A stretch of DNA of 64,000 nucleotides. Source: Gemmata massiliana (lineage in GTDB: Bacteria > Planctomycetota > Planctomycetia > Gemmatales > Gemmataceae). Of this stretch, positions 1 through 64,000 are shown in pieces. Below the pieces are notes generated by a model. The model was not told the origin of the DNA, did no database searches, and saw only the letters and a list, made by a program, of their open reading frames with translations. Made by a program: the position numbers and the translations under genes. Location of the stretch: the NCBI RefSeq assembly GCF_901538265.1, contig NZ_LR593886.1:3927738-3991737 (forward strand). Reading direction: 5' to 3'. Positions within the stretch are counted from its first letter, which is position 1, and each line of letters starts with the position of its first letter.

Positions 1-635
1 CCCGCGCGCTTCAGGTACCGGAGCGGGCGCTCGGCACGGAGGGCCGCTCCCAGGGAGAGCCACGCGATGCGGCCCCAGGACGGGTCCGGCACGTTGACCG
101 AGAACACGAACCGCCCGCCCGGGCGCAGAACCCGGGCCACCTCGTTCAGGAGCCGGTCGTATGCGTCCGCGGTCCAGCCCCCGGTGGTCGGGTTCCGGGA
201 CTCGGCATAGGAGATTGACAGACCCGACATGGCGTGGTCGAACGCGCCGTCCGCGAGCGGCCCGAGCCCGGTACTGAAGTCGTGGCACAGGAACGCGATC
301 CGGCTCCCCGGGCTCGGCGCCAGGGCCGTGCGGAGCCGCTCGTAGGCGCGGGCGTTAGCGGGCGCGCAATCGGTGCCGACGATCTCCGCGACCGTACCCC
401 CTGTGCGCTCCCAAATGGCGCGGGTCAGGGCGCCGCCCCCACACCCGAGGTCGAGCCAACGTTCGCCGGGCCCGGGTGCGGCCCATTCGAGAGTATCGGC
501 GAGGAGTTGTCGATACGGGGGCAAGTCGTGTTGCCCCCAGAAGGCTTTCGCGCACCGATCCGAAGGCCAATGGCTCGTGACGCCCAACATGCTGGTCCCT
601 TGTCCCGGGGTTCCGTTCGGGTGGGACAGTAGCAT
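1..635 (-). CDS. class I SAM-dependent methyltransferase (3' end outside window)
   Basis: Reading the minus strand from the ATG at 635-633 gives an open frame to the window edge. It begins MLLSHPNGTPGQGTSMLGVT and contains the SAM-binding motif I 'WLDLGCGGGALT' near residue 60. A later 'LNEVARVLRPGGRFVFSVNV' stretch is the post-motif strand typical of UbiE/methyltransferase-11 proteins. It probably transfers a methyl group to a small molecule, but nothing visible sets the substrate. The C-terminus lies beyond base 1, so length cannot be compared with the family. The family call is firm; the function is only generic. Confidence 0.85.
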   Translation of the reverse strand, partial: MLLSHPNGTPGQGTSMLGVTSHWPSDRCAKAFWGQHDLPPYRQLLADTLEWAAPGPGERWLDLGCGGGALTRAIWERTGGTVAEIVGTDCAPANARAYERLRTALAPSPGSRIAFLCHDFSTGLGPLADGAFDHAMSGLSISYAESRNPTTGGWTADAYDRLLNEVARVLRPGGRFVFSVNVPDPSWGRIAWLSLGAALRAERPLRYLKRA

Positions 636-707
636 TTCCACGCCGAGAAAAAACCCCAAGGGCCTGCGAATCGTGCTGGTTTTAAGAGCGTGGTGGAATT
701 TCGGCTG

Positions 708-735
708 AGGCTGTCGGGGGAACTCCCGACAGCCT
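708..735. terminator. 11-bp stem-loop
   Basis: AGGCTGTCGGG (708-718) and CCCGACAGCCT (725-735) form a perfect 11-bp stem with a 6-nt loop. It lies between the methyltransferase start and the end of the next minus-strand gene. There is no T-run, so it is a candidate terminator or structural barrier only. Confidence 0.4.
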
Positions 736-831
736 TCCGATGTCGCGAGTACTTCGCTTGAATTTGGGTCAGGTTCCGGCAGGGAATGGTTGGCGGGTGA
801 CGCCGGTTGGGACTCGCCGGCGCGCCTCATT

Positions 832-1500
832 TTATTCTTTTGCCAACACCAGGTCGACAACCCAGCACCCGCGTACGTGCGGCCCGGGGCTGCGGCAGTG
901 TCCGAGCACGTCGGCGCTATCACACCCCGCGTCTTGGAGCGCATCCGCCAGGATCGGCATCGCGCCGAAGTCGCGGGACTCGTACATCTGGGATGCCAGC
1001 GCGACTGCGGTGGAGCTGCGCCAGAAGGGTGAGAAGGTAACCGGGCGGAATGGGTTGCGGAAAATGCACCGTGCGAACAGGGCAGCGGCTAGCTGGTAAG
1101 AGCCCGACCGAGCGTCGAAACGGTCCGGCAGTGTCACATCTTGAGCCAGGGCCGCCCATCGGCCGTGAGCGGACAGAGTCCGGCCGGCCGACCGCACCGA
1201 TACCGCGCCGAGGTCATCAGACTCGTAGGCCCTAAATTCTTGATTGAGCCGGGATGCTTCCATCGTTAGCCGCACGACCTCTTCATCTGAGATGGTCCCG
1301 TCGGCGACCTGCTCTGCCGCGTCAATTAGCGCCCCCAATCGGGCGGTTGGCCACACATCCGCCCACTGCCGACTACACGCAACCGCCAACAACCTCATTT
1401 TCCGCTCGGAGCGACGAGGGGATTCCATGATGAGACCGAGCAAGAAACGATACGTTTTTTGGTCCCACTCATTGGCGCGCATGTGTTCCTCTTCGGTCAT
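832..1500 (-). CDS. Gemmata-type hypothetical protein with C-terminal 'HVRGCWVVDLVL' motif
   Basis: This 222-residue protein begins MTEEEHMRANEW. Its N-terminal half, 'RSERKMRLLAVACSRQWADVW', and its tail, 'LADALQDAGCDSADVLGHCR' followed by 'GPHVRGCWVVDLVLAKE', match a multi-copy family I associate with Gemmataceae genomes. In other family members the tail is very conserved. The molecular role is unknown. There is no signal peptide or membrane helix. Assignment rests on remembered sequence style, not a search. An alternative start is Met7, which follows the acidic MTEEEH. Confidence 0.7.
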   Translation of the reverse strand: MTEEEHMRANEWDQKTYRFLLGLIMESPRRSERKMRLLAVACSRQWADVWPTARLGALIDAAEQVADGTISDEEVVRLTMEASRLNQEFRAYESDDLGAVSVRSAGRTLSAHGRWAALAQDVTLPDRFDARSGSYQLAAALFARCIFRNPFRPVTFSPFWRSSTAVALASQMYESRDFGAMPILADALQDAGCDSADVLGHCRSPGPHVRGCWVVDLVLAKE

Positions 1501-1623
1501 CGATCGTCCCCTGGCATCACCGCTTTGACCGGGTACGAACGCGGCTCTTGCTCGCGCCTACAAGCGCCACTTGTTTTTGCGATGTCGCCAAAGCCCCATG
1601 CAAGCGCCTCGGGTCGTTCCCGG

Positions 1624-1998
1624 TTACTTGTCCTTACTGCGAACAAACGCCTTCTCGCGCCCGCGTTCCATCGTGCCCACCAACTCAGTGTCGGTCAACT
1701 TGGTGACGGTGAGCGTCTCTTTTGCTTCCTGGTCGCCGCTCTTGACGACCGTAATGAGCTTGTTGCCCTCGATCGTGTACGTGCCCTCGACCCGGATCGG
1801 TTTACCGGGCGACAGCATGAAAGCGGACTTGGTCTTGCCGTCCTTGGTGAACTCGATGACCAAGCCGGTCTTCGTGTTCTGCGCGTCCCAGCGCCCGACC
1901 AGTTTCGCGGGGTCGATTTTCTCCAACTTCGCATCGTCCGCAGACGCACCTGACGCGAAGGCCATGACAGCCAGAGCACAAGCTAAACGTGCGCGCAT
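1624..1998 (-). CDS. small secreted lipocalin-like protein (TIGR03066-style)
   Basis: The 124-residue product starts MRARLACALAVMAFASGASA, a clear Sec signal peptide with likely cleavage after ASA near residue 20. The mature part has 'LVGRWDAQNTKTGLVIEFTK', then 'GTYTIEGNKLITVVK' and 'LTDTELVGTMERG'. This alternating beta pattern is that of the short 'G.W' lipocalin-like/TIGR03066 proteins abundant in Gemmata. The GRW motif is the best marker. It would act outside the inner membrane; the ligand is unknown. It is a lone gene on the minus strand. Confidence 0.7.
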   Translation of the reverse strand: MRARLACALAVMAFASGASADDAKLEKIDPAKLVGRWDAQNTKTGLVIEFTKDGKTKSAFMLSPGKPIRVEGTYTIEGNKLITVVKSGDQEAKETLTVTKLTDTELVGTMERGREKAFVRSKDK

Positions 1999-2097
1999 CT
2001 CATCCCCTTTTGTTCCACGGAGTACGGGACACGAACCAGTAGACCAGACCGGGTACGACGCGCCAAGCCGTGGAGTGAGATGGTATCGGTTGACGCG

Positions 2098-2418
2098 GCT
2101 TCAGCGTTCCTCGAGCCGGATCTCGTCCCAGGCCGGGACTTGAACCCCGTTGACCGCCTACGCCTCGTGGTGAAAGACTCACGGCACCCCGCGAACCGTG
2201 AATGCCTTCCCCTCGCGCGATTTCTGGAGCCAATTCCCGATCAGCGTCACCGTGCGTTCCTGGTCATCAGCTCGTAATACCGCGTCGCCTCTCGGCACAG
2301 CAAATACACGACCGGCGTTCCGCGCCCCTCCTTCACCAGTAGCCCTTCTACACCCCGTTTGATCGTACCCGTCCGGTGGGTCGTGTGACAGTCGAGTGAA
2401 GCCTCGTCGGCAGCCCAA
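2098..2418 (-). pseudogene. decayed paralogue of the secreted protein at 9412-9783
   Basis: On the minus strand this region aligns with the C-terminal half of the gene at 9412-9783. It has 'DDQERTVTLIGNWLQKSREG' and 'KAFTVRGVP', then a stop, 'VFHHEA', a second stop, and 'AVNGVQVPAWDEIRLEE'. The intact paralogue reads CGA where this copy has TGA, and TAT where this copy has TAG. Two nonsense substitutions in an otherwise well-kept frame mean a dead gene. Upstream homology fades beyond about 2300, so the N-terminal part may be lost too. Confidence 0.75.
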
Positions 2419-2625
2419 ACCGAGTGGCGGGTGTCGACGGTCCTATACTAATGACTCGTTGTCGTCCGCCCATTCGTCGCCGACGTACTGAGCGGATCTG
2501 GCGTTCCGGGCATGTGCGGCCGCGTCAGGCTGCTGGTGTAGGCTCGATTTGGGACTGTAGAGCCGCCCGACGGTGCTCGTGACGTGGAACGGAATCCGAA
2601 CTGTTTCCCATACGAGGGCCGTCCG

Positions 2626-4209
2626 ATGCGCGGGCTCTGCTTCCTGGTGGCATCCGCGTTAACTGTTGGAGTCATCGCCGCACCGGTGCCCGCTCCGACG
2701 CCGAAGTTCGAGCTCGGCAAGGACACGACGTACCTCACCGGCCCGCTCGACGCCGAGGGGTTCGTTGATTACGAGACCGCACTGAACGAGCGTCTCCGCG
2801 GCAAGATCGAACCGGGCGAGAATGCCGTATCTCTGCTGGTCGAAGCCATCGGACCGAAACTGGACGGGAAGAAGCTGCACCCCGACTTCTTCAAGTGGCT
2901 GGGCACCGAGCCACTGCCGGAGAATGGGGAGTATCTCATCGGTGCCGCCGAGTTCTTCGGTGAGGAACGCCGCCAGGAGGGCTTCTTCGAGCGGGAAGGC
3001 CGGCGGATGTCCGAGCCCTGGACGGCCGAGGACGACCCGAAGTTCGCCGAATGGCTGGCGAAAAATGAGAAGCCGCTCGCGAAGGCGACCGAGGCGGCGA
3101 AGCGGAAGCACTACTTCTGCCCGCTCGTGGCGCGAACCGGGACCGGCGCGCGCGGTTCGCTGCTGGTGGCCGCCATGATGGGCCCGCCGTCCGGGTCGCG
3201 GCAGATCGTACAACTCCTGAGCGCCCGCGTGATGCTCCGGTGCGGCGAGAAGAAGTACGACGCGGCGTGGCAGGACATCCTGAGCATTTACCGCCTCGGC
3301 CGGCTGACCTCTCGCTCCGGCACCCTCATCGGGTCACTCGTCGGCATCTCGTTCGGCGCTGTCGCCGAGGGAAAGGCGCTCGCGCTTCTGGAGTCGTCGA
3401 AGCCATCGGCGAAGCAGGCGCGGCAATTCCGCGACGATCTCCTTGCCCTTCCGCCGCCCATGCCATTGGCTGAGGTGTACGACGGGTACGAACGATTCGG
3501 CTTCCTCGACTCGCTCCGCGAGTACCGGCGGAAGGGCGTCCGCGCGGTGCCGTTCCTCAAGGACGAGGAGGAGCTACCGACCGAGGAGCGGACGGAAGCG
3601 TCGATGAGCCAGATCGATTGGGGGCTGATCCAGCGAACGGGGAACGGAGCGCTCGACAAGGCGGTCGCCGCGTGCCGGTTGCCCACCCACGCCGCCCGGA
3701 TGAAGGCCCTGACGGAGGTGGCCAAGCCGTTCCTGCCCGAAGGCCCCAATGACGCCAACCCGTTCGACGTGCTGAAGACCGACGACTTGGTTGCCCTGCT
3801 CAAGGAGACCGACCCGAAGAAGTTGCGGACGACCGTGAGCGAGACGCTGGCTCGCCGTGTCGTCCGCGATCACGTGTTGGTCTTTGACAAAATCGCGACG
3901 AGCGTCGATCGGGCCGAACAAACGCACCGGAATCTCCTCGTCGCGGTCGCACTGGCGGGGCACCTCGCGGACACGGGCAAGTACCCAACGAAGCTGGCCG
4001 ACCTCGCGCCGAAGTACTTGGTCACGGTGTCCGATGACCTGTTCAGCGGGAAGCCGCTGGTCTACAAGCCGGCGAACGGCGGCTACCTGTTCTACAGCGT
4101 CGGCGTTAACGGTGCCGACGACGGCGGGAAGCTATTCAACGACCACTTGGACGAGCGCGGCGACGACATCGGCGTCCGTATGCCGCGATCGAACGCAACC
4201 GATCGCTGA
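2626..4209 (+). CDS. large secreted planctomycete hypothetical protein
   Basis: The chosen start at 2626 gives MRGLCFLVASALTVGVIAAP, a signal peptide, with a GAGG ribosome site about 9 bases upstream. The upstream in-frame Met at 2584 would bury the signal and is less likely. The mature protein (about 507 residues) is alpha-helical and charged, with 'VLVFDKIATSVDRAEQTHRN' and 'KYPTKLADLAPKYL' near the C-terminus. That last region resembles pilin-like or 'YP..L..LVPKYL' segments of other planctomycete secreted proteins. No catalytic motif is evident. Function unknown; location outside the cytoplasmic membrane is inferred from the signal. Confidence 0.8.
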   Translation: MRGLCFLVASALTVGVIAAPVPAPTPKFELGKDTTYLTGPLDAEGFVDYETALNERLRGKIEPGENAVSLLVEAIGPKLDGKKLHPDFFKWLGTEPLPENGEYLIGAAEFFGEERRQEGFFEREGRRMSEPWTAEDDPKFAEWLAKNEKPLAKATEAAKRKHYFCPLVARTGTGARGSLLVAAMMGPPSGSRQIVQLLSARVMLRCGEKKYDAAWQDILSIYRLGRLTSRSGTLIGSLVGISFGAVAEGKALALLESSKPSAKQARQFRDDLLALPPPMPLAEVYDGYERFGFLDSLREYRRKGVRAVPFLKDEEELPTEERTEASMSQIDWGLIQRTGNGALDKAVAACRLPTHAARMKALTEVAKPFLPEGPNDANPFDVLKTDDLVALLKETDPKKLRTTVSETLARRVVRDHVLVFDKIATSVDRAEQTHRNLLVAVALAGHLADTGKYPTKLADLAPKYLVTVSDDLFSGKPLVYKPANGGYLFYSVGVNGADDGGKLFNDHLDERGDDIGVRMPRSNATDR

Positions 4210-4269
4210 GGAGTATTCGCCGGCGACAGGGGCGGGGAGGCGGATCGGGGCCTGCTGCGGCTGGGTCGC

Positions 4270-4426
4270 GGCCTGGGACACGAACCGTGATGGGTTCGCC
4301 GAAATCATCGTGGGCAGCGGCCCAGAGCGCCCGGCCACGGTCCGCACCTTTGACGGGGTGACGCTCCAGTTACTGTCCGAAGTCGCGATGAGCGATCCGC
4401 TGAACCTCGGAATCTTTGTTGGCTAA
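4270..4426 (+). pseudogene. C-terminal remnant of an FG-GAP/VCBS repeat protein
   Basis: The plus frame gives 'WDTNRDGFAEIIVGSGP' and 'ATVRTFDGVTLQLLSEVAMS', ending 'LNLGIFVG' and a stop at 4424-4426. D-x-N-x-D-G-x-x-E/D-I-I-V-G is the calcium-binding blade motif of FG-GAP beta-propellers, which in planctomycetes form large exported proteins. Only about 50 residues remain, with no start or upstream blades, so this is the tail of a lost gene. Confidence 0.7.
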
Positions 4427-4432
4427 TGTCCC

Positions 4433-4491
4433 GTGCGCGCCACCGGCCCGACTGAGCACTTCTAACGCTCAGTCGGGCCGGTGGCGCGCAC
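4433..4491. terminator. 25-bp perfect stem-loop
   Basis: Bases 4433-4457 and 4467-4491 are exact reverse complements around a 9-nt loop (ACTTCTAAC). It follows the FG-GAP tail stop within about 10 bases and would terminate that transcript. It also precedes the 37-bp repeat at 4519, the same order as seen at 20306-20447. Confidence 0.75.
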
Positions 4492-4518
4492 CGCAATTTC
4501 ACTTCCCCGATATTCTGT

Positions 4519-4555
4519 CCCCGGTTACCCTCGTGTCGTCGGTTCCACCTGCGCG
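4519..4555 (+). repeat. copy 1 of a 37-bp intergenic repeat
   Basis: This block begins CCCCGGTTACCCTC and ends CCACCTGCGCG. It recurs at 20411-20447 with a few mismatches, where it lies just upstream of a small secreted-protein gene. Here no such gene follows; the next feature is the end of the convergent fusion gene. It may be a promoter region orphaned when its gene was replaced. Confidence 0.65.
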
Positions 4556-4628
4556 TCTACTCCGGGGTATCCGTTCACGGGTTGTATTCTGAGGCAAGCG
4601 CGTTTAGAGGGTTGTCACGCATCACCCC

Positions 4629-7529
4629 TCACCCCGGCACCCCCCCCTTTGGGGTAGGGCGGACGCCCTCGCCAGCCGAATTCGCCGCGAGCGGTTTTCG
4701 GACGCGGGAGTAGTGCGGGGGAATAAACCCTTTGGGATACACTTGCATGTCCGGGAAGCGCCTGCGCCGGCGGGTCTCGCAGAACCGGTCCAAGTCCCGC
4801 TGACCGGATCGGAGGAACTGCAAGAAGCTCACGCCCCTGTATCGGCAGGTGTGGCATAGGCTGAGTAGTAACAGGTACTCTTGCAGTCCGGTTTCCCCTA
4901 ACCTTCCCGCGGTGCGATCCCTGTAGTACCCGAACTGGCGGATGGCATTCTCCGCGTTGTTGTTGTTCCAGGGGACGCCGTCGTACTCGAGGAACGTGAA
5001 CAAGCCGCCCCGGTTCCGCAGCAGCCTCTGCCGCAGATCCTCCGCCGCCTCCGACCGGAACGGCTGGCCGGATAACGTGCCGAAGAAGTCTGCGACCGCC
5101 GGGCGATGAGCGCCGAGGTGCCGCCGCTTCAACCCGTGCTGATCGATAGTCGTAACGGCGGCGCGGAGCAGGCGGCCGAACGCCTCGGTCACCGACTTCA
5201 GCTCGGTGTCGAACGGGTGGTTCAGGAGCAGTTGGTTCATGTCCCGGATCAGGTGGATCAGGCACTTTTGCTTCGGACAGGGGAGCGCGTCGTATGCCGC
5301 GTAGAAGTCCGAGACGAGTACCCCGCGGAAGTCCTCCAGGTACTTCCCGAGGAACCCGCCCTCCCGGGTGGGCCGGTACTGGTAGAGGACGGTCTCGACG
5401 CTCGCGAACACCCAGATGTAGCCTCGCCCGGTCCGCAGCGCCACCTCCGTCTCGTCGGCGTGGATCAGACTGCCGGCCCGCAGCGAGGTGAGCAGCTGCC
5501 GGTAGGTCGGACGGTAGTAGTGGGCGAGGAGGCCCTTGATCATGTGCAACTCGGTCCGGTCCACGTCCAGTCCGAACTGCTCCCGGAACATCGCCTCCAC
5601 GACCGCCAGCCCGAGCCGGTGTCCGACGTGCATGTGCATCGCCCAGCTCTTCAGCCCGTGGTAGTGCTTGTCCAGCCGCTCGTACGCCTCGGGGACGAAG
5701 ATTCGCCCACAGTTCGAGCAACGGTACGGGCGGGTCCGGCAGCGGATCACCCGACGTCTGATTCCCGCCGGGGTGATGACCAGGTCGAAGGCCCGCTTCC
5801 CGGCCGTGGGCCACACGGGCGCCCCGTCCCCGGTGGCGATCGCGACATCCTCCGACCGGCAGTGGGGGCATCGTCCGGCCTCGACAACGACCTCTCGGCT
5901 CACGCGCACCTTTCGGTTCACCCGCTCCTTCGACCGGGCCACGTTCTTCCGAAGGGTGCGGCTGGTGCGGACGTACACCCTCTCCCGTTGGTAGTCGAAG
6001 TACGCGAGCTTGTTGACCGCAGCGAAGTCCGGGTTTGCGAACGCGATGGATCCCGACTTCCGCGGGAAGGCAAGGGCGTCGAGGTCTTCCACCCGCGCGG
6101 ACGGTGGAGCGTTTGCGGTCGTGGCCGAGGCGCACCCGGCGTCTCCGGGTGCGAGCGCGAACAGCACCTCGACCACCCGCTTCAGCGCCGCGCAATCGTC
6201 CAGGTTGTATTGCAAGAGCCTCTGCTTGAGCGAGTCCTCCCCGGTCCGTTCCCAGTCCGACCGCCAGACCAGGCTCTGGAGCCCGGACGCGTCCGGGGCC
6301 GCCCACGCGAAGCCCAAGGACCGGGCCACGTCCTTGAGTCCGTTGGAGTAGACCGGGAAGTACACGTGGGCGTAGATGACCGACAGGACGTTCGTCGTTC
6401 GGGCGAGCACCTGGTCGGCCAGCCGCTTGCGGCCCGCGTGCTTCCGCATCCGCTTCAAGAATGCTCGCTCGTAACTGCCGTAGCAGAACACCCGGAAGTC
6501 CTCGTACCCCCGGAGCAACTGGAGGAGTTGCTCGAAGATGCGTGGCTCGTCTTCTGGCCGATCCGCCCAGAATGAGTGCCGGGACTCGACCGATTCTTCG
6601 ACCACAATCACCCCGACCAGGTAGACGAACGAGTCCCCCGACTTCCCTTCGAGGTCCAGGTACACCCGGACGGGGGCGTCGGGGAGGCGCGGCGAGCCGA
6701 ACACGTACGTCTTCCGATCGCGGATCGCCAGCGCCTGCAGGGCCGGGTTGTGATCGTGTCCCCCGGCACGTGATCGCTTCCGCTGCCGCCGCGGCCGGAA
6801 CGTGTGCGCGAGTTGGGTGACGGTCAGGATGCCCTTGCGTGCAAACCGCTGAATATCCTTCTCCCTCAGCCCCCGGAGCAGGCTCAGGTCGTCGGTCTTC
6901 GTCGCCTCTTGGTGGCAGCCGTCCCGGAACTCACACTCGGCGCAGTGGCCGTTCAGCGTGAGCCGCGGTCGGCTCGCCCCCATCTGTTGTTCCCGGAGGT
7001 CCCGCCAGGCGCGGCTGGCCGCTTCCTGGAGCCTGACGGTCAGGCTGATGCGTGCCGGGCAGTCACCCCGGCCCCGGTACACGAATGCCGTGTCGGGTTG
7101 CCGGCCCTGAAGGTCGCCGACGACGCGCCCCAGAGCGGCGAGGAGGAGGCGCTGGACGAGCCCGACCTTCTCGGACTCGTGGTACAGGACAGGGGCGTAG
7201 TGAAAGTCGCCCAGCAAGGACCGTCCGGGCACGCGTCTGAGCCCGTCGAAGGAGAGCGATACGCTTTCGTCCTCCGCTCGGACGTCGAGCAGATGCGTCA
7301 CTCCCTGCTTGAGTACCGCGAGGGACAAGTCGAAATCGCACATCACCTCCCCTGGAGCGTGGTCGGCGCGGATCGCGGCGGCCGCCCGGTCTCTCACGTC
7401 GCGCCGATCCCTCAACCGGAGCGTCTGGTAAGCCGCCGGCTCGGCCCGCGTCCCGGCGAGCGTCAGGTGCCCCTTGTACCGGCAGTGGAGGTAGGACTCG
7501 ATGACGTCCCGGGTGATCTTTGCGGACAT
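4629..7529 (-). CDS. TM0106-type RecB/Cas4-like nuclease - RNase H-like - IS66 transposase fusion
   Basis: This is a single 966-residue frame. Residues 1-210 are a PD-(D/E)XK domain of the TM0106 RecB-like family. They carry a Cas4/AddB-like cysteine set: C16 near the N-terminus and C196-x2-C199-x5-C205 after the nuclease core, with D108 and E118-x-E-K121 as candidate active-site residues. Residues about 286-455 are an RNase H/exonuclease-like domain with 'VYLDLEG' (D292, E294) and 'YNLDDCAAL' (D444, D445). A linker ('AYFDYQRERVYVRT') leads into an IS66-type transposase: zinc pairs C554/C557 and C604/C607, then DDE residues D692 ('HADE'), D741 ('VSDFYAAYD') and E860 ('NNNNAENAIR'). Stand-alone TM0106 proteins usually stop after the RNase H part or continue into a helicase. 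The last 20 or so residues look like intergenic read-through. Start ATG at 7529; no recognised accessory IS66 orf lies beside it. Confidence 0.88.
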   Translation of the reverse strand: MSAKITRDVIESYLHCRYKGHLTLAGTRAEPAAYQTLRLRDRRDVRDRAAAAIRADHAPGEVMCDFDLSLAVLKQGVTHLLDVRAEDESVSLSFDGLRRVPGRSLLGDFHYAPVLYHESEKVGLVQRLLLAALGRVVGDLQGRQPDTAFVYRGRGDCPARISLTVRLQEAASRAWRDLREQQMGASRPRLTLNGHCAECEFRDGCHQEATKTDDLSLLRGLREKDIQRFARKGILTVTQLAHTFRPRRQRKRSRAGGHDHNPALQALAIRDRKTYVFGSPRLPDAPVRVYLDLEGKSGDSFVYLVGVIVVEESVESRHSFWADRPEDEPRIFEQLLQLLRGYEDFRVFCYGSYERAFLKRMRKHAGRKRLADQVLARTTNVLSVIYAHVYFPVYSNGLKDVARSLGFAWAAPDASGLQSLVWRSDWERTGEDSLKQRLLQYNLDDCAALKRVVEVLFALAPGDAGCASATTANAPPSARVEDLDALAFPRKSGSIAFANPDFAAVNKLAYFDYQRERVYVRTSRTLRKNVARSKERVNRKVRVSREVVVEAGRCPHCRSEDVAIATGDGAPVWPTAGKRAFDLVITPAGIRRRVIRCRTRPYRCSNCGRIFVPEAYERLDKHYHGLKSWAMHMHVGHRLGLAVVEAMFREQFGLDVDRTELHMIKGLLAHYYRPTYRQLLTSLRAGSLIHADETEVALRTGRGYIWVFASVETVLYQYRPTREGGFLGKYLEDFRGVLVSDFYAAYDALPCPKQKCLIHLIRDMNQLLLNHPFDTELKSVTEAFGRLLRAAVTTIDQHGLKRRHLGAHRPAVADFFGTLSGQPFRSEAAEDLRQRLLRNRGGLFTFLEYDGVPWNNNNAENAIRQFGYYRDRTAGRLGETGLQEYLLLLSLCHTCRYRGVSFLQFLRSGQRDLDRFCETRRRRRFPDMQVYPKGFIPPHYSRVRKPLAANSAGEGVRPTPKGGVPG

Positions 7530-7607
7530 GACGGGCCTCTTTGTAAGGGCCGCGTCCTTGCGACGGGAAAGATGACTTGGAACTTCGAGAGACCAACGAC
7601 GACGTCG

Positions 7608-7829
7608 TCACCGGCTGACCGCGGGCAGTAGAGACGGGCGCGATTGGTGCCGTACGGTCGCGTCGCACGTGCGGGCCAAGTACTCCAGGACGTCCCGGCC
7701 TTGCTGCCGACAGGTGGCCACCACGGTCAGCACTCGCTCGACGAACCGGCTCCCGCCCGCCGAGCCGGTCCCGTAGCTCATCTTCCGCCAACACACGGCG
7801 TGCCGCAACGCCCGCTCGGCTCACACGAT
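7608..7829 (-). pseudogene. IS66 transposase C-terminal fragment
   Basis: The minus frame reads 'AERALRHAVCWRKMSYGTGS', then 'GGSRFVERVLTVVATCRQQG', 'RDVLEYLARTCDA' and 'SRPSLLP' to a stop. This is the standard IS66 C-terminus after the catalytic Glu (NNxAERALR). An in-frame TGA sits immediately before AERALR and no upstream catalytic domain follows, so only the tail survives. It lies 78 bp upstream of the fusion gene and is unlike that protein's own C-terminus, so it comes from a different IS66 element. Confidence 0.8.
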
Positions 7830-8147
7830 GAGCTGCGAACCCCAAAAGCCGACATGCGGGCTGTGCAGATATAGTGTCTGGCGCTCACTTGCCGCGCGAC
7901 GACTGGCACATCACTCGGTCGCCGACCAGTTCCACGGACGTGCCCCGCCACTGCCCGCCCGGTCCGCGGAACACCACCATGCCCTGGTTGGGGGTTGCTA
8001 CCGTTCCGAGCCATGAACTCGTCACGCCGCCGAACACCAATCTCACCTGCTACAAAAACGGCGGGATACGGTAAAGATTCAGAAAATCGGTCCCGCCCCG
8101 CAGTCATGTGCCGCGCCGGGTTCGGCGCAGCCGCCTCAAGGTCGTAG
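7830..8147. other. intergenic, no supported gene
   Basis: About 320 bases. On the minus strand a frame from about 8045 to 7885 reads 'GTVATPNQGMVVFRGPGGQW' and ends '..MCQSSRGK' and a stop. It lacks an ATG and follows a stop, so it may be the tail of another lost gene. Nothing else is recognisable. Confidence 0.4.
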
Positions 8148-8444
8148 TTAGCGATCCTCCCATCGCCGCCGCCGTTCACGATCGTACAGCGCGTGCTCCA
8201 CGATCAGACCGATGAGGGCGAACACCATGAATCCACCCGTGACCGAGCCGGCGAGGTAGGCCGGGTCACTGCCCCCGGATCGGAACAGGCCGAGCAGGCC
8301 GCCCACGACCCCGAGGCCCAGCGACCACTTCAGCCGGGATCGCGGCGGCTCGGTTGGGCGTGACTCGGGCAACTCCTTGGCCGCGGCCGGCCACTTGGGC
8401 AGGTTCCCGAAGCCTCCCTCTCCAGCATTACGGCTGTCGCTCAT
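8148..8444 (-). CDS. small two-helix membrane protein
   Basis: Start at 8444 gives MSDSRNAGEGGFGNLPKWPA. An alternative start 24 bases upstream adds an arginine-rich leader. The N-terminal 45 residues are polar. Two hydrophobic segments follow, 'WSLGLGVVGGLLGLF' and 'LAGSVTGGFMVFALIGLIV', with a very basic tail 'YDRERRRRWED'. That predicts an integral inner-membrane protein of 98 residues with both ends in the cytoplasm. No family recognised. Confidence 0.65.
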   Translation of the reverse strand: MSDSRNAGEGGFGNLPKWPAAAKELPESRPTEPPRSRLKWSLGLGVVGGLLGLFRSGGSDPAYLAGSVTGGFMVFALIGLIVEHALYDRERRRRWEDR

Positions 8445-8509
8445 CAGCGTCCTCCGTCGCCGAACCATGACTCACCGGCCGCACCCACGCGACACGTTCG
8501 CGAAACAAG

Positions 8510-9115
8510 CTACGTGCAGTGGTCCCGCGCAGAGCGGGGTTCGGCCGTCTCAGGGAGGTCCGTAAGGCACCGCTCGGTCCAACCCGCGAACCATTCGACC
8601 AACGTCGGCGGGCGGGGCAGTGGGGGCAACTGGCCGGGGTGTGGCGTGCCGGGATCCCACCACCCCGGCGGACGGCACGCCGGCACCCACTCCCCCGAGA
8701 ACCCGGCGAAACACGCAACGTCCCACACGCGCCCGGCGAACGCGCCCGTTAGTACCAATACCGACCAGAACGTGCAGCCCTGGTGACAAATCGGTATGCA
8801 GCCGTCACACGGCCAGTCACGGTCGACGGGGCGGACTTCCACGTCGCGCAGGTCGTCCGCGGCGAGCGGGAAGAGATCCGTCGGGCGCACCGGCCGTCCC
8901 TCTTCGGCCTCGTACTCTTGAGCCCAGCCCCTGAACTCGTTCAGCGACTTACCGGGGCTCCACAGCCCGTAGTAGGGACCGGCCCCGTGCCCGAGTTGCA
9001 GCATGAGATCCCGGTACTCGGCCGGGAGCGAGACACCGAGAGCAGCTTCGACGCGGTCCAACTCCCCCCGTCCAACCGAAGCGCTGTAGTAGCGATGCGC
9101 CTTGGCCCCGAACAC
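8510..9115 (-). CDS. SMI1/KNR4 (SUKH) family protein, start region disturbed
   Basis: The core 'LDRVEAALGVSLPAEYRDLM' with 'LGHGAGPYYGLWSP' is the SUKH/SMI1-KNR4 signature; these proteins often serve as immunity proteins against polymorphic toxins, or as small regulators. A 'GCTFWSVLVLTGAFAGRVWD' strand set follows, as expected. In the same frame upstream of the GTG at 9115, codons 9187-9116 still encode family-like sequence ('EIELLREHLTELRRRDPGYK'). That stretch has no ATG, GTG or TTG. An ATG about 15 bases further up is one base out of frame. The true N-terminus has therefore probably suffered a 1-base deletion, or an unusual start is used. No toxin gene is visible nearby. Confidence 0.75.
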   Translation of the reverse strand: MFGAKAHRYYSASVGRGELDRVEAALGVSLPAEYRDLMLQLGHGAGPYYGLWSPGKSLNEFRGWAQEYEAEEGRPVRPTDLFPLAADDLRDVEVRPVDRDWPCDGCIPICHQGCTFWSVLVLTGAFAGRVWDVACFAGFSGEWVPACRPPGWWDPGTPHPGQLPPLPRPPTLVEWFAGWTERCLTDLPETAEPRSARDHCT

Positions 9116-9411
9116 CTTGTAGCCGGGGTCACGCCTCCGCAGCTCAGTCAGGTGCTCCCGTAACAGCTCGATTTCCGTTATCGCATGCCTCCGCGCGTGG
9201 CCGAACTTAGAATTGGCCTACCGGCTGGGGACCGGTATTTATTGGTGAAACTTCTCGCAGGATACCATATTCGTTCCCCTGTTCAAACGGGAAGTGACCC
9301 GTGTTCGTTTGCTCCAGTCAACGAAGGGGCTCCTTAAGGGTTCTCTTGCGTCGACCTCGAATGTACCTCCGACGCGCTCGTGATCCGGGCACAGAGCCGA
9401 TTCGAGGAATG

Positions 9412-9783
9412 CTAGCGCTCCTCGAACCGGATGTCGTCCCAGGCCGGGACGTGTACCCCGTTCACCGCATACGCCTCGTGGTGAACGACTCGCAGTGTGC
9501 CGCGCACCGTGAATGCCTTCCCCTCGCGCGCCTTCCTCGTCCGGTCTCCGATCAGTGACACCGTGCGCTCCTGATCGTCACCGTCGCGTAATACGGGGCC
9601 ACAGATCGTGCGCAGTTGGCCGTTCACGGGCCACGTGTACGCGGGCGCGTCACCGATCGTAAACCGGATCGTCACGTTGTCGCCAGCGAGGCGCGCGGCC
9701 TGCTCGATGGTCAAGGTGTCGAACTTGATGACGGGCGTGGTGGGCGGAGCGCCCAGAAGGGAGCAAAAGATGATGGTGTTCAT
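9412..9783 (-). CDS. small secreted planctomycete protein
   Basis: The start at 9783 gives MNTIIFCSLLGAPPTTPVIK, a short hydrophobic export-like leader. A Met 13 codons upstream would add a polar leader and is less likely. The body reads 'NVTIRFTIGDAPAYTWPVNG', 'RTVSLIGDRTRKAREG', 'KAFTVRGTLRVVHHEAYAVNG' and 'VHVPAWDDIRFEER'. A decayed paralogue lies at 2098-2418. Members of this group in Gemmata look like small beta-rich domains that bind or modulate exported proteins, but this is inference. Function unknown. Confidence 0.7.
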   Translation of the reverse strand: MNTIIFCSLLGAPPTTPVIKFDTLTIEQAARLAGDNVTIRFTIGDAPAYTWPVNGQLRTICGPVLRDGDDQERTVSLIGDRTRKAREGKAFTVRGTLRVVHHEAYAVNGVHVPAWDDIRFEER

Positions 9784-9834
9784 GGGAATGATTGGAGCAG
9801 ACGAGCGCGGGGAATGCAACAACGTCGCGCGCGT

Positions 9835-10110
9835 TCACGCGGCGTCGAACAGGCTCGGCTGGATGCGTGGTGATACGGGTACAGGTTCGACGGGTTTGAT
9901 CAAATCGGCCCCGCCCGCGCTCGCCCGGTTCACGCACTCGCTCACCGGCCATGCCTCCATCTGTTCGGCCGGGTACGGGGTGAGCAGCGGGAGCAGGTTC
10001 GCGGACCGCGTTTCCTTCGGATCGAGCCACGCCGCGAAGTGTTCTTCGGGGAGGATCGCGGCCATGCGCTCGTGGAACGCTACTAGTTCGTTGGGCGATA
10101 CCGTGAGCAT
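9835..10110 (-). pseudogene. C-terminal fragment of an SRAP (YedK/HMCES-type) peptidase
   Basis: The 91-residue frame has 'ELVAFHERMAAILPEEHFAAWLD' split by none, then 'LLTPYPAEQMEAWPVS' and 'VNRASAGG'. These are the C-terminal signatures of SOS-response-associated peptidases (HxRMPVIL, AWLD, PVS..VN). The N-terminal catalytic Cys2 and the DNA-binding core, about 130 residues, are absent; upstream bases 10111-10276 do not supply them. It is therefore a truncated, probably inactive relic of an abasic-site DNA-protein crosslink enzyme. Confidence 0.8.
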
Positions 10111-10276
10111 ACAGCCCTTGAGTGACTAGCTGAACAACCTCATGCCGGGCAAAGTATCTCCAACGTGCGGATTGAAACGATTGCAATGCTGATTTGGGTT
10201 AGGCATCGTTACGGAGTCGTGGGATGCGAATTTGATATCTGGGTAAATTAGCAGCTTTGGGGTAATTATTCCTTAA

Positions 10277-12289
10277 TTGCTTCTGGTGACGGATTCCGAA
10301 ATCAACGCGACGCCAAAGCTGAACTCTGTGCCGACGAACGAGCCGATTGATACGAGCGACCTGTTCCCCGATTATCTGGTCGAGTGCGACGAGCACCTGA
10401 CCGGGGCCAGGCGTTTGTTGCTTCAACTCGAATCGAACCCAGCGGAAGCCCGGCGCGAGCACCTCGACGGCCTGTTCCGACACTTCCACACAATCAAAGG
10501 GTTGTCCGGGATCGCCGCGGTACGAGAAGCCGAGTTACTCGCGCACCATTTGGAAGAGTACCTCGGCGCACTTCGTAAGAATCTCGTGTCGCTGACTCCC
10601 GCGGGCGTGGACGCCCTTGTCGCGGGTGCCCGAACACTCGAAGGCGCGATCAGCGCCCGGCGCGATGGGACACCGCCGCCCGAGTTTAATGCGCTGATCG
10701 CGCAGTTGACGGCCCTAACAAACGGGACCGCCGCACCAACCGCGAACCCGAACGCAGCTCGACGTCAAACCCCAATCAGTTCAGCGCACCCACCGGATAA
10801 ACCGGATCACACACCAGAAGTTCTGCGCACGGGTAACCGGGTGTGGCGGGTGACGTTCACCCCGACGCCGGTTCTATCCGAGCGCGGGGTGAATGTGAGC
10901 ACGGTCCGCGAGCGATTGCGCGTCGCGGGTGAGATCGTCCGGGCCGAACCGATCACCGTCCCCGGTGGCGGAATCTCGTTCGCGTTCCTCGTCACCAGTT
11001 CGAACGCGGATTTCCCGTCCCACTTTGCCGGCGACGGGCTGAGGGTCGAGCCTTACGAGTCGCCCGCCCCGGAACCGGTTGTCGAGCCGTCTCGTTCCGT
11101 CCCCCTCGCGCCCAGTAACATCGTCCGCGTGGATCTGGGAAAACTCGATGAGCTGATGCGAACGCTCGGCGAACTGGTCATTACGCGGGCGCGACTCGAT
11201 GGAGTTTTGGGGCGCGTATCCGCTCTGCTCCCGGCTGCCGAACGGCGCGAACTGCAAGAGACGAGCCTGACCGTCGAGCGCCAGTTGCGCGCGCTCCGCG
11301 ACGGTGTGATGCGCGTCCGCCTCGTTCCCATACGGGACGTGTTCACGCGGATGCGGTTCGTCGTGCGCGATCTCACACGCGAAACCGGTCAGGAGATCGA
11401 ACTCGGTTTGACCGGCGAGGGGACCGAGATCGACAAGTTCGTGGTCGAGCGCCTCGCCGACCCGCTCTTGCACCTCGTGCGGAACGCGATCAGCCACGGA
11501 ATGGAACCGGTCGCGGAGCGCATTACGGCCGGGAAGCCCGCACGCGGGCGGATCGACTTGCGCACTGTGGCCGCGGGCGGGGCGGTCGTGATCGAGGTTG
11601 AAGACGACGGGCGCGGGATCGATGCAGAACGAGTGTTTGCCCGTGCCCGCGCAGCGGGCCTCACGCCCCCCGGCGGTTGGTCCGATCCAGGAGCGGTACT
11701 CGATCTCATTTGCTCGCCCGGCTTCTCGACCCGCGACTCGACCGACCGAGCGAGCGGGCGCGGGGTCGGGATGGATGTCGTCCGGCGCGCGATCGAGGAA
11801 CTCGGCGGGACGCTCGATTTAGTAACCCGTCCCGGGCGCGGAACCCGCTTTACGGCCCGGTTGCCGCTCACTCTGGCCATTGCCGACGCTCTGATCGTGA
11901 CCGTCGGTCCCCAAACTTATGCCGCACCGCAAGCCGCGGTACGCGAAGTTATCTTGGTCGAACCGGACACAGTGACCGCGTTTGAGAACAACGAGCTGAT
12001 CCGCCACCACGGGGGCGTGCTCCCGCTCTTGCGACTAACGGACCTGTTTCGCGCCCCCGAACCAACGACCGCGTTCCCGGCGCTCGTTGTGGGAGAGGGG
12101 TTACACGCGATCGCCATCGCCGTCGACCGCGTAATCGGGTTACGCGAGATCGTCGTGCGCCAACTGTCGGACCCGCTCGTGCAGGTGCCCGGGTTGGCCG
12201 GAGCCACCGAACTCGGCGACGGACGCGCCGTTCTGATTCTCGACGCCGTCGGCCTCGCTCGGTACGCCCGAACGCGCCGCCCCCACTGA
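10277..12289 (+). CDS. cheA: chemotaxis histidine kinase CheA
   Basis: This autophosphorylating kinase sits at the head of the chemosensory operon. Domains in order: HPt with phospho-accepting H71 ('HFHTIKGLSG'), a linker and P2-like region, a dimerisation helix pair ('LDELMRTLGELVITRARLDG'), an HATPase domain with N-box 'HLVRNAISHGME' (about residue 400), G1 'VEDDGRGIDAE' and G2 'GRGVGMDVVRRAI' (about 495), and a C-terminal CheW-like domain ('ALIVTVGPQTYAAP'). The 670-residue length is normal. The start is uncertain: TTG at 10277 or GTG at 10286, neither with a strong ribosome site. cheW follows after 4 bases, so the two are co-transcribed. Confidence 0.95.
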   Translation: MLLVTDSEINATPKLNSVPTNEPIDTSDLFPDYLVECDEHLTGARRLLLQLESNPAEARREHLDGLFRHFHTIKGLSGIAAVREAELLAHHLEEYLGALRKNLVSLTPAGVDALVAGARTLEGAISARRDGTPPPEFNALIAQLTALTNGTAAPTANPNAARRQTPISSAHPPDKPDHTPEVLRTGNRVWRVTFTPTPVLSERGVNVSTVRERLRVAGEIVRAEPITVPGGGISFAFLVTSSNADFPSHFAGDGLRVEPYESPAPEPVVEPSRSVPLAPSNIVRVDLGKLDELMRTLGELVITRARLDGVLGRVSALLPAAERRELQETSLTVERQLRALRDGVMRVRLVPIRDVFTRMRFVVRDLTRETGQEIELGLTGEGTEIDKFVVERLADPLLHLVRNAISHGMEPVAERITAGKPARGRIDLRTVAAGGAVVIEVEDDGRGIDAERVFARARAAGLTPPGGWSDPGAVLDLICSPGFSTRDSTDRASGRGVGMDVVRRAIEELGGTLDLVTRPGRGTRFTARLPLTLAIADALIVTVGPQTYAAPQAAVREVILVEPDTVTAFENNELIRHHGGVLPLLRLTDLFRAPEPTTAFPALVVGEGLHAIAIAVDRVIGLREIVVRQLSDPLVQVPGLAGATELGDGRAVLILDAVGLARYARTRRPH

Positions 12290-12293
12290 ACCG

Positions 12294-12767
12294 ATGGAGT
12301 TTTCGATCGTGGCGAACTCCGAACCGTACATCCTGTTTGAATTGGCGGGAGCCGCCTACGCTGTCGCGAGTGCGAACGTTCAGCGGATGGAAATGATTGA
12401 GAACGTGACCCCGGTGCCGAACGCGCCGGCGTTCGTGGACGGGGTGGTGTTCTCCCGCGGGCGCGTCGTCCCCGCGATCAACCTCCGGCGCCGGTTCGGC
12501 TTCGATCGCGTGCCCTACGACGAGAAGGCGCGCCTGATTGTGGTCGCGCACGCGGACCGTGCGGTCGGGCTGATCGTCGATTCGGCCCGCGAATTTGTGA
12601 ACGTCCCGAGCGACGCGATTCACCCCCCGCCCGAGGGCTTGGCCGGGATGAGTGGGAACTACCTGAGTGGTATCGCCACGATCGGCGGGCGCGTGGTTCT
12701 GATTCTGAACGTGGCGGAAGTATTGAACCGCACCGATGGATCGATGACGGCCCTTCCCGAACACTAA
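12294..12767 (+). CDS. cheW: CheW coupling protein
   Basis: This 157-residue CheW domain reads '[20 protein letters not shown]', '[20 protein letters not shown]' and '[10 protein letters not shown]', then '[12 protein letters not shown]' and '[15 protein letters not shown]'. It would couple the soluble receptor downstream to CheA. The gene begins 4 bases after the cheA stop. It has a single domain and no response regulator fusion. Confidence 0.95.
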
Positions 12768-12814
12768 CGGCCCGCACCCGGGCCTTTTTCCTCACCGATA
12801 CACCGGAGATCCAC

Positions 12815-14890
12815 ATGGCCGCCGAGTCCGCCGACATCGGGCGCCTTCGCGAAGAGACCGAGGGCGTCGTTTCTGTCATTGACAAATTGACGCACGTCGC
12901 CGAGCAAACTCTGAGCGGCACACAGACACAATTGCAGTCCCTGGAGAACGCGACCAGTTCGGCGAACGAAACCGCGGCCTCCCTCAAGGAGACGGCGGGG
13001 CAAACTGTGACCGTTGCCAGTTCGATGGAAGAACTGGCTTCGTCGGTGAACGAGATGGCCGCGTCTATCGAACAGGTGCGTGCCAGCACGGTGCAGTTCA
13101 ACACGGGCCTCACCGAGACCGCGGCGTCGGTCGAAGAGACTGCGGCATCCATTCAGGGAGTTACGGGAAAGACCCAGGAAATGGCCGCAGCTGCTTCCAC
13201 GGTCAGTGCGGCAATCGAGGAAGTCGCGTCGTCGATCAAAGGAGTGAGCGACGACGCGACGGCCCTGGCCGCGGCCGTTGAGGAGAGTGCAACGGCAGTC
13301 GAGGAGATGGCTCGGTCGATTCAGGGTGTGGCCAAGAACGCCGATGAACTGACCACCGCGGCCGAAACGACGGCGTCGGCCATTAACGAAATGGCCGCCT
13401 CCACGGAGCAAATGGCGGCAACGGCCGAGAGCCTGACCGCGGAAGTTGAAGGCGTCGCGACCGGCATCGAACAGGTCGCGCGTTCGGCCGCGGGTGTGGC
13501 TCAAAATGCCGAGAAGATTACGGACGCCGCCAGTACCGCGGCGACGAGCGCCACTCAACTCGATCGGTCCATTCACGCCGTTGCCGAGCTAGCGAAACAG
13601 GCGGACGAAGCGACGCGCCGGGTGGCCCGGGACGCCGAAGAGGGCGGGGCCGCGGTGCAGAAATCCATCAACGGTTTGAGCCGGGTGCGCGATTCGATGA
13701 CCCAATCGACTGGAGCGATCAAGGAAATGGGCAAGCGGGCGGGAGAAATCACCGGGATCGTGTCGACCATCAACACGATCGCCGAGCGGACCAACCTGCT
13801 GTCTCTAAACGCTTCAATTGAGGCCGCGCGAGCGGGTGAGGCCGGGCGCGGGTTCGCCGTCGTCGCGGAAGAAATTCGGAACCTCGCCAATCGCGCGGCG
13901 CAAGCAACCGCGGACATTGCGGCGATCATTCGCGGACTTCAAGAAGCAGTCCAGGACGCCGTTACGACTTCCAACGAGAGCGCGCGGGTAGCACACGAAA
14001 GCGGTCAACTCGCCGAAGACGGGATGGCCGGGCTGAAAAAGATCCTCGGTGGGGTTCAGGGAACAAGTCAGCTCGTCGCGCAAATCGCGCGGGCGACCGA
14101 GGAGCAAATTCAGGCCGGGCACCAGGTCGTTACGGGGATCAGCACGACAGCGACCCAGGCCCGGCAAGCGGCGACCGCGTCCGTTGAGCAGACGCGCGCG
14201 GCGCAGGGGATCGTTCAGGCAACCGGGCAGATGCGGAAGATCGCCCGACAGGTGGCGCAAGCGATGGGCGAACAGGGGCGCGCATCGCGCGACATTATTA
14301 AAGCGGGGCAAGCGACCCGCACACTGGCCCAACAAGTGCGCACCGCGACCAACGAGCAGGCAACCGGGGCCGGCCAACTCACTCAGGCGCTGGTATCGAT
14401 GCGAAAAGGTGCGGCGAGTACGGCCCGCGCCGTTGCGGAGCAGGCCACGGCCATCGACGACGTCACACGGGAGGTAAACGGGGTGGTGAAGCTCGTCGCC
14501 GATGTGTCGCGTGCGATGAGCGAACAGGCCGCGGCCGCGAGCGCGGTGGCGAAAGCCGTGGGGGACATGCGCCGCCAGTCCGGACAAGTGACTCAGGCCA
14601 TCGACCAACAGAATCAGGCCACGAAGGAGATGACCGGCGCGGCCGAGCACGTTTCCAAACAAATGGTGCTTATCACGCGCGCCCACCGCGAGCACTCCAC
14701 GGCCGGGGACGCGATCCTGCGTACTCTTGTGGAGATCCGCGAAGTTACCGAGCGCACGGCTCTGGGAGTCCGGGAATCGCACCGCGCGGCGGACGAATTG
14801 CGTCAGCGAACGGTCGCGCTGACCGCGCTCACGAACAAAATGGAGCAAACGGCCGCGGTCCCTCGATCGCGCAGGGGTGGAAAGAAGTAG
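12815..14890 (+). CDS. soluble methyl-accepting chemotaxis protein, long symmetric hairpin
   Basis: The 691-residue product is almost wholly heptad-repeat helix. The conserved receptor tip ('[20 protein letters not shown]', then '[19 protein letters not shown]') lies at about residues 318-352, so the arms on both sides are about 330 residues each. There is no signal peptide, transmembrane segment, HAMP or recognisable sensor domain. E/Q-rich sites such as 'SVEETAAS' and '[14 protein letters not shown]' could be methylated by CheR and CheB. It must be a cytoplasmic receptor whose input is direct or comes through a partner. GGAG sits 9 bases before the ATG. Confidence 0.9.
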
Positions 14891-14941
14891 AACCTGCTAA
14901 TGTAGAACGACGGATCGGCCGCGGGTCGAGACGGGAGGGGT

Positions 14942-15778
14942 ATGAAGCCCGGGGACGATCAGACCGAGTTACCGATCGGCACGTTCATTATCCTGCGGGA
15001 TCTCATCCGCGACCGGATCGGCGTCTCGTTCGACGACGACAAACGGGATCTGTTGGCCGTTAAACTCGCGGACCGGCTCCGCACCTTGAGCCTGACGTCG
15101 TTTCTCGACTACTACTACCTGTTGAAATACGGTCCCGGCTCGGAACAGGAGTGGCCGCTCCTCACCAATGCTCTCTCCGTTCAAGAGACGTATTTTTGGC
15201 GCGAATACGAGCAGGTCCGCGCGCTGATCGACGTGCTCGTTCCACAACACGTGGCAGCAAAGCGCGGACCGGTCCGCGTTTGGTCGGCCGCTTGTGCCAC
15301 CGGGGAAGAACCGCTCAGCATCGCCATCGCGCTCAACGAGGCCGGGTGGTTCGACCGCGCGGACGTCGAAGTGTGGGCCAGCGACATCAGCCCGTCCGCG
15401 CTCGAAAAGGCCCAGCGCGGAGTGTACCGAGAGCGCTCGTTCCGTGCCTTGCCCCGGGATCTGCGCGAGAAATATTTCACCCCCGCGGACGGCGGGCAGC
15501 GCGTGGCACCGGAACTGCACGCTCGAGTCAAGTTCGTTTCGGCGAATCTACTAGACCCGACCTCAACAGTCACGCTCGCGACCGCGCCGTTCATCTTTTG
15601 CCGGAACGTGTTCATCTATTTTTCGGGAGCGACCGTAACGCGGGTCGTGCAAGGCTTCGCCGACCGGATGCCGAAGCCGGGTTACCTGTTCCCGGGTGTG
15701 TCGGAATCGTTGCTCCGGGCGACAACGGCCTTTCAGCTAGAAGAAATCGGTAAGGCGTTTGTGTACGTGAAGCGCTGA
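14942..15778 (+). CDS. cheR: CheR chemoreceptor glutamate methyltransferase
   Basis: This 278-residue protein transfers methyl from SAM to receptor glutamates. Seen: N-terminal all-helical region 'DDKRDLLAVKLADRLRTLSL', 'NALSVQETYFWRE', SAM motif 'VWSAACATGEEPLSIAIAL', 'EVWASDISPSALEKAQRG', and 'FIFCRNVFIYFS', all standard for CheR. The C-terminal 'YLFPGVSESLL' fits too. A GGGAGGGGT ribosome site precedes the ATG at 14942. No TPR extension is present. Confidence 0.95.
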   Translation: MKPGDDQTELPIGTFIILRDLIRDRIGVSFDDDKRDLLAVKLADRLRTLSLTSFLDYYYLLKYGPGSEQEWPLLTNALSVQETYFWREYEQVRALIDVLVPQHVAAKRGPVRVWSAACATGEEPLSIAIALNEAGWFDRADVEVWASDISPSALEKAQRGVYRERSFRALPRDLREKYFTPADGGQRVAPELHARVKFVSANLLDPTSTVTLATAPFIFCRNVFIYFSGATVTRVVQGFADRMPKPGYLFPGVSESLLRATTAFQLEEIGKAFVYVKR

Positions 15779-15795
15779 CCGCACGGGGAGAGCTT

Positions 15796-16833
15796 GTGGG
15801 TGACATCGTGCGGGTTCTGATCGTGGACGACTCGGCTTACGTCCGGAAGGCCGTGCGCCAGATGCTGTCCCGCAGCCCGTTCATTGAGGTGGTCGGGGTC
15901 GCGCGGGACGGGGAAGAGGCACTGGAACTGGTCGAACAGCTACGGCCCGATGTCGTGACCCTCGATCTCCACATGCCCCGGTGCGACGGGTTAGACTTTT
16001 TGAAACAGCAAATGGCCCGGCGCCCGGTTCCCGTGATCGTGTTGAGCGCGGCGAGCGAGAGCGGCGAACTGGTGATGCAGGCTCTCGACGCCGGGGCCGT
16101 GGACGTCGTTCAGAAACCGACCGCACTGGCAAACGACAAAGTATTTGAGGTCGCCGATACCCTGATAGCGACGGTCAAAGCCGTCACCGCGGCACGACTA
16201 CCCGCACCGACGAACGCCCCACACCTCTCCAGCGCTTTGCCCCTTGCGGCTCCGAAAGCCGGAAAAACCGACGTGCTGGTGATCGGTGTTTCAACCGGCG
16301 GTCCCCAAGCCCTGAAGAGGATAATCCCTCAACTTCCGGCCGATTTTCCGGTTCCGATCGCGATGGTCTTACACATGCCAGTGGGGTATACCGAGTTATT
16401 CGCTCGCAGTTTGGGGGAAGCGTCTCAGATCGCGGTAGCCGAAGCGCAAGAGGGCGACGTGTTCCGCCCCGGGCTAGCGCTGCTGGCCCCGGCGGGGTAC
16501 CACCTGTCGTGCTCCCGGCGGCCGGACGGGGCCGTCATCGCTCGCCTCAGTCTGCGCCCGCTCGATACGGCTCACCGCCCCGCCGTAGACGTGTTGTTCC
16601 GATCCGCTGCCGAAGTGTACGGCGATCGAACACTCGCGCTCGTGCTCACTGGTATGGGTTCGGACGGGGCGCAAGGGGCCGCGTGGATCAAAGCTCAAGG
16701 CGGGCGAGTGTTTACGGAAGCAGAAGAGACGTGCGTGGTCTACGGAATGCCGCGCTCGGTTGCTGAAGCCGGTTTAAGTGATCGCGTCGTCCCGCTGAAT
16801 AGAATGACCGAGGCGATCCTGGGGGCACTCTGA
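15796..16833 (+). CDS. cheB: CheB receptor methylesterase/deamidase
   Basis: The N-terminal receiver has the acid pair D11/D12 and phospho-acceptor D57 ('TLDLHMPRCDG'). A 35-residue linker leads to the esterase with the catalytic triad S166 ('IGVSTGGPQ'), H193 ('LHMPVGY') and D290 ('TGMGSDGA'). The 345-residue length is typical. GTG is the start, 17 bases after the cheR stop. The stop overlaps the next start as TGATG, showing translational coupling to the cheY-like gene. CheB opposes CheR on the upstream receptor. Confidence 0.96.
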   Translation: MGDIVRVLIVDDSAYVRKAVRQMLSRSPFIEVVGVARDGEEALELVEQLRPDVVTLDLHMPRCDGLDFLKQQMARRPVPVIVLSAASESGELVMQALDAGAVDVVQKPTALANDKVFEVADTLIATVKAVTAARLPAPTNAPHLSSALPLAAPKAGKTDVLVIGVSTGGPQALKRIIPQLPADFPVPIAMVLHMPVGYTELFARSLGEASQIAVAEAQEGDVFRPGLALLAPAGYHLSCSRRPDGAVIARLSLRPLDTAHRPAVDVLFRSAAEVYGDRTLALVLTGMGSDGAQGAAWIKAQGGRVFTEAEETCVVYGMPRSVAEAGLSDRVVPLNRMTEAILGAL

Positions 16834-17207
16834 TGGCAAGAATCCTGGTCGTGGACGATTCCGCCCTGTCGCGGCGCGTGTCCCGTCGCATTTTGGAGGG
16901 GGCGGGGCACGCGGTTGCAGACGTCGCGGACGGCTTGACCGCGCTGGAACGGTACGCGCTCGACCGGCCGGATCTCGTGCTGCTCGATGTGACAATGGCC
17001 GAAATGGACGGATTGGAAGTGCTCCGCCAAATCAAGGTCATGGACTCCACGGCCGTTGTGGTGATGGCCACCGCCGACGTTCAAAGCTCCACGCGGACGC
17101 TGGCCGAGACCGGCGGCGCGTCCGGGTTCGTATCGAAGCCCCTCAGCGCAGAAACCGTGCTCCAAGCCGTCGACGCGGCCCTCGTCGGACAGGGGGGCGC
17201 GAAGTGA
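16833..17207 (+). CDS. cheY: CheY-like single-domain response regulator
   Basis: This is a 124-residue receiver domain with D8/D9 and phospho-acceptor D52 ('VLLDVTMAEMDG'), T80 ('VVMATAD') and the conserved K102 ('FVSKPLS'). There is no output domain, so it works by protein contact, as CheY does. Its ATG overlaps the cheB stop. Whether the final target is a flagellar motor, a pilus or another system cannot be told here. Confidence 0.93.
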   Translation: MARILVVDDSALSRRVSRRILEGAGHAVADVADGLTALERYALDRPDLVLLDVTMAEMDGLEVLRQIKVMDSTAVVVMATADVQSSTRTLAETGGASGFVSKPLSAETVLQAVDAALVGQGGAK

Positions 17208-17824
17208 CGCTCACCGAAGTCCAGAAAGATGCCGTAACGGAACTGGTCAATATTGCGTTCTCACGGACCGCGGCCGCGTTATCAGAAATCACCGGGAACC
17301 GGGTCGAACTCGCGGTGCCAGAAGTGTCCGCCCACCCCATTAGCGGGTTGCTCCCCGCACTCAGTCGGTTCGTGCGCGGAGAAGTGGCGACCGTTCACCA
17401 GATTTTCGGCGGACCGGTCTCGGGCGATGCGTTTCTCTTGTTGGACATTGAAGGGGCCACTCGACTCGTGAGCCTGTTGGCCGATGCCGGCGCCCCGACC
17501 GCGCAAATGGGAGCGTCGGCCCGCGAGGTGCTCGCCGAGGTCGGGAACATCTTGCTCAACGCCTGCCTCGGTGTGTTCGGCGATCTGCTGCAAGTGCGTT
17601 TTACGTTCGCGGTCCCTCGGCTCCACCTGGATTCGCTTGGCTCGATGCTCGATTCCCTGGTCATCGGGGCGGACGAGATCCGGCACGCGCTGCTCGTCGG
17701 TGCGCGGTTCCGCGTGCGCGCGAGCGAAGTGACCGGGTGCATGGTTCTGGTGCTGGGAGTGAGTTCGCTGGACCTGTTCGTCCAGGCGATCGAGGAGTGG
17801 GCGGAGCGGGTAACTCATTCCTAG
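17204..17824 (+). CDS. cheC: CheC-family CheY-P phosphatase
   Basis: The 206-residue protein carries two copies of the CheC/FliY active-site pattern. One is 'DAVTELVNIAFSRTAAALSE', with E and N four residues apart; the second is 'AREVLAEVGNILLNACLGVF'. Two sites are the mark of CheC rather than CheX. It dephosphorylates CheY-P and would reset the signal. The GTG start overlaps the cheY-like stop (GTGA). Confidence 0.9.
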   Translation: MTLTEVQKDAVTELVNIAFSRTAAALSEITGNRVELAVPEVSAHPISGLLPALSRFVRGEVATVHQIFGGPVSGDAFLLLDIEGATRLVSLLADAGAPTAQMGASAREVLAEVGNILLNACLGVFGDLLQVRFTFAVPRLHLDSLGSMLDSLVIGADEIRHALLVGARFRVRASEVTGCMVLVLGVSSLDLFVQAIEEWAERVTHS

Positions 17825-17865
17825 TGGCCGCCGGGCGAGCTGCCAATAAGTGCGTAGGGGAACCG

Positions 17866-19920
17866 ATGGGGCTTTCGGCGGGATTGTTGAATCAACTCGA
17901 GGCCGTCGGCGATTGGGGGTTGCTCGCCACCGACACCGAACTCACGGTCACCGGTTGGAACCGTTGGCTCGAACGCCAGACCGGGTTGGCGGCCGAAGAC
18001 GTTCTTGGTCGGAAACTGCTCGACCTCTTTCCCGACCTACCGGTGCGCGGGCTGGACCGGTATTTCCGACAGGTTCTCGCGGGTCAAACCGCCATCTTGT
18101 CTCAGCGCTTCCACTCGTACATTCTCCCGATTCCGACTCCCATTGCCGGCGCCAACCAGGGGCGCATGCAGCAATCGGCGCGCATCCTCCCGCTCGTGGC
18201 CGATGGTAACGTCCTCGGCACCCTCACACTCATCGAGGATGTAACGGAGCGAGTCGTTCGAGATGCCGAACTCCGCTCGCGCGGGCGTCAACAAGCGGCC
18301 CTCGCGCTCTCGGCGCGGGCGGCCCTTGCGGGCCACGACATCGCGGCTCTGTGTAGTGAATCGGTTCACCAACTCGCGGACACCGTGGGGGCGGATTGCG
18401 CGGAAGTTATCGAGCGCCAGCCGAACAGTACAGCTTGGGCTAGGCTCGCGGGCACCGGGTGGTCGGAGGCGCCTGGTCCCATTTTTCAAACCGTGGAGAC
18501 GGCACACGTTCGAGCGGTCCTCGATTCCGAATCGGCAGTACTGGGGGAACCTGAAGGCGATTCCCAGTTCGCCGCCGATGCGTACCTCCGAAGCCAAGGA
18601 ATTGTGAGCGGGTTCGTCGTCCAAATCCCCGGGCGCGGAAACCAACCGTTCGGGCTCTTGGGCGTTTACTCGCGCACCCCGCGCCGGTTCACTCCGGACG
18701 AGCGCCAGCACGTCCAGGCGCTGGCCGACATCATCGGGACGGCGGCCGAGCGCAAACAATTGGACGCGGAACTGCGGTTGCGGGTTGGAGAATTAGCCGA
18801 GGCCGACCGCCGCAAGGACGAGTTCCTGGCAATGTTGGCCCACGAACTTCGTAACCCACTCGCTCCGGTGCGGAACGCTGTTCAGATTCTTCAAGCGACG
18901 TACACCCACGACCCCGTTGTGACGCGGCTGGCCGAAATGTTGGGCCGTCAGGTGGGGCAAATGGTTCACATGGTGGACGACCTGCTCGACGTCTCGCGTT
19001 TCACTCGCGGGAAGGTTGAATTGAGGAGGGAACCGATGGTTCTCGCGGACGCGGTAACCCGCGCCGTAGAAACCGCGCGCCCACTGATCGATGCCCGGCA
19101 CCACGCGATCGAGATATCCGTCCCCGCGGAACCGATCCACCTCGACGCGGACCCGACGCGACTCACTCAGATCCTTGGAAATTTGCTCAATAACGCCGCG
19201 AAATACACGGGCGACGGCGGGCGCATCTGGCTCTCTGCTGTCCGCGAAGGCGACGAGGCGGTGGTCCGCGTTCGTGATACCGGGATCGGGCTGGCTCCCG
19301 AGATGCTGCTCCGCGCGTTTGATCTGTTCACACAAGAGAGCCGCACGCTCGACCGCGCGCAGGGCGGACTCGGGATCGGATTGACGCTGGTCCGCAGCTT
19401 GGTCGAACTTCACGGCGGCACCGTCCGGGCATTTAGCGACGGGCCGGGGCTCGGCAGCGAATTCGTCATTCGCCTGCCCGCGTTGCCGACCGGTGTGAAA
19501 GAAGCCAACGAGCGGAGCGCCCCGCGCCCGACGGTTGAACCGGCTCGCCGGCTCCTGATCGTGGACGATAACGTCGATTCGGCCGAGAGTTTGGCCGAAG
19601 TGCTTGCCCTCGCGGGCCACAAAGTCTGGACGGCTCACGACGGGCCGACAGCGTTGCGGGAGGTCCAAGCGCATTTACCGGAGATCATTCTTCTCGATAT
19701 CGGGCTACCGCGCATGGACGGGTACGAAGTGGCCCGTCGGGTACGGCAGCTCCCGAACCTCGGGAACACGACGCTAATCGCGATGACTGGATACGGTCAG
19801 GAAGAAGATCGTCGAAAGTCACAAGAGGCAGGATTCAACCATCACCTCGTCAAACCTGTAGACCTCGACGAGGTCAGGCGGTTGTTGAGTTCGATTCCAT
19901 TCAGTGAGCAAACGAACTAA
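17866..19920 (+). CDS. PAS-GAF hybrid histidine kinase with receiver
   Basis: Start at 17866 (MGLSAGLLNQLEAVGD, with a TAGGGGAA ribosome site) is preferred over an upstream GTG at 17824. Order: PAS (about 1-125, 'LLATDTELTVTGWNRWLE'), GAF (about 145-300), HisKA with H326 ('MLAHELRNPLAP'), HATPase ('ILGNLLNNAAKYTGD', 'DTGIGLAP', 'GGLGIGLTLVRSLVELHGG') and a C-terminal receiver with D611 ('ILLDIGLPRMDG'). No membrane segment is seen, so sensing is cytoplasmic. It follows cheC by 41 bases and closes the operon, which suggests a second input feeding the same output. Confidence 0.93.
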   Translation: MGLSAGLLNQLEAVGDWGLLATDTELTVTGWNRWLERQTGLAAEDVLGRKLLDLFPDLPVRGLDRYFRQVLAGQTAILSQRFHSYILPIPTPIAGANQGRMQQSARILPLVADGNVLGTLTLIEDVTERVVRDAELRSRGRQQAALALSARAALAGHDIAALCSESVHQLADTVGADCAEVIERQPNSTAWARLAGTGWSEAPGPIFQTVETAHVRAVLDSESAVLGEPEGDSQFAADAYLRSQGIVSGFVVQIPGRGNQPFGLLGVYSRTPRRFTPDERQHVQALADIIGTAAERKQLDAELRLRVGELAEADRRKDEFLAMLAHELRNPLAPVRNAVQILQATYTHDPVVTRLAEMLGRQVGQMVHMVDDLLDVSRFTRGKVELRREPMVLADAVTRAVETARPLIDARHHAIEISVPAEPIHLDADPTRLTQILGNLLNNAAKYTGDGGRIWLSAVREGDEAVVRVRDTGIGLAPEMLLRAFDLFTQESRTLDRAQGGLGIGLTLVRSLVELHGGTVRAFSDGPGLGSEFVIRLPALPTGVKEANERSAPRPTVEPARRLLIVDDNVDSAESLAEVLALAGHKVWTAHDGPTALREVQAHLPEIILLDIGLPRMDGYEVARRVRQLPNLGNTTLIAMTGYGQEEDRRKSQEAGFNHHLVKPVDLDEVRRLLSSIPFSEQTN

Positions 19921-20305
19921 ACGAGCCAATCAATCGACTGGTACAATCTGGCTGAATTAGCCGATCGCGTCGCTAGTCGCGGTCTCGTAGATCGTCAGGG
20001 GCCATGAAGGACGTAAGCAGCTCCCTGCCCCGGAAACTGGCGAGGTGCGGTCGGGTTTGCAAGATGTCGCCTCGCCCGCATGTTCTCCCAGGATGAATGG
20101 GTTCAGCTCCAGGCATGCTCGAACCAAAAAGACCTGTACCACGAATTCACCGTGCGGAGTAGCCAGGCAGGCCTCGCCTTGTCTCCGTGGGCATCTGTTA
20201 TCCATGCAGATCCCTTGATAAATCAACGCGGCGGGTTCGGGCATTTCTGCAGCGTTTTAAACGCGCCCCGTGAACCGACAAGTTGTCACCATGAAACGCT
20301 ACTAA
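19921..20305. other. intergenic, no supported gene
   Basis: Nearly 400 bases between the kinase and the hairpin at 20306. Several GC-rich partial inverted repeats occur (for example around CCAGGCAGGCCTCGCC near 20164). A 95-codon minus frame at 19957-20244 lacks any family feature. A structured RNA is possible but I could not match it to a known class. Confidence 0.4.
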
Positions 20306-20371
20306 GAGGCTCTGACACAACCTCCAAAATGCCTTGAAAATCGAGATTTTCGGAGGCTGTGTCAGAGCCTC
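20306..20371. terminator. long imperfect stem-loop
   Basis: GAGGCTCTGACACA...CC (20306 on) pairs with the arm ending TGTGTCAGAGCCTC at 20371, about 24 bp with one or two mismatches around a short loop. It lies between the kinase and the small secreted gene and is a likely terminator. Confidence 0.65.
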
Positions 20372-20410
20372 TAATCCTCTCGGACACTTCCTTCTTTCCT
20401 GAATTGCTAT

Positions 20411-20447
20411 CCCCGGTTACCCTCATGTCGTTCACACCACCTGCGCG
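20411..20447 (+). repeat. copy 2 of the 37-bp intergenic repeat
   Basis: It matches 4519-4555 (CCCCGGTTACCCTC...CACCTGCGCG) and lies 18 bases upstream of the gene at 20465. Position and repetition suggest a promoter or leader block shared by a gene family. Both copies follow a strong hairpin. Confidence 0.65.
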
Positions 20448-20464
20448 CCTTTGGGGAACCGAGT

Positions 20465-20833
20465 ATGAGCGCTACAATTCGGTCAGTGTTTTTCGCACTC
20501 GCATTCGGAGCGCTCATGTCCGCAACGATGACTCAGGCACCGGGCCAGGAGAAGAAAGAAACCACGGTGAAGGTCACCGTGAAGAGCTGGGATTCGATGG
20601 GCAAGAAATTCCTCAAGCCCCAGGAAGATGTTGATGCGCGTCGTGTTGAGCTGAAGGGCCGCATCGCGTTCTTCATCTCGGTAAAGCAGGCTATCGGGCG
20701 CGGACAGCCAACCACCGATTCTGAAATCACCGATGCCGACGGAACGGTTTACGTGGTTAAAAAGGGCAGCTCAACGGGCATGGGGGAGTACATGGCCACT
20801 GTCGAGAAAAAGGCCATCGAGAAGAAGCCCTAA
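20465..20833 (+). CDS. small secreted hypothetical protein
   Basis: The 122-residue product begins MSATIRSVFFALAFGALMSA, a signal peptide with likely cleavage near 'QAPGQE'. The mature part is lysine-rich: 'KKETTVKVTVKSWDSMGKKF' and 'DADGTVYVVKKGSSTGMGEY'. No known domain. It is preceded by the 37-bp repeat. Its stop overlaps the end of the convergent gene by 4 bases. Confidence 0.65.
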   Translation: MSATIRSVFFALAFGALMSATMTQAPGQEKKETTVKVTVKSWDSMGKKFLKPQEDVDARRVELKGRIAFFISVKQAIGRGQPTTDSEITDADGTVYVVKKGSSTGMGEYMATVEKKAIEKKP

Positions 20834-21858
20834 ATCGCAGCAACGCTGAAGAGTTTGTTTAGGTCTCGCGCTCCGGGGACGAGCGACCTGTAATCTTCGA
20901 GCGCATCAGCTTCCTGGTACTCCTTGTTGTTTACATTAAACCAACCGGCGTTTGTGCCACTCGGGTCTGGGTAGTAAAGCCAGTTCCACCCGAGCGCGCT
21001 GTAAGCGAACTTGTATTCCAGCGACCAGCGGCGCCCCTTCCCGGTGTGAGCACGCTCAAGTTTCGGAATCACGTTGGCGAACATCACCGTTCCGTGCGGC
21101 CGATCAAAGATCGGCGAACTGTTGACGCACCCCAAGAACGGAAGATCACCTTCGACAGTCCCGTAGATACGCTGGTACAAGTTGCTGTTCGGCTCAAAGG
21201 TTTCGTAGGGCAGTTGCACCCACCACCACGTAAATTCTTCTTCCGCACGGACGATACTCACGCCGTAGGGCACGGGAACGCCGTGCGGGGGCGCGGTACC
21301 GTCCCCCGGTTCACGCCAGTACCGCATGGCTCCTCCGGGAATGTTGATGCTCTGCGCACTTCCGTTCGACCCGCCGAAGTACGTGTAGCGAATGAATTCC
21401 GATCCTTGGAGTTCCACGTCTTCGTCGGTTCGCAAGTCATACGGCACGTGCTCGTAGAACACGTCAACGAGCGCGTCGGGGTATTCGACGATGCCCTCAT
21501 CGTCTTCGGAGTCGATGCCGGGGCCGTTGGCGCCCTCGATGTTCTCGATGCGCGTGGCGACGATCTCCGGATAATCCGGATGGTGGATGCCGTACCGCTC
21601 GTCTGGGAGCAGCCGGCTCAGTTTGGTGAATCCGCTCTCGACGTAGGTCTTCTGGTCCCCGCACACTAGTTCGACGAAATTGAACCGCTCGGCCCAGGCG
21701 ACCCAAAACGACTTGCGCATCGTGTTCTCGCCGATGCGCCGGGTTTCCTGGAGGTGGCGCGGCGACGGCGGCCGGATGCCCGCGGTGCGGATATCCATCG
21801 CGTCGATTTCGTCATCGGTGAAGGGTCGCAGTTTACCGGTGTCTTCATCAACGGGCAT
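20830..21858 (-). CDS. hypothetical protein, distal gene of the tRNA-Val element
   Basis: Start at 21858 gives MPVDEDTGKLRPFTDDEIDA (342 residues). The frame extends further up, but that leader is low-complexity and arginine-rich and is not credible. The sequence is rich in aromatic residues, with 'EEFTWWWVQLPYETFEPNSN', 'GTVMFANVIPKLERAH' and 'FAYSALGWNWLYYPDPSGTN'. That style recalls planctomycete phage-related structural proteins, but I do not recognise a family. It is the last gene of a minus-strand cluster. Confidence 0.6.
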   Translation of the reverse strand: MPVDEDTGKLRPFTDDEIDAMDIRTAGIRPPSPRHLQETRRIGENTMRKSFWVAWAERFNFVELVCGDQKTYVESGFTKLSRLLPDERYGIHHPDYPEIVATRIENIEGANGPGIDSEDDEGIVEYPDALVDVFYEHVPYDLRTDEDVELQGSEFIRYTYFGGSNGSAQSINIPGGAMRYWREPGDGTAPPHGVPVPYGVSIVRAEEEFTWWWVQLPYETFEPNSNLYQRIYGTVEGDLPFLGCVNSSPIFDRPHGTVMFANVIPKLERAHTGKGRRWSLEYKFAYSALGWNWLYYPDPSGTNAGWFNVNNKEYQEADALEDYRSLVPGARDLNKLFSVAAI

Positions 21859-21925
21859 CGGATCGATCTCCGCAGTACGGTTCCATGAAAGAGGCCGCGC
21901 CGAAGTGTGGGCGCGGCCGGTTCGT

Positions 21926-22270
21926 TTAGGCGTTGTTCGCGTGTGCCTTGGAGCACGATCTGTCGATAATGGGGCGCGCGATCTTTCCGTCGGGTACGTA
22001 CCCAGCCAGGTTCGCGTTGAACACCAGTTTCGTGCTTTGGTCCGTGCCGGTGGAATAGTGCTCAATCATCGCGTGCTCTACCCGGCGGTAATCGTCGAGG
22101 ACGTTCGGGCCGGTGAACGTGATCGTTTCCGTGAACGGCACCGTTTCTGTCGGCGGCGAACTGCGGTCGGTTGGGACGCGGTAGACGCGCGTCACGCTCA
22201 ACTGCCCGTTCGCGAGGCTCACGCCGACGATGTCGGCGGGGTTGTACTCGTGCTGGCCGATCTGGATCAT
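21926..22270 (-). CDS. hypothetical protein, satellite-element cluster
   Basis: This 114-residue protein begins MIQIGQHEYNPADIVGVSLA and is beta-rich ('TVPFTETITFTGPNVLDDYR'), with 'TKLVFNANLAGYVPDGKIAR' at the C-terminus. No motif is recognised. A GGAGAGGAAT ribosome site precedes the ATG. It sits in the same orientation as its neighbours, 67 bases upstream of the 342-residue gene. Confidence 0.6.
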   Translation of the reverse strand: MIQIGQHEYNPADIVGVSLANGQLSVTRVYRVPTDRSSPPTETVPFTETITFTGPNVLDDYRRVEHAMIEHYSTGTDQSTKLVFNANLAGYVPDGKIARPIIDRSCSKAHANNA

Positions 22271-22312
22271 GATTCCTCTCCTGTTGTGGTTCGATCGAGT
22301 AACAAGAAACGT

Positions 22313-22594
22313 TCACGCTGAGCCGTTCGGATGCAACGCGCGCCGGAGTGCCCGGGCCACGATCCCGGCGGCGCGCTTGCGGTCCTCCGCATTGATCCCG
22401 CTCAGGTCGATCTTCAGGCCCGAGCACCCGGGACACCGGGACCACGCACCGACCGACAGCCGGGCGATCTCGGCCCGCTCCTCGGGCGTCAGGTCCAGGG
22501 GCGCTCGGGTGCGGGCCGCGGGCACCTTCCCGCACCGCGGGCACTTCACCCGGGCCGCGCGCTGTTCGAGCTTCAACACGCGTTCCCGGTTCAC
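22313..22594 (-). CDS. small Zn-ribbon protein (paralogue 1 of 3)
   Basis: The GTG start at 22594 overlaps the stop of the upstream paralogue (GTGA). The 93-residue product reads VNRERVLKLEQRAARVKCPR.. with 'CPRCGKVPA' and 'SRCPGCSGLKIDL', two C-x2-C pairs about 40 residues apart. That is a treble-clef or zinc-ribbon layout. The middle 'DLTPEERAEIARL' aligns with both paralogues. Role unknown; possibly DNA or RNA binding. Confidence 0.6.
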   Translation of the reverse strand: MNRERVLKLEQRAARVKCPRCGKVPAARTRAPLDLTPEERAEIARLSVGAWSRCPGCSGLKIDLSGINAEDRKRAAGIVARALRRALHPNGSA

Positions 22595-22863
22595 GATTCG
22601 GTTCCTCGTGCGGCTCGAAACAATGCCAGTGCGCGAGCCTTGTGCTGGTCGGGCATCAGGTTGATGTCGAAGCGGACCCGATCGCAGCCCGCGCACGTCA
22701 CCCGAGCCGGTACCAACAGGGCTGCCAGTTCACGAACCGCTTCCTGGGTGAACTGGTACTTGCGGGGCTGCAGGTTCGGGACCAGTGCGAACGAGCGCTT
22801 GCACATCGAACACGTCAGGCTCGCCGCGAGCTGCTCCAAGCGTTTCAGAGCCGTGCGGTTCAC
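22591..22863 (-). CDS. small Zn-ribbon protein (paralogue 2 of 3)
   Basis: I prefer the GTG at 22863 (VNRTALKRLEQLAASLTCSM..) because it aligns with paralogue 1 and has GAGGT 8 bases upstream. An ATG at 22890 would add 9 residues and overlap the upstream gene by 22 bases. Cysteine pairs 'TCSMCKRSF' and 'TCAGCDRVRFDI' match the other two copies. Product about 90 residues. Confidence 0.6.
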   Translation of the reverse strand: MNRTALKRLEQLAASLTCSMCKRSFALVPNLQPRKYQFTQEAVRELAALLVPARVTCAGCDRVRFDINLMPDQHKARALALFRAARGTES

Positions 22864-22868
22864 AGGAA

Positions 22869-23162
22869 CTACCTCAACGCGGGAGAACACATCGGTCGGA
22901 GGATCGCGAGCACCCGGTTCAGATCCGCGTCACTCATCCGCGTGAGATCAAACGTTACGGCCTCGCAATTGCCACACTGCGACCATGATCCCTCCATCAA
23001 CCGATCCAGCTCGGCCGCGTCTGCGGCACTCAGTGGACTCAGGGTTTCGTCGCTGTGCTTTCGATCGGCCCGGCGGCGACCGCACCGCGGGCACGGGATC
23101 TCATCGGCGCGCTTGAGGAGTTTGGTAATGCGACTACGGCCACCAGACCAAGACGCACTCAT
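22869..23162 (-). CDS. small Zn-ribbon protein (paralogue 3 of 3)
   Basis: This 97-residue protein has 'RITKLLKRADEIPCPRCGRR' and 'SWSQCGNCEAVTFDLTRM', with 'LSAADAAELDRLMEGSW' between them. It has the same C-x2-C ... C-x2-C plan as the two genes downstream. Its ATG overlaps the stop of the HTH gene (ATGA), so the four genes are translationally linked. Confidence 0.65.
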   Translation of the reverse strand: MSASWSGGRSRITKLLKRADEIPCPRCGRRRADRKHSDETLSPLSAADAAELDRLMEGSWSQCGNCEAVTFDLTRMSDADLNRVLAILRPMCSPALR

Positions 23163-23569
23163 GACTTCACCCCTTCCAGGCGCCGCTCCAACTCTTCGAG
23201 CTTCTGGCGCAGTTCCGTGACCTCTTGAACCTTCAGCGTCAATTCGATGAGTTTCACCGCGCTCTTGTGCCGCACGTGCGGGTCCGCGCTCTTGAGCTGG
23301 TCCCGGAGCACATCGGCCGCTTCCGACATCCCGCCGGCCAAGCGGGCGGCCGCAGTTGCCATCAGCTCCGCTCGTACTTCGCTCACCCGATGACGGAACG
23401 CGGGCTCCTTGAGCCGCCGAGTAATCGTTCGCTCGGACACACCGGAGGTCGCCGCCGCTTCACGGATCGTCGCGCCGCCGGCGAGCAGTGTGATGACCGT
23501 CTCATCGGCGTCGGACCTACCGCGCCGCGGCCTCGGGATCGATTCGGCGTTGCTGTCACCATCAGCCAC
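23159..23569 (-). CDS. helix-turn-helix protein with C-terminal coiled coil
   Basis: The 136-residue protein has an HTH at about 30-60 ('LLAGGATIREAAATSGVSER' then 'TITRRLKEPAF'), resembling the HTH of phage terminase small subunits or homeodomain-like regulators. A heptad C-terminus 'LKVQEVTELRQKLEELERRL' would oligomerise it. In this element it could be a regulator, or a small-terminase-like protein that redirects a helper phage; the latter is speculation from context. Confidence 0.7.
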   Translation of the reverse strand: MADGDSNAESIPRPRRGRSDADETVITLLAGGATIREAAATSGVSERTITRRLKEPAFRHRVSEVRAELMATAAARLAGGMSEAADVLRDQLKSADPHVRHKSAVKLIELTLKVQEVTELRQKLEELERRLEGVKS

Positions 23570-23760
23570 GGTACGTCACTCCCCTCACCGGGTGGATGTC
23601 GGATGCCCCTCGCCGTCTAATGGCACAGGCATTTTGGGAACCCGCTGCAGAGCGAGACGGGTTGTACGTCTAATGGCACCGGCCTCGTCGCCACCAGGCG
23701 TGCCCGTCGGGCGCGAAAATCAGCGGTTTGGTTTCGGCTGCCCACACGAATTAGCCTCGC

Positions 23761-26598
23761 CTAATAAGGCTCGCCGAAGCTCATCTCTTCCTGGCTCCAA
23801 TCGGGGTCCGCTTCCGGAGGGTTCGGAGGGTTGGAGGCATTTTCCGGTTCAGATTCCGAACCCGCGCCCGCAGGCGAGCGCTTATGCGCATTTTGCCTCC
23901 AACCCTCCGAACCCTCCGGAGGGGGCGACGCCCAGCTGGGACTGATGTGGACGTGGTAAATGAAACCAGAGGGTCGGCTGTGATTGAACTTACGTTTCGC
24001 TTCCCTTCCGAATTTGGTCGCACTCGGTGCCCGCTTGGGGTCGTTGCCTTCCGTTTCCCACCACGCCACAAACGCTTTGTAAAAGTCGGCGCCTTTTACA
24101 CGACCGTCATCATCGGCACGGACCTTCGCAGCGAAGAACTGACCGATCGTGTCCTCAGAATCACGGTACTCGGCCGTTGCTTTGACCACTTCGGCCGGCG
24201 GATTCAGCGTACCCTTGCCCCGGTAGAACGCGACCGCCTGTTCCACCATGTCGGCTAAAACGCCTTCGGCCTCGGTTGCTCGAAGGAACTTGCCAAGCAG
24301 GGTATCAGCCTTAAACCGGTCCGCGTACTTCGCATTCGGCTCGATCTCCCGGTCGGCGTCTTTCCAGAACTTCACCAAAAAGGGAACGAGCCGGAGGCGG
24401 CGCCAAACACCGTGATCGGTGCCCTTGACGCAGGGTCGATTATTCGTGAGAAGGACAAGCTTGTGCGTCGGCTCGAACTGGAAGAAGTCGCCGCGCATGT
24501 ACCGAGCAGTCACCGTGTCACCGCCGGTAAGAACCTTCATCTTCGCTTCGTCGAGGTGCCGGTCCTCATCAGTTTCGGAACACACCACGAGGTGAACCCC
24601 ACGCAGTCCGGTTTTCTCCGTTGGGTGACGATCACCGCGGCCGTCGCTCAGGAGGAGCTCTGGTGCCGCGGTGTGAACGTACTCGCCCTCGCCGAGTACC
24701 GCGGTCCACGTTTCGATCAGCACGCCCTTACCGTTTGACCCTCCGCCGTTAAAGATGTGAAGCGTCTGGTCACTCACTTCGCCGGTCACGGCACAACCGG
24801 AAAACTCGCGGACGTATTTTGCCACCTTGGGGTGCCCATCGAAAACCACATCGAGGAACGCGAGGTACCGGTCGCGCCGGGCCGACGAGTCGAACCGAAT
24901 CGGACAAAGGCGAGTGATGTGATCCTCGCGCCGGTGCTCGCGGAGCGTTCCGGTACGGAGCTCGACGGTCCCGTTCGGGCAGTTGAGTAGGTCGCGGCGC
25001 GTGTCGAACACCTTACCCCCTTTTGCGACGCAGATCCCGGACTCACTCCGGGCCGCGTGGAGCATCCGCCCGATGGCCCGCATGTCTGCCGACTTCTTCG
25101 CGTGCGAGAGCGCGGCCCGCGCCTTTTTGTCCTCCTCCTTCAACCGGTCCAGTTCATCGCCACTGGCCTGTGCGATCGCGCGCGCGATTGCCCCGACCCG
25201 CTCCGCCGCTTCGACGGCCATGCGGTCAACCGTGGCCTTGGCGAGTTGCTCAACGCGCGTCTCGCTCCGATCAACTTCCCAGCGCCGCCCGTCATAAACA
25301 ACCCACTGCTCCCAGTCAGCGACGAAATGTACCTTGCCGCCGTGGTCGCTCGCGAACCGGCGGCCGTTAGCAACATCGGTGTCATCGAAGATCGGAGCCG
25401 AATTTGCAGACGGGTTGGCTGCGCTCTGGGTAGATGCTCTGGTCCAAGTGGAACTGGGGGCCGTCCAACCCATCTCGGCACGGAGCACGGCGGCAAATCG
25501 ATTGAGTGCGGCCTCGTCACATGCGCCCGTTTCGTACAGGCACCGGACCTGCGACGGACTGAGCCCCTGGCGCGCTGGTAGCCCTGCACGGGTCGAGAAG
25601 TTGAACGTAATCGGCACCCCGCCGACGAGCGCGACGTTGAAGCTCTCGCCAGCGGACTTCCCATCCCTCACGAACTCTACCCGCTCACCACCGCGCCGGG
25701 CGACCTTGTGCCCCTGGCGCTCGTGCCAACCAACTACCGTATCGAGCGCGATCGTGCGGTTGTACGCGGCGAACACATCGGCGCGCCCGTGTGAAGAACC
25801 CGCGCGGGGTGCCCTCCCTTTCTTGCTGGCGGGAGGCTCGGCCGCTGGCGCGTCCTCGACGGTGGGGCGCGCCGCAAGGGGGATGAGATCCGAGGGGTCG
25901 CCAGACAGGGACAGGACGTGCCCCACCGCGGCCGGACCGTCGAGCCAATTCGTACCATCGAACACAGACGCCCACGTATCGCGGGTGTGGTGGCGGCCGA
26001 TCAAACGAAGCCAGTTCCCGAACTTGCCTTCGGGGACCAAAGCCTGTTTTGGGAAACTCTCCACCGGATCGGAGAAGCCGAACGCCCCCGCATCGGATAC
26101 GACCCATTGGCCGAAGGCACGAAGATCCGCCCCGGGCAGGTCGCGATTGAAGAGCACATGGAGGTGGAACGAACCACCTCCCCACGTGGCCAACAGTGGC
26201 CGGAACCCGAGCGCGGCCAGGTTGAAGTAAAGGTGCTCACCGTAGTGACGGTTGCGGTCCGGGTCGTCGTTAGCGTCGTGGGCATCGATGTCTGCCGACG
26301 TCACTCGCCCGGAGCTCTGGCCCGGGGTTAAGAAATAGTGACCGATCACGTCGTCGGTTTTGGACGCCCTGAAGTGACGGAGCACTATATCCCGTGAGAA
26401 CGGCGTCTCGCAACCCGCGTTCGGTCGCGCCGATTTCCGAGTTTCTCCGGTCTCGCGATCGATGAAGTACCCGCCGTACCGGTCCGTGCGAACGAAGAAC
26501 CGAGCCGTCGCCCAATCGGCGAGTTCGGATGCCCGCTCGTTCCACGCGGCGCGCGTATTCGCCTTGGGAGTAGCCCCGTTCATAGTGGAACTCATCAT
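23761..26598 (-). CDS. AEP primase - SF3 helicase fusion (P4-type replication protein)
   Basis: The N-terminal primase-polymerase domain has D103-x-D105 ('TSADIDAHD'), H145/H147 ('GGGSFHLHVLF') and 'GNWLRLIGRHH', the metal and nucleotide sites of archaeo-eukaryotic primases. A middle region (about 430-560) is D5_N-like. The SF3 helicase has Walker A 'GGGSNGKG' at about residue 616, 'VVCSETDED', and sensor 'KLVLLTNNRP'. The 945-residue length fits phage/plasmid primases. It would replicate the excised element. The C-terminus encodes repeated E-G-S-E-G-W and S-N-P-P-N-P-P-E motifs from an inverted repeat (23813-23920). Its ATG overlaps the upstream stop (TGATG). Confidence 0.9.
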   Translation of the reverse strand: MMSSTMNGATPKANTRAAWNERASELADWATARFFVRTDRYGGYFIDRETGETRKSARPNAGCETPFSRDIVLRHFRASKTDDVIGHYFLTPGQSSGRVTSADIDAHDANDDPDRNRHYGEHLYFNLAALGFRPLLATWGGGSFHLHVLFNRDLPGADLRAFGQWVVSDAGAFGFSDPVESFPKQALVPEGKFGNWLRLIGRHHTRDTWASVFDGTNWLDGPAAVGHVLSLSGDPSDLIPLAARPTVEDAPAAEPPASKKGRAPRAGSSHGRADVFAAYNRTIALDTVVGWHERQGHKVARRGGERVEFVRDGKSAGESFNVALVGGVPITFNFSTRAGLPARQGLSPSQVRCLYETGACDEAALNRFAAVLRAEMGWTAPSSTWTRASTQSAANPSANSAPIFDDTDVANGRRFASDHGGKVHFVADWEQWVVYDGRRWEVDRSETRVEQLAKATVDRMAVEAAERVGAIARAIAQASGDELDRLKEEDKKARAALSHAKKSADMRAIGRMLHAARSESGICVAKGGKVFDTRRDLLNCPNGTVELRTGTLREHRREDHITRLCPIRFDSSARRDRYLAFLDVVFDGHPKVAKYVREFSGCAVTGEVSDQTLHIFNGGGSNGKGVLIETWTAVLGEGEYVHTAAPELLLSDGRGDRHPTEKTGLRGVHLVVCSETDEDRHLDEAKMKVLTGGDTVTARYMRGDFFQFEPTHKLVLLTNNRPCVKGTDHGVWRRLRLVPFLVKFWKDADREIEPNAKYADRFKADTLLGKFLRATEAEGVLADMVEQAVAFYRGKGTLNPPAEVVKATAEYRDSEDTIGQFFAAKVRADDDGRVKGADFYKAFVAWWETEGNDPKRAPSATKFGREAKRKFNHSRPSGFIYHVHISPSWASPPPEGSEGWRQNAHKRSPAGAGSESEPENASNPPNPPEADPDWSQEEMSFGEPY
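23813..23920. repeat. 27-bp perfect inverted repeat inside the primase gene
   Basis: Arms 23813-23839 and 23894-23920 are exact reverse complements with a 54-base spacer. Each is built from CCCTCCGAA-type units. They lie in the last 60 codons of the primase gene, so the mRNA can form a long hairpin near its 3' end. Confidence 0.85.
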
Positions 26599-27152
26599 CA
26601 GTTCGCCGCGGTGTTGTGGACGTGACAGGTGCCGAGCCGGACCCCATCAAGGCACAGCGCCAGAGTTTCGGGGTCTGCACCGACCGGGAAGAGGTCAACC
26701 CCGCCTCGAATACGGTCCGCGAGCGAACCCGATCGGTGCCCGGAGAGGGCGGTCAGAAACGTCGCAAAATCGTCGGCTGGGGCCATAGATTTAGCGAGTG
26801 CCACAGCGGAGAAATCGATGTGAAGACCGCGCCGAGGCGAGAACACCGTGGCGCTGACGAATAGCACTTCCGATTCGCTGGCGCCCTCCATCGTTAGAAG
26901 GGCAGCCAGGGCGCGAAGAGCATAGCTCGCACGTTCGTCATCGGTCGCAATGATCCAGTGCGATCGGTTATTGATCGCGGCCCGAAGACGAGCCAATTGG
27001 CCTTTGGCTCTGGAGGTAACAGTAGGATCCACAGGTGAGCGTCCTTTGGCTGCTCGGTTGCGAAACTCCAGACCCACGTGGGACCAGAAAATTCGCGGGT
27101 TACGCGCGGCGCGATCCGTCGGCCCGTGTGCGTGAACCCGGTACTCAATCAC
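26598..27152 (-). CDS. hypothetical protein upstream of primase
   Basis: This 184-residue protein reads MIEYRVHAHGPTDRAARNPR. It contains 'GQLARLRAAINNRSHWIIAT', 'LRALAALLTMEGASESEVLF' and 'SLADRIRGGVDLFPVGADPE'. No family is recognised. It overlaps the primase start by one base and the excisionase-like stop by 4 bases, so it is part of the replication operon. Confidence 0.65.
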   Translation of the reverse strand: MIEYRVHAHGPTDRAARNPRIFWSHVGLEFRNRAAKGRSPVDPTVTSRAKGQLARLRAAINNRSHWIIATDDERASYALRALAALLTMEGASESEVLFVSATVFSPRRGLHIDFSAVALAKSMAPADDFATFLTALSGHRSGSLADRIRGGVDLFPVGADPETLALCLDGVRLGTCHVHNTAAN

Positions 27153-27376
27153 CCCCGATTGAGTACCGTGCCGGTTGCGAGTAAAGACCGGAGGGCGTTC
27201 CGCCCGATCAGCCGGCGCTTGCCGAGTTTGACGTAGGGCAATTCCCCGTTACCCATGCGACGGTAGAGCTCGGTGCGAGTGAGGCCGCAGAACTTGGACG
27301 CCTCGGCGATGGTCAACGCGCCGTCGGCTACCAGTTCCGCCACCTTGTCTTCCACGGCATCATGCTGAGCGCTCAT
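27149..27376 (-). CDS. excisionase-family / MerR-like HTH protein
   Basis: The 75-residue protein has 'LTIAEASKFCGLTRTELYRR' then 'MGNGELPYVKLGKRRLIGRN', the winged helix of HTH_17/excisionase proteins. It would bend att DNA or control integration polarity and is the first gene of the leftward operon. The 27377-27480 gap to the divergent gene probably holds both promoters; TACTAT at 27419-27424 is a possible -10 for the rightward gene. Confidence 0.8.
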   Translation of the reverse strand: MSAQHDAVEDKVAELVADGALTIAEASKFCGLTRTELYRRMGNGELPYVKLGKRRLIGRNALRSLLATGTVLNRG

Positions 27377-27480
27377 TTTTCTCCCTCAATTACGGCTGGA
27401 CGTTCCCGAACCGAAGGGTACTATACAGTAACTTTGAAATCGTACACGTAGCCAGTTCCGTAACAGGAGAATTTTTCCGT

Positions 27481-28611
27481 ATGGTGCCTTCACTAACAGA
27501 CTTCGGCTTCGTGGCACTCGTTCCGGAGAACGGATTTCGCTGGATGTCACAGGCGGACCTGGAAGTAAGGTCCGTGAAACGCACTACTACAAGACACGCT
27601 TTCGTGATGGTGGATCAGGAGCCAAGTGACCTCGGGGCGCTACTGGTAAACCCCAAGCCAAAAAGCAACACGGTCAGAAGGTCCCCATGCGAGGATCGGG
27701 CATTATTCCAGGAGTTCGCCAGTCTGGATGCGACGAATGTTGATTCGCTATTAGCATTTTCCAACGAGCACGGAATGCTTGGATTTGGGACACCAGTCTA
27801 TTGCGAATTAACGCGTCCGGCCGATGCGTTGCGATGTAGCGAATCGCGCGACCCTATTACGGGCGAGACCGTGGGATACCTGCAAGCGGAAACGCATGCC
27901 GACTGGACTCACGCGATCGCGAAAATGCGAGTCGCCGTGAGCGTGTTGCGCGCAATCAACGCGCCGGGACAAGCGGGAGAGGAAAAAGAGCTGACGAAAC
28001 TGTTCAGCTGGCAATCAATAGACGTAGATCAAAGATACCCTGACGATCGTCCAGGGCACTGGATGGTCGATACTCACCCCAGTCTTCCAATTCCTAATAT
28101 CAAAGAATTTAACAGGGAGGCGACTGATCGTATCTGGGGGTATGTTACGCACGATATCTTATCAGAATTTGAAACCATTCAGACTGTTTCAAAAGTGTGG
28201 ATTGCAGATGAGATCAACAGGCATCTTAACGGCAAAGCAAGTCCGAAGATCAAGTTAGAAGGCGGGGGGCGTATTAGGGAGTATCTTCAGTGCTCCACTC
28301 TGTTAGCCGCGATGTGGTCGCAAGTCTATAGCGCGTTCACCGGTGGCAAGAGGTACGAGCAGTGCAAGGGATGTGGGAAGTGGTTCGAGGTTTCCAACGA
28401 GCGCGGCGGGCGCACGGTCCGCGCGATGTACTGCGGAGATGCGTGCCGGGTGCGAAGCTACCGGGCAAGGCGAGACCAAGCCGCGACCCTGGCAGGGGAA
28501 GGACTGAGCGCAAAGGAGATCGTTGAGCGGTTCCAGAGCGAAGGCCATGAGGCGGATCTGGCAACCGTTAAGAAGTGGGTGAAGCCTTCAACCAAACGCA
28601 AAGGAAAGTAG
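27481..28611 (+). CDS. Zn-finger protein adjacent to integrase
   Basis: The C-terminal part of this 376-residue protein reads 'KRYEQCKGCGKWFEVSN', then 'AMYCGDACRVRSYRARRDQA', a CGNR-like four-cysteine zinc site. A short HTH-like tail follows ('LSAKEIVERFQSEGHEADLA'). The N-terminal 250 residues are unrecognised. It is less GC-rich than its neighbours between 27481 and 28300. It ends 2 bases before the integrase start and likely shares its transcript, suggesting a role in DNA binding or lysogeny. Confidence 0.75.
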   Translation: MVPSLTDFGFVALVPENGFRWMSQADLEVRSVKRTTTRHAFVMVDQEPSDLGALLVNPKPKSNTVRRSPCEDRALFQEFASLDATNVDSLLAFSNEHGMLGFGTPVYCELTRPADALRCSESRDPITGETVGYLQAETHADWTHAIAKMRVAVSVLRAINAPGQAGEEKELTKLFSWQSIDVDQRYPDDRPGHWMVDTHPSLPIPNIKEFNREATDRIWGYVTHDILSEFETIQTVSKVWIADEINRHLNGKASPKIKLEGGGRIREYLQCSTLLAAMWSQVYSAFTGGKRYEQCKGCGKWFEVSNERGGRTVRAMYCGDACRVRSYRARRDQAATLAGEGLSAKEIVERFQSEGHEADLATVKKWVKPSTKRKGK

Positions 28612-28613
28612 GC

Positions 28614-29810
28614 ATGGCACGCAAGACGGCAAAATCCCGCCGCGGTCGAGGTGAGGGCGGTATCCGCTTCCGTGAGGAGAAGAACCTGTGGGAAGCCCGG
28701 CTGTCGCTCGGATACGGGCCGGACGGGAAGCGTGTGCGGAAGACGGTGTACGGCGCGGATAAGGCCGAGGTGTCGGAGAAGCTCCGGAAGCTCCAAGCCG
28801 ACCACGACGCGGGCCGACTGGTCGAAACGGAGGAGATCACGACCCGTGAGTACCTGACGCGCTGGTTGAACAACACCGCGAAGGAATCGGTCGGGGTTGC
28901 GACCTGGGAGCGTTACCGGCAGCTCGTCGAGATCTACCTCGTGCCGATCCTTGGCGGGGTGAAGTTGCACAAGCTCCGCCCGCTCCACGTCGAGCAGTGC
29001 TACGCGGCGATGAAAGATGGCACCGCGGACCGGAAACCCGCAGGTGCCGATACTCGGAAGTCCGCCGGCGTGATCCTGTCGGCCGCGCTCAAGCACGCGG
29101 TGCAGATGAAGCTCATCCCGCACAACCCGGCCGCGGACGTGAAGAAGGCGAAGCCCGCAGTCCGGGAGATGGCCTTCCTGACGCAACCGCAAGCGAAGCG
29201 GTGGCTCACGACCGCGAAGCGTAACCAGAACTACGCCCTCTTTGCGGCCGCCCTCGGGTCCGGCGCGCGACAGGGGGAGTTGCTGGGACTCACGTGGCCG
29301 GATCTGGACCTCGAACGCGGGACGCTGGACGTGCGGCGGGCGCTCGCCCAGGTGAAGGGGAAGTTCATCCTGAAGGAACCGAAGTCGCGCACCAGCCGGC
29401 GAACGATCACGCTCCCGACGTTCGCCGTGGACGCGCTTCGCGATCACCGGGCCGCGGCTCTGAAGGGCGGGAGAATCACCGGGCCGGTTTTCTGTACGCG
29501 AACGATGGGGTATCTGGACCGAAAAAACGTCCTGCGCGCGTGCCGCACGATCACGACCCGAACCAACGAGGCGGAGCAGGGCAGGGCGGTTGCCTCGAAC
29601 GAACAGCCGGACCTGATTCCCCAATCGCTACGGTTTCACGATCTGCGCCACACACACGCGACCGGCCTGATCGCGGCCGGGAGTTCGATCAAAGCCATTT
29701 CCCGCCGACTCGGGCACAGCGACATTTCGATCACGCTGAAGGTGTACGGCCACCTGCTCCCCGACGATGACGAAAAACTCGCGGGACAGGCCAACGCCCT
29801 TTTCGGGTGA
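28614..29810 (+). CDS. tyrosine recombinase / site-specific integrase
   Basis: Start at 28614 (MARKTAKSRRGRGEGGIRF), just after the upstream stop with an AAGGAAAG ribosome site. It has an arm-binding AP2-like N-terminus, a SAM-like core-binding domain (about 75-165) and a catalytic domain with R ('GSGARQGELLGLTW'), H-x-x-R ('FHDLRHTHATGL'), H ('LGHSDISITLKVY') and the terminal Y. All catalytic residues are present in 398 residues. It ends 98 bases from the 3' end of tRNA-Val, the usual place for an integrase using that tRNA as attachment site. Confidence 0.95.
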   Translation: MARKTAKSRRGRGEGGIRFREEKNLWEARLSLGYGPDGKRVRKTVYGADKAEVSEKLRKLQADHDAGRLVETEEITTREYLTRWLNNTAKESVGVATWERYRQLVEIYLVPILGGVKLHKLRPLHVEQCYAAMKDGTADRKPAGADTRKSAGVILSAALKHAVQMKLIPHNPAADVKKAKPAVREMAFLTQPQAKRWLTTAKRNQNYALFAAALGSGARQGELLGLTWPDLDLERGTLDVRRALAQVKGKFILKEPKSRTSRRTITLPTFAVDALRDHRAAALKGGRITGPVFCTRTMGYLDRKNVLRACRTITTRTNEAEQGRAVASNEQPDLIPQSLRFHDLRHTHATGLIAAGSSIKAISRRLGHSDISITLKVYGHLLPDDDEKLAGQANALFG

Positions 29811-29865
29811 GATTGGGCGTACATTGGGCGTACAGCGGTCAAAAACGAGCTTCCGGCTGAAAACG

Positions 29866-29901
29866 ACAAGAGCCGTAAACCCTTCGGTTTACGGCTCTTG
29901 T
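29866..29901. terminator. 16-bp stem-loop terminator
   Basis: ACAAGAGCCGTAAACC (29866-29881) pairs perfectly with 29886-29901 around a CTTC loop. It lies between the integrase and the oppositely oriented tRNA-Val, so it can serve as a bidirectional terminator. Confidence 0.8.
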
Positions 29902-29907
29902 GTCGAG

Positions 29908-29981
29908 TGCGCGTTACTGGACTTGAACCAGTGACCCCCACAATGTCAATGTGGTACTCTAGCCAACTGAGCTAAACGCGC
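29908..29981 (-). tRNA. tRNA-Val(GAC)
   Basis: On the minus strand the 7-bp acceptor GCGCGTT pairs with AACGCGC. The D-arm is TAGCTCAGTTGGCTAGA, the anticodon arm CCACA-TTGACAT-TGTGG gives GAC, and the T-arm is CTGG-TTCAAGT-CCAG. Discriminator A at 29908; CCA is not encoded. Likely attachment site of the 20.8-29.8 kb element, though no second copy of its 3' end was found in the window. Confidence 0.95.
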
Positions 29982-30131
29982 ATTTACTAGGATTTCCAGG
30001 ATTTTGTTGCGGCTAGCGCTTCTTCTCAACTGTCCTTTACACCCACTACTACACCCGTCAGCCTCTGGAGCCGTAGTTGTTTGTTGTCGCAAACGGCCAC
30101 CGATACGCCTACACCCGGATCAGGGGTCGAC

Positions 30132-31338
30132 GTGTCTAAGAAGGATTCTACACCCGCACCATCTGATGACAAGCCTCCGAAACCGAACAAGCCATACCCG
30201 GATTTCCCGCTCTTTCCCCCCCCATACTGCCGGGGTGTGGGCGAAGAAGATCCACGGCAAGATGCACTATTTCGGTTCGTGGGGCGATCCCGACGGTTCA
30301 CTCAAGAAGTCCCTCGCGGAGCAGGACGCGCTTCACTCGGGCCGCAAGCAGCGGGAGAGCGTCGAGGGGTACGCCGTTAAAACGCTCTGCAACGACTTCC
30401 CGAACGCGAAGCAGGCGCTCATCGATTCGGGCGAACTCACCCGGCGCTCCTGGCAGAATTACAAAGAGATGTGCGAGATCGTGATCGAGAAGGTGGGCAA
30501 GGCGCGGCTCGCGGCGGACCTGGACCCGGACGACTTCGCGGCGCTGAGAACGGCGGTGGTAGCGAAAGGGTGGGGAGTCGTGACCCTCGGCAACTGCGTT
30601 CAGCGCGTCCGGGTGCTGTTCAGGTTCGCCTTCGACAACGGGCCACCGACCGGCCCGTCCGGTACGGGCAGAGCTTCAAGGTGCCGTCCCGGAAGACCGT
30701 GCATATCGACCGCGCGAAGAAGGGGCCAAAGATGTTCAGCGCCGCAGAGGTGCGCGCGTCAACGGCGGGACCGTATCCGGTGCGGCCGGCTCCAAGACCG
30801 TGCGCGTCGGGCCGGTGATGCGGGCAATGCTGCTCGGGATCAACTGCGGGTTCGGGAGCGCGGACTGCGGGCGCCTCACGCGCGCACGTGGACCTCGACG
30901 CCGGGATGATCGATTACCCGCACCCAAAGACCGGCATCCCGCGGTGGTGCGCTCTCTAGGCCGGAAACCGTGGCCGCGCTCCGGGACGCTTTGGCCGTTC
31001 GTCCCGCGCCAAAGCTCCGGCCGACGAGGCGCTCATCTTCATCACGAAGTACGGGCTGCGTGGGCCAAGGACACGGCCGATCAGACCCAATCGAAGGAGT
31101 TCAGCAAGCTACTCAAGGCGCTCGGGTTCAACGGCCGCAGCGGGCTCGGGTTCTACACTCTGCGGCGCACGTTCCGCATCGTGGCCGACGAGGCCAAGGA
31201 TCAGCCGACCGCTGATTACATCATGGAGCACGAGTCCGGGCGCATGTCGAGTGTGTACCGCAAAACGATCAGCGACGAGCGCCTCAAGGCCGTCAGCGAC
31301 TTCGTGCGCAAGTGGGTGTTCGGAAAGAAGGAACGATG
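30132..31338 (+). pseudogene. frameshifted tyrosine integrase
   Basis: From the GTG at 30132, 'KPYPDFPLFP' runs into a C8 tract near 30219. The next frame then continues the protein as 'GVWAKKIHGKMHYFGSWGDP' to 'VLFRFAFDNG'. Further shifts near 30650 and 30880 separate 'GQSFKVPSRKTVHIDRAKKG', 'VMRAMLLGINCGFG', 'DAGMIDYPHPKTGIPRW' and the catalytic end 'YTLRRTFRIVADEAKDQP', 'MSSVYRKTISDERLKAVSDF'. This is a Gemmata-type integrase broken in at least three places. In the catalytic box, TLRHTF has become TLRRTF. Confidence 0.85.
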
Positions 31339-31379
31339 GGTTCGCTGCGCCGCAGATCGGTCGGCGCAGCGAACCCATC
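31335..31379. terminator. 17-bp stem-loop at the integrase relic end
   Basis: GATGGGTTCGCTGCGCC (31335-31351) pairs perfectly with 31363-31379 around an 11-nt loop. It lies at the C-terminal end of the integrase remnant. Confidence 0.65.
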
Positions 31380-31829
31380 CGAACGGAGTAACCCGAGATC
31401 TTCCCGTAGATCATTCCCGGACGCCAAATCTGCTCGCGTCAACCACCGGCTGAACCAGAACCCGCGCCCGCAGGAGACCGCGACGCGCGCGGCTACGGCC
31501 GCCGATTTTGGGCTCGTGCCTAGGCCGTTGCCCGCTTCGTACCCGAGCACCGCGGCCGACGTGCCGAACATGAACAGGCCGAACCCCAGCCCCGCCCGCA
31601 GGTACCCCATCAATACCGACGGCCAATTCAGCCGTTTCCGGACCCCGACGAACCCGAACTCGGCTTGCTTCACCTTACCCAGCGGAGTCACCGTTCCGAC
31701 CTCCGGCTGAGCGCTTTCGATCACGACGTAAGAGCGCAGCGGAAGGGTGGGCACTCAGTACAGAACAGATAGAAAAAACACCTTTGCGATGTGTGCGACA
31801 CCCGGCACCTGGCGGGCCTTACCGTACCG
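31380..31829. other. intergenic between two relics, no firm gene
   Basis: A minus-strand frame from 31754 encodes a hydrophobic stretch ('VLMGYLRAGLGFGLFMFGTS') but continues through the hairpin and antisense to the integrase relic. It may be the start of a small membrane protein gene cut short, or chance. Nothing else is seen. Confidence 0.3.
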
Positions 31830-32300
31830 ACTCCACCTGTGGATGACGAACATGGAACCTCGTTACGAGTGGGCGTCCACTCGCACCTGGGCCAGCACTG
31901 TCCGGGGCGTACGCGGTCACCCGGTGGCACCCGGCACCGCCCCGGCTCCCGCGCAGGCACTTGCCGTCCAGAGCCCCGGGCGCCCGGGGCGAGGCACGCA
32001 CCGATCCACCGGGTGAGGGCCGCTTCGAGTTGCTGGGGCCGAACCGGGACCGGGTGGACGCGGCCGGTGTCTGACCGCGCCGGAACCCGAGCGCGCGGGC
32101 CAACGGGTGCCCGTGTTGGCGCCCGAACCGGGCGATCCCCCGGAGGCTCGTGCGCCCCATCCGCACCACCAACGTGACCAACCCGAGCACCGCCGGGAGC
32201 GGGTGGATCGGACCTTGCAACCCACACGGGTCGGGAACCGGTCGCCAATTCGTCGTACAAGGAACGCGCGGGCGTTGGGCACCTCCACCCGGAAGACGGC
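31830..32300 (-). pseudogene. ISAs1-family transposase remnant
   Basis: Pieces of the N-terminal ISAs1 (H-repeat) transposase appear in different minus frames: 'IHPLPAVLGLVTLVVRMGRT', 'SLRGIARFGRQHGHPLARAL', 'GFRRGQTPAAST', 'LEAALTRWIGACL', 'GALDGKCLRGSRGG' and 'VTAYAPDS'. The DGK motif carries the first catalytic Asp. Frame changes between the pieces and the absence of the C-terminal half show a dead, truncated copy. Confidence 0.75.
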
Positions 32301-32429
32301 TCCATCTACCCAACAAACCTACACACACCGAGGTGAGATCGGGAACGGCCCTGGAGAAGCACGTCCAAGCAGTATGGGTTGACGTCGCTTTCCCCTGTCC
32401 TATAAAAGCAACGTGCTTTCAAACGGTAC

Positions 32430-32502
32430 GGGCAGTTAGCTCAGTTGGTAGAGCGAGCGACTGAAAATCGCTAGGTCCCCGGTTCAACCCCGGGACTGCC
32501 CA
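32430..32502 (+). tRNA. tRNA-Phe(GAA)
   Basis: GGGCAGT acceptor, D-arm TAGCTCAGTTGGTAGAGC, anticodon arm AGCGA-CTGAAAA-TCGCT giving GAA, variable AGGTC, T-arm CCCGG-TTCAACC-CCGGG, and 3' ACTGCCC-A. CCA is not encoded. Its 3' half is the left copy of a 48-bp direct repeat, so it is the attachment site of the prophage and remains intact after integration. Confidence 0.97.
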
Positions 32503-32505
32503 CTA
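32458..32505 (+). repeat. attL, 48-bp core (3' half of tRNA-Phe)
   Basis: The block begins CGACTGAAAATCGC, includes the anticodon, T-arm and acceptor 3' strand, and ends GCCCACTA. It is identical over 48 bp to 56251-56298. Flanking bases differ on both sides (G versus T before, A versus G after), so the repeat limits are exact. Confidence 0.97.
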
Positions 32506-32538
32506 AACACAACCCCTGGTTTTGCCAGGGGTTGTGTT
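32506..32538. terminator. 14-bp stem-loop after tRNA-Phe
   Basis: AACACAACCCCTGG (32506-32519) pairs perfectly with 32525-32538 around TTTTG and is followed by a GTTTT stretch. It lies directly inside attL and would terminate the tRNA-Phe transcript. Confidence 0.75.
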
Positions 32539-32574
32539 GTTTTCAGAAACGCCAAATCCGTCCCCCACCAAACC

Positions 32575-32629
32575 AAAATCCCCTACTATTCCCCCACTAA
32601 ACGGGAACAACGGGGCACAAATCGGAACA
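32575..32629 (+). repeat. 55-bp subterminal repeat, left copy
   Basis: Matches 56113-56167 with three mismatches (AAAATCCC..ACTATTCCCCCACT at its start). The right copy encodes the integrase C-terminus; the left copy is outside any gene. Candidate integrase arm site, or a duplicated integrase tail. Confidence 0.85.
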
Positions 32630-32845
32630 CGGGCGAACCCGGTGGCTTACTCCCAAAGTGTCCGAAACCGCAAATAGACGGTTAAAACCGAGTAGATACA
32701 GATGGATAGGCAAGTGGGGAGAAAAAGGAAAATATCCGCAAAGCCTTATAAGAAACGATCTTACGTGGAAAAACGTGCGGTTTTGAAGGGGGCGAAGGTA
32801 GCTTGAGAGCGCAAATCACGGTAAACTTGTCTTGAGCAAATGAAA

Positions 32846-32878
32846 AGGGGTGGAGGTGTCATTACCACCTCCACCCCT
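32846..32878. terminator. 13-bp GC-rich stem-loop
   Basis: AGGGGTGGAGGTG (32846-32858) pairs with CACCTCCACCCCT (32866-32878) around a 7-nt loop. No T-run follows. Confidence 0.45.
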
Positions 32879-33449
32879 GTGAGGAAAGTGCGCCATGGTG
32901 GCTCACTCCTCACTCATTGCCGATCCCCGCAAAAGGAGCAGCAATGCTTCGAAAGTACCTCTACGGACTGATGTCTACCTGCTACTATTTATTAGCTTGT
33001 GTGCACGTCAGGAACGCCACAGAATGCACTGTACTTTTGGTCATGTCAATGACATGCCTTTCAATGGCAGTGCAGGACCACTCAGCTGAGTAGGGCTCGG
33101 TTGTGCTTTTTGCCTTAGTGGTGTTGAAGGGACTCAGCACCGCAAGTATGTGTCTTACATACATAGACACTATACCCGTCACCGTCCTGCCTGTACAACG
33201 TGTACCCTACCACAGTAGTACCCACTACCAATCACTTCTAGCTGCGTCAGCGACATAACCCATTTCAGAACAGGCACTTGCAGCCATCACTCTCTGCTCG
33301 TAAAGGTCCGTGATTTTTCCGTTTTTTAAAAATCCTGTCGTCCCGGATCGGCGGACTCTTCACTTTGGGTAAGTCAGTACCCCAAAATTCCCCATCCTGC
33401 GGCTGCCCAATCTTTGACTAAATCAACACCGGCAGCGGCTGCCACCGAT

Positions 33450-33534
33450 GTTCAATTTGAACACCAAAGCAGGCAATCTGGAGCTTCCGAGAACTGTGCA
33501 CGGTGCACAGCTCAAGTTGCCGTTCAATTTGAAC
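33450..33534. promoter_or_regulatory. cluster of three palindromes, operator-like
   Basis: GTTCAATTTGAAC occurs at 33450-33462 and again at 33522-33534. Between them CTGTGCAC-G-GTGCACAG (33494-33510) is a perfect 8+1+8 palindrome. Paired identical palindromes 72 bp apart suggest dimeric repressor sites at the left prophage end. No promoter was identified with certainty. Confidence 0.45.
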
Positions 33535-33582
33535 GAAGCTTGAGCGACTGCCTTGCCTGAAGTGAAATCGTTAACTTCTGGT

Positions 33583-33608
33583 TTGCTCCGCCCACGTGGG
33601 CGGAGCAA
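33583..33608. terminator. 26-bp perfect palindrome
   Basis: TTGCTCCGCCCAC followed by its exact reverse complement with no spacer. It could be a terminator hairpin for leftward or rightward transcripts, or a protein site. A second 26-bp palindrome of different sequence lies at 54370-54395. Confidence 0.55.
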
Positions 33609-33873
33609 GACAATCTTATTTATTTGGATATTAATTTTGAGAAAATTACGCAATTGGCGCAACATGTGCTCATTGCGAGGCGACGGCTGACGTTGTTTTG
33701 GGCTATTTTCAACAGTTCCGAGTTGGCAACAAAAAGGTCGCATCATCTCTTCCCAGAAAATCAGCAAATCGCCCGTTCTGAGGTATTGCCTCAACCGGAA
33801 GGTGTATAAGATCAAGACGCGATTCTTAATTTCGTCAAGATGACGGAACAATCGCGGAACTCACGAGACAACT

Positions 33874-34095
33874 ATGACTGAACATGCAGAGCACATCAAA
33901 CTTGATGCCGAACCACTGCTGTCGGTTGGGCAACGAGTGCGACATGCGGCGACTTGGCGAAAAGGAGTGGTCGTAGCAATCGCCAATACTGACCCAAGTC
34001 GTGGAGAGGACCGCTACCGCGTCCGCTGGTACGACTGGAAGAGGTCAGAACCCGTCACCAACGACATCGGCAGATTCTTCCTCGATCCGATTTAG
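33874..34095 (+). CDS. early-module protein A1 (SH3/Tudor-like small protein)
   Basis: This 73-residue protein has 'LLSVGQRVRHAATWRKGVVV' and 'YRVRWYDWKRSEPV', a pattern of short strands around a G-V-V turn like SH3-barrel or Tudor-type small domains. It is a diverged paralogue of the protein at 34560-34769 ('RVGDRVRHSESDATGVIASV'). It is the first gene of an A1-B1-A2-B2 arrangement. Function unknown. Confidence 0.65.
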   Translation: MTEHAEHIKLDAEPLLSVGQRVRHAATWRKGVVVAIANTDPSRGEDRYRVRWYDWKRSEPVTNDIGRFFLDPI

Positions 34096-34337
34096 ACCGC
34101 CCTTCACGAGCACTTCCGTTGCCCCACTGGAGTTTACCTGTGGGGCAATTTTGCGAACTGAAAGTCACTGCAAAAATTCTGCGCGAACCTCTCTGCCCAT
34201 TCTCTTGTCAGCGAAACCCCGACAGCTACACCGTGGACGTGGCACTACAGTAGTGTTTACTCTGGCAAAATTAGTTTTCAGCCCCGCGCAACCGGCTAGA
34301 ATGAGAAAAACGCACAATCGTTCCACCAGGTGGGACA

Positions 34338-34547
34338 ATGACTTACTACCTTGTCGAAGAGCCAGCAGGTACGTTCAAGTTCAGCCGCAGCCTACCGGTC
34401 GGCATCGTTTCCGCCGACACAATTCGGATAGTAACCTTCGATTCCCCAACTATCGTGCCCCCGGAAGGCAAGTTGACGTTTCAAGAATACCTGGAATTTC
34501 TAAACAACTTACCGGGCGGCACAAAATACAAGATTTCATCTTCCTGA
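34338..34547 (+). CDS. early-module protein B1
   Basis: The 69-residue MTYYLVEEPAGTFKFSRSLP protein contains 'GKLTFQEYLEFLNNLPGGTK'. It is a diverged copy of the protein at 34837-35043 (MQYYLIPKPSGKFVFRLELP, 'MTPEEIEKYLRSLPKGMALY'). An AGGTGGGA ribosome site precedes the ATG. No known family. It is small and soluble. Confidence 0.65.
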   Translation: MTYYLVEEPAGTFKFSRSLPVGIVSADTIRIVTFDSPTIVPPEGKLTFQEYLEFLNNLPGGTKYKISSS

Positions 34548-34559
34548 TTCCGAGTCGAA

Positions 34560-34769
34560 ATGAACGAGACTGACGAGCCGTTGCGAGTCGGTGACCGTGT
34601 GCGCCACTCGGAGTCAGATGCCACTGGCGTTATCGCGTCCGTGAACCTATTGCCCCCTGGAGCGGTCGGGCACGGATTCACATACCACGTCAATTGGAAC
34701 GGCGAATCCCACCCGAGAGCGGAAGGTGTCAGCCGACAAGAGTTGGTGTTACTCCCGTCTGAAAATTAG
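34560..34769 (+). CDS. early-module protein A2 (paralogue of A1)
   Basis: MNETDEPLRVGDRVRHSESD, 69 residues, with 'FTYHVNWNGESHPRAEGVSR'. The shared features with A1 are 'VG.RVRH', 'GV+.+' and 'Y.V.W'. It begins 12 bases after B1, which suggests co-transcription. Confidence 0.65.
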   Translation: MNETDEPLRVGDRVRHSESDATGVIASVNLLPPGAVGHGFTYHVNWNGESHPRAEGVSRQELVLLPSEN

Positions 34770-34836
34770 AGAAGCGATCGGCGCACGAAGTGCTTTCATT
34801 TGTCTGCCCAGAACGATCTGAGCAGAGGCTGGAGAG

Positions 34837-35043
34837 ATGCAGTATTACCTGATACCGAAACCGTCCGGGAAGTTCGTTTTCCGCCTTGAGTTGCCCATCG
34901 GTTTCGATCGCAAAACGCCCCTCAAGACGGTCCAAATAGACCCACAGTTCCGACCGCCAATTCACCAGATGACACCAGAGGAGATCGAAAAGTACCTTCG
35001 CTCGTTGCCGAAGGGAATGGCGCTGTACCGTTCCCCGATTTGA
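34837..35043 (+). CDS. early-module protein B2 (paralogue of B1)
   Basis: MQYYLIPKPSGKFVFRLELP, 68 residues; 'YYL..+P.G.F.F...LP+G' is shared with B1, and so is a C-terminal helix ending 'L..LP.G...Y'. A GGAGAG ribosome site precedes the ATG. Function unknown. Confidence 0.65.
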   Translation: MQYYLIPKPSGKFVFRLELPIGFDRKTPLKTVQIDPQFRPPIHQMTPEEIEKYLRSLPKGMALYRSPI

Positions 35044-35075
35044 CCCCACTTCTGTAACAGCACTGACAACCGTCC

Positions 35076-35103
35076 TTGGCACCACCCCTACATCTGCTAC
35101 TAT
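35076..35103 (+). promoter_or_regulatory. candidate sigma-70-type promoter
   Basis: TTGGCA (35076-35081), 16-bp spacer, TACTAT (35098-35103). It lies 58 bases upstream of the gene at 35162. Confidence 0.45.
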
Positions 35104-35161
35104 CAGATCGCAGTTGGATCTACTTCCATTAGATTCAACGGGCGAACCAAAGGAGTAACAG

Positions 35162-35425
35162 ATGCGTTACGACGATGACGACGAATACGAATTCGTTCGC
35201 GTCCCAAAGAAGAAAAAGCGGAAGGGAAAGAACTGGTTTGCGGTCAAGATTTACGCGGTCTGTGTGGTGCTGCTGATCGGGTTCATCGCAATCAACGCGA
35301 TACACGGGGCAACGAGTCAGCAGATCCGAAACGAAACCGAAAGGTCTCGGGAACTCGGTGAGCAGCACTCGCGAATGGTGGGTGCGGAAATCGAGCGAAA
35401 CCGGAAGGCAGCCGGGTTCAAATAA
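35162..35425 (+). CDS. small single-pass membrane protein
   Basis: The 87-residue product begins MRYDDDDEYEFVRVPKKKKR, strongly acidic then strongly basic. One transmembrane helix follows ('VKIYAVCVVLLIGFIAINAI'), then a charged helix 'QIRNETERSRELGEQHSRMV'. The basic run before the helix predicts an N-in topology. AAGGAG lies 6 bases before the ATG. A T-rich terminator follows at 35443. It could be a lysis or superinfection-exclusion protein, but nothing proves it. Confidence 0.7.
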   Translation: MRYDDDDEYEFVRVPKKKKRKGKNWFAVKIYAVCVVLLIGFIAINAIHGATSQQIRNETERSRELGEQHSRMVGAEIERNRKAAGFK

Positions 35426-35442
35426 TTTTAAAGAACGACTCG

Positions 35443-35466
35443 AAAACGGCGAAAAATCGCCGTTTT
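35443..35466 (+). terminator. intrinsic terminator
   Basis: AAAACGGCGA (35443-35452), AAAA loop, TCGCCGTTTT (35457-35466), with a six-T run from 35463. Classic rho-independent terminator for the membrane-protein gene. Confidence 0.9.
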
Positions 35467-35539
35467 TTCGTTGGTATGAATTATTGCCATCATTAAAATT
35501 TTCCAACAAGATATTTACACGAGCGAACACAAACGGGAA

Positions 35540-36277
35540 ATGCCCAGAATGTCGGAAGCAATTGCACCAAACGCCGAGAATACCCCTATTGCGCAATGGA
35601 AAATGCTCGGGATGAGCTTAGGCGAATGGACTCAATCACTACTTACTTTCATTCTCGGTGGAATTGCAACCTATGCAGGTGGGCAATGGACAAAAAAAGA
35701 ATCGCATCTGACCGTGAAAACAAACGAGACGGTAAAATTTCAAGGAGATAAAGTTCAGTATGGAATAGTCAATTTTAGTATCAAGAGCGATGGCTCGAAA
35801 GAAGCTGAAAGCATTGAGTGCCAGTTCAATTTGCTAAATACTCAAGAGGTGAAGGCTACTCCAGCAAGCTTGAATGCTGTCTCGACAGTGAAGGACAGCA
35901 AGGTCACTATCACAGTCCCTATGCTCAATCCGGGCGAGACGCTTCAAATTTCTGCGGTGACAACCAACCCCGCGAGTGAATTAAGCAGATCAGATATTTC
36001 GGTGAGAGGAAAGGGCGTGGTAGGAGACTCTGAGCCGCCTCGAGACTATAGTAATCTAATTTTAACAATCATTGTTCTTATCGCATCTATGCTTCTGGGC
36101 GCATTTTTGACAAATTATTACTGGAAATTCGCCTACAATGCTGGCAGAAGGAATGCGCTGGAGGAGGTTAGTTCAGATCTCGTAGGGCTTCGAGATGCAG
36201 CTAGAGACCTAGTTAGCGAAGTCCATGCGCGGGTGGGGGCAAGTAAACAATCAGACCCCCCCACTGGTGGCAGTTAA
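35540..36277 (+). CDS. two-helix membrane protein of the prophage
   Basis: The 245-residue protein has one hydrophobic segment near the N-terminus ('SLLTFILGGIATYAGGQW'). A beta-rich domain of about 125 residues follows ('TVKFQGDKVQYGIVNFSIKS'), then a second helix 'LILTIIVLIASMLLGAFLTN' and a C-terminal helical tail. The two helices would hold the beta domain on one face of the membrane. The gene is AT-rich compared with its neighbours, so it may be a recent lysogenic-conversion cargo gene. The start may be 35540 or 35549. Confidence 0.65.
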   Translation: MPRMSEAIAPNAENTPIAQWKMLGMSLGEWTQSLLTFILGGIATYAGGQWTKKESHLTVKTNETVKFQGDKVQYGIVNFSIKSDGSKEAESIECQFNLLNTQEVKATPASLNAVSTVKDSKVTITVPMLNPGETLQISAVTTNPASELSRSDISVRGKGVVGDSEPPRDYSNLILTIIVLIASMLLGAFLTNYYWKFAYNAGRRNALEEVSSDLVGLRDAARDLVSEVHARVGASKQSDPPTGGS

Positions 36278-36329
36278 CACACTTAATTTAATTGACGCGA
36301 TAATATCAATAAATAATTTAAAATCTGTA

Positions 36330-36349
36330 CATACTCTTATTAGAGTATG
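36330..36349 (+). promoter_or_regulatory. hairpin containing the start codon of the regulator gene
   Basis: CATACTCT-TATT-AGAGTATG is a perfect 8-bp stem whose last three bases are the ATG at 36347. No Shine-Dalgarno sequence precedes it. A similar structure lies at the portal start (39741-39765). Confidence 0.55.
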
Positions 36350-36979
36350 TGCGACACTTCCACCGCCTGCCGATCGGTAGGCATTCTCCCCGAAACTCTT
36401 CACAAATTCGTGCGTTCCGGCTTGTTCGCTTTGCCCATCGAAATCAACAAAAACGGCTTGCGAGTATGGTCAGAGCAAGACCAGGAGCGATTAAGACAAC
36501 TCGTCGCACAAGGGCTTAAACCCTCGCACAATCCCCTTCCATCGACCGACCACGATGAATTGGATGAATATGTCCAGTTCACCCATCAAGAACCACCGCC
36601 ACCCCCGAAGCCAAAGCCACAACGAGCACCGAGAGCACCGCGACCATTCAGCCCAAGAATAGGCTACGGCGGGAGGACTGTTACTTACCAGGGAATCCTT
36701 TACCCAAGCATCCGGGCACTCGCCCAACATCTCGGAATGCCGCAACGCACGCTCCGCAACAAACTCGCCCGACACAATCAGGATGCAGACGCAGCACTGA
36801 GCGCAACGCGACAAAAGCCCGGGACGAAAGCCCGACTCTTCCAGTTCTTCGGGGAACAACTCTCAATCGAGCAACTCGCTGACCGATTCGGGATGAGTTG
36901 GACCGGCGCCAACGCACGACTCGCCCGACACGATTACAACGCAGAAAAGGCTTTTATAGATTTAATTCCAAAGCCCTAA
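36347..36979 (+). CDS. DNA-binding protein with MerR-like HTH and two repeat domains
   Basis: The N-terminus 'SVGILPETLHKFVRSGLFAL' and 'EINKNGLRVWSEQDQERLRQ' resembles a MerR/HTH_17 wing. A proline-rich linker ('EPPPPPKPKPQRAPRAPRPF') separates it from two repeats: 'LYPSIRALAQHLGMPQRTLR' and 'LSIEQLADRFGMSWTGANAR'. Each is followed by 'LARH(N/D)..(A/E)(D/K)A', like the modular DNA-binding repeats of homing endonucleases. It sits at the entry of the structural operon, so it may regulate late genes or act as a DNA-packaging partner. Confidence 0.65.
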   Translation: MCDTSTACRSVGILPETLHKFVRSGLFALPIEINKNGLRVWSEQDQERLRQLVAQGLKPSHNPLPSTDHDELDEYVQFTHQEPPPPPKPKPQRAPRAPRPFSPRIGYGGRTVTYQGILYPSIRALAQHLGMPQRTLRNKLARHNQDADAALSATRQKPGTKARLFQFFGEQLSIEQLADRFGMSWTGANARLARHDYNAEKAFIDLIPKP

Positions 36980-36987
36980 ATACTCTC

Positions 36988-37488
36988 ATGGAGCTTGCAG
37001 AATTATTAGTCACAAAGCTGTCGAGTAGTTCAGTTGGCACGCTGACAAGCCAGCGAATTAACCCAGCCATTGGGACAACTGGCACTCAAGTGCCATTCGT
37101 CACCTTCACCGTCACGAACATCGAGACCTCATTCGCACTCGACGGCGCAGCCAGTTCACTCGAAAAGACTACGGTTCAGTTCGATGTGTGGTCAATTAAG
37201 CACAGCCAAACAATGCAGATCCTTGCTGCACTTCGCAGCACACTCAGTAATTGGCGTGAAGGGCAGGTCAAGTGGTGCGTGTGGAACACGCAAGCGATCG
37301 AACCCAGCGAAGACAGTGAACAGTACGCGGGAACAGCGGAGTTTACTGTGTGGTATGACCGAATCCAACGCATTCGGGTTAGTGGGATTGTGAGCGGTGA
37401 AGACTTCGGCATTCCGGGTGTGGAGGGCGGCGCACCACGGTTGGATTTCAGCCAGCCCGACAACTCGCAGTATCTCGTGTTTTTCTAA
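36988..37488 (+). CDS. DUF3168-like tail completion protein
   Basis: The chosen start at 36988 gives MELAELLVTKLSSSSVGTLT (166 residues). A longer frame overlaps the upstream gene. 'QVPFVTFTVTNIETSFALDG', 'VQFDVWSIKHSQTMQILAAL' and 'EQYAGTAEFTVWYDR' follow the strand-helix order of DUF3168/gp17-type tail terminators, which cap the tail tube. It lies ahead of the terminase rather than next to the tail tube, an unusual position. Confidence 0.65.
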   Translation: MELAELLVTKLSSSSVGTLTSQRINPAIGTTGTQVPFVTFTVTNIETSFALDGAASSLEKTTVQFDVWSIKHSQTMQILAALRSTLSNWREGQVKWCVWNTQAIEPSEDSEQYAGTAEFTVWYDRIQRIRVSGIVSGEDFGIPGVEGGAPRLDFSQPDNSQYLVFF

Positions 37489-37606
37489 TTTTAATTAGAC
37501 AATCGAGGCAGGCGGGAATACACTAGCGATGTTGAGAATGTAAAGCACAGAGACCCTATGGGCTCTCGATCAAGTTTCTAAAAGGTGTTTAAGTAAGGCA
37601 GAAAGG

Positions 37607-37906
37607 ATGAAACGACCAAAATTATCAGTGGAAGCCGCGAAGTTCTGGGACAGGCACGCCAAGCGGTGTACCGATGCGGGTTACTTGACCGAAGCAACGC
37701 AGGATGCCTTTGTGTTGCTGTGCAGAACTTACGAACTGCTCCAGTTCGATCCGCACGCCGACGAGCGAACTGGAATTATCAAGTTCGTGGCGTTGCAAAA
37801 AAGCTTTGAAAGGCAGGGTTTGCAGTTCGGAATCACCGCAAAAACTAAGAGCGAGAAACCCAAAGACCTCGCTGCGATCATTCGCGAGGGACTTGAGAAT
37901 GCCTGA
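37607..37906 (+). CDS. terminase small subunit (P27-like)
   Basis: The 99-residue protein reads 'LSVEAAKFWDRHAKRCTDAG' then 'YLTEATQDAFVLLCRTYELL'. This is the helical core of P27-family small terminases ('A..W......L...G.L...D...L'). It recognises phage DNA and recruits TerL. An AGAAAGG ribosome site precedes the ATG. Its stop overlaps the HNH start by 8 bases. Confidence 0.75.
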   Translation: MKRPKLSVEAAKFWDRHAKRCTDAGYLTEATQDAFVLLCRTYELLQFDPHADERTGIIKFVALQKSFERQGLQFGITAKTKSEKPKDLAAIIREGLENA

Positions 37907-38156
37907 GCGCATGCCGAAGGCTAAACCGCTCACCGAACGGAAACGGGAACGACCAACCGCCTGGAATCGCGGGTACGGTCGCATGCACCAAGATCTACGG
38001 CGCGAACTGCTTGCCACCTTCCCCGTGTGCCAGCACTGCCAGACTGAATTCAGCCAGCACGCTCACCACTTGCGTTACCCAGCGCTCAGCCTGTCTGATT
38101 ACCTCGCGTTGTGCGAATCCTGTCACGGTCGGTTGCACGCAAAGCAGGATCGGTGA
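37899..38156 (+). CDS. HNH endonuclease
   Basis: The start at 37899 overlaps the small-terminase stop. The 85-residue protein has zinc cysteines C44/C47 ('VCQHCQ'), the catalytic 'QHAHHLRY' (H56/H57) and C72/C75 ('LCESCHGRLH'). HNH nucleases beside terminase genes take part in DNA packaging in HK97-like phages. Its stop overlaps the terL start (GTGA). Confidence 0.88.
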   Translation: MPERMPKAKPLTERKRERPTAWNRGYGRMHQDLRRELLATFPVCQHCQTEFSQHAHHLRYPALSLSDYLALCESCHGRLHAKQDR

Positions 38157-39742
38157 ACCCACCAGATTGGGCGGTAGTCACGGCAGCCGATCGGTTGGCG
38201 CTTGAAGAAGGGTGTTACTGGTCGCAGACACACGCCGACTGCATTATAAATTTCACGCGAGCATTCTTTCGCAGTCAATTTATTTCGGGCAAAGTCACTC
38301 TCGCACCCGAGCAAGCACAGTTCCTGCAGCGGTTGTACGGTTGGCGGTTACCGAACGGTAATAGGCGGTTTCGTTTCGCGAATTTGCACGTCCCGAAGAA
38401 GAGCTTCGGGAAGACACTTTTAGTTTCGATCATTGCGTTTTTCGAGACATTCGGCAGCGGAGAGCCGTCAAATTTCGTAGTGAGTTGCGCTGCGAGTAGG
38501 GATAACGCAAGTCAGGTGTTCGACGAACTTAAATTCGCAGTTGAGCGCGGTCCGTTCGCTTCATTCGCATCGGTCAAAAATCACACCAAGAGCATCGACG
38601 TTCCCAACCTGAATTCGCGTTTTCGGTCCGTCTCAAGTGACGGGAACAGGCTTCACGGGTTCAACTGCGGAACTGTGCTTTGTGATGAGGCGGGTTGGAC
38701 CAAAAGCAGTTCTGCTTACGATGCGTTGCGGTACGCCACCGTTGCCCGCCCGAACGGATTAGTAGTGGTTATTTCCACCGCGTCCGACAACCAGGAGCAC
38801 TGGTATCACAAGCGGGTTTACTCGAAATCCAAGCGAATCCTGAGCGGTGAAGACACCGACATCACGCATCTGGCTGTTGTTCACGAAATGGATGCGGAAG
38901 GCGATCCAGAAGACCCAGCCCAATGGAAGAAAGCCAACCCGCTTTTGGGAAGCCCGTGGTGTCCGACCGACCAGTTTCGCCGCGACCTCGAAGGAGCAAA
39001 GTCAGCGGGACTTGGGGAATGGCTGAATTTCCAGCGTTTACGGCTAGGGCGGTGGCTGAAAGCAGACGAGATGTGTTACTTCGAGGTGAATAAATTCGAC
39101 GAACTGAAAGCCGAACCGAGCGAAGCGGAACTGAAGGACGTACCGGCTGCGATCGGTATAGACCTCTCCGAAACGACTGACCCCACTTCGGTAACGATCA
39201 CCTGGGAACTTTCGCAAGGAAAGTACTACTCCCGCTCGTGGTGCTGGGTTGCGGAAAAGGGCGTTACAGAACGGGAGAAATCGAATCTCAGGCACTACCG
39301 CGAGTTCCCCGAAATGACCGTCACAAAGGGCGACATGATTGACGAACGGGCGGTGCTGGGGAAACTCATCGAGCTTGTTCAAAACTATCGGGTTGTGGTC
39401 GCACAATTCGATCCGCGAAGCGCGTTTGTCCTGGCGAACCGGCTGGCAGAGGAAGGGGTGAAGTGTGAGCGCATTCCCTCATCCGCCCGTTACATGAACC
39501 CCCCGATGGTGGAATTGCGTAAAGCGATCGAAGAAAAGCGTTTCACTCACGACGGAAGCAGTTGGTTGAAATTCTGCCTTCAAAATGTGCGTTTTGAACT
39601 GAATCGTTTTGGGGAGGCGTACCCAACCCGCAAGAAGTCGGTGGACAAGATCGACGGTGCAATTTCGACTCTGCTCTCCCTTTACGGGCTGCTCGCCAAA
39701 CCCGCTGACGAAACCGTTACCCAAGGGTTAATTTTGATTTGA
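38153..39742 (+). CDS. terL: terminase large subunit
   Basis: GTG at 38153 is chosen because of its 4-base overlap with the HNH gene; the frame extends 14 codons upstream. The ATPase part has a deviant Walker A 'LHVPKKSFGKT' and Walker B 'GTVLCDEAG'. The nuclease part has 'AIGIDLSETTDPT', 'AQFDPRSAFVL' and 'VDKIDGAISTLLS' with its acidic residues. 529 residues is typical. It packages DNA into the prohead. Confidence 0.93.
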   Translation: MNPPDWAVVTAADRLALEEGCYWSQTHADCIINFTRAFFRSQFISGKVTLAPEQAQFLQRLYGWRLPNGNRRFRFANLHVPKKSFGKTLLVSIIAFFETFGSGEPSNFVVSCAASRDNASQVFDELKFAVERGPFASFASVKNHTKSIDVPNLNSRFRSVSSDGNRLHGFNCGTVLCDEAGWTKSSSAYDALRYATVARPNGLVVVISTASDNQEHWYHKRVYSKSKRILSGEDTDITHLAVVHEMDAEGDPEDPAQWKKANPLLGSPWCPTDQFRRDLEGAKSAGLGEWLNFQRLRLGRWLKADEMCYFEVNKFDELKAEPSEAELKDVPAAIGIDLSETTDPTSVTITWELSQGKYYSRSWCWVAEKGVTEREKSNLRHYREFPEMTVTKGDMIDERAVLGKLIELVQNYRVVVAQFDPRSAFVLANRLAEEGVKCERIPSSARYMNPPMVELRKAIEEKRFTHDGSSWLKFCLQNVRFELNRFGEAYPTRKKSVDKIDGAISTLLSLYGLLAKPADETVTQGLILI

Positions 39743-39765
39743 ACAACTCTAAATAGAGTATGTTC
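39741..39765 (+). promoter_or_regulatory. hairpin containing the portal start codon
   Basis: GAACAACTCT-AAAT-AGAGT-A-TGTTC folds into a near-perfect stem with one bulge; the ATG at 39760-39762 lies in its right arm. It shares ACTCT(A/T)A(A/T)TAGAGTATG with 36333-36349. Confidence 0.55.
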
Positions 39766-41007
39766 CAATTCGTCCGCTCTCTTTTCAACCGCACAACCCG
39801 CTGGTATCCGCTGAGTTCACTGCCGGAAGCGTTCTTCTTCGGTCGTTCGAGCCGATCAGCCGTCGCTACCCCGGAAGAAGCTCTGTCGCTCAGTCCGGTA
39901 TTTGCTGCACTCCGCTGGTATCAGACCACACTGAGCAGCCTTCCTTTGGTCGTTTACCGTGACGATTGGCAGGGCGGACGGGAGAAAGCGCTTACACATC
40001 CCGCGTTCAAACTGCTCCAGTTCCGCCCGAATCCCGCTCAGACTCGGAACACATTCTTGCAGGTGCTTGCTCGTGATTTGTTTCTTCATGGGGAAGCGTT
40101 CTGCCAGTTGCGTTGGACAGGAACAGGAGCGCTGTACGGGGTGTATCCGGTCAAGCACTCGTGTGTCACCGAAGTGATAGTTGATGACGAATGGGAAAAG
40201 GCGTTCGTGGTTCGTGACTCGAACGGCGAACCCGAAGTTTACAGCGATGCGGACATGCTTCACATCGTTGCGTTGCCCGACTGTGACGGGATCAGAGGCG
40301 AATCCTTCCTCCGTTACGCGGGGGAAGCGTTGGGGTTACACAGACAAGTATTAGAATCCGCGACTGCGTATTATCGAAACGCTGCAAAACCAAGTGGTTA
40401 TTTGCGGTACGCAGGGAAGATCACCCCGGAAACGACCAACACCATCCGTGAAAACTTCAAAAAGCAGTTCTCAGGCACGGCAAATCAGGGTGAAATCCCG
40501 CTGCTCAGTGAAGGCGGCGAATTCACTCCTCTTAGCGGAAGCAACGCAGAGGATGCCCAAATCATCGAAGCGCTGGGGGCTTCCGTCGGAGATGTGTCCC
40601 GTTGGACTGGCATTAGTTCCATCATTCTCGGTGACTACTCGGCAGCGAAGTACGCAAGTTTGGCAGCTGAAAATCAGGCGGTTTACCAGAAGTCACTTCG
40701 GTGGATGCTCGAAGCGATCGAAACCGAAGTGAACAATAAAATTTTTGGCGTCGGTTCGGACTTCTTTGCGGAGTTCGACACACGGGAATTGTTGCGTGGC
40801 GATCCCGTAACGCAGTCCCAAATCGACAACGCTTACCTCACGAGCGGTGTAGTTACCAGAAATGAAGTTCGCGAAGGTCTGAAACTTAATCCTCTCGAAG
40901 AACTGAACCAGCCGTTAGCCCCGCTGAACCAAGGGGCTGCAACACTTCCGCCCACCGTTCCCAACCAACTTCCACCACCAGCACCAGGAGCAGCACCGAA
41001 TGAGTGA
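39760..41007 (+). CDS. HK97-family portal protein
   Basis: The 415-residue protein has 'SLSPVFAALRWYQTTLSSLP', 'LLQFRPNPAQTRNTFLQVLA', 'GVYPVKHSCVTEVIVDDEWE', 'DMLHIVALPDCDGIRGESFL' and 'GISSIILGDYSAAKYASLAA', all standard portal blocks. It forms the dodecameric ring at the packaging vertex. The C-terminus is proline-rich. Its stop overlaps the protease start by 8 bases. Confidence 0.93.
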   Translation: MFQFVRSLFNRTTRWYPLSSLPEAFFFGRSSRSAVATPEEALSLSPVFAALRWYQTTLSSLPLVVYRDDWQGGREKALTHPAFKLLQFRPNPAQTRNTFLQVLARDLFLHGEAFCQLRWTGTGALYGVYPVKHSCVTEVIVDDEWEKAFVVRDSNGEPEVYSDADMLHIVALPDCDGIRGESFLRYAGEALGLHRQVLESATAYYRNAAKPSGYLRYAGKITPETTNTIRENFKKQFSGTANQGEIPLLSEGGEFTPLSGSNAEDAQIIEALGASVGDVSRWTGISSIILGDYSAAKYASLAAENQAVYQKSLRWMLEAIETEVNNKIFGVGSDFFAEFDTRELLRGDPVTQSQIDNAYLTSGVVTRNEVREGLKLNPLEELNQPLAPLNQGAATLPPTVPNQLPPPAPGAAPNE

Positions 41008-41593
41008 GTTCACGCGCGTAAGCCGAATTAAACCTCAAATCTCGCCCAATCGCCGTTTATCCTTCTACGCAAGCATTTTCGGCGAAATCGCTCCGATCAC
41101 CGAACGGGACGCAAGCGGGAAGTTGGTGAGTTACCGCGAGGTGATTGCACCAGGAGCGTTCACCGATGCGTTGAGTTCGACAGCGGAAGTGATCGCGAAC
41201 ATCGACCACGACCCAGCGCAGACCTTCGCACGCAGGAGCAGCGGCGAACTGCTCCTACAGGAAGACCCGCACGGACTCTTTGCGTCCTGTTACTTACCGC
41301 CCGGGGAGTTCGGTGATTCGATCATTCGGCGCGTGGAATCAGGAGAGTTGGACGGGTGCTCCTTCCGGTTCGGAGCGGTGAAGGACAGGACAAACGGGGA
41401 TTTGGTGGAACGGCTCTCCGTCACACTGGCGGACGTGTGCATTTGTCGCAACGCAGTAGCGGCTTACCACGAAACCGAAGTGCATCTCCGGCAGAACCTG
41501 GAACTGAAAAAGCTGTTCAGTCGGATGCGAATGGTAAAAATTAAACAGAGAATACTAGATAGTAATAACAAAAGGGGGATAGTTGAGTCTTAA
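41000..41593 (+). CDS. HK97-family prohead protease
   Basis: The protein reads 'FYASIFGEIAPITERDASGK', 'YREVIAPGAFTDAL', 'VIANIDHDPAQTFARRSSGE' and 'VESGELDGCSFRF'. The catalytic His lies in the D-H-D motif and the Ser in GCSF, as in the S78-like family. 197 residues. It would process the capsid N-terminal scaffold. It overlaps the capsid gene by 11 bases. Confidence 0.92.
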   Translation: MSEFTRVSRIKPQISPNRRLSFYASIFGEIAPITERDASGKLVSYREVIAPGAFTDALSSTAEVIANIDHDPAQTFARRSSGELLLQEDPHGLFASCYLPPGEFGDSIIRRVESGELDGCSFRFGAVKDRTNGDLVERLSVTLADVCICRNAVAAYHETEVHLRQNLELKKLFSRMRMVKIKQRILDSNNKRGIVES

Positions 41594-42896
41594 GAATAGA
41601 GCTAGCGCAGAGGAAATTCAGGGTCAAATCGACAGCCTCATGCAAGAGGCAGACACACTCCAAGCAAAAGACAGCCTCACACCGGAAGAACAGCAGCACC
41701 TCGATGAGTTGCTTTCCCAAATCGAAACACTTCAGTCGGATCTAGCAGCAGCCCAGTCTTCACAGCGTTTGCTTGCAGCAAAAGAGCGGATGCAGCAACC
41801 GACCAGACCCGCACCGAAAGTAGCAGCCACACCACGGCGCGACAACCAAAGCGATTACGCTAACGCGCTGCGTTACTGGATGCTGTCGAACACCGATGAC
41901 CCAGAGGAAACCAGCGAAGCGCACTTCCGCACACGGGAACACGGATTCCGGTACGGGCATCGTTCCGCACGCCTCAAGTGCAACTATCGCGGACTCAATT
42001 TCAAGGATCGAACGATCCTGAGTAAAGGCGGTTCGGGCAGCGGGGCTGACTGGCAGTACCAGACTTATAGTGATCAAGTGGTCAGGTATTTGACCACCGA
42101 GAGCCCAATTGTCGGCGTGGTTCGTAACGACGTGACTCCCGACGGTTCGGACAAAACTTACTTTAAAGTGGACAACTCATCAATGATGTCCACCTTTACC
42201 AGCGCCAGCAGTGGAACAGAAACTAACCCGACAATTCCTGATACCAATATCTCGTCCGCCGATGTTGTTATTAAGGCATTCGATATAACTAGCGGATACC
42301 AGAAATATTCTTTCAACGTTCTGCGGGACTCACATCAGGCGGTGAAACTGCTCAACGAAATTGCCGAAGCGAACGGGAAGAGCCACGCACGCAAAATCGA
42401 GGAGCAACTGTTTTTAGGCAACGGCGACGGGAGCAGCGGCATCCAAGGGTTGCTCGCTGTTGACCACGCCATTTCGTCAGTCAGCATGTCGAACTTCGGA
42501 ATGGACGACATTGAGGATTTGTACTATGCCCAACCGCAAGCGTACCGTCAAAACAGTGTGTGGGCTTGCAACGACACAACCGCCAAAGTCATTCGTCAAA
42601 AACTCAAAGACACCACGGGTCGCAGCCTGTTCGATCGAAATGCCATCGATCAAGTTGAGTGGGATTTGCTACTGGATCGCAAGTTCTACGTTTCCCGCTT
42701 CATGCCCGATTCGACAATACTTTTCTTCAATCCCGATTACTACGTCTTACGCCTAGTGGATGGACAAATCTTCAGAACGCTAGAGGAAAAGTTCTTCCCC
42801 AATTACGCGGCAGTGGGGATTATGTCCATAGGCGGCTGTTTCGTCGGACCAACCGGCGCAAGTGGCGCTATCCACTCGCTCACGATCACTTCCTGA
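41583..42896 (+). CDS. HK97-fold major capsid protein
   Basis: The TTG start at 41583 has AAAGGGGGAT in front. The first about 80 residues are a coiled-coil delta/scaffold domain ('SLMQEADTLQAKDSLTPEEQ'). The HK97 fold follows, with 'YLTTESPIVGVVRNDVTPDG', 'NTNISSADVVIKAFDITSGY'-type strands and 'QLFLGNGDGSSGIQGLL'. The end 'MSIGGCFVGPTGASGAIHSL' is typical. Residues about 90-130 should hold the protease site. 437 residues. Confidence 0.92.
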   Translation: MSLKNRASAEEIQGQIDSLMQEADTLQAKDSLTPEEQQHLDELLSQIETLQSDLAAAQSSQRLLAAKERMQQPTRPAPKVAATPRRDNQSDYANALRYWMLSNTDDPEETSEAHFRTREHGFRYGHRSARLKCNYRGLNFKDRTILSKGGSGSGADWQYQTYSDQVVRYLTTESPIVGVVRNDVTPDGSDKTYFKVDNSSMMSTFTSASSGTETNPTIPDTNISSADVVIKAFDITSGYQKYSFNVLRDSHQAVKLLNEIAEANGKSHARKIEEQLFLGNGDGSSGIQGLLAVDHAISSVSMSNFGMDDIEDLYYAQPQAYRQNSVWACNDTTAKVIRQKLKDTTGRSLFDRNAIDQVEWDLLLDRKFYVSRFMPDSTILFFNPDYYVLRLVDGQIFRTLEEKFFPNYAAVGIMSIGGCFVGPTGASGAIHSLTITS

Positions 42897-43013
42897 AAAA
42901 ATAGTTTTGTTGGAACATCACCGCCTCACCTGTTCAGTGCCGGGCGGTGGTTAGCGGCGGGGGAATTGGGTTCTCCTGCCGTGTTTTTGTTTCGTGAGTG
43001 ACTACATAGTTGC

Positions 43014-43589
43014 ATGCACAACTATTCGATCGAAGAGATAGCCCTGCCCGAATCGCTGGATTTGCTCGCCGAACTGAAAGCTCACATTAATTCAAACAAC
43101 GGCAGTGCAGAAGACGCGCAACTGAGCCAATTCCTCGATACCGCATGCGAATTATTCGAGCATGAAACCGATGGAATGGTGATACTGAGCACTACATTCA
43201 AGCAGTACTTCCCGTGTTGGCAAAAGTGTTTTCAACTCGCACGGGGCAAAGTCAGCGACATCGCCAATGTGACTTATTACGACGAGAACGACCAGGAGCA
43301 GGAATTCACATCCTGGCTCGGGGATGCGACGGGGATTCCTGGGCTGGTCCTCATGACCGACTGCAATTTCCCGGCACTCAGCACCATGCCGCGACCGATC
43401 GCGATTGAATTTACAGCGGGATGGCTCAGTGTCGAGTACCTTCCGGCTGATGTGAAAGTTGCAATCCTGCAGTTGGCAGCGCACCTCTACAGCAATCGCG
43501 AAAGCCACACCGACGAGAAACTCGAAGAACTTCCGATGGGTTTCCGCAGGGTTTGCGACAAGTACAAGACCGGTCTGGGAGGAATCTGA
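43014..43589 (+). CDS. head-tail connector (gp6/gp8-like)
   Basis: The 191-residue protein has 'LAELKAHINSNNGSAEDAQL', 'FLDTACELFEHETDGMVILS', 'PRPIAIEFTAGWLSVEYLPA' and 'DVKVAILQLAAHLYSNRES'. This is the order of phiE125 gp8/HK97 gp6 connectors, which extend the portal ring. The ATG follows a 117-base gap that holds a weak CACCGCC/GGCGGTG stem. Confidence 0.85.
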   Translation: MHNYSIEEIALPESLDLLAELKAHINSNNGSAEDAQLSQFLDTACELFEHETDGMVILSTTFKQYFPCWQKCFQLARGKVSDIANVTYYDENDQEQEFTSWLGDATGIPGLVLMTDCNFPALSTMPRPIAIEFTAGWLSVEYLPADVKVAILQLAAHLYSNRESHTDEKLEELPMGFRRVCDKYKTGLGGI

Positions 43590-43590
43590 A

Positions 43591-43983
43591 ATGCAAAAGA
43601 GCGGACAGTACAACTGCCTTTTGAGTTGGCTGAAAGGCAGTCGAAGCAAGGATGAGGAGGGGCAAGATGTTTTGTTCAACGCGATGTACGGACAACTTTG
43701 GTGCTCGGTGGAAGAAACGAACGGGCGCACGGGACAAGAGCTTGGCGGTAAGCAAAGTGGAGCAGAAATCACCATACTCGTAAAGGACTGCCCCGCCCTA
43801 TCGACTGACGACCTACTTCGGGACGAGTCGGGCACAGTCTACCACATCGAGAGCATTTACCAGGGCGACAGGGAACTGGTGCTCCAGGCTTACCGCAACG
43901 ACACGTTGACTACGGATACCGAGATCATTACGCCAATCGGCTTTTGGATTTCACGAATGCGGCAACATCTCACTATCGGTTGA
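43591..43983 (+). CDS. head closure / head-tail adaptor protein
   Basis: Start at 43591, one base after the connector stop; a longer frame in the upstream gene is a shadow. Product MQKSGQYNCLLSWLKGSRSK, 130 residues, with 'QLWCSVEETNGRTGQELGGK', 'TILVKDCPALSTDDLLRDES' and 'VYHIESIYQGDRELVLQAYR'. These are strands of the SPP1 gp16-like head-tail adaptor family. It seals the head before tail joining. Confidence 0.82.
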   Translation: MQKSGQYNCLLSWLKGSRSKDEEGQDVLFNAMYGQLWCSVEETNGRTGQELGGKQSGAEITILVKDCPALSTDDLLRDESGTVYHIESIYQGDRELVLQAYRNDTLTTDTEIITPIGFWISRMRQHLTIG

Positions 43984-43997
43984 GCAAAGGGGGAGCG

Positions 43998-44462
43998 TTG
44001 AAACTACGACTGGGCGCGGTGTTTACATGGGCTGTCGACCCGGCTCACATACTTCAGGGGCTGAGCAAAGGGCTTCAGCGGAAAATGCTCAGGATTGCGT
44101 TGAATAAGGCGAGTGCTCCGGTCAAAGAGAAGATCGTTGCTGCTGCACCGAAACGCTACGGTTTTTTGCGTAAATCCATCCGAATTCGTTTAGTCAACTA
44201 CAGAGAAAAAACTGTGTGGGTCAGTGTGATCGGTGCGGCGCGTTCGTTTGTGAGGAAGAAGGGCAAGCGAAAGAGGGGCAGGCGTAAGAATGAGCCGATT
44301 ATTCACCGCCCTGCGAATTATAGTTTTTTGATTGATCAAGGAACTCGCCACATCCGCGCCCGGCACTTCATTCAGCGCTCGTTCGGTCGCGCCTTCCGCC
44401 GCACATTTATCAGGTCTTTATACGCCCAAATCGACTCCCTTTTACCCAAACGAAGAAAGTGA
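43998..44462 (+). CDS. HK97 gp10-like tail protein
   Basis: The TTG start at 43998 follows AAAGGGGGAGCG. The 154-residue protein has 'LQRKMLRIALNKASAPVKEK', 'APKRYGFLRKSIRIRLVNYR' and 'YSFLIDQGTRHIRARHFIQR', the HK97-gp10/minor tail protein pattern. The lysine/arginine-rich middle ('VRKKGKRKRGRRKNEPIIHR') is an insertion. It lies between adaptor and tail tube, as expected. Confidence 0.82.
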   Translation: MKLRLGAVFTWAVDPAHILQGLSKGLQRKMLRIALNKASAPVKEKIVAAAPKRYGFLRKSIRIRLVNYREKTVWVSVIGAARSFVRKKGKRKRGRRKNEPIIHRPANYSFLIDQGTRHIRARHFIQRSFGRAFRRTFIRSLYAQIDSLLPKRRK

Positions 44463-44549
44463 ACGGCAGCCCCCTACATAGTTTTAAGGAATTGAAACTA
44501 AGGGGGATCGTTGCCAGTACTTGGAGTCACTTCAAAATTAGAGCATTAG

Positions 44550-44906
44550 GTGGGTAGTTCGTGGGTGGCAGTTCCGGGGCTGAAAACCGTGAACCTACCC
44601 AACATCACCGTCACCAGCATCGACACCACACACCTCGGGCTGACCAGCTACCAGAAGACGTTCATGCCCGGCATGATCGATAACGGTTCGATCAGCTTCA
44701 CCTGCGAATTCAGCGAAAGCATTTTCACCACCCTTCACGGAATGCTGCGGGATGTGGTTGATTGGCGCGTAACCGCACCAGCGGACGAGTCGGTTGTCGC
44801 TTCCTTCAGCGGCTTCCTCACCAGCATTCAGCAGCCCTTCGAGCCAGACGCCGAAGCCGTCCTTACCGCCGAAATCAAGGTATCTGGAGATGTTTCCCTG
44901 TCATGA
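44550..44906 (+). CDS. major tail tube protein (in-frame amber before the GTG)
   Basis: The frame from GTG 44550 reads VGSSWVAVPGLKTVNLPNIT.. with 'IDTTHLGLTSYQKTFMPGMI', 'DNGSISFTCEFSESIFTTLH' and 'VVASFSGFLTSIQQPFEPDA', a lambda gpV/TP901-like tube protein. The phage's usual ribosome site plus TTG (44511) lies 39 bases upstream in the same frame and encodes MPVLGVTSKLEH. A TAG at 44547-44549 then falls directly before the GTG. Family members normally start with that kind of segment, so the true start may be 44511 with the amber suppressed, mutated or bypassed by re-initiation. Confidence 0.82.
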   Translation: MGSSWVAVPGLKTVNLPNITVTSIDTTHLGLTSYQKTFMPGMIDNGSISFTCEFSESIFTTLHGMLRDVVDWRVTAPADESVVASFSGFLTSIQQPFEPDAEAVLTAEIKVSGDVSLS

Positions 44907-45256
44907 GTACGAAACAGAAAATTCTGAAATGCAGTGACACACGCACCATGCCCTTTTCCGTCCCGGAATGGGGACTCGAATTGCACCTCCGCACGCTTTC
45001 CGGTGCTGAGTGGAGTTCCGTCCTTTCTAAAATCGTTGAGTTGGAAAAGAAGGGCAAAGGGCTGGACTCGAACACGATGATCTGCCTGCACTGTCTGAGT
45101 GAACCGAACGGCTCACGGATCTTCGCCGACAACGACTTTGACGCACTGGCGAGCAAGGACGGGGCAGTTCTGAACCGCATCGCTCAGGCGGCAGCGGTGT
45201 TCGCTGGCTTGCGAGGTGAACCTGAAAAAAAGTCTTCGAGTGTGAACCCTGGGTAA
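44903..45256 (+). CDS. tail assembly chaperone (gpG-like)
   Basis: The ATG at 44903 overlaps the tube stop. The 117-residue protein has 'MPFSVPEWGLELHLRTLSGA', 'EWSSVLSKIVELEKKGKGLD', 'MICLHCLSEPNGSRIFADND' and 'LNRIAQAAAVFAGL', the order of siphophage tail chaperones. Near its end A_AAA_AAG (45226-45232) is a -1 slippery site leading into the next frame. Confidence 0.85.
   Translation: MSTKQKILKCSDTRTMPFSVPEWGLELHLRTLSGAEWSSVLSKIVELEKKGKGLDSNTMICLHCLSEPNGSRIFADNDFDALASKDGAVLNRIAQAAAVFAGLRGEPEKKSSSVNPG
45226..45232 (+). promoter_or_regulatory. -1 ribosomal frameshift site A_AAA_AAG
   Basis: In the gpG-like frame the codons are GAA AAA AAG. Slipping back by one base gives E-K-K-V-F-E-C-E-P-W-V-M, which enters the gene at 45256 with no stop. 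This parallels the lambda gpG/gpGT frameshift. Confidence 0.75.
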
Positions 45257-45564
45257 TGCTCGAAATGCGGTTGTGTCTGGCGCTGGGGTATTCCAGCCTG
45301 AAGCACTTTCGCGAATGCTTTCCATACGACGAAATACCGCTTTGGGGTGAGTACATTCGGCGAGAAGGTTTACCGCTCCAAAGACTGGAAGCAGCGATTG
45401 CTCTGAGCGGTTCAGCGAACTGTCAGGTTCATGGGGCAAAGGTGCAGCCCAAAGACCTGATTCCACGATTCGGTGAAGCGAAAACGCTGAACGGGAAAGA
45501 AGCCAGCGCCGCACTCAAGGCATGGGCAACAGCGAACCAAAGGAAGGAGCATGGCAGCAAATAG
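45256..45564 (+). CDS. tail assembly chaperone, second part (gpT-like)
   Basis: The 102-residue frame starts at an ATG overlapping the gpG-like stop (TAATG). It reads 'MRLCLALGYSSLKHFRECFP', 'YIRREGLPLQRLEAAIALSG' and 'NGKEASAALKAWATANQR'. It resembles the C-terminal extension of gpGT-type chaperones, and can be made as a fusion by -1 frameshifting or alone by re-initiation. It overlaps the tape measure start by 14 bases. Confidence 0.75.
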   Translation: MLEMRLCLALGYSSLKHFRECFPYDEIPLWGEYIRREGLPLQRLEAAIALSGSANCQVHGAKVQPKDLIPRFGEAKTLNGKEASAALKAWATANQRKEHGSK

Positions 45565-46897
45565 CATTGGAGAAGGGTCACTCGTCCTTGGGGTAAATTC
45601 CACGGGCTTGATAACCGGTTTGAAACAAGCGAACGCCAAACTCACCGAGTTCTCGAAAACGGCAAAGGAAGCGACTGCCGCTATCGGTGGGGGATCTTTC
45701 TCGGCGCTCTTGGAGGGGGCAGGCAAGTTCGGAACGATCGGTCTATTAATTGCTGGATCAATCGAGTTGGGAAAGAACCTTTCCGGCATCGTGACCAGAA
45801 CGCAAATGTTCCACAACGAGCTTGAACGGGGCAAAGTGCTCGGTGACGCATGGTCGGAAACGGTCGGTCGCGGCATCGAGAAGATGCGGAAGGAGCTTGA
45901 AGCGATTTCCGACATCAAGGGCACTCAGACCGGCATCGACCTACAGACCAAACAGTTAAAAACACTGGAAGAACAGCTATCCAGTCTCGCCCCGCAACTC
46001 CAAAAAGCACGGGAAGAAGCGCTGAAGTGGCAGAGCGTTTGGCAAAAAGACACGAGCGTTCTGCAAGCGTTTCTTGTCGGCGAAAAGGAATCGGGGCTGA
46101 AGAAAGCCGAAGCGAATCTGGCTGAACTGGAGAAGGTCTACAAACAGCGGTTCGAAGCAGCGCAGGAGCTTCGCAAGGGGTTACTCGAAATCGGTAATCC
46201 GGCTGAATCGATCGAAGCCACAAAAGCGCTGCGACTCTTCATTGTCGAAATGGAAGACGGGGTGAAAGCGCTTACAGAGAACCCCGACATTATGAAGCTT
46301 GAGAAGCTCCAACAAGCTTTTGGGTTCTCGAACGCGGACATCGGCGCAGCACGTCTCGCAGCGATCAATAAAGAAATGGCGATCGCGAACGACGAGTTAG
46401 AGAAATTCGTCAAATCGCAGTACAACTCCGACCGCAATGCCGATGTCGTGGCACTCGAAGAACTGGCTGAAGCACAGAAATTCACCGCCGAGCAGATCCA
46501 AACTGCAAACGATGCGATTTTCGCGAAGAATGACCGGGCAGCCCAGAAGTTCATCCGCGAACTGCAAGTAGACCTCGGCATGATCCAGGGCGAGTTCAAG
46601 AAGATCAGCGAAGAGCAGCAGTTGGACGAGCTAATCAAAGCCGGAATCGACCAGAAGCACATCGACCGCATCAAAAAACTTATCGAGTACAAAAAGCAGT
46701 TGGACACCCCGTATTCCGCTCTCAAGTCGATTCAGGCAGGAAGTGCAGCGGACTTCGAGCTTCGCAACCGCATCAAGTTCGATGAAGACAAGCGTTCCGG
46801 AATGAACCAAGAGCGGTTACTGAAGGATATGCTGCAACAATTAATCAAACTAAACATCGGTCTTTCGGCGCTGGATCGTCCATCGCCTGAGATCTAA
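45551..46897 (+). CDS. tape measure protein (short)
   Basis: The 448-residue protein starts 'GEGSLVLGVNSTGLITGLKQ', the usual tape-measure entry. A hydrophobic segment follows ('FGTIGLLIAGSIELGKNL', about 60-80), then long coiled coils ('LEEQLSSLAPQLQKAREEAL', 'KKAEANLAELEKVYKQRFEA'). With the general rule of about 0.15 nm per residue, the tail would be roughly 65 nm, short for a siphovirus. No peptidase domain is visible. Confidence 0.85.
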   Translation: MAANSIGEGSLVLGVNSTGLITGLKQANAKLTEFSKTAKEATAAIGGGSFSALLEGAGKFGTIGLLIAGSIELGKNLSGIVTRTQMFHNELERGKVLGDAWSETVGRGIEKMRKELEAISDIKGTQTGIDLQTKQLKTLEEQLSSLAPQLQKAREEALKWQSVWQKDTSVLQAFLVGEKESGLKKAEANLAELEKVYKQRFEAAQELRKGLLEIGNPAESIEATKALRLFIVEMEDGVKALTENPDIMKLEKLQQAFGFSNADIGAARLAAINKEMAIANDELEKFVKSQYNSDRNADVVALEELAEAQKFTAEQIQTANDAIFAKNDRAAQKFIRELQVDLGMIQGEFKKISEEQQLDELIKAGIDQKHIDRIKKLIEYKKQLDTPYSALKSIQAGSAADFELRNRIKFDEDKRSGMNQERLLKDMLQQLIKLNIGLSALDRPSPEI

Positions 46898-46905
46898 GGG
46901 GAGCG

Positions 46906-47844
46906 TTGGCGACTTACGTAGAGATTCCCGGTGGAGACGCATCGACCGACAAAGACGGCATTCGCACCTATCAGCGAACCTTTCGCGTTTATGGGCTTGA
47001 TCCGAATCTGCGCCCATCCTTTGGCGTTTTAACAGTTCCAATTAACCGGTTTGATCCACATCCGGACGATTCGGGAGCGCTGGCGGTCGGTGTGAGCAGC
47101 GCTTTCGTAAACGGTGAATTGGGCGTTCAGGATGTCACGTACTCCTACACTTCTCGCCCGTTCGATTCGGGCATCGGCGAAGACGTAGAGACGGGCGGAC
47201 CAGGAGGGAGCGAGCTTACACCAGGGCAGACCGACCCGACCGCGAACAACAACCCGCTGAACCGCCCGCCCACAATAAAGTTCAGTCAAAACACGGTGCA
47301 AGTACCGTTCGTCAAGGATTACAACCCGGCTGGTGCAAAGCCCGTTCGTAACAGCGCAGGTGTTCCGTTCGAGGGGGAAACAGTCGATGAGGTTACCAGC
47401 GTAATCACAATTAGTTTTAACAAAAATGTAATAGATATTTCAGACAAGCAACAAACATACTGCGACTGCTGTAACGATGCGTCGTTCTCGATTTGCAACG
47501 CATTCCCAACAGCCTTCCCCGCATACACCCTGCGCTGCAACTCGTGGTCGGGAACGATACAGTTCGAGGAAGGGATTTGGTACACCGCCTGCGAAATCGA
47601 ACTGGAATACAACCGGCACACCTGGACGCGCCGATTACTCGATGTCGGCTACACCTACTTGGATGGTACGGTAGACCTATTGGGCAGACCAATCCTAAAG
47701 CGTTTCGTGGACCAAAGCACCGGTGCGCCGCTTGATCACCCGATGTTTTTGAACGGAAGTGGGCTTCCGAATCCTCCACTCTCTGCACCCGTTTCACTGA
47801 CCTTTTACCCCCATCCCCAAGTCAGTTTCAGCAGTATTTTCTGA
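46906..47844 (+). CDS. tail-associated structural protein, unassigned
   Basis: TTG start after AAGGGGAGCG. The 312-residue protein begins MATYVEIPGGDASTDKDGIR. It contains 'RTYQRTFRVYGLDPNLRPSF', a Gly/Pro/Asn-rich middle and 'VDEVTSVITISFNKNVIDIS'. A cluster of Cys ('YCDCCNDASFSICNAF') and 'EGIWYTACEIELEYNRHTW' follow. Position after the tape measure suggests a distal tail or baseplate protein. No family recognised. Confidence 0.65.
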   Translation: MATYVEIPGGDASTDKDGIRTYQRTFRVYGLDPNLRPSFGVLTVPINRFDPHPDDSGALAVGVSSAFVNGELGVQDVTYSYTSRPFDSGIGEDVETGGPGGSELTPGQTDPTANNNPLNRPPTIKFSQNTVQVPFVKDYNPAGAKPVRNSAGVPFEGETVDEVTSVITISFNKNVIDISDKQQTYCDCCNDASFSICNAFPTAFPAYTLRCNSWSGTIQFEEGIWYTACEIELEYNRHTWTRRLLDVGYTYLDGTVDLLGRPILKRFVDQSTGAPLDHPMFLNGSGLPNPPLSAPVSLTFYPHPQVSFSSIF

Positions 47845-47860
47845 AAACTAAAGAGGAACA

Positions 47861-49108
47861 TTGGGCTACGAATTATCACAACGTACCGCGAACAAACTGA
47901 AAGCTCTGCTCTCGAAGAGCGATCCGCTGCCGCAACGCCCCGTCACGAACACGACTCAGCGCTTTGTCACCTTCGTTGAAATTATTGGCGACGAGATTTC
48001 CAGCGGTTACTTCCCGTGCGTTGCCTGCCAATTCAACACGGTTTCCGATTCCTGGGAGGAGTTCAGCGGTTCGTGTGTGGCGATCGATGCGAATCTGTCG
48101 CCCCTCGAAGTCGATAAACGCTACCTCGCTCTGCACGTCGGCATTAACGGAATAACAGAGGGCTATTCGGGCAGCGGGAGCGGTGGAACGGGCACAGTGT
48201 CGCAGGTCTTCGTAGTCCAAGCATCGGAAGCGGGAAACGGAACGACTGTCGCCGATAGTCCGTGGAAGGAATCCGTTCGTGTCGCGACCGTGACAGCCGG
48301 AACGCTGTCCACTTCGTTCGAGAACGGCGATTCCATCGACGGTGTTACGCTGAGCACCGGCAATCGAATCCTCGTCAAAAACCAGAGTTCCGCGTCGGAA
48401 AACGGCATTTACGTTGTGAATTCGAGTGGAGCACCGACGCGAGCGACCGACTGTGATTCGGCGTCTGACCTCCTCGGCGCAACCGTAGTGGTGCGTGAGG
48501 GCAGCACTCAAGCGGACACGGAATGGGTTTGCACCGCAAACGCACCGATCACCATTGGCTCGACCGCACTTCCGTGGAAACGAGTCAACGGAGACGTAGA
48601 CAGCAGCGTTTCGAGCACGACGGACAACTACTTGGTTCGGTTCGACGGGACGACCGGTCACGTCATTCAGGACAGCAAGGTAACGCTGTCCGATGCGGGC
48701 GTGATGAGTTGGAGTAATTTCAACGCAACAGTAGGAACGAATATAAATTTCAATCTCGGCAATCTCGACTCAATATCCGTGAGCGGCGGTTTCGCCTACG
48801 CGGGGCTTTCGATCGGCGGGAACGCAACACAGGCGTCACTGAACTTCATATCCGGGACGACGGGCGTAACCAAAATTTACGGGATTAACGCAAACTATTT
48901 GAGCGGGTTGTATTTGACTCTTCCGGACAACCAGCACTGCGTGCTGAACGGCACTCCGGGCAGCCCCACCAGTTCCTACGCAGTCATTCGCGGAGTTCCC
49001 CCTTCAGCCGTGACCCATGTCGGTATTGATTCGACCTGCACTGTGCAGGTGAGTGGGGTCAACAAAACAATGACCATTAAAGGCGGGCTGGTCACAGACA
49101 TCAGCTAA
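47861..49108 (+). CDS. tail fibre-like protein
   Basis: The TTG start at 47861 follows AAAGAGGAACA. Residues 1-110 form an attachment domain; a glycine hinge ('GYSGSGSGGTGTVSQVF') leads to a conserved fibre domain, 'ATVTAGTLSTSFENGDSIDG', 'VTLSTGNRILVKNQSSASEN', 'GIYVVNSSGAPTRATDCDSA'. The latter is widespread in phage tail fibres. The C-terminus is beta-rich with 'VDSSVSSTTDNYLVRFDGTT', often found before receptor-binding tips. 415 residues. Confidence 0.82.
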   Translation: MGYELSQRTANKLKALLSKSDPLPQRPVTNTTQRFVTFVEIIGDEISSGYFPCVACQFNTVSDSWEEFSGSCVAIDANLSPLEVDKRYLALHVGINGITEGYSGSGSGGTGTVSQVFVVQASEAGNGTTVADSPWKESVRVATVTAGTLSTSFENGDSIDGVTLSTGNRILVKNQSSASENGIYVVNSSGAPTRATDCDSASDLLGATVVVREGSTQADTEWVCTANAPITIGSTALPWKRVNGDVDSSVSSTTDNYLVRFDGTTGHVIQDSKVTLSDAGVMSWSNFNATVGTNINFNLGNLDSISVSGGFAYAGLSIGGNATQASLNFISGTTGVTKIYGINANYLSGLYLTLPDNQHCVLNGTPGSPTSSYAVIRGVPPSAVTHVGIDSTCTVQVSGVNKTMTIKGGLVTDIS

Positions 49109-49118
49109 AGGCGGAGCT

Positions 49119-49748
49119 CTGTTTAGCTACTACTATCTGATAAATCTTAAGAAAAGACCTGATCGACTTGCGGAATCGCTCGAAGAGTGCCGACGGGTTG
49201 GCATTCAGCCCCAAGTGTTCGAGGCGGTAGATGGAAGCACTGTCGAGATACCGCCCGTATGGAAGGAAGGGGCTGGCGCTTGGGGATGTCGGCTCAGCCA
49301 TATGAGTGTTCTGGCGGACGCGATCGAAAAGCAACGCGAGCAGATTTGTATCCTGGAAGACGACGTGACTTTCGTGCCTAATTTTCAGGAAAAGCTCGCC
49401 GACTTCCTTGCTGAAGTTCCAACAGATTGGGACGCAATCATGCTCGGTGGGCAGCACTGCGGCGCTCCCGAATACATTTCAGAAAGCGTTTTCCGGTGCA
49501 TATGCTGCCACAGAAGCCACACAATCGTGGTGCGAGGGGCGTTCCTCCGAACCCTGCACGGTATTTACTCTTCTGGTAACCACCACATCGATTGGAATTT
49601 CGCCAACATCCAGAAGGACTATAGAGTTTATTGTCCCACCACTTGGCTTGTGGGGCAGCGTGCTTCGACCAGTGACATTACGGGAATGAGTACCGTCTCA
49701 GACCGATGGTGGATGCCCCGCAGAGCAGTCGCAAAGAAGGTGCGGTGA
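49119..49748 (+). CDS. glycosyltransferase family 25-like protein, probable CTG start
   Basis: Family sequence begins at 49122: 'FSYYYLINLKKRPDRLAESL', then 'VFEAVDGSTVEIPPVW', 'GAWGCRLSHMSVLADAIEKQ' and 'ICILEDDVTFVPNFQEKLAD', the GT25 (LPS glycosyltransferase) order with its E-D-D motif. There is no ATG, GTG or TTG between the upstream in-frame TGA (49071) and this segment. The CTG at 49119 behind AAAGGCGGAG is therefore the likely start. It would transfer a sugar to a surface glycan or a phage protein. Confidence 0.8.
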   Translation: MFSYYYLINLKKRPDRLAESLEECRRVGIQPQVFEAVDGSTVEIPPVWKEGAGAWGCRLSHMSVLADAIEKQREQICILEDDVTFVPNFQEKLADFLAEVPTDWDAIMLGGQHCGAPEYISESVFRCICCHRSHTIVVRGAFLRTLHGIYSSGNHHIDWNFANIQKDYRVYCPTTWLVGQRASTSDITGMSTVSDRWWMPRRAVAKKVR

Positions 49749-50431
49749 TCGATTTTTCGATAGTTTTTCCTTCGAGGGAAAGGCTTCCACTTCTCTTCGA
49801 TTGCCTTTCCAGCATCGCTGAAAACACTGTAGATTTGAGCAGAATCGAAGTGCTCGTCTACATCGACTGCGACGACAAAAAGAGCATCGAAGCAGCCCCG
49901 AAGTTGGAGCAGCAGTTTCCGTTCGTGAAGTTTCTCCAGGGAGCTTCGCCGGAAAACTTGAGTAGGGATTGCTACAACCCACTGGCGCAGTTCAGCACCG
50001 GGCGCTTCGTCTTAATTTTAAATGATGATGTGGTGTTCCTTACCCCGCAATGGGATCGCATCTGTCTTGAAACACTCACCGACTTCCAGGCAAAGCATCA
50101 GGACGGAATCGTCCTGGGGAAAACCCGGTGCGATACCGGCAACTTCGAGTACAGTTGCTTTCCGGTAATCAGTCGTGAGGCAATAAATTTTTTGGGCTAC
50201 TTGCAGCCCCCTTCGTTCGGAGGTTGGGCAGCCGACATCGCGCTACATAAAATTTACAGTTCGGTTCAGCGAGAAATTGACCTGGATATCGATCTGTCCC
50301 ACCGGTGCATTCACAACCGGAAAAGGGGCAGAGATCGCGTCAGCCAGCGAATGAGCCGACTGTCAAAATACCCGTGGCAGGATTTGGAAAAAGACATCGG
50401 GCGGCTGAAAAATCTATTACGAGAACCCTAG
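49745..50431 (+). CDS. glycosyltransferase family 2-like protein
   Basis: The GTG at 49745 overlaps the GT25 stop (GTGA). The 228-residue protein has 'IDFSIVFPSRERLPLLFDCL', 'IEVLVYIDCDDKKSIEA', 'FVLILNDDVVFLTPQWD' and 'DGIVLGKTRCDTGNFEYSCF', a GT-A fold with a D-D sugar-nucleotide motif. Paired with the GT25 gene and placed after the fibre gene, it probably helps decorate a surface glycan or the virion. A terminator follows. Confidence 0.82.
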   Translation: MIDFSIVFPSRERLPLLFDCLSSIAENTVDLSRIEVLVYIDCDDKKSIEAAPKLEQQFPFVKFLQGASPENLSRDCYNPLAQFSTGRFVLILNDDVVFLTPQWDRICLETLTDFQAKHQDGIVLGKTRCDTGNFEYSCFPVISREAINFLGYLQPPSFGGWAADIALHKIYSSVQREIDLDIDLSHRCIHNRKRGRDRVSQRMSRLSKYPWQDLEKDIGRLKNLLREP

Positions 50432-50492
50432 ATAATTGTACTTTTGATCTAATCTCCAAAAGTTGCCGTCCTTGCACGCAGGGGGACAAATG

Positions 50493-50513
50493 CCCCGGAC
50501 TCGTTGTCTGGGG
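50493..50513 (+). terminator. intrinsic terminator of the late operon
   Basis: CCCCGGAC (50493-50500), TCGTT loop, GTCTGGGG (50506-50513) with one G-U pair, then TGTTTTTG. It ends the structural and glycosyltransferase operon, 14 bases before the end of a convergent gene. Confidence 0.8.
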
Positions 50514-50526
50514 TGTTTTTGTTTCA

Positions 50527-51270
50527 TTAATCCAGGAAACTTATCCACAGTCGCACATCGTCGTAATCAAACGGTTGCCCTGGCTTAGAATACACCTCAA
50601 CTGCAGCCTCTGCCCGCTCGAACCATCCCGGGTGTGCTGCTTGCGGTTCTACCAGCACGCGGGCGAGGGCGATTGCCGCATCACGCGAAAATGAGTAACG
50701 GGCGAGGTAGTTCGCCCAATCTAGCGTCAGATCAGGTGCTTTTTGCTGGATGCTTTGCAGTTTCGCATGATGCTGGCGGATCTTGTTCGGGCGGTATGTC
50801 TCTCCCTTCTCTTCAAGCCAGTCAGCGTAGACCAGCCAGTTCGTCCAGTCGCCCGGTTCTGCCTCGATTTTCATCAAAAAATCTATCTCTTCGCCGTCGT
50901 AGATGAGCCATGTAAAGTCCCACGGTTCGCCCGTAGGAAGATCGATCTTCCCACCTCTTTTTCGCCATCTGCGTTGCGAAGGGTGGAGTGGGCGTAATCG
51001 CCGTACCTCCTCAATTCGTTCGAGTCTTTCGCGCCTCGCTTTCCGCTCGTCCTTACGACGATCACGCTCAGCAATTGCCTGCCGGAGCATCACTTCGTTG
51101 GTAATCTCGACTACCACTCCGTCTGTTGCGGAGCGCTGACCACTCCTCGCGGGCACGAATGGGATCTTGAGTTTGCGGCACAAGAGGCGCAGCGCCAGCC
51201 CCGACACATGCACACAGTCGGGCGGAATATTTGGCACTCTGTAGAATTGATATTTGTTTGGATTCAGCAT
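50527..51270 (-). CDS. TIGR02996-domain protein of the prophage
   Basis: The 247-residue protein has a basic middle ('RRKDERKARRERLERIEEVR'). It also has 'FLMKIEAEPGDWTNWLVYAD' followed by 'WLEEKGE', the TIGR02996 repeat-companion motif that I know mainly from Gemmata and related planctomycetes. The N-terminus reads 'IPPDCVHVSGLALRLLCRKL'. It is a leftward gene in an otherwise rightward phage, which suggests a separate, perhaps lysogenic, transcript. Function unknown. Confidence 0.7.
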   Translation of the reverse strand: MLNPNKYQFYRVPNIPPDCVHVSGLALRLLCRKLKIPFVPARSGQRSATDGVVVEITNEVMLRQAIAERDRRKDERKARRERLERIEEVRRLRPLHPSQRRWRKRGGKIDLPTGEPWDFTWLIYDGEEIDFLMKIEAEPGDWTNWLVYADWLEEKGETYRPNKIRQHHAKLQSIQQKAPDLTLDWANYLARYSFSRDAAIALARVLVEPQAAHPGWFERAEAAVEVYSKPGQPFDYDDVRLWISFLD

Positions 51271-51337
51271 CGAATTTGATCAAAATATAAAATTTATGAA
51301 GTGAAAATCCGGTGGGCGTCTGGTTCAAGATCGCTCG

Positions 51338-51550
51338 CTACTTCTTCGCCATTCCGATCATTTTTTCCAAGTTCGGAATGAGTGCCTCTTTCAAGTGAGC
51401 CGGAGTGATATTGTCGTAGTAGTGTTCGCACAGTTCAGCATGTATCTCCTCCAGCCGCTCTTTGGGGAATCCCGTTGCCTCTAACGGCTCCAGGAGCACA
51501 TACAGCAGCACAGAATACGAGGCGGTCTTGTTCTCTTTCGTCTTCATCAT
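51338..51550 (-). CDS. small hypothetical protein
   Basis: The start at 51550 (MMKTKENKTASYSVLLYVLL) has GGAGAG 6 bases upstream and is preferred over 51631. The 70-residue helical protein includes 'LEEIHAELCEHYYDNITPAH'. It diverges from the gene at 51612. No family. Possibly a small immunity or regulatory protein. Confidence 0.55.
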   Translation of the reverse strand: MMKTKENKTASYSVLLYVLLEPLEATGFPKERLEEIHAELCEHYYDNITPAHLKEALIPNLEKMIGMAKK

Positions 51551-51611
51551 ATCTCTCCAGTGTTGCGGGTGATTTAATCCAACCAACACATAATACACAT
51601 TGAGGCGAGAT

Positions 51612-52043
51612 ATGTCAACTGAGAAAGTCAATGATCAAAATTTACAATCGTTTATAAATTCGCAAAAAAGTCGGAAAAGCCAAATTTTAAAAAATGACAC
51701 CTATATAGCGCAACACAAACCGCAATCTTTAGGACTGAAAATGGACAAGGAAATTGATTTTTCGGACGCGACACAGTGGCATCTGAGCCAAAACGCCACC
51801 TCCTACGTGGTGCGGGGCAGCGGACTCGTTGCGTGCATTTTCTCCTCGAAAAGACAGGATTTGAGCAAGTATGGGGCGTGGCTCAAGTTGGACGGGATCG
51901 GGCAGCACGACGCCGAGCCGCTCTATATGGCGTGGGGCAACGAGCTGCGAACAATGATGCTCGAAATGGAAGTGGCGCGAACCAAGCACTTGACGGGTAG
52001 GCTGAACTCAGCGAACCAACCCGACACAAACTTTACGGCATGA
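51612..52043 (+). CDS. hypothetical protein
   Basis: The start at 51612 (MSTEKVNDQNLQSFINSQKS) has GAGGCGAG upstream. The 143-residue product has a lysine/serine-rich N-terminus and a compact C-terminal part 'SGLVACIFSSKRQDLSKYGA' and 'AEPLYMAWGNELRTMMLEME'. The N-terminal third is AT-rich. No family recognised. Confidence 0.55.
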   Translation: MSTEKVNDQNLQSFINSQKSRKSQILKNDTYIAQHKPQSLGLKMDKEIDFSDATQWHLSQNATSYVVRGSGLVACIFSSKRQDLSKYGAWLKLDGIGQHDAEPLYMAWGNELRTMMLEMEVARTKHLTGRLNSANQPDTNFTA

Positions 52044-52366
52044 AACGACGAAACCGGAAGTCACACCGAGTGAGCATTCCGGCTTGCCGCAATCCATACT
52101 TACGAGAGTGCGTACTTTTCAAACTTACAGTGCGCACAATAAATTTTTTGACTGCCAGTCCAGACGGCACGTACTTTAGGGATGAAACTCAATCCAAACC
52201 TGCCAGACCTATCCCAAATCGCATAGTTCTTTCTGTAAACAATTTAAACCTGCCCAGACGGGTAATCACTCATCCGGCTGGTAGGACTCGCCAGAACTCA
52301 TTTTTGAAAAGAACTGCCAGTCCGTACAGTTCGACCAGTCAAAACCAGCCGGACTGTAAACTTTAG
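52040..52366 (+). CDS. doubtful basic protein
   Basis: The ATG at 52040 overlaps the upstream stop (ATGA) and the frame encodes 108 residues, starting MKRRNRKSHRVSIPACRNPY. The sequence is basic and low in structure. The DNA carries degenerate repeats of a CTGCCAG(A/T)CC type (near 52152, 52199, 52247, 52315, 52480), so the frame may be incidental to a repeat region. Confidence 0.3.
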   Translation: MKRRNRKSHRVSIPACRNPYLRECVLFKLTVRTINFLTASPDGTYFRDETQSKPARPIPNRIVLSVNNLNLPRRVITHPAGRTRQNSFLKRTASPYSSTSQNQPDCKL

Positions 52367-52573
52367 TGCGTGAAATCTCTGTCTGCCTGCTTGTCTTTGT
52401 TTGGCAGGGAGCGTTAGCGAAATGCAACTGCCCGATCGCCTTTGGCGGGAGGGCAAAGCGAGCGAAGCGAGCATTCTACCACTGCCAGTCACTTCAGTCT
52501 AGATTTAGATCAAAAATTGCGATATGATTCATACTACTAAAAGGTAATAAAATATCCTGTAGTACTGATTTTA

Positions 52574-52630
52574 CATCGTGAGCCTGCGGCTCACGATGTT
52601 TACCCCCTGTGCAGAGCCACAGGGGGTAAA
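52574..52630. terminator. two adjacent perfect hairpins
   Basis: CATCGTGAGCC-TGC-GGCTCACGATG (52574-52598) is followed at once by TTTACCCCCTGTG-CAGAGC-CACAGGGGGTAAA (52599-52630). The pair lies in an AT-rich stretch just before the iteron array at 52676. They may be back-to-back terminators or part of a replication origin. Confidence 0.65.
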
Positions 52631-52675
52631 TCATTACTTTTAAGTACTAAATCCTTTATAATTAGTTAAAAATAA

Positions 52676-52735
52676 TACCACTCCACTACCAATGCCCTAC
52701 CACTCCACTACCAGTCCCCTACCAAAGCCCTACCA
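52676..52735 (+). repeat. six TACCA iterons at exact 11-bp spacing
   Basis: TACCA starts at 52676, 52687, 52698, 52709, 52720 and 52731. The six-base spacers follow the pattern NN(C/G)C(A/C)C. The array spans the start codon of the next gene (52692). Because 11 is not a multiple of 3, the periodicity cannot come from repeated amino acids. One-helical-turn spacing is typical of iteron or operator arrays. Confidence 0.85.
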
Positions 52736-53201
52736 GATCCGAATGGTTCACGGGAGCAAAGATTACGACTTTTGGGAAGGGCGATTGGTCTACGGCATCT
52801 GCCTTTGGGAGCGACCGAATTCCCAACGCGAGATACAGCGACTGACCGGTTTCGACCGAAATAAGCACCTGCCCCGACTGCTCGCAGCTCTTCAGGGCTT
52901 AAATTTGTTGGACGGGCTGCGCGCCATCCCTTCTTCGATCTTTCCGATCTGCAAAACCGGCGAACCGGCTTACACTTGGGTAGGCGTGAGGGCAAAGGGT
53001 TGCCCGCTTTCACCCTTCGTGAATGCGCTGTATTGGACTTATTGGGGGCTGTCGCAGCAGCAGCGTGCAAAGACTTGCCCCGCTGGGTATGCGGGGCTGT
53101 TAGGAGTATCTCGCTCTTCAGTTAAGAGCGGGTTTGCTGCGCTGGAAAAGGCTGGCGGAATCCGACCACCGGAAGAAGTGTCCCAGTGGTGGGAAGAATA
53201 G
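52692..53201 (+). CDS. putative replication initiator or regulator (winged-helix type)
   Basis: The 169-residue protein reads 'KDYDFWEGRLVYGICLWERP', then an HTH-like 'NSQREIQRLTGFDRNKHLPR'. A second HTH-like segment is near the C-terminus: 'AGLLGVSRSSVKSGFAALEK'. Two DNA-recognition segments in a short protein, sitting on an 11-bp iteron array, fit an initiator or autoregulator. The N-terminal MPYHSTTSPLPKPYQ is encoded by the iterons. No family is firmly recognised. Confidence 0.6.
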   Translation: MPYHSTTSPLPKPYQIRMVHGSKDYDFWEGRLVYGICLWERPNSQREIQRLTGFDRNKHLPRLLAALQGLNLLDGLRAIPSSIFPICKTGEPAYTWVGVRAKGCPLSPFVNALYWTYWGLSQQQRAKTCPAGYAGLLGVSRSSVKSGFAALEKAGGIRPPEEVSQWWEE

Positions 53202-53224
53202 TGTTGATGGGCAAGTAGCATCCC

Positions 53225-53253
53225 TGTGCCCCCGGCCAGCGGCCGGGGGCACA
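53225..53253. terminator. 13-bp GC-rich stem-loop
   Basis: TGTGCCCCCGGCC-AGC-GGCCGGGGGCACA, perfect, 23 bases after the stop at 53201. Likely terminator. The 53254-53494 stretch beyond it is AT-rich and without a gene. Confidence 0.75.
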
Positions 53254-53494
53254 GTCATTTCGGCAACCACTTCCGCTTAATAGTTTTTTTAATCGCGCAC
53301 TTTAGGGCGTAAAGCTAGCCCTCAGCACGCCCCAAAAGCGCCCCATTCTGACAAAACCCTTCGTATTTTCTCATTTTTCACCCGAAGCAGCTAATTTTCT
53401 GCAAAAACAAGCGAATCGGGTGTATTTTCCTCAAAAAATAACTGCCGAAAGTAAGGATAAATCAAATAAAAATGAAAAAGCAAGTGTTTCTCTA

Positions 53495-53523
53495 TTGACT
53501 TGAAGAAAGATCTTGCGTATAAT
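53495..53523 (+). promoter_or_regulatory. near-consensus sigma-70 promoter
   Basis: TTGACT (53495-53500), 17-bp spacer, TATAAT (53518-53523). The -10 is perfect and the -35 differs by one base. It would start transcription about 45 bases before the DUF5131 start codon at 53577. Confidence 0.85.
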
Positions 53524-53576
53524 AAATTTAGTAAGAAACCAAAACTCCAATGTTTGGAGAGAAAGAAGAGGCTAGA

Positions 53577-54359
53577 ATGAGCCAGATGTCTACTATTGAA
53601 TGGACTGACGCAACATGGAATCCAGTAAGGGGCTGCACCAAGATTAGTCCCGGATGCGCCCATTGCTACGCAGAGACTTTTGCGGAAAGATTTCGAGGTG
53701 TTCCCGGGCATGCTTATGAAAAAGGGTTTGACTTGCGGCTAGTGCCAGAGCACTTGGAAGATCCTTTAAATTGGTCAAAGCCAAAGACGATTTTTGTAAA
53801 TTCGATGAGCGATTTGTTTCATAAAAATGTGCCTGAAAACTATATCGAGCAAGTTTGCTGGGTGATGCAGAAAGCCAACTGGCACACTTACCAAGTGCTG
53901 ACCAAACGTTCGGAACGAATGCGAGACTTTTTGGATGCGCACCCGGAATTCGGAGAACTGAAGAATGTCTGGTGGGGTGTGAGTGTCGAGAATAAAAAGC
54001 ACGGGCTTCCCAGAATCGACCACCTCAGAACAGCACCCGCCACAGTTCGATTCCTTTCGGTCGAACCACTTCTCGAAGACCTCGGAAAAATAAATTTAAA
54101 GGGAATTCACTGGGTTATCGCAGGTGGCGAGAGTGGTCACGGTGCGCGTCCGATGGAAGCCGAATGGGTTCGATCGATCCGAGAACAGTGTGCAGCGAAG
54201 GGAGTGGATTTCTTCTTTAAGCAGTGGGGCGGGCAGCAGAAGAAAAAGACCGGTCGGACTCTCGATGGGCAGACTTACGACGCGATGCCCGAGCGAATCA
54301 GCCTGCCCGTGCTGTCGAGAACCGAGCGAATGGAACTGATCGAAGAATTAAAAGCGTAG
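53577..54359 (+). CDS. DUF5131 (phage Gp37/Gp68-like, radical-SAM-type) protein
   Basis: The start at 53577 (MSQMSTIEWTDATWNPVRGC) has AAGAAGAGG upstream. 'GCTKISPGCAHCYAETFAER' is the C-x6-C-x2-C cluster of this family. It is followed by 'KTIFVNSMSDLFHKNVPENY', 'WHTYQVLTKRSERMRDFL', 'VWWGVSVENKKHGLPRIDHL', 'RFLSVEPLLEDLG', 'HWVIAGGESGHGARPM' and 'DFFFKQWGG'. 260 residues, complete. Family members occur in phages and beside TcmP proteins; their substrate is not established to my knowledge. The first 100 codons are clearly AT-richer than the rest. Confidence 0.9.
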   Translation: MSQMSTIEWTDATWNPVRGCTKISPGCAHCYAETFAERFRGVPGHAYEKGFDLRLVPEHLEDPLNWSKPKTIFVNSMSDLFHKNVPENYIEQVCWVMQKANWHTYQVLTKRSERMRDFLDAHPEFGELKNVWWGVSVENKKHGLPRIDHLRTAPATVRFLSVEPLLEDLGKINLKGIHWVIAGGESGHGARPMEAEWVRSIREQCAAKGVDFFFKQWGGQQKKKTGRTLDGQTYDAMPERISLPVLSRTERMELIEELKA

Positions 54360-54369
54360 GGAAGGGAAC

Positions 54370-54395
54370 AAAGGCCGCACCTAGGTGCGGCCTTT
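54370..54395. terminator. 26-bp palindromic terminator
   Basis: AAAGGCCGCACCTAGGTGCGGCCTTT is a perfect palindrome 10 bases after the DUF5131 stop. It can fold into an 11-bp stem with a CTAG loop and U-containing tail. Confidence 0.75.
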
Positions 54396-54434
54396 ACCTT
54401 CAATCAACCCCCATTTTGCTTTTAGAAAGTACGA

Positions 54435-54827
54435 ATGTTTCCCGACGCACGCACCGGTATTCTGCGCGTTAAAGCCCGACCACTCGTGATTCCACCGCCA
54501 GATACCGAAGCTGACAAGCGGCTTTGGGGAGCACTACTGGACCTTGCGAATCTGTGTCACACCGCGATGGGGCGTGATCGTGGGGAACGGGCGGAAGGGA
54601 TCCTTGCAGCGGCGAAACGGGAAATGCTCGAAGTGCTGGGAGATCAGGGCAGGGGTGTAGTCAGCCCCCACCTGACTGCCGAAGAAGCAGCGAGCTACCT
54701 GGGCGTCGCGTATTCGACTTTCCGCAAGAAAGCCACGCGAATCAAAAAGCAGCCGAGTACCGGACGCTACCGGATCGAAGACCTCGACGAGTTCGCTGCC
54801 TCACTGAAGCCGCGCAAAAAGCGGTAG
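54435..54827 (+). CDS. excisionase-like HTH protein
   Basis: The C-terminal half of this 130-residue protein, 'LTAEEAASYLGVAYSTFRKK' then 'STGRYRIEDLDEFAASLKPR', is an HTH_17/excisionase wing. The N-terminal half is a helical region ('KRLWGALLDLANLCHTAMGR'). It lies 72 bases before the integrase, the expected place for a recombination directionality factor. Confidence 0.8.
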   Translation: MFPDARTGILRVKARPLVIPPPDTEADKRLWGALLDLANLCHTAMGRDRGERAEGILAAAKREMLEVLGDQGRGVVSPHLTAEEAASYLGVAYSTFRKKATRIKKQPSTGRYRIEDLDEFAASLKPRKKR

Positions 54828-54899
54828 TGGGGGAAAATCTGTTGTTCATCAAGGGGCTGGCCCTACAACGGGCCAGCCACATTATTTTAAGGAGTTAAA

Positions 54900-56183
54900 A
54901 TGGCACGACGATTCGAGCATTACACCCAAGTCGGAGACGGCGCGAAAGCCGTCTCTGTCGGGTACAGCACCAAAGATCGAAACGGCTATTGGGCTATCGT
55001 GTTCGTTGATCCGATTGGAAAACGGTTGGAGAAGATGACCAAATGCAAAGTGGCGGGGAAAAAGCCCGATGCTAATTTCTTTGTGGAAGCCGCCCGCATC
55101 ATCGTGACTGCATTCAGCACCGCCTACCCTGACCCCAAGCGAGTGACCTGGGAGGAAGCGATAAATAAATTAGCCCCAGATTTGCGCGAAGACACGCTCA
55201 TTGCTTACACCAAGTCCATTCGCATTTTGCGGGAAACGCTCGAAGCAGAACGGATCAAGCCAACTTCCCCTGTCGAAATCACTCCCGAACTCGCCAGCCT
55301 GTTCGCGCGTGTTTGGTTGGCTGGCACTTTCAAACGCAGCAAGGCGAGTGATGCCAAAGAGTACAAGCGCAAGCCGACAACATTAAATTTTTACCTGCGC
55401 CAACTCTCTGCCGTCTGGAATCAATTCATCGAGATCGGCTACGCGAAAGAGAATCCGTGGAAGGTGGTGCGCAAAGCCGAAACGGACAAAGTTCGCAAAG
55501 CCGTTCCCACCGAAGAAGTCACCGCTCACTTTTTTGCGTGGATCAAGGAGCGGTATCCGGAATGGCGCGCCTTGCATGCGTTCGTCGAACTCAAAGCCCT
55601 TGCCGGCTGTCGGCTCAAGGACATCTGCGTTTTGAACTCGAATCAGGTGAAAGCGAACCGAGTGACCTGGACTCCGGAGCAAGTCAAGCAGCGCGACGGA
55701 AGGTCGGTACTCCTGCCGGACGAACTGTTCCAATCACTCGTCAGCGCTGCCGGAGCAGTTTACTTGTGGCAGGGCATCCTCGATGGGTTGGGCACATTCC
55801 GCCGAAGCAAACGGCGTAAGAACGACGGATTGCCGAGTGACACAGTTTACGATGTCGTGTCGAACATCTTCCGCGAGTACTCCGACACCCACCCCGAACA
55901 ACCGCGACTGAACACCCACGCTCTTCGCCGACGAGCAATCACTCTGGTCGTCGCAGCGACCCAGAACATTGACCAAACCTCGCAGGTAATCGGCATTACT
56001 CCCGCGTGTGCCCGGGACTATTACTTGGATGCGCAGCGAGCGTTCCAGACGGACGACATCTACCGCAAGGTGGCTGGTGTTCTGCTGCCCAAAGCCAGCC
56101 AAACCGACTCAGAAAAATCCCCCACTATTCCCCCACTAAACGGGAACAAAGGGGCACAATTCGGAACAATGACGAACAATTGA
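54900..56183 (+). CDS. prophage tyrosine integrase, divergent catalytic box
   Basis: A strong TAAGGAG precedes the ATG. The 427-residue protein has a core-binding domain (about 75-185) and a catalytic domain with Arg in 'ALAGCRLKDICVL' and H-x-x-R in 'NTHALRRRAITLV'. The end is 'IGITPACARDYYLDAQRAF', holding the candidate Tyr. The usual L-G-H before the tyrosine is I-G-I, so the second His/Trp position is altered. It ends 67 bases before attR, so it is the enzyme for this prophage. Confidence 0.88.
   Translation: MARRFEHYTQVGDGAKAVSVGYSTKDRNGYWAIVFVDPIGKRLEKMTKCKVAGKKPDANFFVEAARIIVTAFSTAYPDPKRVTWEEAINKLAPDLREDTLIAYTKSIRILRETLEAERIKPTSPVEITPELASLFARVWLAGTFKRSKASDAKEYKRKPTTLNFYLRQLSAVWNQFIEIGYAKENPWKVVRKAETDKVRKAVPTEEVTAHFFAWIKERYPEWRALHAFVELKALAGCRLKDICVLNSNQVKANRVTWTPEQVKQRDGRSVLLPDELFQSLVSAAGAVYLWQGILDGLGTFRRSKRRKNDGLPSDTVYDVVSNIFREYSDTHPEQPRLNTHALRRRAITLVVAATQNIDQTSQVIGITPACARDYYLDAQRAFQTDDIYRKVAGVLLPKASQTDSEKSPTIPPLNGNKGAQFGTMTNN
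56113..56167 (+). repeat. 55-bp subterminal repeat, right copy
   Basis: Matches 32575-32629 with three mismatches. Here it encodes the C-terminal integrase residues (KSPTIPPLNGNKGAQFGT). Confidence 0.85.
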
Positions 56184-56250
56184 CAGTTTAGAAATCCTTG
56201 AAAACGCAGGGAAATCGAGATTTGTAAGGGGATTTGATAATCTAACCCGT

Positions 56251-56298
56251 CGACTGAAAATCGCTAGGTCCCCGGTTCAACCCCGGGACTGCCCACTA
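56251..56298 (+). repeat. attR, 48-bp core
   Basis: Identical to 32458-32505, the tRNA-Phe 3' half. The 5' half of the tRNA is missing here, as expected for the distal attachment site. Confidence 0.97.
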
Positions 56299-56404
56299 GA
56301 TCGAAGTCCTTATCGGCCAAGCGTTTAGTGCTTACCTCCGGGCGGTTCCGGAGCGAGGTCCGAAATCCTGCAACTGCGGTAGTCTACCGCAATAGGGTTT
56401 TCGC

Positions 56405-57644
56405 ATGCCTCGCTCTGTTCCCATCCCGTCCTATCGGCTCCACAAACCATCCGGACAAGCCGTCGTCACGATCCGAACCGTCACCGGCGAGCGTCGCGAC
56501 GTGTACCTGGGCGTTTACAATTCCCCCGAGAGCCGGGCCGAGTACGGTCGCGTCGTCTCGGAAGTTGCTTCCGGCGCGGTTGTGGCCGGTCCCGTTTCCC
56601 GTCCCCTCGAACCGACCGTTGACCAAATTCTTCTCGCTTTTTGGCGCCACGCCGAACAGCACTACCGCCGTCCCGACGGCACACCCACCCAAGAAATTTC
56701 CGAATACCGGCAGGCGTTCCGGATTCTGCAGGCCCTGTACGGCCACACTCTCGCGAAAGATTTCGGCCCGACCGCGCTGAAAGCCGTTCGCGCCGAGATG
56801 GTGAAAAAACGGTGGGCGCACACTCGTGAACCGGCGCATCGGGCGCGTCCGGCGCGCGTTCAAGTGGGCCGCGTCCGAGCAACTCGTTCCCGTCTCCACG
56901 CATCAGGCCCTCGGCACCGTCGGTGGTTTACAACGCGGCCGCTGCGAGTCACCAGAAGTGGAACCGATCCAACCCGTCGAGTGGGAGCACGTCGTTTCCA
57001 CGCTCCCGTTCCTGCGCCCGCACGTCGCGGCGATGATCCAGGTGCAGTGGCTCACCGGGATGCGCCCCGGTGAAGTGTGCTCGATCCGCCCGTGCGACAT
57101 CGACACCAGCGGCGCCGTGTGGGTGTACCGACCGCCGTACTCCAAGATGAGCTATCAGGGGCGCCAGCGCGTCATCGCGATCGGGCCGCGCGCCCAGGCC
57201 GTACTCCGCGCGTTCGCCCCGAAGAACCCGTCCGACTTCTACTTCTCGCCGGCCGCGTCGGTCGAGCGGTTCCACGCCGAGCGCGCCGCGAACCGGAAGA
57301 CGCCGAAGTACGCGAGCCACATGGAACGGAACGCGACCAAGCGCGTCCGCGAGGGCGAGCGGAAGCCGGCCTCGCGGTACACGAACAAGAGCTACGGGTA
57401 CGCGATCCGGCGCGCCGTGGCTCGGGCGAATTGGGTGCGCATCGAGGCCGCGGTCGAGTTGGAGTTCCACGTCCCCGAATGGGCACCGAACCAGCTCCGG
57501 CACTCACACGGGACCGCGGTCCGGCACCGGTACGACCTGGAGAGCGCCCAGGCCGTGCTCGGGCACGAGCGCATGAGCACCACAGAAATCTACGCCGAGA
57601 AGAACCTGTCCCTCGCGCTCAAGGTCGCGAGCGAGATGGGGTGA
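56405..57644 (+). pseudogene. tyrosine integrase split by a frameshift
   Basis: Frame one starts at 56405 (MPRSVPIPSYRLHKPSGQAV) and covers the N-terminal and part of the core-binding domain up to 'MVKKRWAHTR' at about 56830. The rest continues one frame over from the GTG at 56826: 'NRRIGRVRRAFKWAASEQLV', R in 'LTGMRPGEVCSI', 'NQLRHSHGTAV', 'VLGHERMSTTEIYAE' with the terminal Tyr. One added base near 56825 would join the halves. All catalytic residues survive. It is either a recently broken gene, a base-call error, or an enzyme made from two pieces. It starts 107 bases after attR. Confidence 0.85.
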
Positions 57645-57701
57645 GCCGCATTCCAGTATTCGGCCATGAGCGCTGAAGGTACGAATCAAGGAGGACACAG
57701 A

Positions 57702-58433
57702 ATGGCTGACGTGGTTTTCCCGACACGGGTCGACTTGGTCAACGTCAAGCGCTTGCTCACCGTAGTGCGTCTCGAGGCCGAGGAGTCCGGATGGTGGCCG
57801 AACTCGCACGCACACCCCTGCACAAAAAGCCTTGGGCGCCCGAGTTACGCACTGCTGCAATTAATCAGCGCCTACGTGCGGCTTCGTGCGGAATCGGAAG
57901 CTCTCGGAACCATCGGCTGGATTAAAGTGTCCGGGTGGCAACCCGAATGTGGGGCGCAGATTAGTAGGACAATGAATATCCTGAAGGTGATAATCGATCA
58001 CCTTCACGCTCTTTGGGTCCGTAAAGGTGGCTACTGCGGTGACGCATACGCCTCACACGAGACCGAGAGCGGGCACTTTTTTGAATATCCACCCGATGGT
58101 ACGACATTCGTAACGGTCACCACACCACAAGAGTGGCCGAACGTGTCGGTGGAATTAGCCGCGGTGATTGACCATTGCGAGCGACGGCTCGCGACCATTC
58201 TCGAGGGACCGGAGGACGAATCGTTTGTTCCAAGCGAGCGGCAAAGAGAAATACTAAAAGCCCTCGATGGACGCGCCTTAACCGGGGCGGCGTTGGCGGC
58301 TGAACTGGGACTGCAGGACAAGAGTAGATTGATCCGCGACGAGATGAGCCAACTCGTTGCAATCGGAGCAGTTAAGAACGAGCGCCGGAAGGGCGGGTAC
58401 TACCGTCCCGACGCGGCACCAGCGACCGCGTAA
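57702..58433 (+). CDS. hypothetical protein with C-terminal winged helix
   Basis: The start at 57702 has AAGGAGGA 7 bases upstream. The 243-residue protein begins MADVVFPTRVDLVNVKRLLT. Its C-terminus reads 'SERQREILKALDGRALTGAA', 'LAAELGLQDKSRLIRDEMSQ', 'LVAIGAVKNERRKGGYYRPD', a winged-helix DNA-binding unit. The N-terminal part is unassigned. As the first gene after the integrase it may be the element's regulator. Confidence 0.7.
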   Translation: MADVVFPTRVDLVNVKRLLTVVRLEAEESGWWPNSHAHPCTKSLGRPSYALLQLISAYVRLRAESEALGTIGWIKVSGWQPECGAQISRTMNILKVIIDHLHALWVRKGGYCGDAYASHETESGHFFEYPPDGTTFVTVTTPQEWPNVSVELAAVIDHCERRLATILEGPEDESFVPSERQREILKALDGRALTGAALAAELGLQDKSRLIRDEMSQLVAIGAVKNERRKGGYYRPDAAPATA

Positions 58434-58529
58434 CTCTGACCGCAGTTACTGCGGTGGCGATTCATGTGCCACTGGTAAGAGTTAAAAAGTGCGCTACCAT
58501 TTATTCACGACGCAATGGAGGCGAGTGAA

Positions 58530-58871
58530 ATGAATGGATTGACCTCTTCGCAATTTAAGCCGCTCCGCGATTACCTGCATCGGGTGCCCGGCCACCGCCG
58601 CGGCTCTCGATGCCACCTCTCGACGGGTATCCGCTGGATTACCAAGGGGCTGAAGAACACCACCGGCGAAGTGGTAAAGCTTCGCGCGATCCGGTTCGGG
58701 ACACGGTGGATGACCAGCGACGTCTGGTTTGAAGAGTTCCTCGCGGCGTTCATTCCGGCTGACATCTCCCCCTCTTCCGAACAGGCTCCCCTGACCCCGA
58801 CCCAGCGTAAGGGCGCGGCAGCAGCAGCTAGCGCCGAGCTAAACACGCTGCTCAACACTTCGAGCAAGTAG
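58530..58871 (+). CDS. DUF1580-like planctomycete protein
   Basis: The ATG at 58530 has GGAGGCGAG upstream. The 113-residue protein contains 'HLSTGIRWITKGLKNTTGEV', 'VKLRAIRFGTRWMTSDVWFE' and 'EFLAAF', the MerR/HTH-like DUF1580 pattern known from planctomycetes. Probably DNA binding, excisionase-like. A Ser/Ala-rich tail follows. Confidence 0.75.
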   Translation: MNGLTSSQFKPLRDYLHRVPGHRRGSRCHLSTGIRWITKGLKNTTGEVVKLRAIRFGTRWMTSDVWFEEFLAAFIPADISPSSEQAPLTPTQRKGAAAAASAELNTLLNTSSK

Positions 58872-59009
58872 TCGCAAACACAATTTTCAGGTATTTGGGC
58901 CGCAGTAAAAGCGGCCCAGAATTATTTCGCGGCTTCATGGGTAGCCGTGAGGATGTGTACTCGGCGGCGCGACGTGGCGCCAACGAAGCGGTCAATCATG
59001 GGGGCGAAA

Positions 59010-59207
59010 ATGAAGACTCTGCCAGAGTTGGTTCGCGAGTGGGGTGCGTCGCTCGATGTGACGCGAAAGCTGATCCGGCGAACACCGGCGCTCCAACAAC
59101 TCGGGCAGACGTTCGGAGCGGTGCGCCTGTACCGCGAAGACGAGGGCTTGAAGATCCGCACGGCACTCGACGCCCGTGCAAAGAAGAAGACGGCTTCGGT
59201 GGGGTGA
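59010..59207 (+). CDS. small MerR/excisionase-like protein
   Basis: The ATG at 59010 follows GGGGGCGAA. The 65-residue product MKTLPELVREWGASLDVTRK continues 'LIRRTPALQQLGQTFGAVRL' and 'YREDEGLKIRTALDARAKKK', an HTH and wing arrangement. Its stop overlaps the next start (GTGA). Confidence 0.6.
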   Translation: MKTLPELVREWGASLDVTRKLIRRTPALQQLGQTFGAVRLYREDEGLKIRTALDARAKKKTASVG

Positions 59208-59869
59208 AACGAACCCGGTTCCAGCTCGGAGAGGTCATTTCGCCGAAGGACAACCGGCACAAGGCGGTGCTCCGCGAACTGGAGACGCACCGCAAGTGCC
59301 GCTTTTACTTGGACTTCTACGCCAAGTACAAGGCTCAGTTCCACCTTCCGGACCTGAGCCCCTCGGAAGGGGCTTCCAAGCCCCTCCGAAGCCAAGAGCA
59401 AGAGCAAGAGCAAGAACAAGAATTAAATACCCCCCTACCCCCCGCTCACGCGGGGGATGGTTCAATTGCTTCGGATCAAAGTCCCAAAGCGCCGAAACGC
59501 CCTCGACCATCCAAAGCCAATGAGCCCTGGGCGGACTGCTTGCCGTTCCACGCCTTCTATGCCGCATTTCCGAACAAGCAGAACAAGCCCGCGGCCTGGA
59601 AGGCGTGGGTCAAACTCGATCCCAACGATGCGCTCGCCGCGGACGTCATGGCGGGTTTGGAACGGTACAAGGTTCAAAAAGAGACGTGGCGCGAGTGGAA
59701 GCAGCCCGGCCCCTGGCTCAATGCCCGGATGTGGGAGGACTTTCCCGAAATGCCGGCCACGATCGCGTTCCAGCCGGTGGTAAAGAAACCGACCGACATC
59801 CCGATGCTCAACCCGGAGCGGTTGCAGCAGGACTGCCCGCCGATGGAGGCTATCAATGTCCCGGCCTGA
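59204..59869 (+). CDS. replication-associated protein, helicase-loader position
   Basis: The GTG at 59204 overlaps the upstream stop. The 221-residue product has a charged N-terminus ('AVLRELETHRKCRFYLDFYA'), an E-Q dipeptide repeat ('SQEQEQEQEQEL'), and a C-terminal domain with 'FHAFYAAFPNKQNKPAAWKA' and 'KQPGPWLNARMWED'. The last part is common in phage and mobile-element DNA replication proteins ('W.P..YLN...W'). It overlaps dnaB by 14 bases, which suggests it works with the helicase. Confidence 0.7.
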   Translation: MKRTRFQLGEVISPKDNRHKAVLRELETHRKCRFYLDFYAKYKAQFHLPDLSPSEGASKPLRSQEQEQEQEQELNTPLPPAHAGDGSIASDQSPKAPKRPRPSKANEPWADCLPFHAFYAAFPNKQNKPAAWKAWVKLDPNDALAADVMAGLERYKVQKETWREWKQPGPWLNARMWEDFPEMPATIAFQPVVKKPTDIPMLNPERLQQDCPPMEAINVPA

Positions 59870-61214
59870 TGACATTTGCTACATCGCCCCGACCGATCCC
59901 GACCGTGTCGATGACGTCGAGCGCCAGTTGCTCGGCGCGTGCCTGTGGTCCGACCAACACGACACCAGCGGTTTCGATGAGGCAGCCGAAGTCGTCGCGC
60001 CGGACGACTTCGGCGTACACGCGCACCGCGTCGTGTTTCGCGCGATGCTCGAGTTGCGCGCGACAAATGCGCCGGTGAACGCGGTGACGATCTTCGGGCG
60101 GCTCCGGGCAACCGGCGCGGCGAGCGAACTCGGACCGGAGCCGGGCGTTTGGATCGGCGACACGGTGACCCTGCAGGGAAGCGACCTCAACGCCAGGTAC
60201 TACGCGAACCAAGTCCGAGAGGCGAGCCGGAAGCGCCGGCTTAAGCGCGCGATCGCGGAGATGTCTGCTGTCGCGGCTCGTTCACCTCGACCCGCGGCCG
60301 ATGTCCTGGCCGATTGCGAACAGATCTTGTTCGACGCGGGCGACGTGGACGGCGCGGGCACCCAGTGCTCGGCTTCGGCCCTGGTGTCCGAGGCCCTGGA
60401 TCACATCGACCGGGTGGCCAGCGGGTTGGAGCCGGGCGGGTTGCCGACCGGGTACGCGGACCTGGACGCGATCACGGGCGGGTTGGTGCCGGGCGAAGTC
60501 ACGGTCCTGGCCGCGCGCCCCTCGACCGGGAAAACCGCGCTCGCGCTCGGGATCGCGACCAATGCCACGCGAGGCGGCGCACCCGCGCTATTCGTGTCGT
60601 TGGAAATGGGGCGACGGTCGATCATGCAACGGATCCTGTCGATGAGAAGTGGGGTGCGGTTGGACCCGATCAAGCGGGGCACCCTCAACTCGGATCAGGC
60701 CGGGCGTGTCGACGCCGCAGCCCGGGCGTTCGCGAAAGAGCCGTTCTTCCTCGAAGAGGCGACGCCGATGAGCGCGGCGCGGCTCGCGGCGATCGTCCGG
60801 CGCGGGGTACGGCGCCACGGTTTGAAGTTGGTGGTCGTCGACTACCTCCAACTCATGGAACCCGAAGACACGAAGGCCCCGAAGGTCCATCAGATCGGGC
60901 TACTCTCGCGGCGCTTGAAAGAGTTGGCCCGGAGCTGTGCCGTCCCGATCGTCGTGCTCGCGCAACTGAACCGGGCGTGCGAGGACCGGCCCGACGGCAA
61001 ACCGCGGCTTTCGGACCTGCGGGATTCCGGCGAAATCGAACAAGACGCGGACGTTTGCATTTTGCTTAGTCGCCAACGGGGGCAGCAGGACGCAAACGAT
61101 GTTTGGCTGATCGATGCGGATGTTGCGAAGAGCCGCAACGGCGCGACGGGCGAAGTAACGCTCGCCTATCGTCGGCCCGTGGTCCGATTCGAGAACGCGG
61201 CCGTCGGGTGCTGA
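59856..61214 (+). CDS. dnaB: replicative DNA helicase (DnaB-like)
   Basis: The 452-residue protein has an N-terminal DnaB domain ('DDVERQLLGACLWSDQHDTS') and a RecA-like ATPase with Walker A 'AARPSTGKTALALGIA'. Also seen are 'ALFVSLEMGRRSIMQRIL', Walker B 'LVVVDYLQLM', 'PIVVLAQLNRACEDRPDGKP' and 'DLRDSGEIEQDADVCILL'. All active-site motifs are intact. It is an element-borne helicase beside a loader-like gene and a ParB-like gene, so the element can likely replicate. Confidence 0.94.
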   Translation: MSRPDDICYIAPTDPDRVDDVERQLLGACLWSDQHDTSGFDEAAEVVAPDDFGVHAHRVVFRAMLELRATNAPVNAVTIFGRLRATGAASELGPEPGVWIGDTVTLQGSDLNARYYANQVREASRKRRLKRAIAEMSAVAARSPRPAADVLADCEQILFDAGDVDGAGTQCSASALVSEALDHIDRVASGLEPGGLPTGYADLDAITGGLVPGEVTVLAARPSTGKTALALGIATNATRGGAPALFVSLEMGRRSIMQRILSMRSGVRLDPIKRGTLNSDQAGRVDAAARAFAKEPFFLEEATPMSAARLAAIVRRGVRRHGLKLVVVDYLQLMEPEDTKAPKVHQIGLLSRRLKELARSCAVPIVVLAQLNRACEDRPDGKPRLSDLRDSGEIEQDADVCILLSRQRGQQDANDVWLIDADVAKSRNGATGEVTLAYRRPVVRFENAAVGC

Positions 61215-61279
61215 AGATGTGCGCTGTCAAGGTCGACGGTGCGAACTGCTGAACGTGACGTGTTTTTAGGAGCGATTCA

Positions 61280-61681
61280 ATGACGATGTGCGAACCAAAC
61301 CGGCCCACATTGACCCCGACCCAGCGGTTGGAGATCGAGCTGTACGAGGCATCGATCTGTGACAACTTGCATGTCAACACGGTGCAGCCCGTCCGACTCA
61401 CGTTGGATGTCGCTGAGTCCGTCGAAGATCCCGCGCACGCGGAGAAAACCGAGCTCCACGTGCAGAACCTCGCGGCCGTAGCCCGGTACCTCGCGAGCGA
61501 AGGATTCGCGACCGAGCACTTCATGGGAGCCATGTTGGAGTTCCCGATGTGCTCCAACGTGGCCTGGATCATTCAGGGGCGCGACGAGTACTTCGCGCAG
61601 CCTGATAGCCTCGGTTACGCGGTGTTGTTCGCGGCCGGGTTGGTCCGACCAAGCGGGCCGCCCGCATCACAAGCGGCCTGA
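61280..61681 (+). CDS. hypothetical protein
   Basis: TAGGAG precedes the ATG at 61280. The 133-residue protein MTMCEPNRPTLTPTQRLEIE has 'VQPVRLTLDVAESVEDPAHA', 'LHVQNLAAVARYLASEGFAT' and 'MEFPMC'-like ends ('MLEFPMCSNVAWIIQGRDEY'). No domain is recognised. The following 200 bases (61682-61881) hold no gene. Confidence 0.6.
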   Translation: MTMCEPNRPTLTPTQRLEIELYEASICDNLHVNTVQPVRLTLDVAESVEDPAHAEKTELHVQNLAAVARYLASEGFATEHFMGAMLEFPMCSNVAWIIQGRDEYFAQPDSLGYAVLFAAGLVRPSGPPASQAA

Positions 61682-61881
61682 CCACCGCGCCTGACACAAC
61701 CCGTTCTGCAGCCCGTGCGCCCTGGGCCGGTTCCCCGGTGATGCCGATTCCGCAGACAGCGCCACAGTGCCCAACGGGTAGGAACGGGTAGCCGGTGAGC
61801 GACAGCGGGTAGAGGTCAGAGTTCGAGGTGTTGCAGCTGTTCACTCACAGGTCTTTGTTCATCGAAGTAGGAGACGATCTT

Positions 61882-62103
61882 ATGGGCCTTTCGATCGCAG
61901 ATTTCGCCGCGCTCGCGCAACGCATGACCGTGTTGGACACACTGTCCGCCGCGATTGCTCCGGCTGTCGTCGCAGAGTTGCGCTTCAGCACGGGTGATCC
62001 GTCGGGCCTCGGGCGCCAGCGCGAAGTTGCGCTGGTGTTCGATAGCGAGGCGCAAGCGCGAGCGTATCTGGAGGCGGCGCAGGCCGCAGCGAAGAAGTCC
62101 TGA
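61882..62103 (+). CDS. small hypothetical protein
   Basis: AGGAGA lies 8 bases before the ATG at 61882. The 73-residue MGLSIADFAALAQRMTVLDT contains 'ALVFDSEAQARAYLEAAQAA'. Helical and alanine-rich. No family. Confidence 0.55.
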   Translation: MGLSIADFAALAQRMTVLDTLSAAIAPAVVAELRFSTGDPSGLGRQREVALVFDSEAQARAYLEAAQAAAKKS

Positions 62104-62168
62104 CCAATTACCAGTTGCGGCGCCGTTGTTTTGTGCGCTGCTTTTCACACCAGTTGGAGGCCCCTGCC

Positions 62169-63005
62169 GTGCTTCAGGTCATTGATCGTACCGTTCGCGT
62201 TGCCGCCCCGGCCCCGAGCGCGCCCACGCTCCCGTATCGCGTCGAGATGCACCGGTACGGCCCGGGTGAGGGCGTGGCGCGCCCCACGAAGGTCTACACC
62301 AACGGCGGAGGCGAACTGCTCACGCCGGATGAAATCGGCATGTGGGCGCGGTTGTGTTGGGTGAGGACTGAGATCGCGCGGCGCAAAGGTGAGGCAGTCG
62401 CGGCCGAACACGATCCGGCGAATCCGCCACCGTTGCCGTATGAGGCCAAGCCGTTTCGATACGGTGCAGGTGCGGGAGTTGAAGTTCTCACGAAGACCCG
62501 GCCAGGCGACTACTCCGGTGAAGGGCTCACACCCGATGAATGCGCGGCGTGGGCGTATTTGCAGGCGCTGGAGGAAGAGTTGGAGGCGCTCGTGCCACCC
62601 GAGCCTTCCACCTCCAACACCGTGTTGGAGGCTGAGCCGGTCTCCAACGTCGGCATCCCTGTGCCGGAAGACGTGCTGGAGATCGTGGCTGATGTGGTCG
62701 CGTCCGAAACGACCATCCCCGGTCGCGCAGTTCCTGGTGAAGAAGCGGTCGCGCCTGTCACCTCCAACGCGAGCACGACCTTAACAAAACGCGAACAGGC
62801 TGAACGCGCGCTGTTGGAGTCACCGACGTTGAACAACTGCGCGATTGGCGAATTGATCGGTGCGTCTGACGAGCTCGTGCGACGGGTGCGAAAAGAGTTG
62901 GAAGCCGCAGGTCGGCTTCAGCCAGTGGCCGTGCTAACCAAACGTGACGGCGCGAGTTACGTGATCGCGGACGCCGCAGTTGGAGTCGATCCCGCGACCG
63001 GCTGA
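62169..63005 (+). CDS. hypothetical protein with internal duplication and C-terminal HTH
   Basis: The GTG at 62169 has GGAGG 8 bases upstream. Two related units occur: 'LPYRVEMHRYGPGEGVARPT' with 'ELLTPDEIGMWARL', and 'LPYEAKPFRYGAGAGVEVLT' with 'EGLTPDECAAWAYL'. After an acidic linker the C-terminus 'LTKREQAERALLESPTLNNC', 'AIGELIGASDELVRRVRKEL' forms an HTH resembling ParB-like or resolvase-type DNA readers. It precedes the ParB-like gene and may bind the same DNA sites. 278 residues. Confidence 0.6.
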   Translation: MLQVIDRTVRVAAPAPSAPTLPYRVEMHRYGPGEGVARPTKVYTNGGGELLTPDEIGMWARLCWVRTEIARRKGEAVAAEHDPANPPPLPYEAKPFRYGAGAGVEVLTKTRPGDYSGEGLTPDECAAWAYLQALEEELEALVPPEPSTSNTVLEAEPVSNVGIPVPEDVLEIVADVVASETTIPGRAVPGEEAVAPVTSNASTTLTKREQAERALLESPTLNNCAIGELIGASDELVRRVRKELEAAGRLQPVAVLTKRDGASYVIADAAVGVDPATG

Positions 63006-63213
63006 TGTTGAAGTGTTCGGCTCAGCCGGCGAAGACGTGTTCGCTGCGCGAGTGGAGTTGGAGAGGCTAAGTCCTGCTAGGTGCTGCTAAGCGCCATGTT
63101 GAGCCGTGTTAGGCGATGTTGAGGTTTTGGCGCGAGTTGTTAACCGAGGTTAACCAGGTCTTTGGTCTACGCGATTGGCTTGAAGTCTCATCACCTTTCA
63201 GGGTGTTCCGACA
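63006..63213. promoter_or_regulatory. leader region of the ParB-like gene
   Basis: About 200 bases without a gene. It holds the direct repeat GTTAACC-GAG-GTTAACC near 63138-63154 and near-repeats of CTGCTAAG/CTAAGC (63074-63098). These are candidate operator sites for the ParB-like protein. Confidence 0.4.
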
Positions 63214-64000
63214 CATGGTAATTGCAGCCGTCCGGACGAGTCCGGAAGTGATCGAGCAGAGCGACGCCATCGAGTTCGTCCTGCTTGATTCCCTGAAGCC
63301 TGCCAAGATCAACGATGCGGTGTACAAGCCCATCTCTTTGGATGACCCGTCCATCGTTGCGTTAAGCAAGGACATCAGGAGCAAGGGCGTGCTTCAGCCC
63401 TTGGACGTCACTCTGGACGACGTGATCGTTTCTGGGCACCGACGTCGTGGCGCGAGTATCGTCGCAAAACTCAAAACGGTGCCCATCCGTCGCATCCACC
63501 TTCAATCCACGGACCCCCGGTTCGAGTCGTTCCTGGTCTCGTTCAACCAGCAGCGCGTCAAATCCATTCAGGAAACGATCCGCGAGGAGGTCATCCGGAC
63601 GAGTCCGGAAGCCGCCCACCTCGCGCTCTTGGCGAACCGCCGCACGGAGGTTCAAGCGTCCCTGAAAAAGGTTCAGGACGCGAAGCTCCGCGTTTTGAAG
63701 TCCGGTACGGCGAACAAGCGGTCCGTGATTTCCGAAGCGAAGCGCGCGATGCTCAATGCCGCGATTGCGGTCATCGAGCAATACAAGGAGTACTGGCCCC
63801 TCACGCTGCGGCAAATTCACTACCGACTACTGTCGCGTAACGTGCTCCGGAACACGAGAACCGAGCTCCCGTACACCAACACCCAGGAGTCCTACAAGGA
63901 TCTCTCCGATCTCCTCGGTCGCGCGCGTCTCAGTGCCGAGGTACCCTGGGAGAGTATGCACGACCCCACCCGCCCCCGAACGGCATGGGCGCATTGGGAG
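63214..64000 (+). CDS. ParB/Srx-fold nuclease-domain protein (3' end outside window)
   Basis: From the ATG at 63214 the product reads MVIAAVRTSPEVIEQSDAIE. The ParB N-terminal core follows: 'SIVALSKDIRSKGVLQPLDV' and 'DDVIVSGHRRRGASIVAKLK'. A coiled region leads to 'PLTLRQIHYRLLSRNVLRNT' and 'YKDLSDLLGRARLSAEVPWE', a domain I have seen in large phage and transposon proteins. The frame is still open at the window end after about 262 residues. Not a simple chromosome ParB, because the second domain is unusual. Confidence 0.85.
63231..63246. repeat. palindrome, copy 1
   Basis: TCCGGAC-GA-GTCCGGA, a 7-2-7 palindrome within the first codons of the ParB-like gene; repeated at 63594-63609. Confidence 0.7.
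63594..63609. repeat. palindrome, copy 2
   Basis: Same TCCGGAC-GA-GTCCGGA sequence inside the gene, encoding the same peptide RTSPE. Exact recurrence 363 bp apart. Confidence 0.7.

Follow-up and report, generated by a model that had tools for sequence, protein, structure and literature searches.

The window, by which we mean the whole 64,000-nucleotide stretch of Gemmata massiliana DNA analysed here, carries a gene for a 966-aa fusion protein in which a Cas4-like domain is followed, in one chain, by a domain of the 3'-5' exonuclease type and then by an IS66 DDE transposase domain. The existence of this fusion gene is confirmed, and the interpretation offered in an earlier note on the same DNA is partly supported. 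We tentatively favor, at a probability of roughly 0.42, the reading that the protein belongs to an old, patchily distributed family in which a TM0106/COG2251 exonuclease and an IS66 transposase were joined once, lost the traits of an insertion sequence (IS) and became a stand-alone accessory DNA-processing enzyme. This reading is based on 25 fusions, clades pointing to a single origin, conserved exonuclease and DDE residues, signs of selection, the lack of recognizable IS ends close to the gene or of IS-like amplification at the loci examined, and sparse spread. In such an enzyme, the Cas4-like Fe-S domain, its nuclease motif gone, would grip DNA ends, the DnaQ-like domain would trim 3' strands, and the DDE domain would cut or join DNA, the usual substrate most likely being foreign or mobile DNA of the variable genome. 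We infer catalytic activity at either site, as well as the order of steps, the substrate and the benefit.

Architecture and active sites

The following features were annotated in the window:
4629..7529, minus strand: fusion gene (ORF; TIGR03491 and NF033517 above cut-off; PF13482 and PF03050 matches)
6840..7529, minus strand: Cas4-like Fe-S domain, residues 1-230 (structure match to 7mi5; motif counts)
6150..6677, minus strand: DnaQ/PolB-type 3'-5' exonuclease domain, residues 285-460 (PF13482; D292, E294, E354 and D445 conserved)
5910..6149, minus strand: linker, residues 461-540 (pLDDT <50 in the protein model)
4794..5912, minus strand: IS66 DDE transposase domain with a four-Cys site, residues 540-912 (model pLDDT 83.9, pTM 0.72)
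7608..7820, minus strand: IS66 relic upstream of the fusion gene, comprising the last 70 codons and stop of an ordinary IS66 transposase
4567..4584, plus strand: solitary IS66-type terminal repeat (GTATCCGTTCACGGGTTG), 44 bp beyond the fusion stop

The fusion gene starts with an ATG at 7529 and has zero internal stops. The earlier note had placed an unbroken 966-codon frame correctly at 4629-7529, without giving its minus-strand orientation. Its three-part architecture (nuclease, RNase H-like, IS66) was borne out by profile matches above cut-off: TIGR03491 (TM0106 RecB-like nuclease) covered residues 7-454 with 229.9 bits (cut-off 97.45), and NF033517 (IS66 transposase) covered residues 539-907 with 184.2 bits (cut-off 180). 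Pfam models RNase_H_2 (PF13482) and DDE_Tnp_IS66 (PF03050) matched residues 289-456 and 626-870, respectively. An assembly join of two genes was ruled out, since the frame lies on a single contig of 10.1 Mb and the same joint is repeated in other assemblies. A search for the same domain order among homologues yielded 25 distinct long fusion frames, which together with dN/dS ratios of 0.12-0.32 argues that the frame did not arise by chance. A sequence search of solved structures with the fusion protein gave nothing convincing (only Cas4 8d3l, E 0.015), and no Rfam matches were found in window positions 1-12000.

Residues 1-220 showed their best structural match with Cas4 of 7mi5/8d3l, and the Cas4-like domain aligned with the Cas4 part of 7mi5 over 193 residues (VIA Z 16.5, rmsd 3.3). 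The Fe-S cysteine set proposed previously is present, with C196, C199 and C205 in 25/25 fusions and C16 in 23/25 (24 in another alignment), the two exceptions having an N-terminus that is broken or absent; these four residues are the predicted ligands of an Fe-S cluster. The PD-(D/E)XK residues that had also been proposed did not hold up. The window reads L-Y-H at the (D/E)xK place, where one of the 25 fusions is gapped and the motif occurs in 0 of the other 24, and no (D/E)xK was found anywhere within residues 104-126 among these 24 aligned fusions. The first Asp of the site, at residue 95, has been retained in 17/25 fusions. In the 12 reference TM0106 rows, residue 115 is D in nine and E in one, and K117 is found in 10. 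Among 21 cyanobacterial solo TM0106 proteins, five have D/E at 115 and 10 have K at 117; judging from this alignment, (D/E)xK appears to erode in the cyanobacterial solos as well. Given the absence of (D/E)xK, an active PD-(D/E)XK nuclease in the fusion is not supported.

The exonuclease domain matched family-B polymerases (VIA Z about 12.6-14.4), presumably through their exonuclease domain, and MrfB 8un9 (VIA Z 13.0). The RNase H-like acid set of the earlier note was recovered, with D292, E294 and D445 conserved in 25/25 fusions. Residue 354 is E in 22 fusions and D in three, and we take D292, E294, E354 and D445 to be catalytic. At residue 380, N replaces D in 24/25 fusions.

Because a Foldseek search with the whole-protein model gave only a weak match for the IS66 half (6xgx, E 0.03), this half was folded alone, and its model matched the ISCth4 transposase 6xg8 (VIA Z 12.9, rmsd 8.2, 314 aligned). 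The previously reported DDE triad (D692/D741/E860) is present in 25/25 fusions and the structure model has a DDE fold. Both reported zinc pairs (C554/C557 and C604/C607) are likewise present and conserved in 23-25 of the 25 fusions, forming a four-Cys site that we take to resemble zf-IS66. However, the models PF13007 (LZ_Tnp_IS66) and PF13005 (zf-IS66) were matched by 0/8 fusions at E 0.01, whereas the ordinary IS66 of the Burkholderia carrier matched both. The low-confidence linker at residues 461-540 occupies the place of the N-terminal LZ_Tnp_IS66 region of ordinary IS66.

Distribution and origin of the family

The 25 fusions come from Planctomycetota, Cyanobacteria, Burkholderia, Bacteroidota, Verrucomicrobia and one Deltaproteobacterium, and several of the source genomes are MAGs. 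Some of these frames are damaged at the N-terminus (SED5, G397) or cut short at the C-terminus (Fortiea); outside the set are G682a, G682b, G438a, G693a and G1054, as well as G217 and G380, which are broken. In the nuclease tree, a single branch separated the fusions from 30 other sequences (SH-aLRT 100), and the IS66 halves of the fusions formed one clade on a long separate branch against 37 ordinary IS66 transposases (SH-aLRT 99), with L138, which has the IS66 half only, nested inside. Both were quick trees with support by SH-aLRT alone, and the nuclease tree omits three of the 12 reference TM0106 rows (L019, L038, L042), whose alignment was poor. Since each half forms one clade, the sequences point to one old fusion event behind the family. 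In six pairs, the dN/dS range given above held in all three domains (a rough estimate, as some dS values exceeded 1), and all three appear to be under purifying selection.

Near-full-length copies were found in at least 8/291, at least 2/398 and at least 3/294 genomes, counts that include the carriers used as centres and are lower bounds, with two or three candidates scored per genome; one of the three carriers among the 294 has an internal stop. Copies occur on plasmids (two records, from Acaryochloris and Calothrix) and in variable regions, the Burkholderia copy lying ~0.5 kb inside the edge of one. A phage search returned one record covering 29% of the query, and a search of viral contigs with the fusion found none. 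Some genomes carry two or three diverged fusion copies. Broken relatives also occur: G217 and G380 each contain an in-frame stop, G397 has split copies, and L138 lacks the nuclease half. The sparse accessory distribution was probably caused by horizontal transfer.

Mobility, genomic context and alternative explanations

The main rival to a stand-alone accessory enzyme, and a serious possibility, is that the protein would serve a low-copy mobile element as its transposase; the ends of the element would be atypical, short or distant, the fused exonuclease would process them, and the element would stay at few copies. A DDE triad kept in all 25 fusions and apparently under selection is consistent with this, as purifying selection would also be expected in a working transposase. 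The plasmid copies and the position of the Burkholderia copy agree with it as well. Together with the patchy spread, the plasmid copies also count against a housekeeping type of domestication. Between Nostoc and Fortiea, a gene-sized segment is 95% identical with unlike flanks, the homology starting ~48 nt before the start codon; this boundary concerns the left side only, as the Fortiea copy is cut short on the right. Such a gene in unlike surroundings suggests that something moves it. G302 and G380, which pair a MAG of a Deltaproteobacterium with a genome from the same family as the window, similarly share gene-sized homology (76%) with unlike flanks. The role of TnsA in Tn7, as described in an excerpt of PMC9527255, offers a further parallel.

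The searches for ends and copies argue against a low-copy element. IS66 elements are defined by terminal inverted repeats starting GTAA and by 8-bp duplications (excerpt of PMC11946415). An IS66 element bounded by a pair of terminal repeats, which the earlier note had proposed looking for, is not supported: the window has a single end, and the best flank inverted repeat scored ≤12 in 22/23 fusion loci, which is the level of the null (mean 9.5, 95th percentile 12, maximum 14). None of the 23 loci had a best repeat beginning with GTA within 600 bp. The remaining locus, G693a, scored 15, above the null maximum, and its match rests on a GCGATCGC-type word that is presumably a common cyanobacterial repeat. 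Out of 27 ordinary IS66 control loci, six gave no ORF and 21 were used; a GTA-type repeat was the best match in nine (L023, L024, L026, L089, L090, L099, L101, L103, L104), seven scored ≥13, and four had an 8-bp duplication beside the GTA-type repeat (L026, L089, L090, L101). Since only 9/21 controls gave such a match, even with 1400 bp of upstream sequence compared with 600 bp for the fusions, the repeat test is weak and short ends could be missed, which favors the low-copy element. A GTAACCGTTCAC-type end, known only from relatives of the window, was missing at 27/28 loci (2 mismatches, ≤800 bp), the window being the sole locus with a single such end; the limited reach of these end searches (600-800 bp) counts against the accessory enzyme.

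No near-identical fusion pair was found in the 10 genomes with two or more loci, fragments included; near one of the G693 fusions, by contrast, lies a repeated element of 1.1 kb with 39 additional copies at 98-100%. Neither recurrent partner nor cargo was seen, as no neighbor family occurred in more than 4/34 loci within 4 kb, and no common upstream gene was found, the upstream ORFs of Burkholderia and Calothrix failing to align. The N-terminal IS66 regions undetected in eight fusions also speak against a transposon. Empty sites were identified neither with the Burkholderia and G534 flanks nor with the G693 flanks, for which the genus has one genome only.

At the window locus, the fragment at 7608..7820 shows 72-87% DNA identity to the 3' ends of ordinary IS66 genes from the same genome and relatives, and the repeat at 4567..4584 matches the 3' end of an ordinary IS66 in a same-genus genome (L090). 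A search of 800 bp upstream of the gene revealed no partner for this repeat. Lacking an upstream partner and any counterpart at the 27 other loci, it was rejected as proof of a fusion-carrying IS, and the solitary end and the 70-codon fragment are best explained as relics of ordinary IS66, between which the fusion lies. A flank copy at 7.755-7.759 Mb (L118) was considered as an empty site and rejected, since it is a segmental duplication that is permuted and has different junctions. No match was found when plasmids were searched with window positions 7530-7830.

An anti-phage or anti-plasmid effector, in which exonuclease and DDE endonuclease would degrade invading DNA, is unlikely. Its patchiness and presence in variable regions would fit, and the G534 copy has DISARM drmC/drmB/drmA within 2-7 kb, as the Nostoc copy has HEC-01A within 1 kb; these neighbors are counted in favor of the accessory enzyme as well. 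The 131 neighbor proteins from 24 loci matched 113 PADLOC families, compared with 52 for 131 control proteins, but the controls came from six carrier genomes only (131 of 137 ORFs, the three longest being dropped and three more to equalize the number), and family number is a weak measure because PADLOC families are redundant. Among the 25 commonest families listed, four neighbors matched Phage_integrase and four ParA-like families, which we count toward the accessory enzyme. As same-genome control windows also contained defense-family matches, the evidence connecting the gene with foreign DNA is circumstantial. PADLOC matched the fusion protein with 0 families at E 0.001 and none of the seven neighbors in the Burkholderia locus; this lack of a match and of a recurring partner gene also weighs against the accessory enzyme.

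Improbable, too, is one-protein DNA capture, in which the Cas4-like domain would hold ends, the DnaQ-like domain would trim them, and the DDE domain would act as an integrase inserting the fragment into the genome. If true, this would be a transposase-based analogue of the way CRISPR systems acquire spacers, moving other DNA and not itself. Fragment capture during transposition had been raised as a possibility in the earlier note, as had a targeting or defense role. Finally, it is very unlikely that the gene is an ordinary IS66 copy to which a nuclease was joined by chance or by mis-assembly, or a relic in decay, despite the flanking IS66 relics and the broken relatives (G217, G380, G397, L138), given the same joint in 25 distinct frames, clades pointing to one origin, selection on both sides of the joint, and a single contig.

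Comparison with known systems

A fusion of a TM0106-type exonuclease with IS66 lacking recognizable IS ends was not found in the literature searched. Public records label the same architecture either nuclease or transposase, and this split naming hides the family. The accessory enzyme would put end-trimming and end-joining chemistry in one chain, thus allowing a direct test of how a transposase gets a new use.

Like TM0106/COG2251 proteins (TIGR03491), solo or helicase-fused, the fusion has Cas4-like Fe-S and PF13482 domains, four cysteines and exonuclease acids; it differs by its C-terminal IS66 transposase, absent (D/E)xK, N at 380 and separate clade. The earlier remark that TM0106 nucleases are often followed by a helicase agrees with an excerpt of PMC3985635, in which tandem AAA domains are frequent in COG2251, and with the lengths of three of four plasmid TM0106 proteins (1111-1129 aa; the fourth has 758 aa; lengths only). 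With IS66 transposases (NF033517, PF03050) the fusion shares the DDE domain, the triad and a four-Cys site, but the LZ_Tnp_IS66 and zf-IS66 models are unmatched in eight fusions, no paired ends were found, no amplification was seen, and its branch is long and separate.

TnsA is a PD-(D/E)XK endonuclease, and Cas4/DnaQ-type trimming occurs in CRISPR adaptation. Cas4-Cas1-Cas2 adaptation places an end-trimming nuclease beside an integrase, the same idea as in the fusion. Its Cas4 is the best match of residues 1-220; however, the would-be integrase of the fusion is of the IS66 DDE type and belongs to the same chain, and the Cas4 motif is absent. The pairing of a nuclease with a DDE transposase is already known from Tn7, in which the TnsA nuclease beside the DDE enzyme TnsB gives cut-and-paste movement (excerpt of PMC9527255). 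Unlike TnsAB, the fusion has no (D/E)xK, and its conserved site is DnaQ-like. In regard to partners of the TnsC/TniQ kind, no neighbor family recurred in more than 4/34 loci within 4 kb. TnpA-REP, a domesticated bacterial transposase, is likewise a transposase relative without IS-like duplication and resembles housekeeping genes, according to an excerpt of PMC8266576. However, TnpA-REP is an HUH enzyme of a type that is inherited much like housekeeping genes and rare on plasmids, whereas the fusion is a DDE enzyme that is patchily distributed and also found on plasmids.

Fusion gene and its family

The fusion gene occupies a single unbroken frame, as the earlier note had claimed; this frame is on the minus strand. 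The order of nuclease, RNase H-like domain and IS66 transposase in one protein was recovered by profile searches, with TIGR03491 and NF033517 both above their cut-offs.

Features of the fusion gene and its immediate surroundings (window coordinates; residues of the window protein)
4629-7529, minus strand: fusion gene, 966 codons, start ATG at 7529, no internal stops in the open reading frame
Residues 7-454: TM0106 RecB-like nuclease (TIGR03491), 229.9 bits against a curated cut-off of 97.45
Residues 289-456: RNase_H_2, Pfam match
Residues 539-907: IS66 transposase (NF033517), 184.2 bits against a curated cut-off of 180
Residues 626-870: DDE_Tnp_IS66, Pfam match
7608-7820, minus strand: relic of an ordinary IS66 transposase, its final 70 codons, just upstream of the fusion gene, 72-87% identity to genes in the window genome and relatives
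4567-4584: solitary IS66-type end, 44 bp beyond the fusion stop, with a match at the 3' end of an ordinary IS66 from a genome of the same genus

The window genome, a single 10.1-Mb contig, contained one full match to the fusion and three partial matches to its IS66 half, and no second TIGR03491 match was found on this contig. A scan of genome contigs identified homologues with the same joint at 12 loci, of which eight are close to full length, and more came from the window's phylum, the window's family and the carriers' own genomes. Among plasmid records, 2 of 633 matches covered at least 80%. Near-full-length fusions were present in at least 8 of 291 genomes in the order of the Nostoc carrier, plus one partial, and fusions in at least 2 of 398 genomes in the family of the Burkholderia carrier (carriers counted in both). 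After deduplication, 25 long frames spanned both halves. Their carriers were titled as Planctomycetota, Burkholderia, Nostoc, Fortiea, Ferruginibacter, Bacteroidales, Verrucomicrobia and a Deltaproteobacterium, several being MAGs with possibly wrong labels. The fusion is a family and not an accident. An assembly join of two genes was rejected, given the single contig and the joint shared by the 25 frames.

In the nuclease-half tree, one branch (SH-aLRT 100) separated the fusions from 30 proteins that are solo or of helicase length, and in the IS66-half tree they formed one clade against 37 ordinary IS66 (SH-aLRT 99). Nested inside the latter was L138 (G302:C85, 2294-3529), an IS66 half without the nuclease half from a genome that also carries a full fusion; secondary loss of the nuclease half is the preferred reading. 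The two halves of the copy G693b grouped with different relatives in the two trees, suggesting that halves may have been exchanged between fusion copies. The fusion at locus L196 of genome G693 had an N-terminal part with about 88% DNA identity to another copy in the same genome, and its IS66 half grouped elsewhere, a pattern that points to exchange among the copies. The dN/dS values were 0.12-0.32 per domain (three domains, six pairs), with dS above 1 in several; the G380 copy stops in frame.

Active sites and predicted folds

Twelve residues were invariant in the alignment of the 25 fusions: the RNase H-like acids D292, E294 and D445, the DDE triad D692, D741 and E860, the putative Fe-S cysteines C196, C199 and C205, and C554, C604 and C607, which with C557 (24 of 25) make up two candidate zinc pairs. 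Position 354 was E in 22 and D in three. These sets had all been named in the earlier note, and all held across the family. The PD-(D/E)XK residues that it had also reported did not: (D/E)xK occurred in none of 24 aligned fusions, the remaining one being gapped there. At this site, YEVVDTK or a close variant was present in four plasmid TM0106 proteins, YAPVLYH in the window protein, and YEPVLFS, YVPMLFH and YEPTIVV in relatives. Twelve reference TM0106 rows had D at 115 in nine and K at 117 in ten. It should be noted that (D/E)xK is partly lost in cyanobacterial solo TM0106 proteins too, and that the first Asp of the site is kept in 17 of 25 fusions. Since the motif is absent, the Cas4-like part is probably, although not certainly, a binding module. 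Residue 380 was N in 24 of 25 fusions, whereas each of the 21 cyanobacterial solos had D there, as did 11 of the 12 remaining TM0106 rows, and N380 is, judging by the alignment, a signature of the fused exonuclease.

Structure prediction, proposed in the earlier note, recovered Cas4-like, exonuclease-type and DDE folds in fold-level comparison. In the predicted whole-protein model (eight homologues; mean pLDDT 71.8, pTM 0.49), residues 1-220 resembled the Cas4 portion of 7mi5, a Cas4/Cas1-Cas2 complex (Z 16.5, rmsd 3.3, 193 aligned). In the same model, residues 285-495 resembled MrfB 8un9 (Z 13.0, rmsd 4.0, 166 aligned) and family-B DNA polymerases (Z about 12.6-14.4), in a region that we take to be their exonuclease domain. 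The acids of DDE enzymes lie on a strand, after a later strand and in a late helix. In the separate model of the IS66 half (13 sequences; pLDDT 83.9, pTM 0.72), a core strand carries D692, D741 is directly past a later strand and E860 is in a late helix, a predicted placement that agrees with this arrangement. The top match of this model, compared at fold level, was the ISCth4 transposase 6xg8 (Z 12.9, rmsd 8.2, 314 aligned), followed by Hermes (Z 8.4) and Tn5 (Z 7.0).

Insertion-sequence hallmarks, mobility and surroundings

IS66 elements are described, in PMC11946415, as having terminal repeats of 20-30 bp that start with GTAAGCG and 8-bp duplications. A search for such repeats, also proposed in the earlier note, left 22 of 23 fusion loci at the null level in this low-sensitivity test of 600-bp flanks (best score at most 12; one locus scored 15), the null from mismatched flanks having a 95th percentile of 12 and a maximum of 14. 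The picture was similar in an earlier scan of 18 loci, up to 700 bp and with no statistic. Among 21 ordinary IS66 controls, the same script found a GTA-type repeat in nine, four with an 8-bp duplication, and only seven reached a score of at least 13; many real ends therefore escape the test. No near-identical fusion pair was found within any of the 10 genomes with at least two loci (fragments counted); the best match reached 94.9% over 276 bases, a stretch within a pair that is otherwise more diverged. In contrast, a 1.1-kb repeated element near a G693 fusion copy had 39 further copies at 98-100%. The LZ_Tnp_IS66 and zf-IS66 models matched none of eight fusions, whereas an ordinary IS66 from the genome of the Burkholderia carrier was matched by both. 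As far as tested, the fusion gene is not an ordinary insertion sequence.

Nevertheless, something probably moves the fusion gene. The Nostoc and Fortiea copies were 95% identical, with homology beginning about 48 nt upstream of the start codon and unlike sequence beyond (left side only, the Fortiea copy being cut short on the right). Between a Deltaproteobacterium MAG and a genome from the window's own family, identity was 76% over the gene, with little shared outside it. The Burkholderia copy lies about 0.5 kb inside a ~14-21 kb region that differs from two relatives compared on both sides and also carries a phage-type integrase. Two fusions are plasmid-borne, in Acaryochloris and Calothrix.

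The window copy sits in rearranged IS66 debris, as indicated by the relic, the solitary end and a permuted duplicate of the flanks: 2103-4558 and 7811-9594 recur without the fusion gene at 95-97% identity at G000:C1 7.755-7.759 Mb (L118). The duplicate adjoins a 92% copy of window 20411-23724, and short direct repeats (2103-2180 / 9414-9491) mark the joints. The stop of the relic is immediately followed by the fusion's open frame, in the same reading frame. A terminator-like palindrome (4431-4492, arms of about 25 bases) is present in the L118 copy as well, and a chemotaxis cluster (CheA-, CheW-, MCP-, CheR- and CheB-like; 10277-19920) adjoins the rearranged region.

No neighbour family recurred within 4 kb in more than 4 of 34 fusion loci. 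A 67-bp direct repeat (94% identical; L128 11436-11502 / 15236-15302) brackets the Nostoc fusion and its preceding gene. The set of 131 neighbour proteins, drawn from 24 loci, included four matches to Phage_integrase and four to ParA-like ATPases; both families were outside the 25 commonest of a control set (131 proteins, 20 windows, six carriers' genomes), in which the last of those ranks had two members. Defence families matched near fusions numbered 113 versus 52 in controls, both sets being positive. The G534 copy (L218) has DISARM drmC, drmB and drmA within 2-7 kb (14624-19971) and a YhaV toxin on the opposite side, the Nostoc copy has a HEC-01A protein within 1 kb, and none of seven neighbours in the Burkholderia locus gave a defence match. 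As a pointer to function, these surroundings are suggestive only.

Possible function and known systems

We infer that the fusion is most likely an accessory enzyme handling DNA ends, its activity, substrate and benefit being putative. The Cas4-like domain would hold DNA ends, the exonuclease domain would trim them, and the DDE domain would cut or join the trimmed DNA. The results fit an enzyme that has left insertion-sequence life. A low-copy transposon with unrecognised ends fits almost as well.

PMC3985635 describes COG2251 as a DUF83 domain resembling PD-(D/E)XK nucleases joined to a presumed 3'-5' exonuclease domain, PF13482, and frequently accompanied by AAA domains. Among open-licence PMC papers, we found no description of a TM0106 nuclease joined to IS66, which is not proof of absence, nor of IS66, Cas4, transposase and exonuclease together. 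The two papers that mention TM0106 concern corrosion, three mention COG2251, and none of the papers listed by broader searches (20 of 61 and 8 of 80) described such a fusion. Public annotation splits the same architecture between two names, the Acaryochloris protein (WP_261892461.1) being called a TM0106 nuclease and the Calothrix protein (BDA76463.1) an IS66 transposase.
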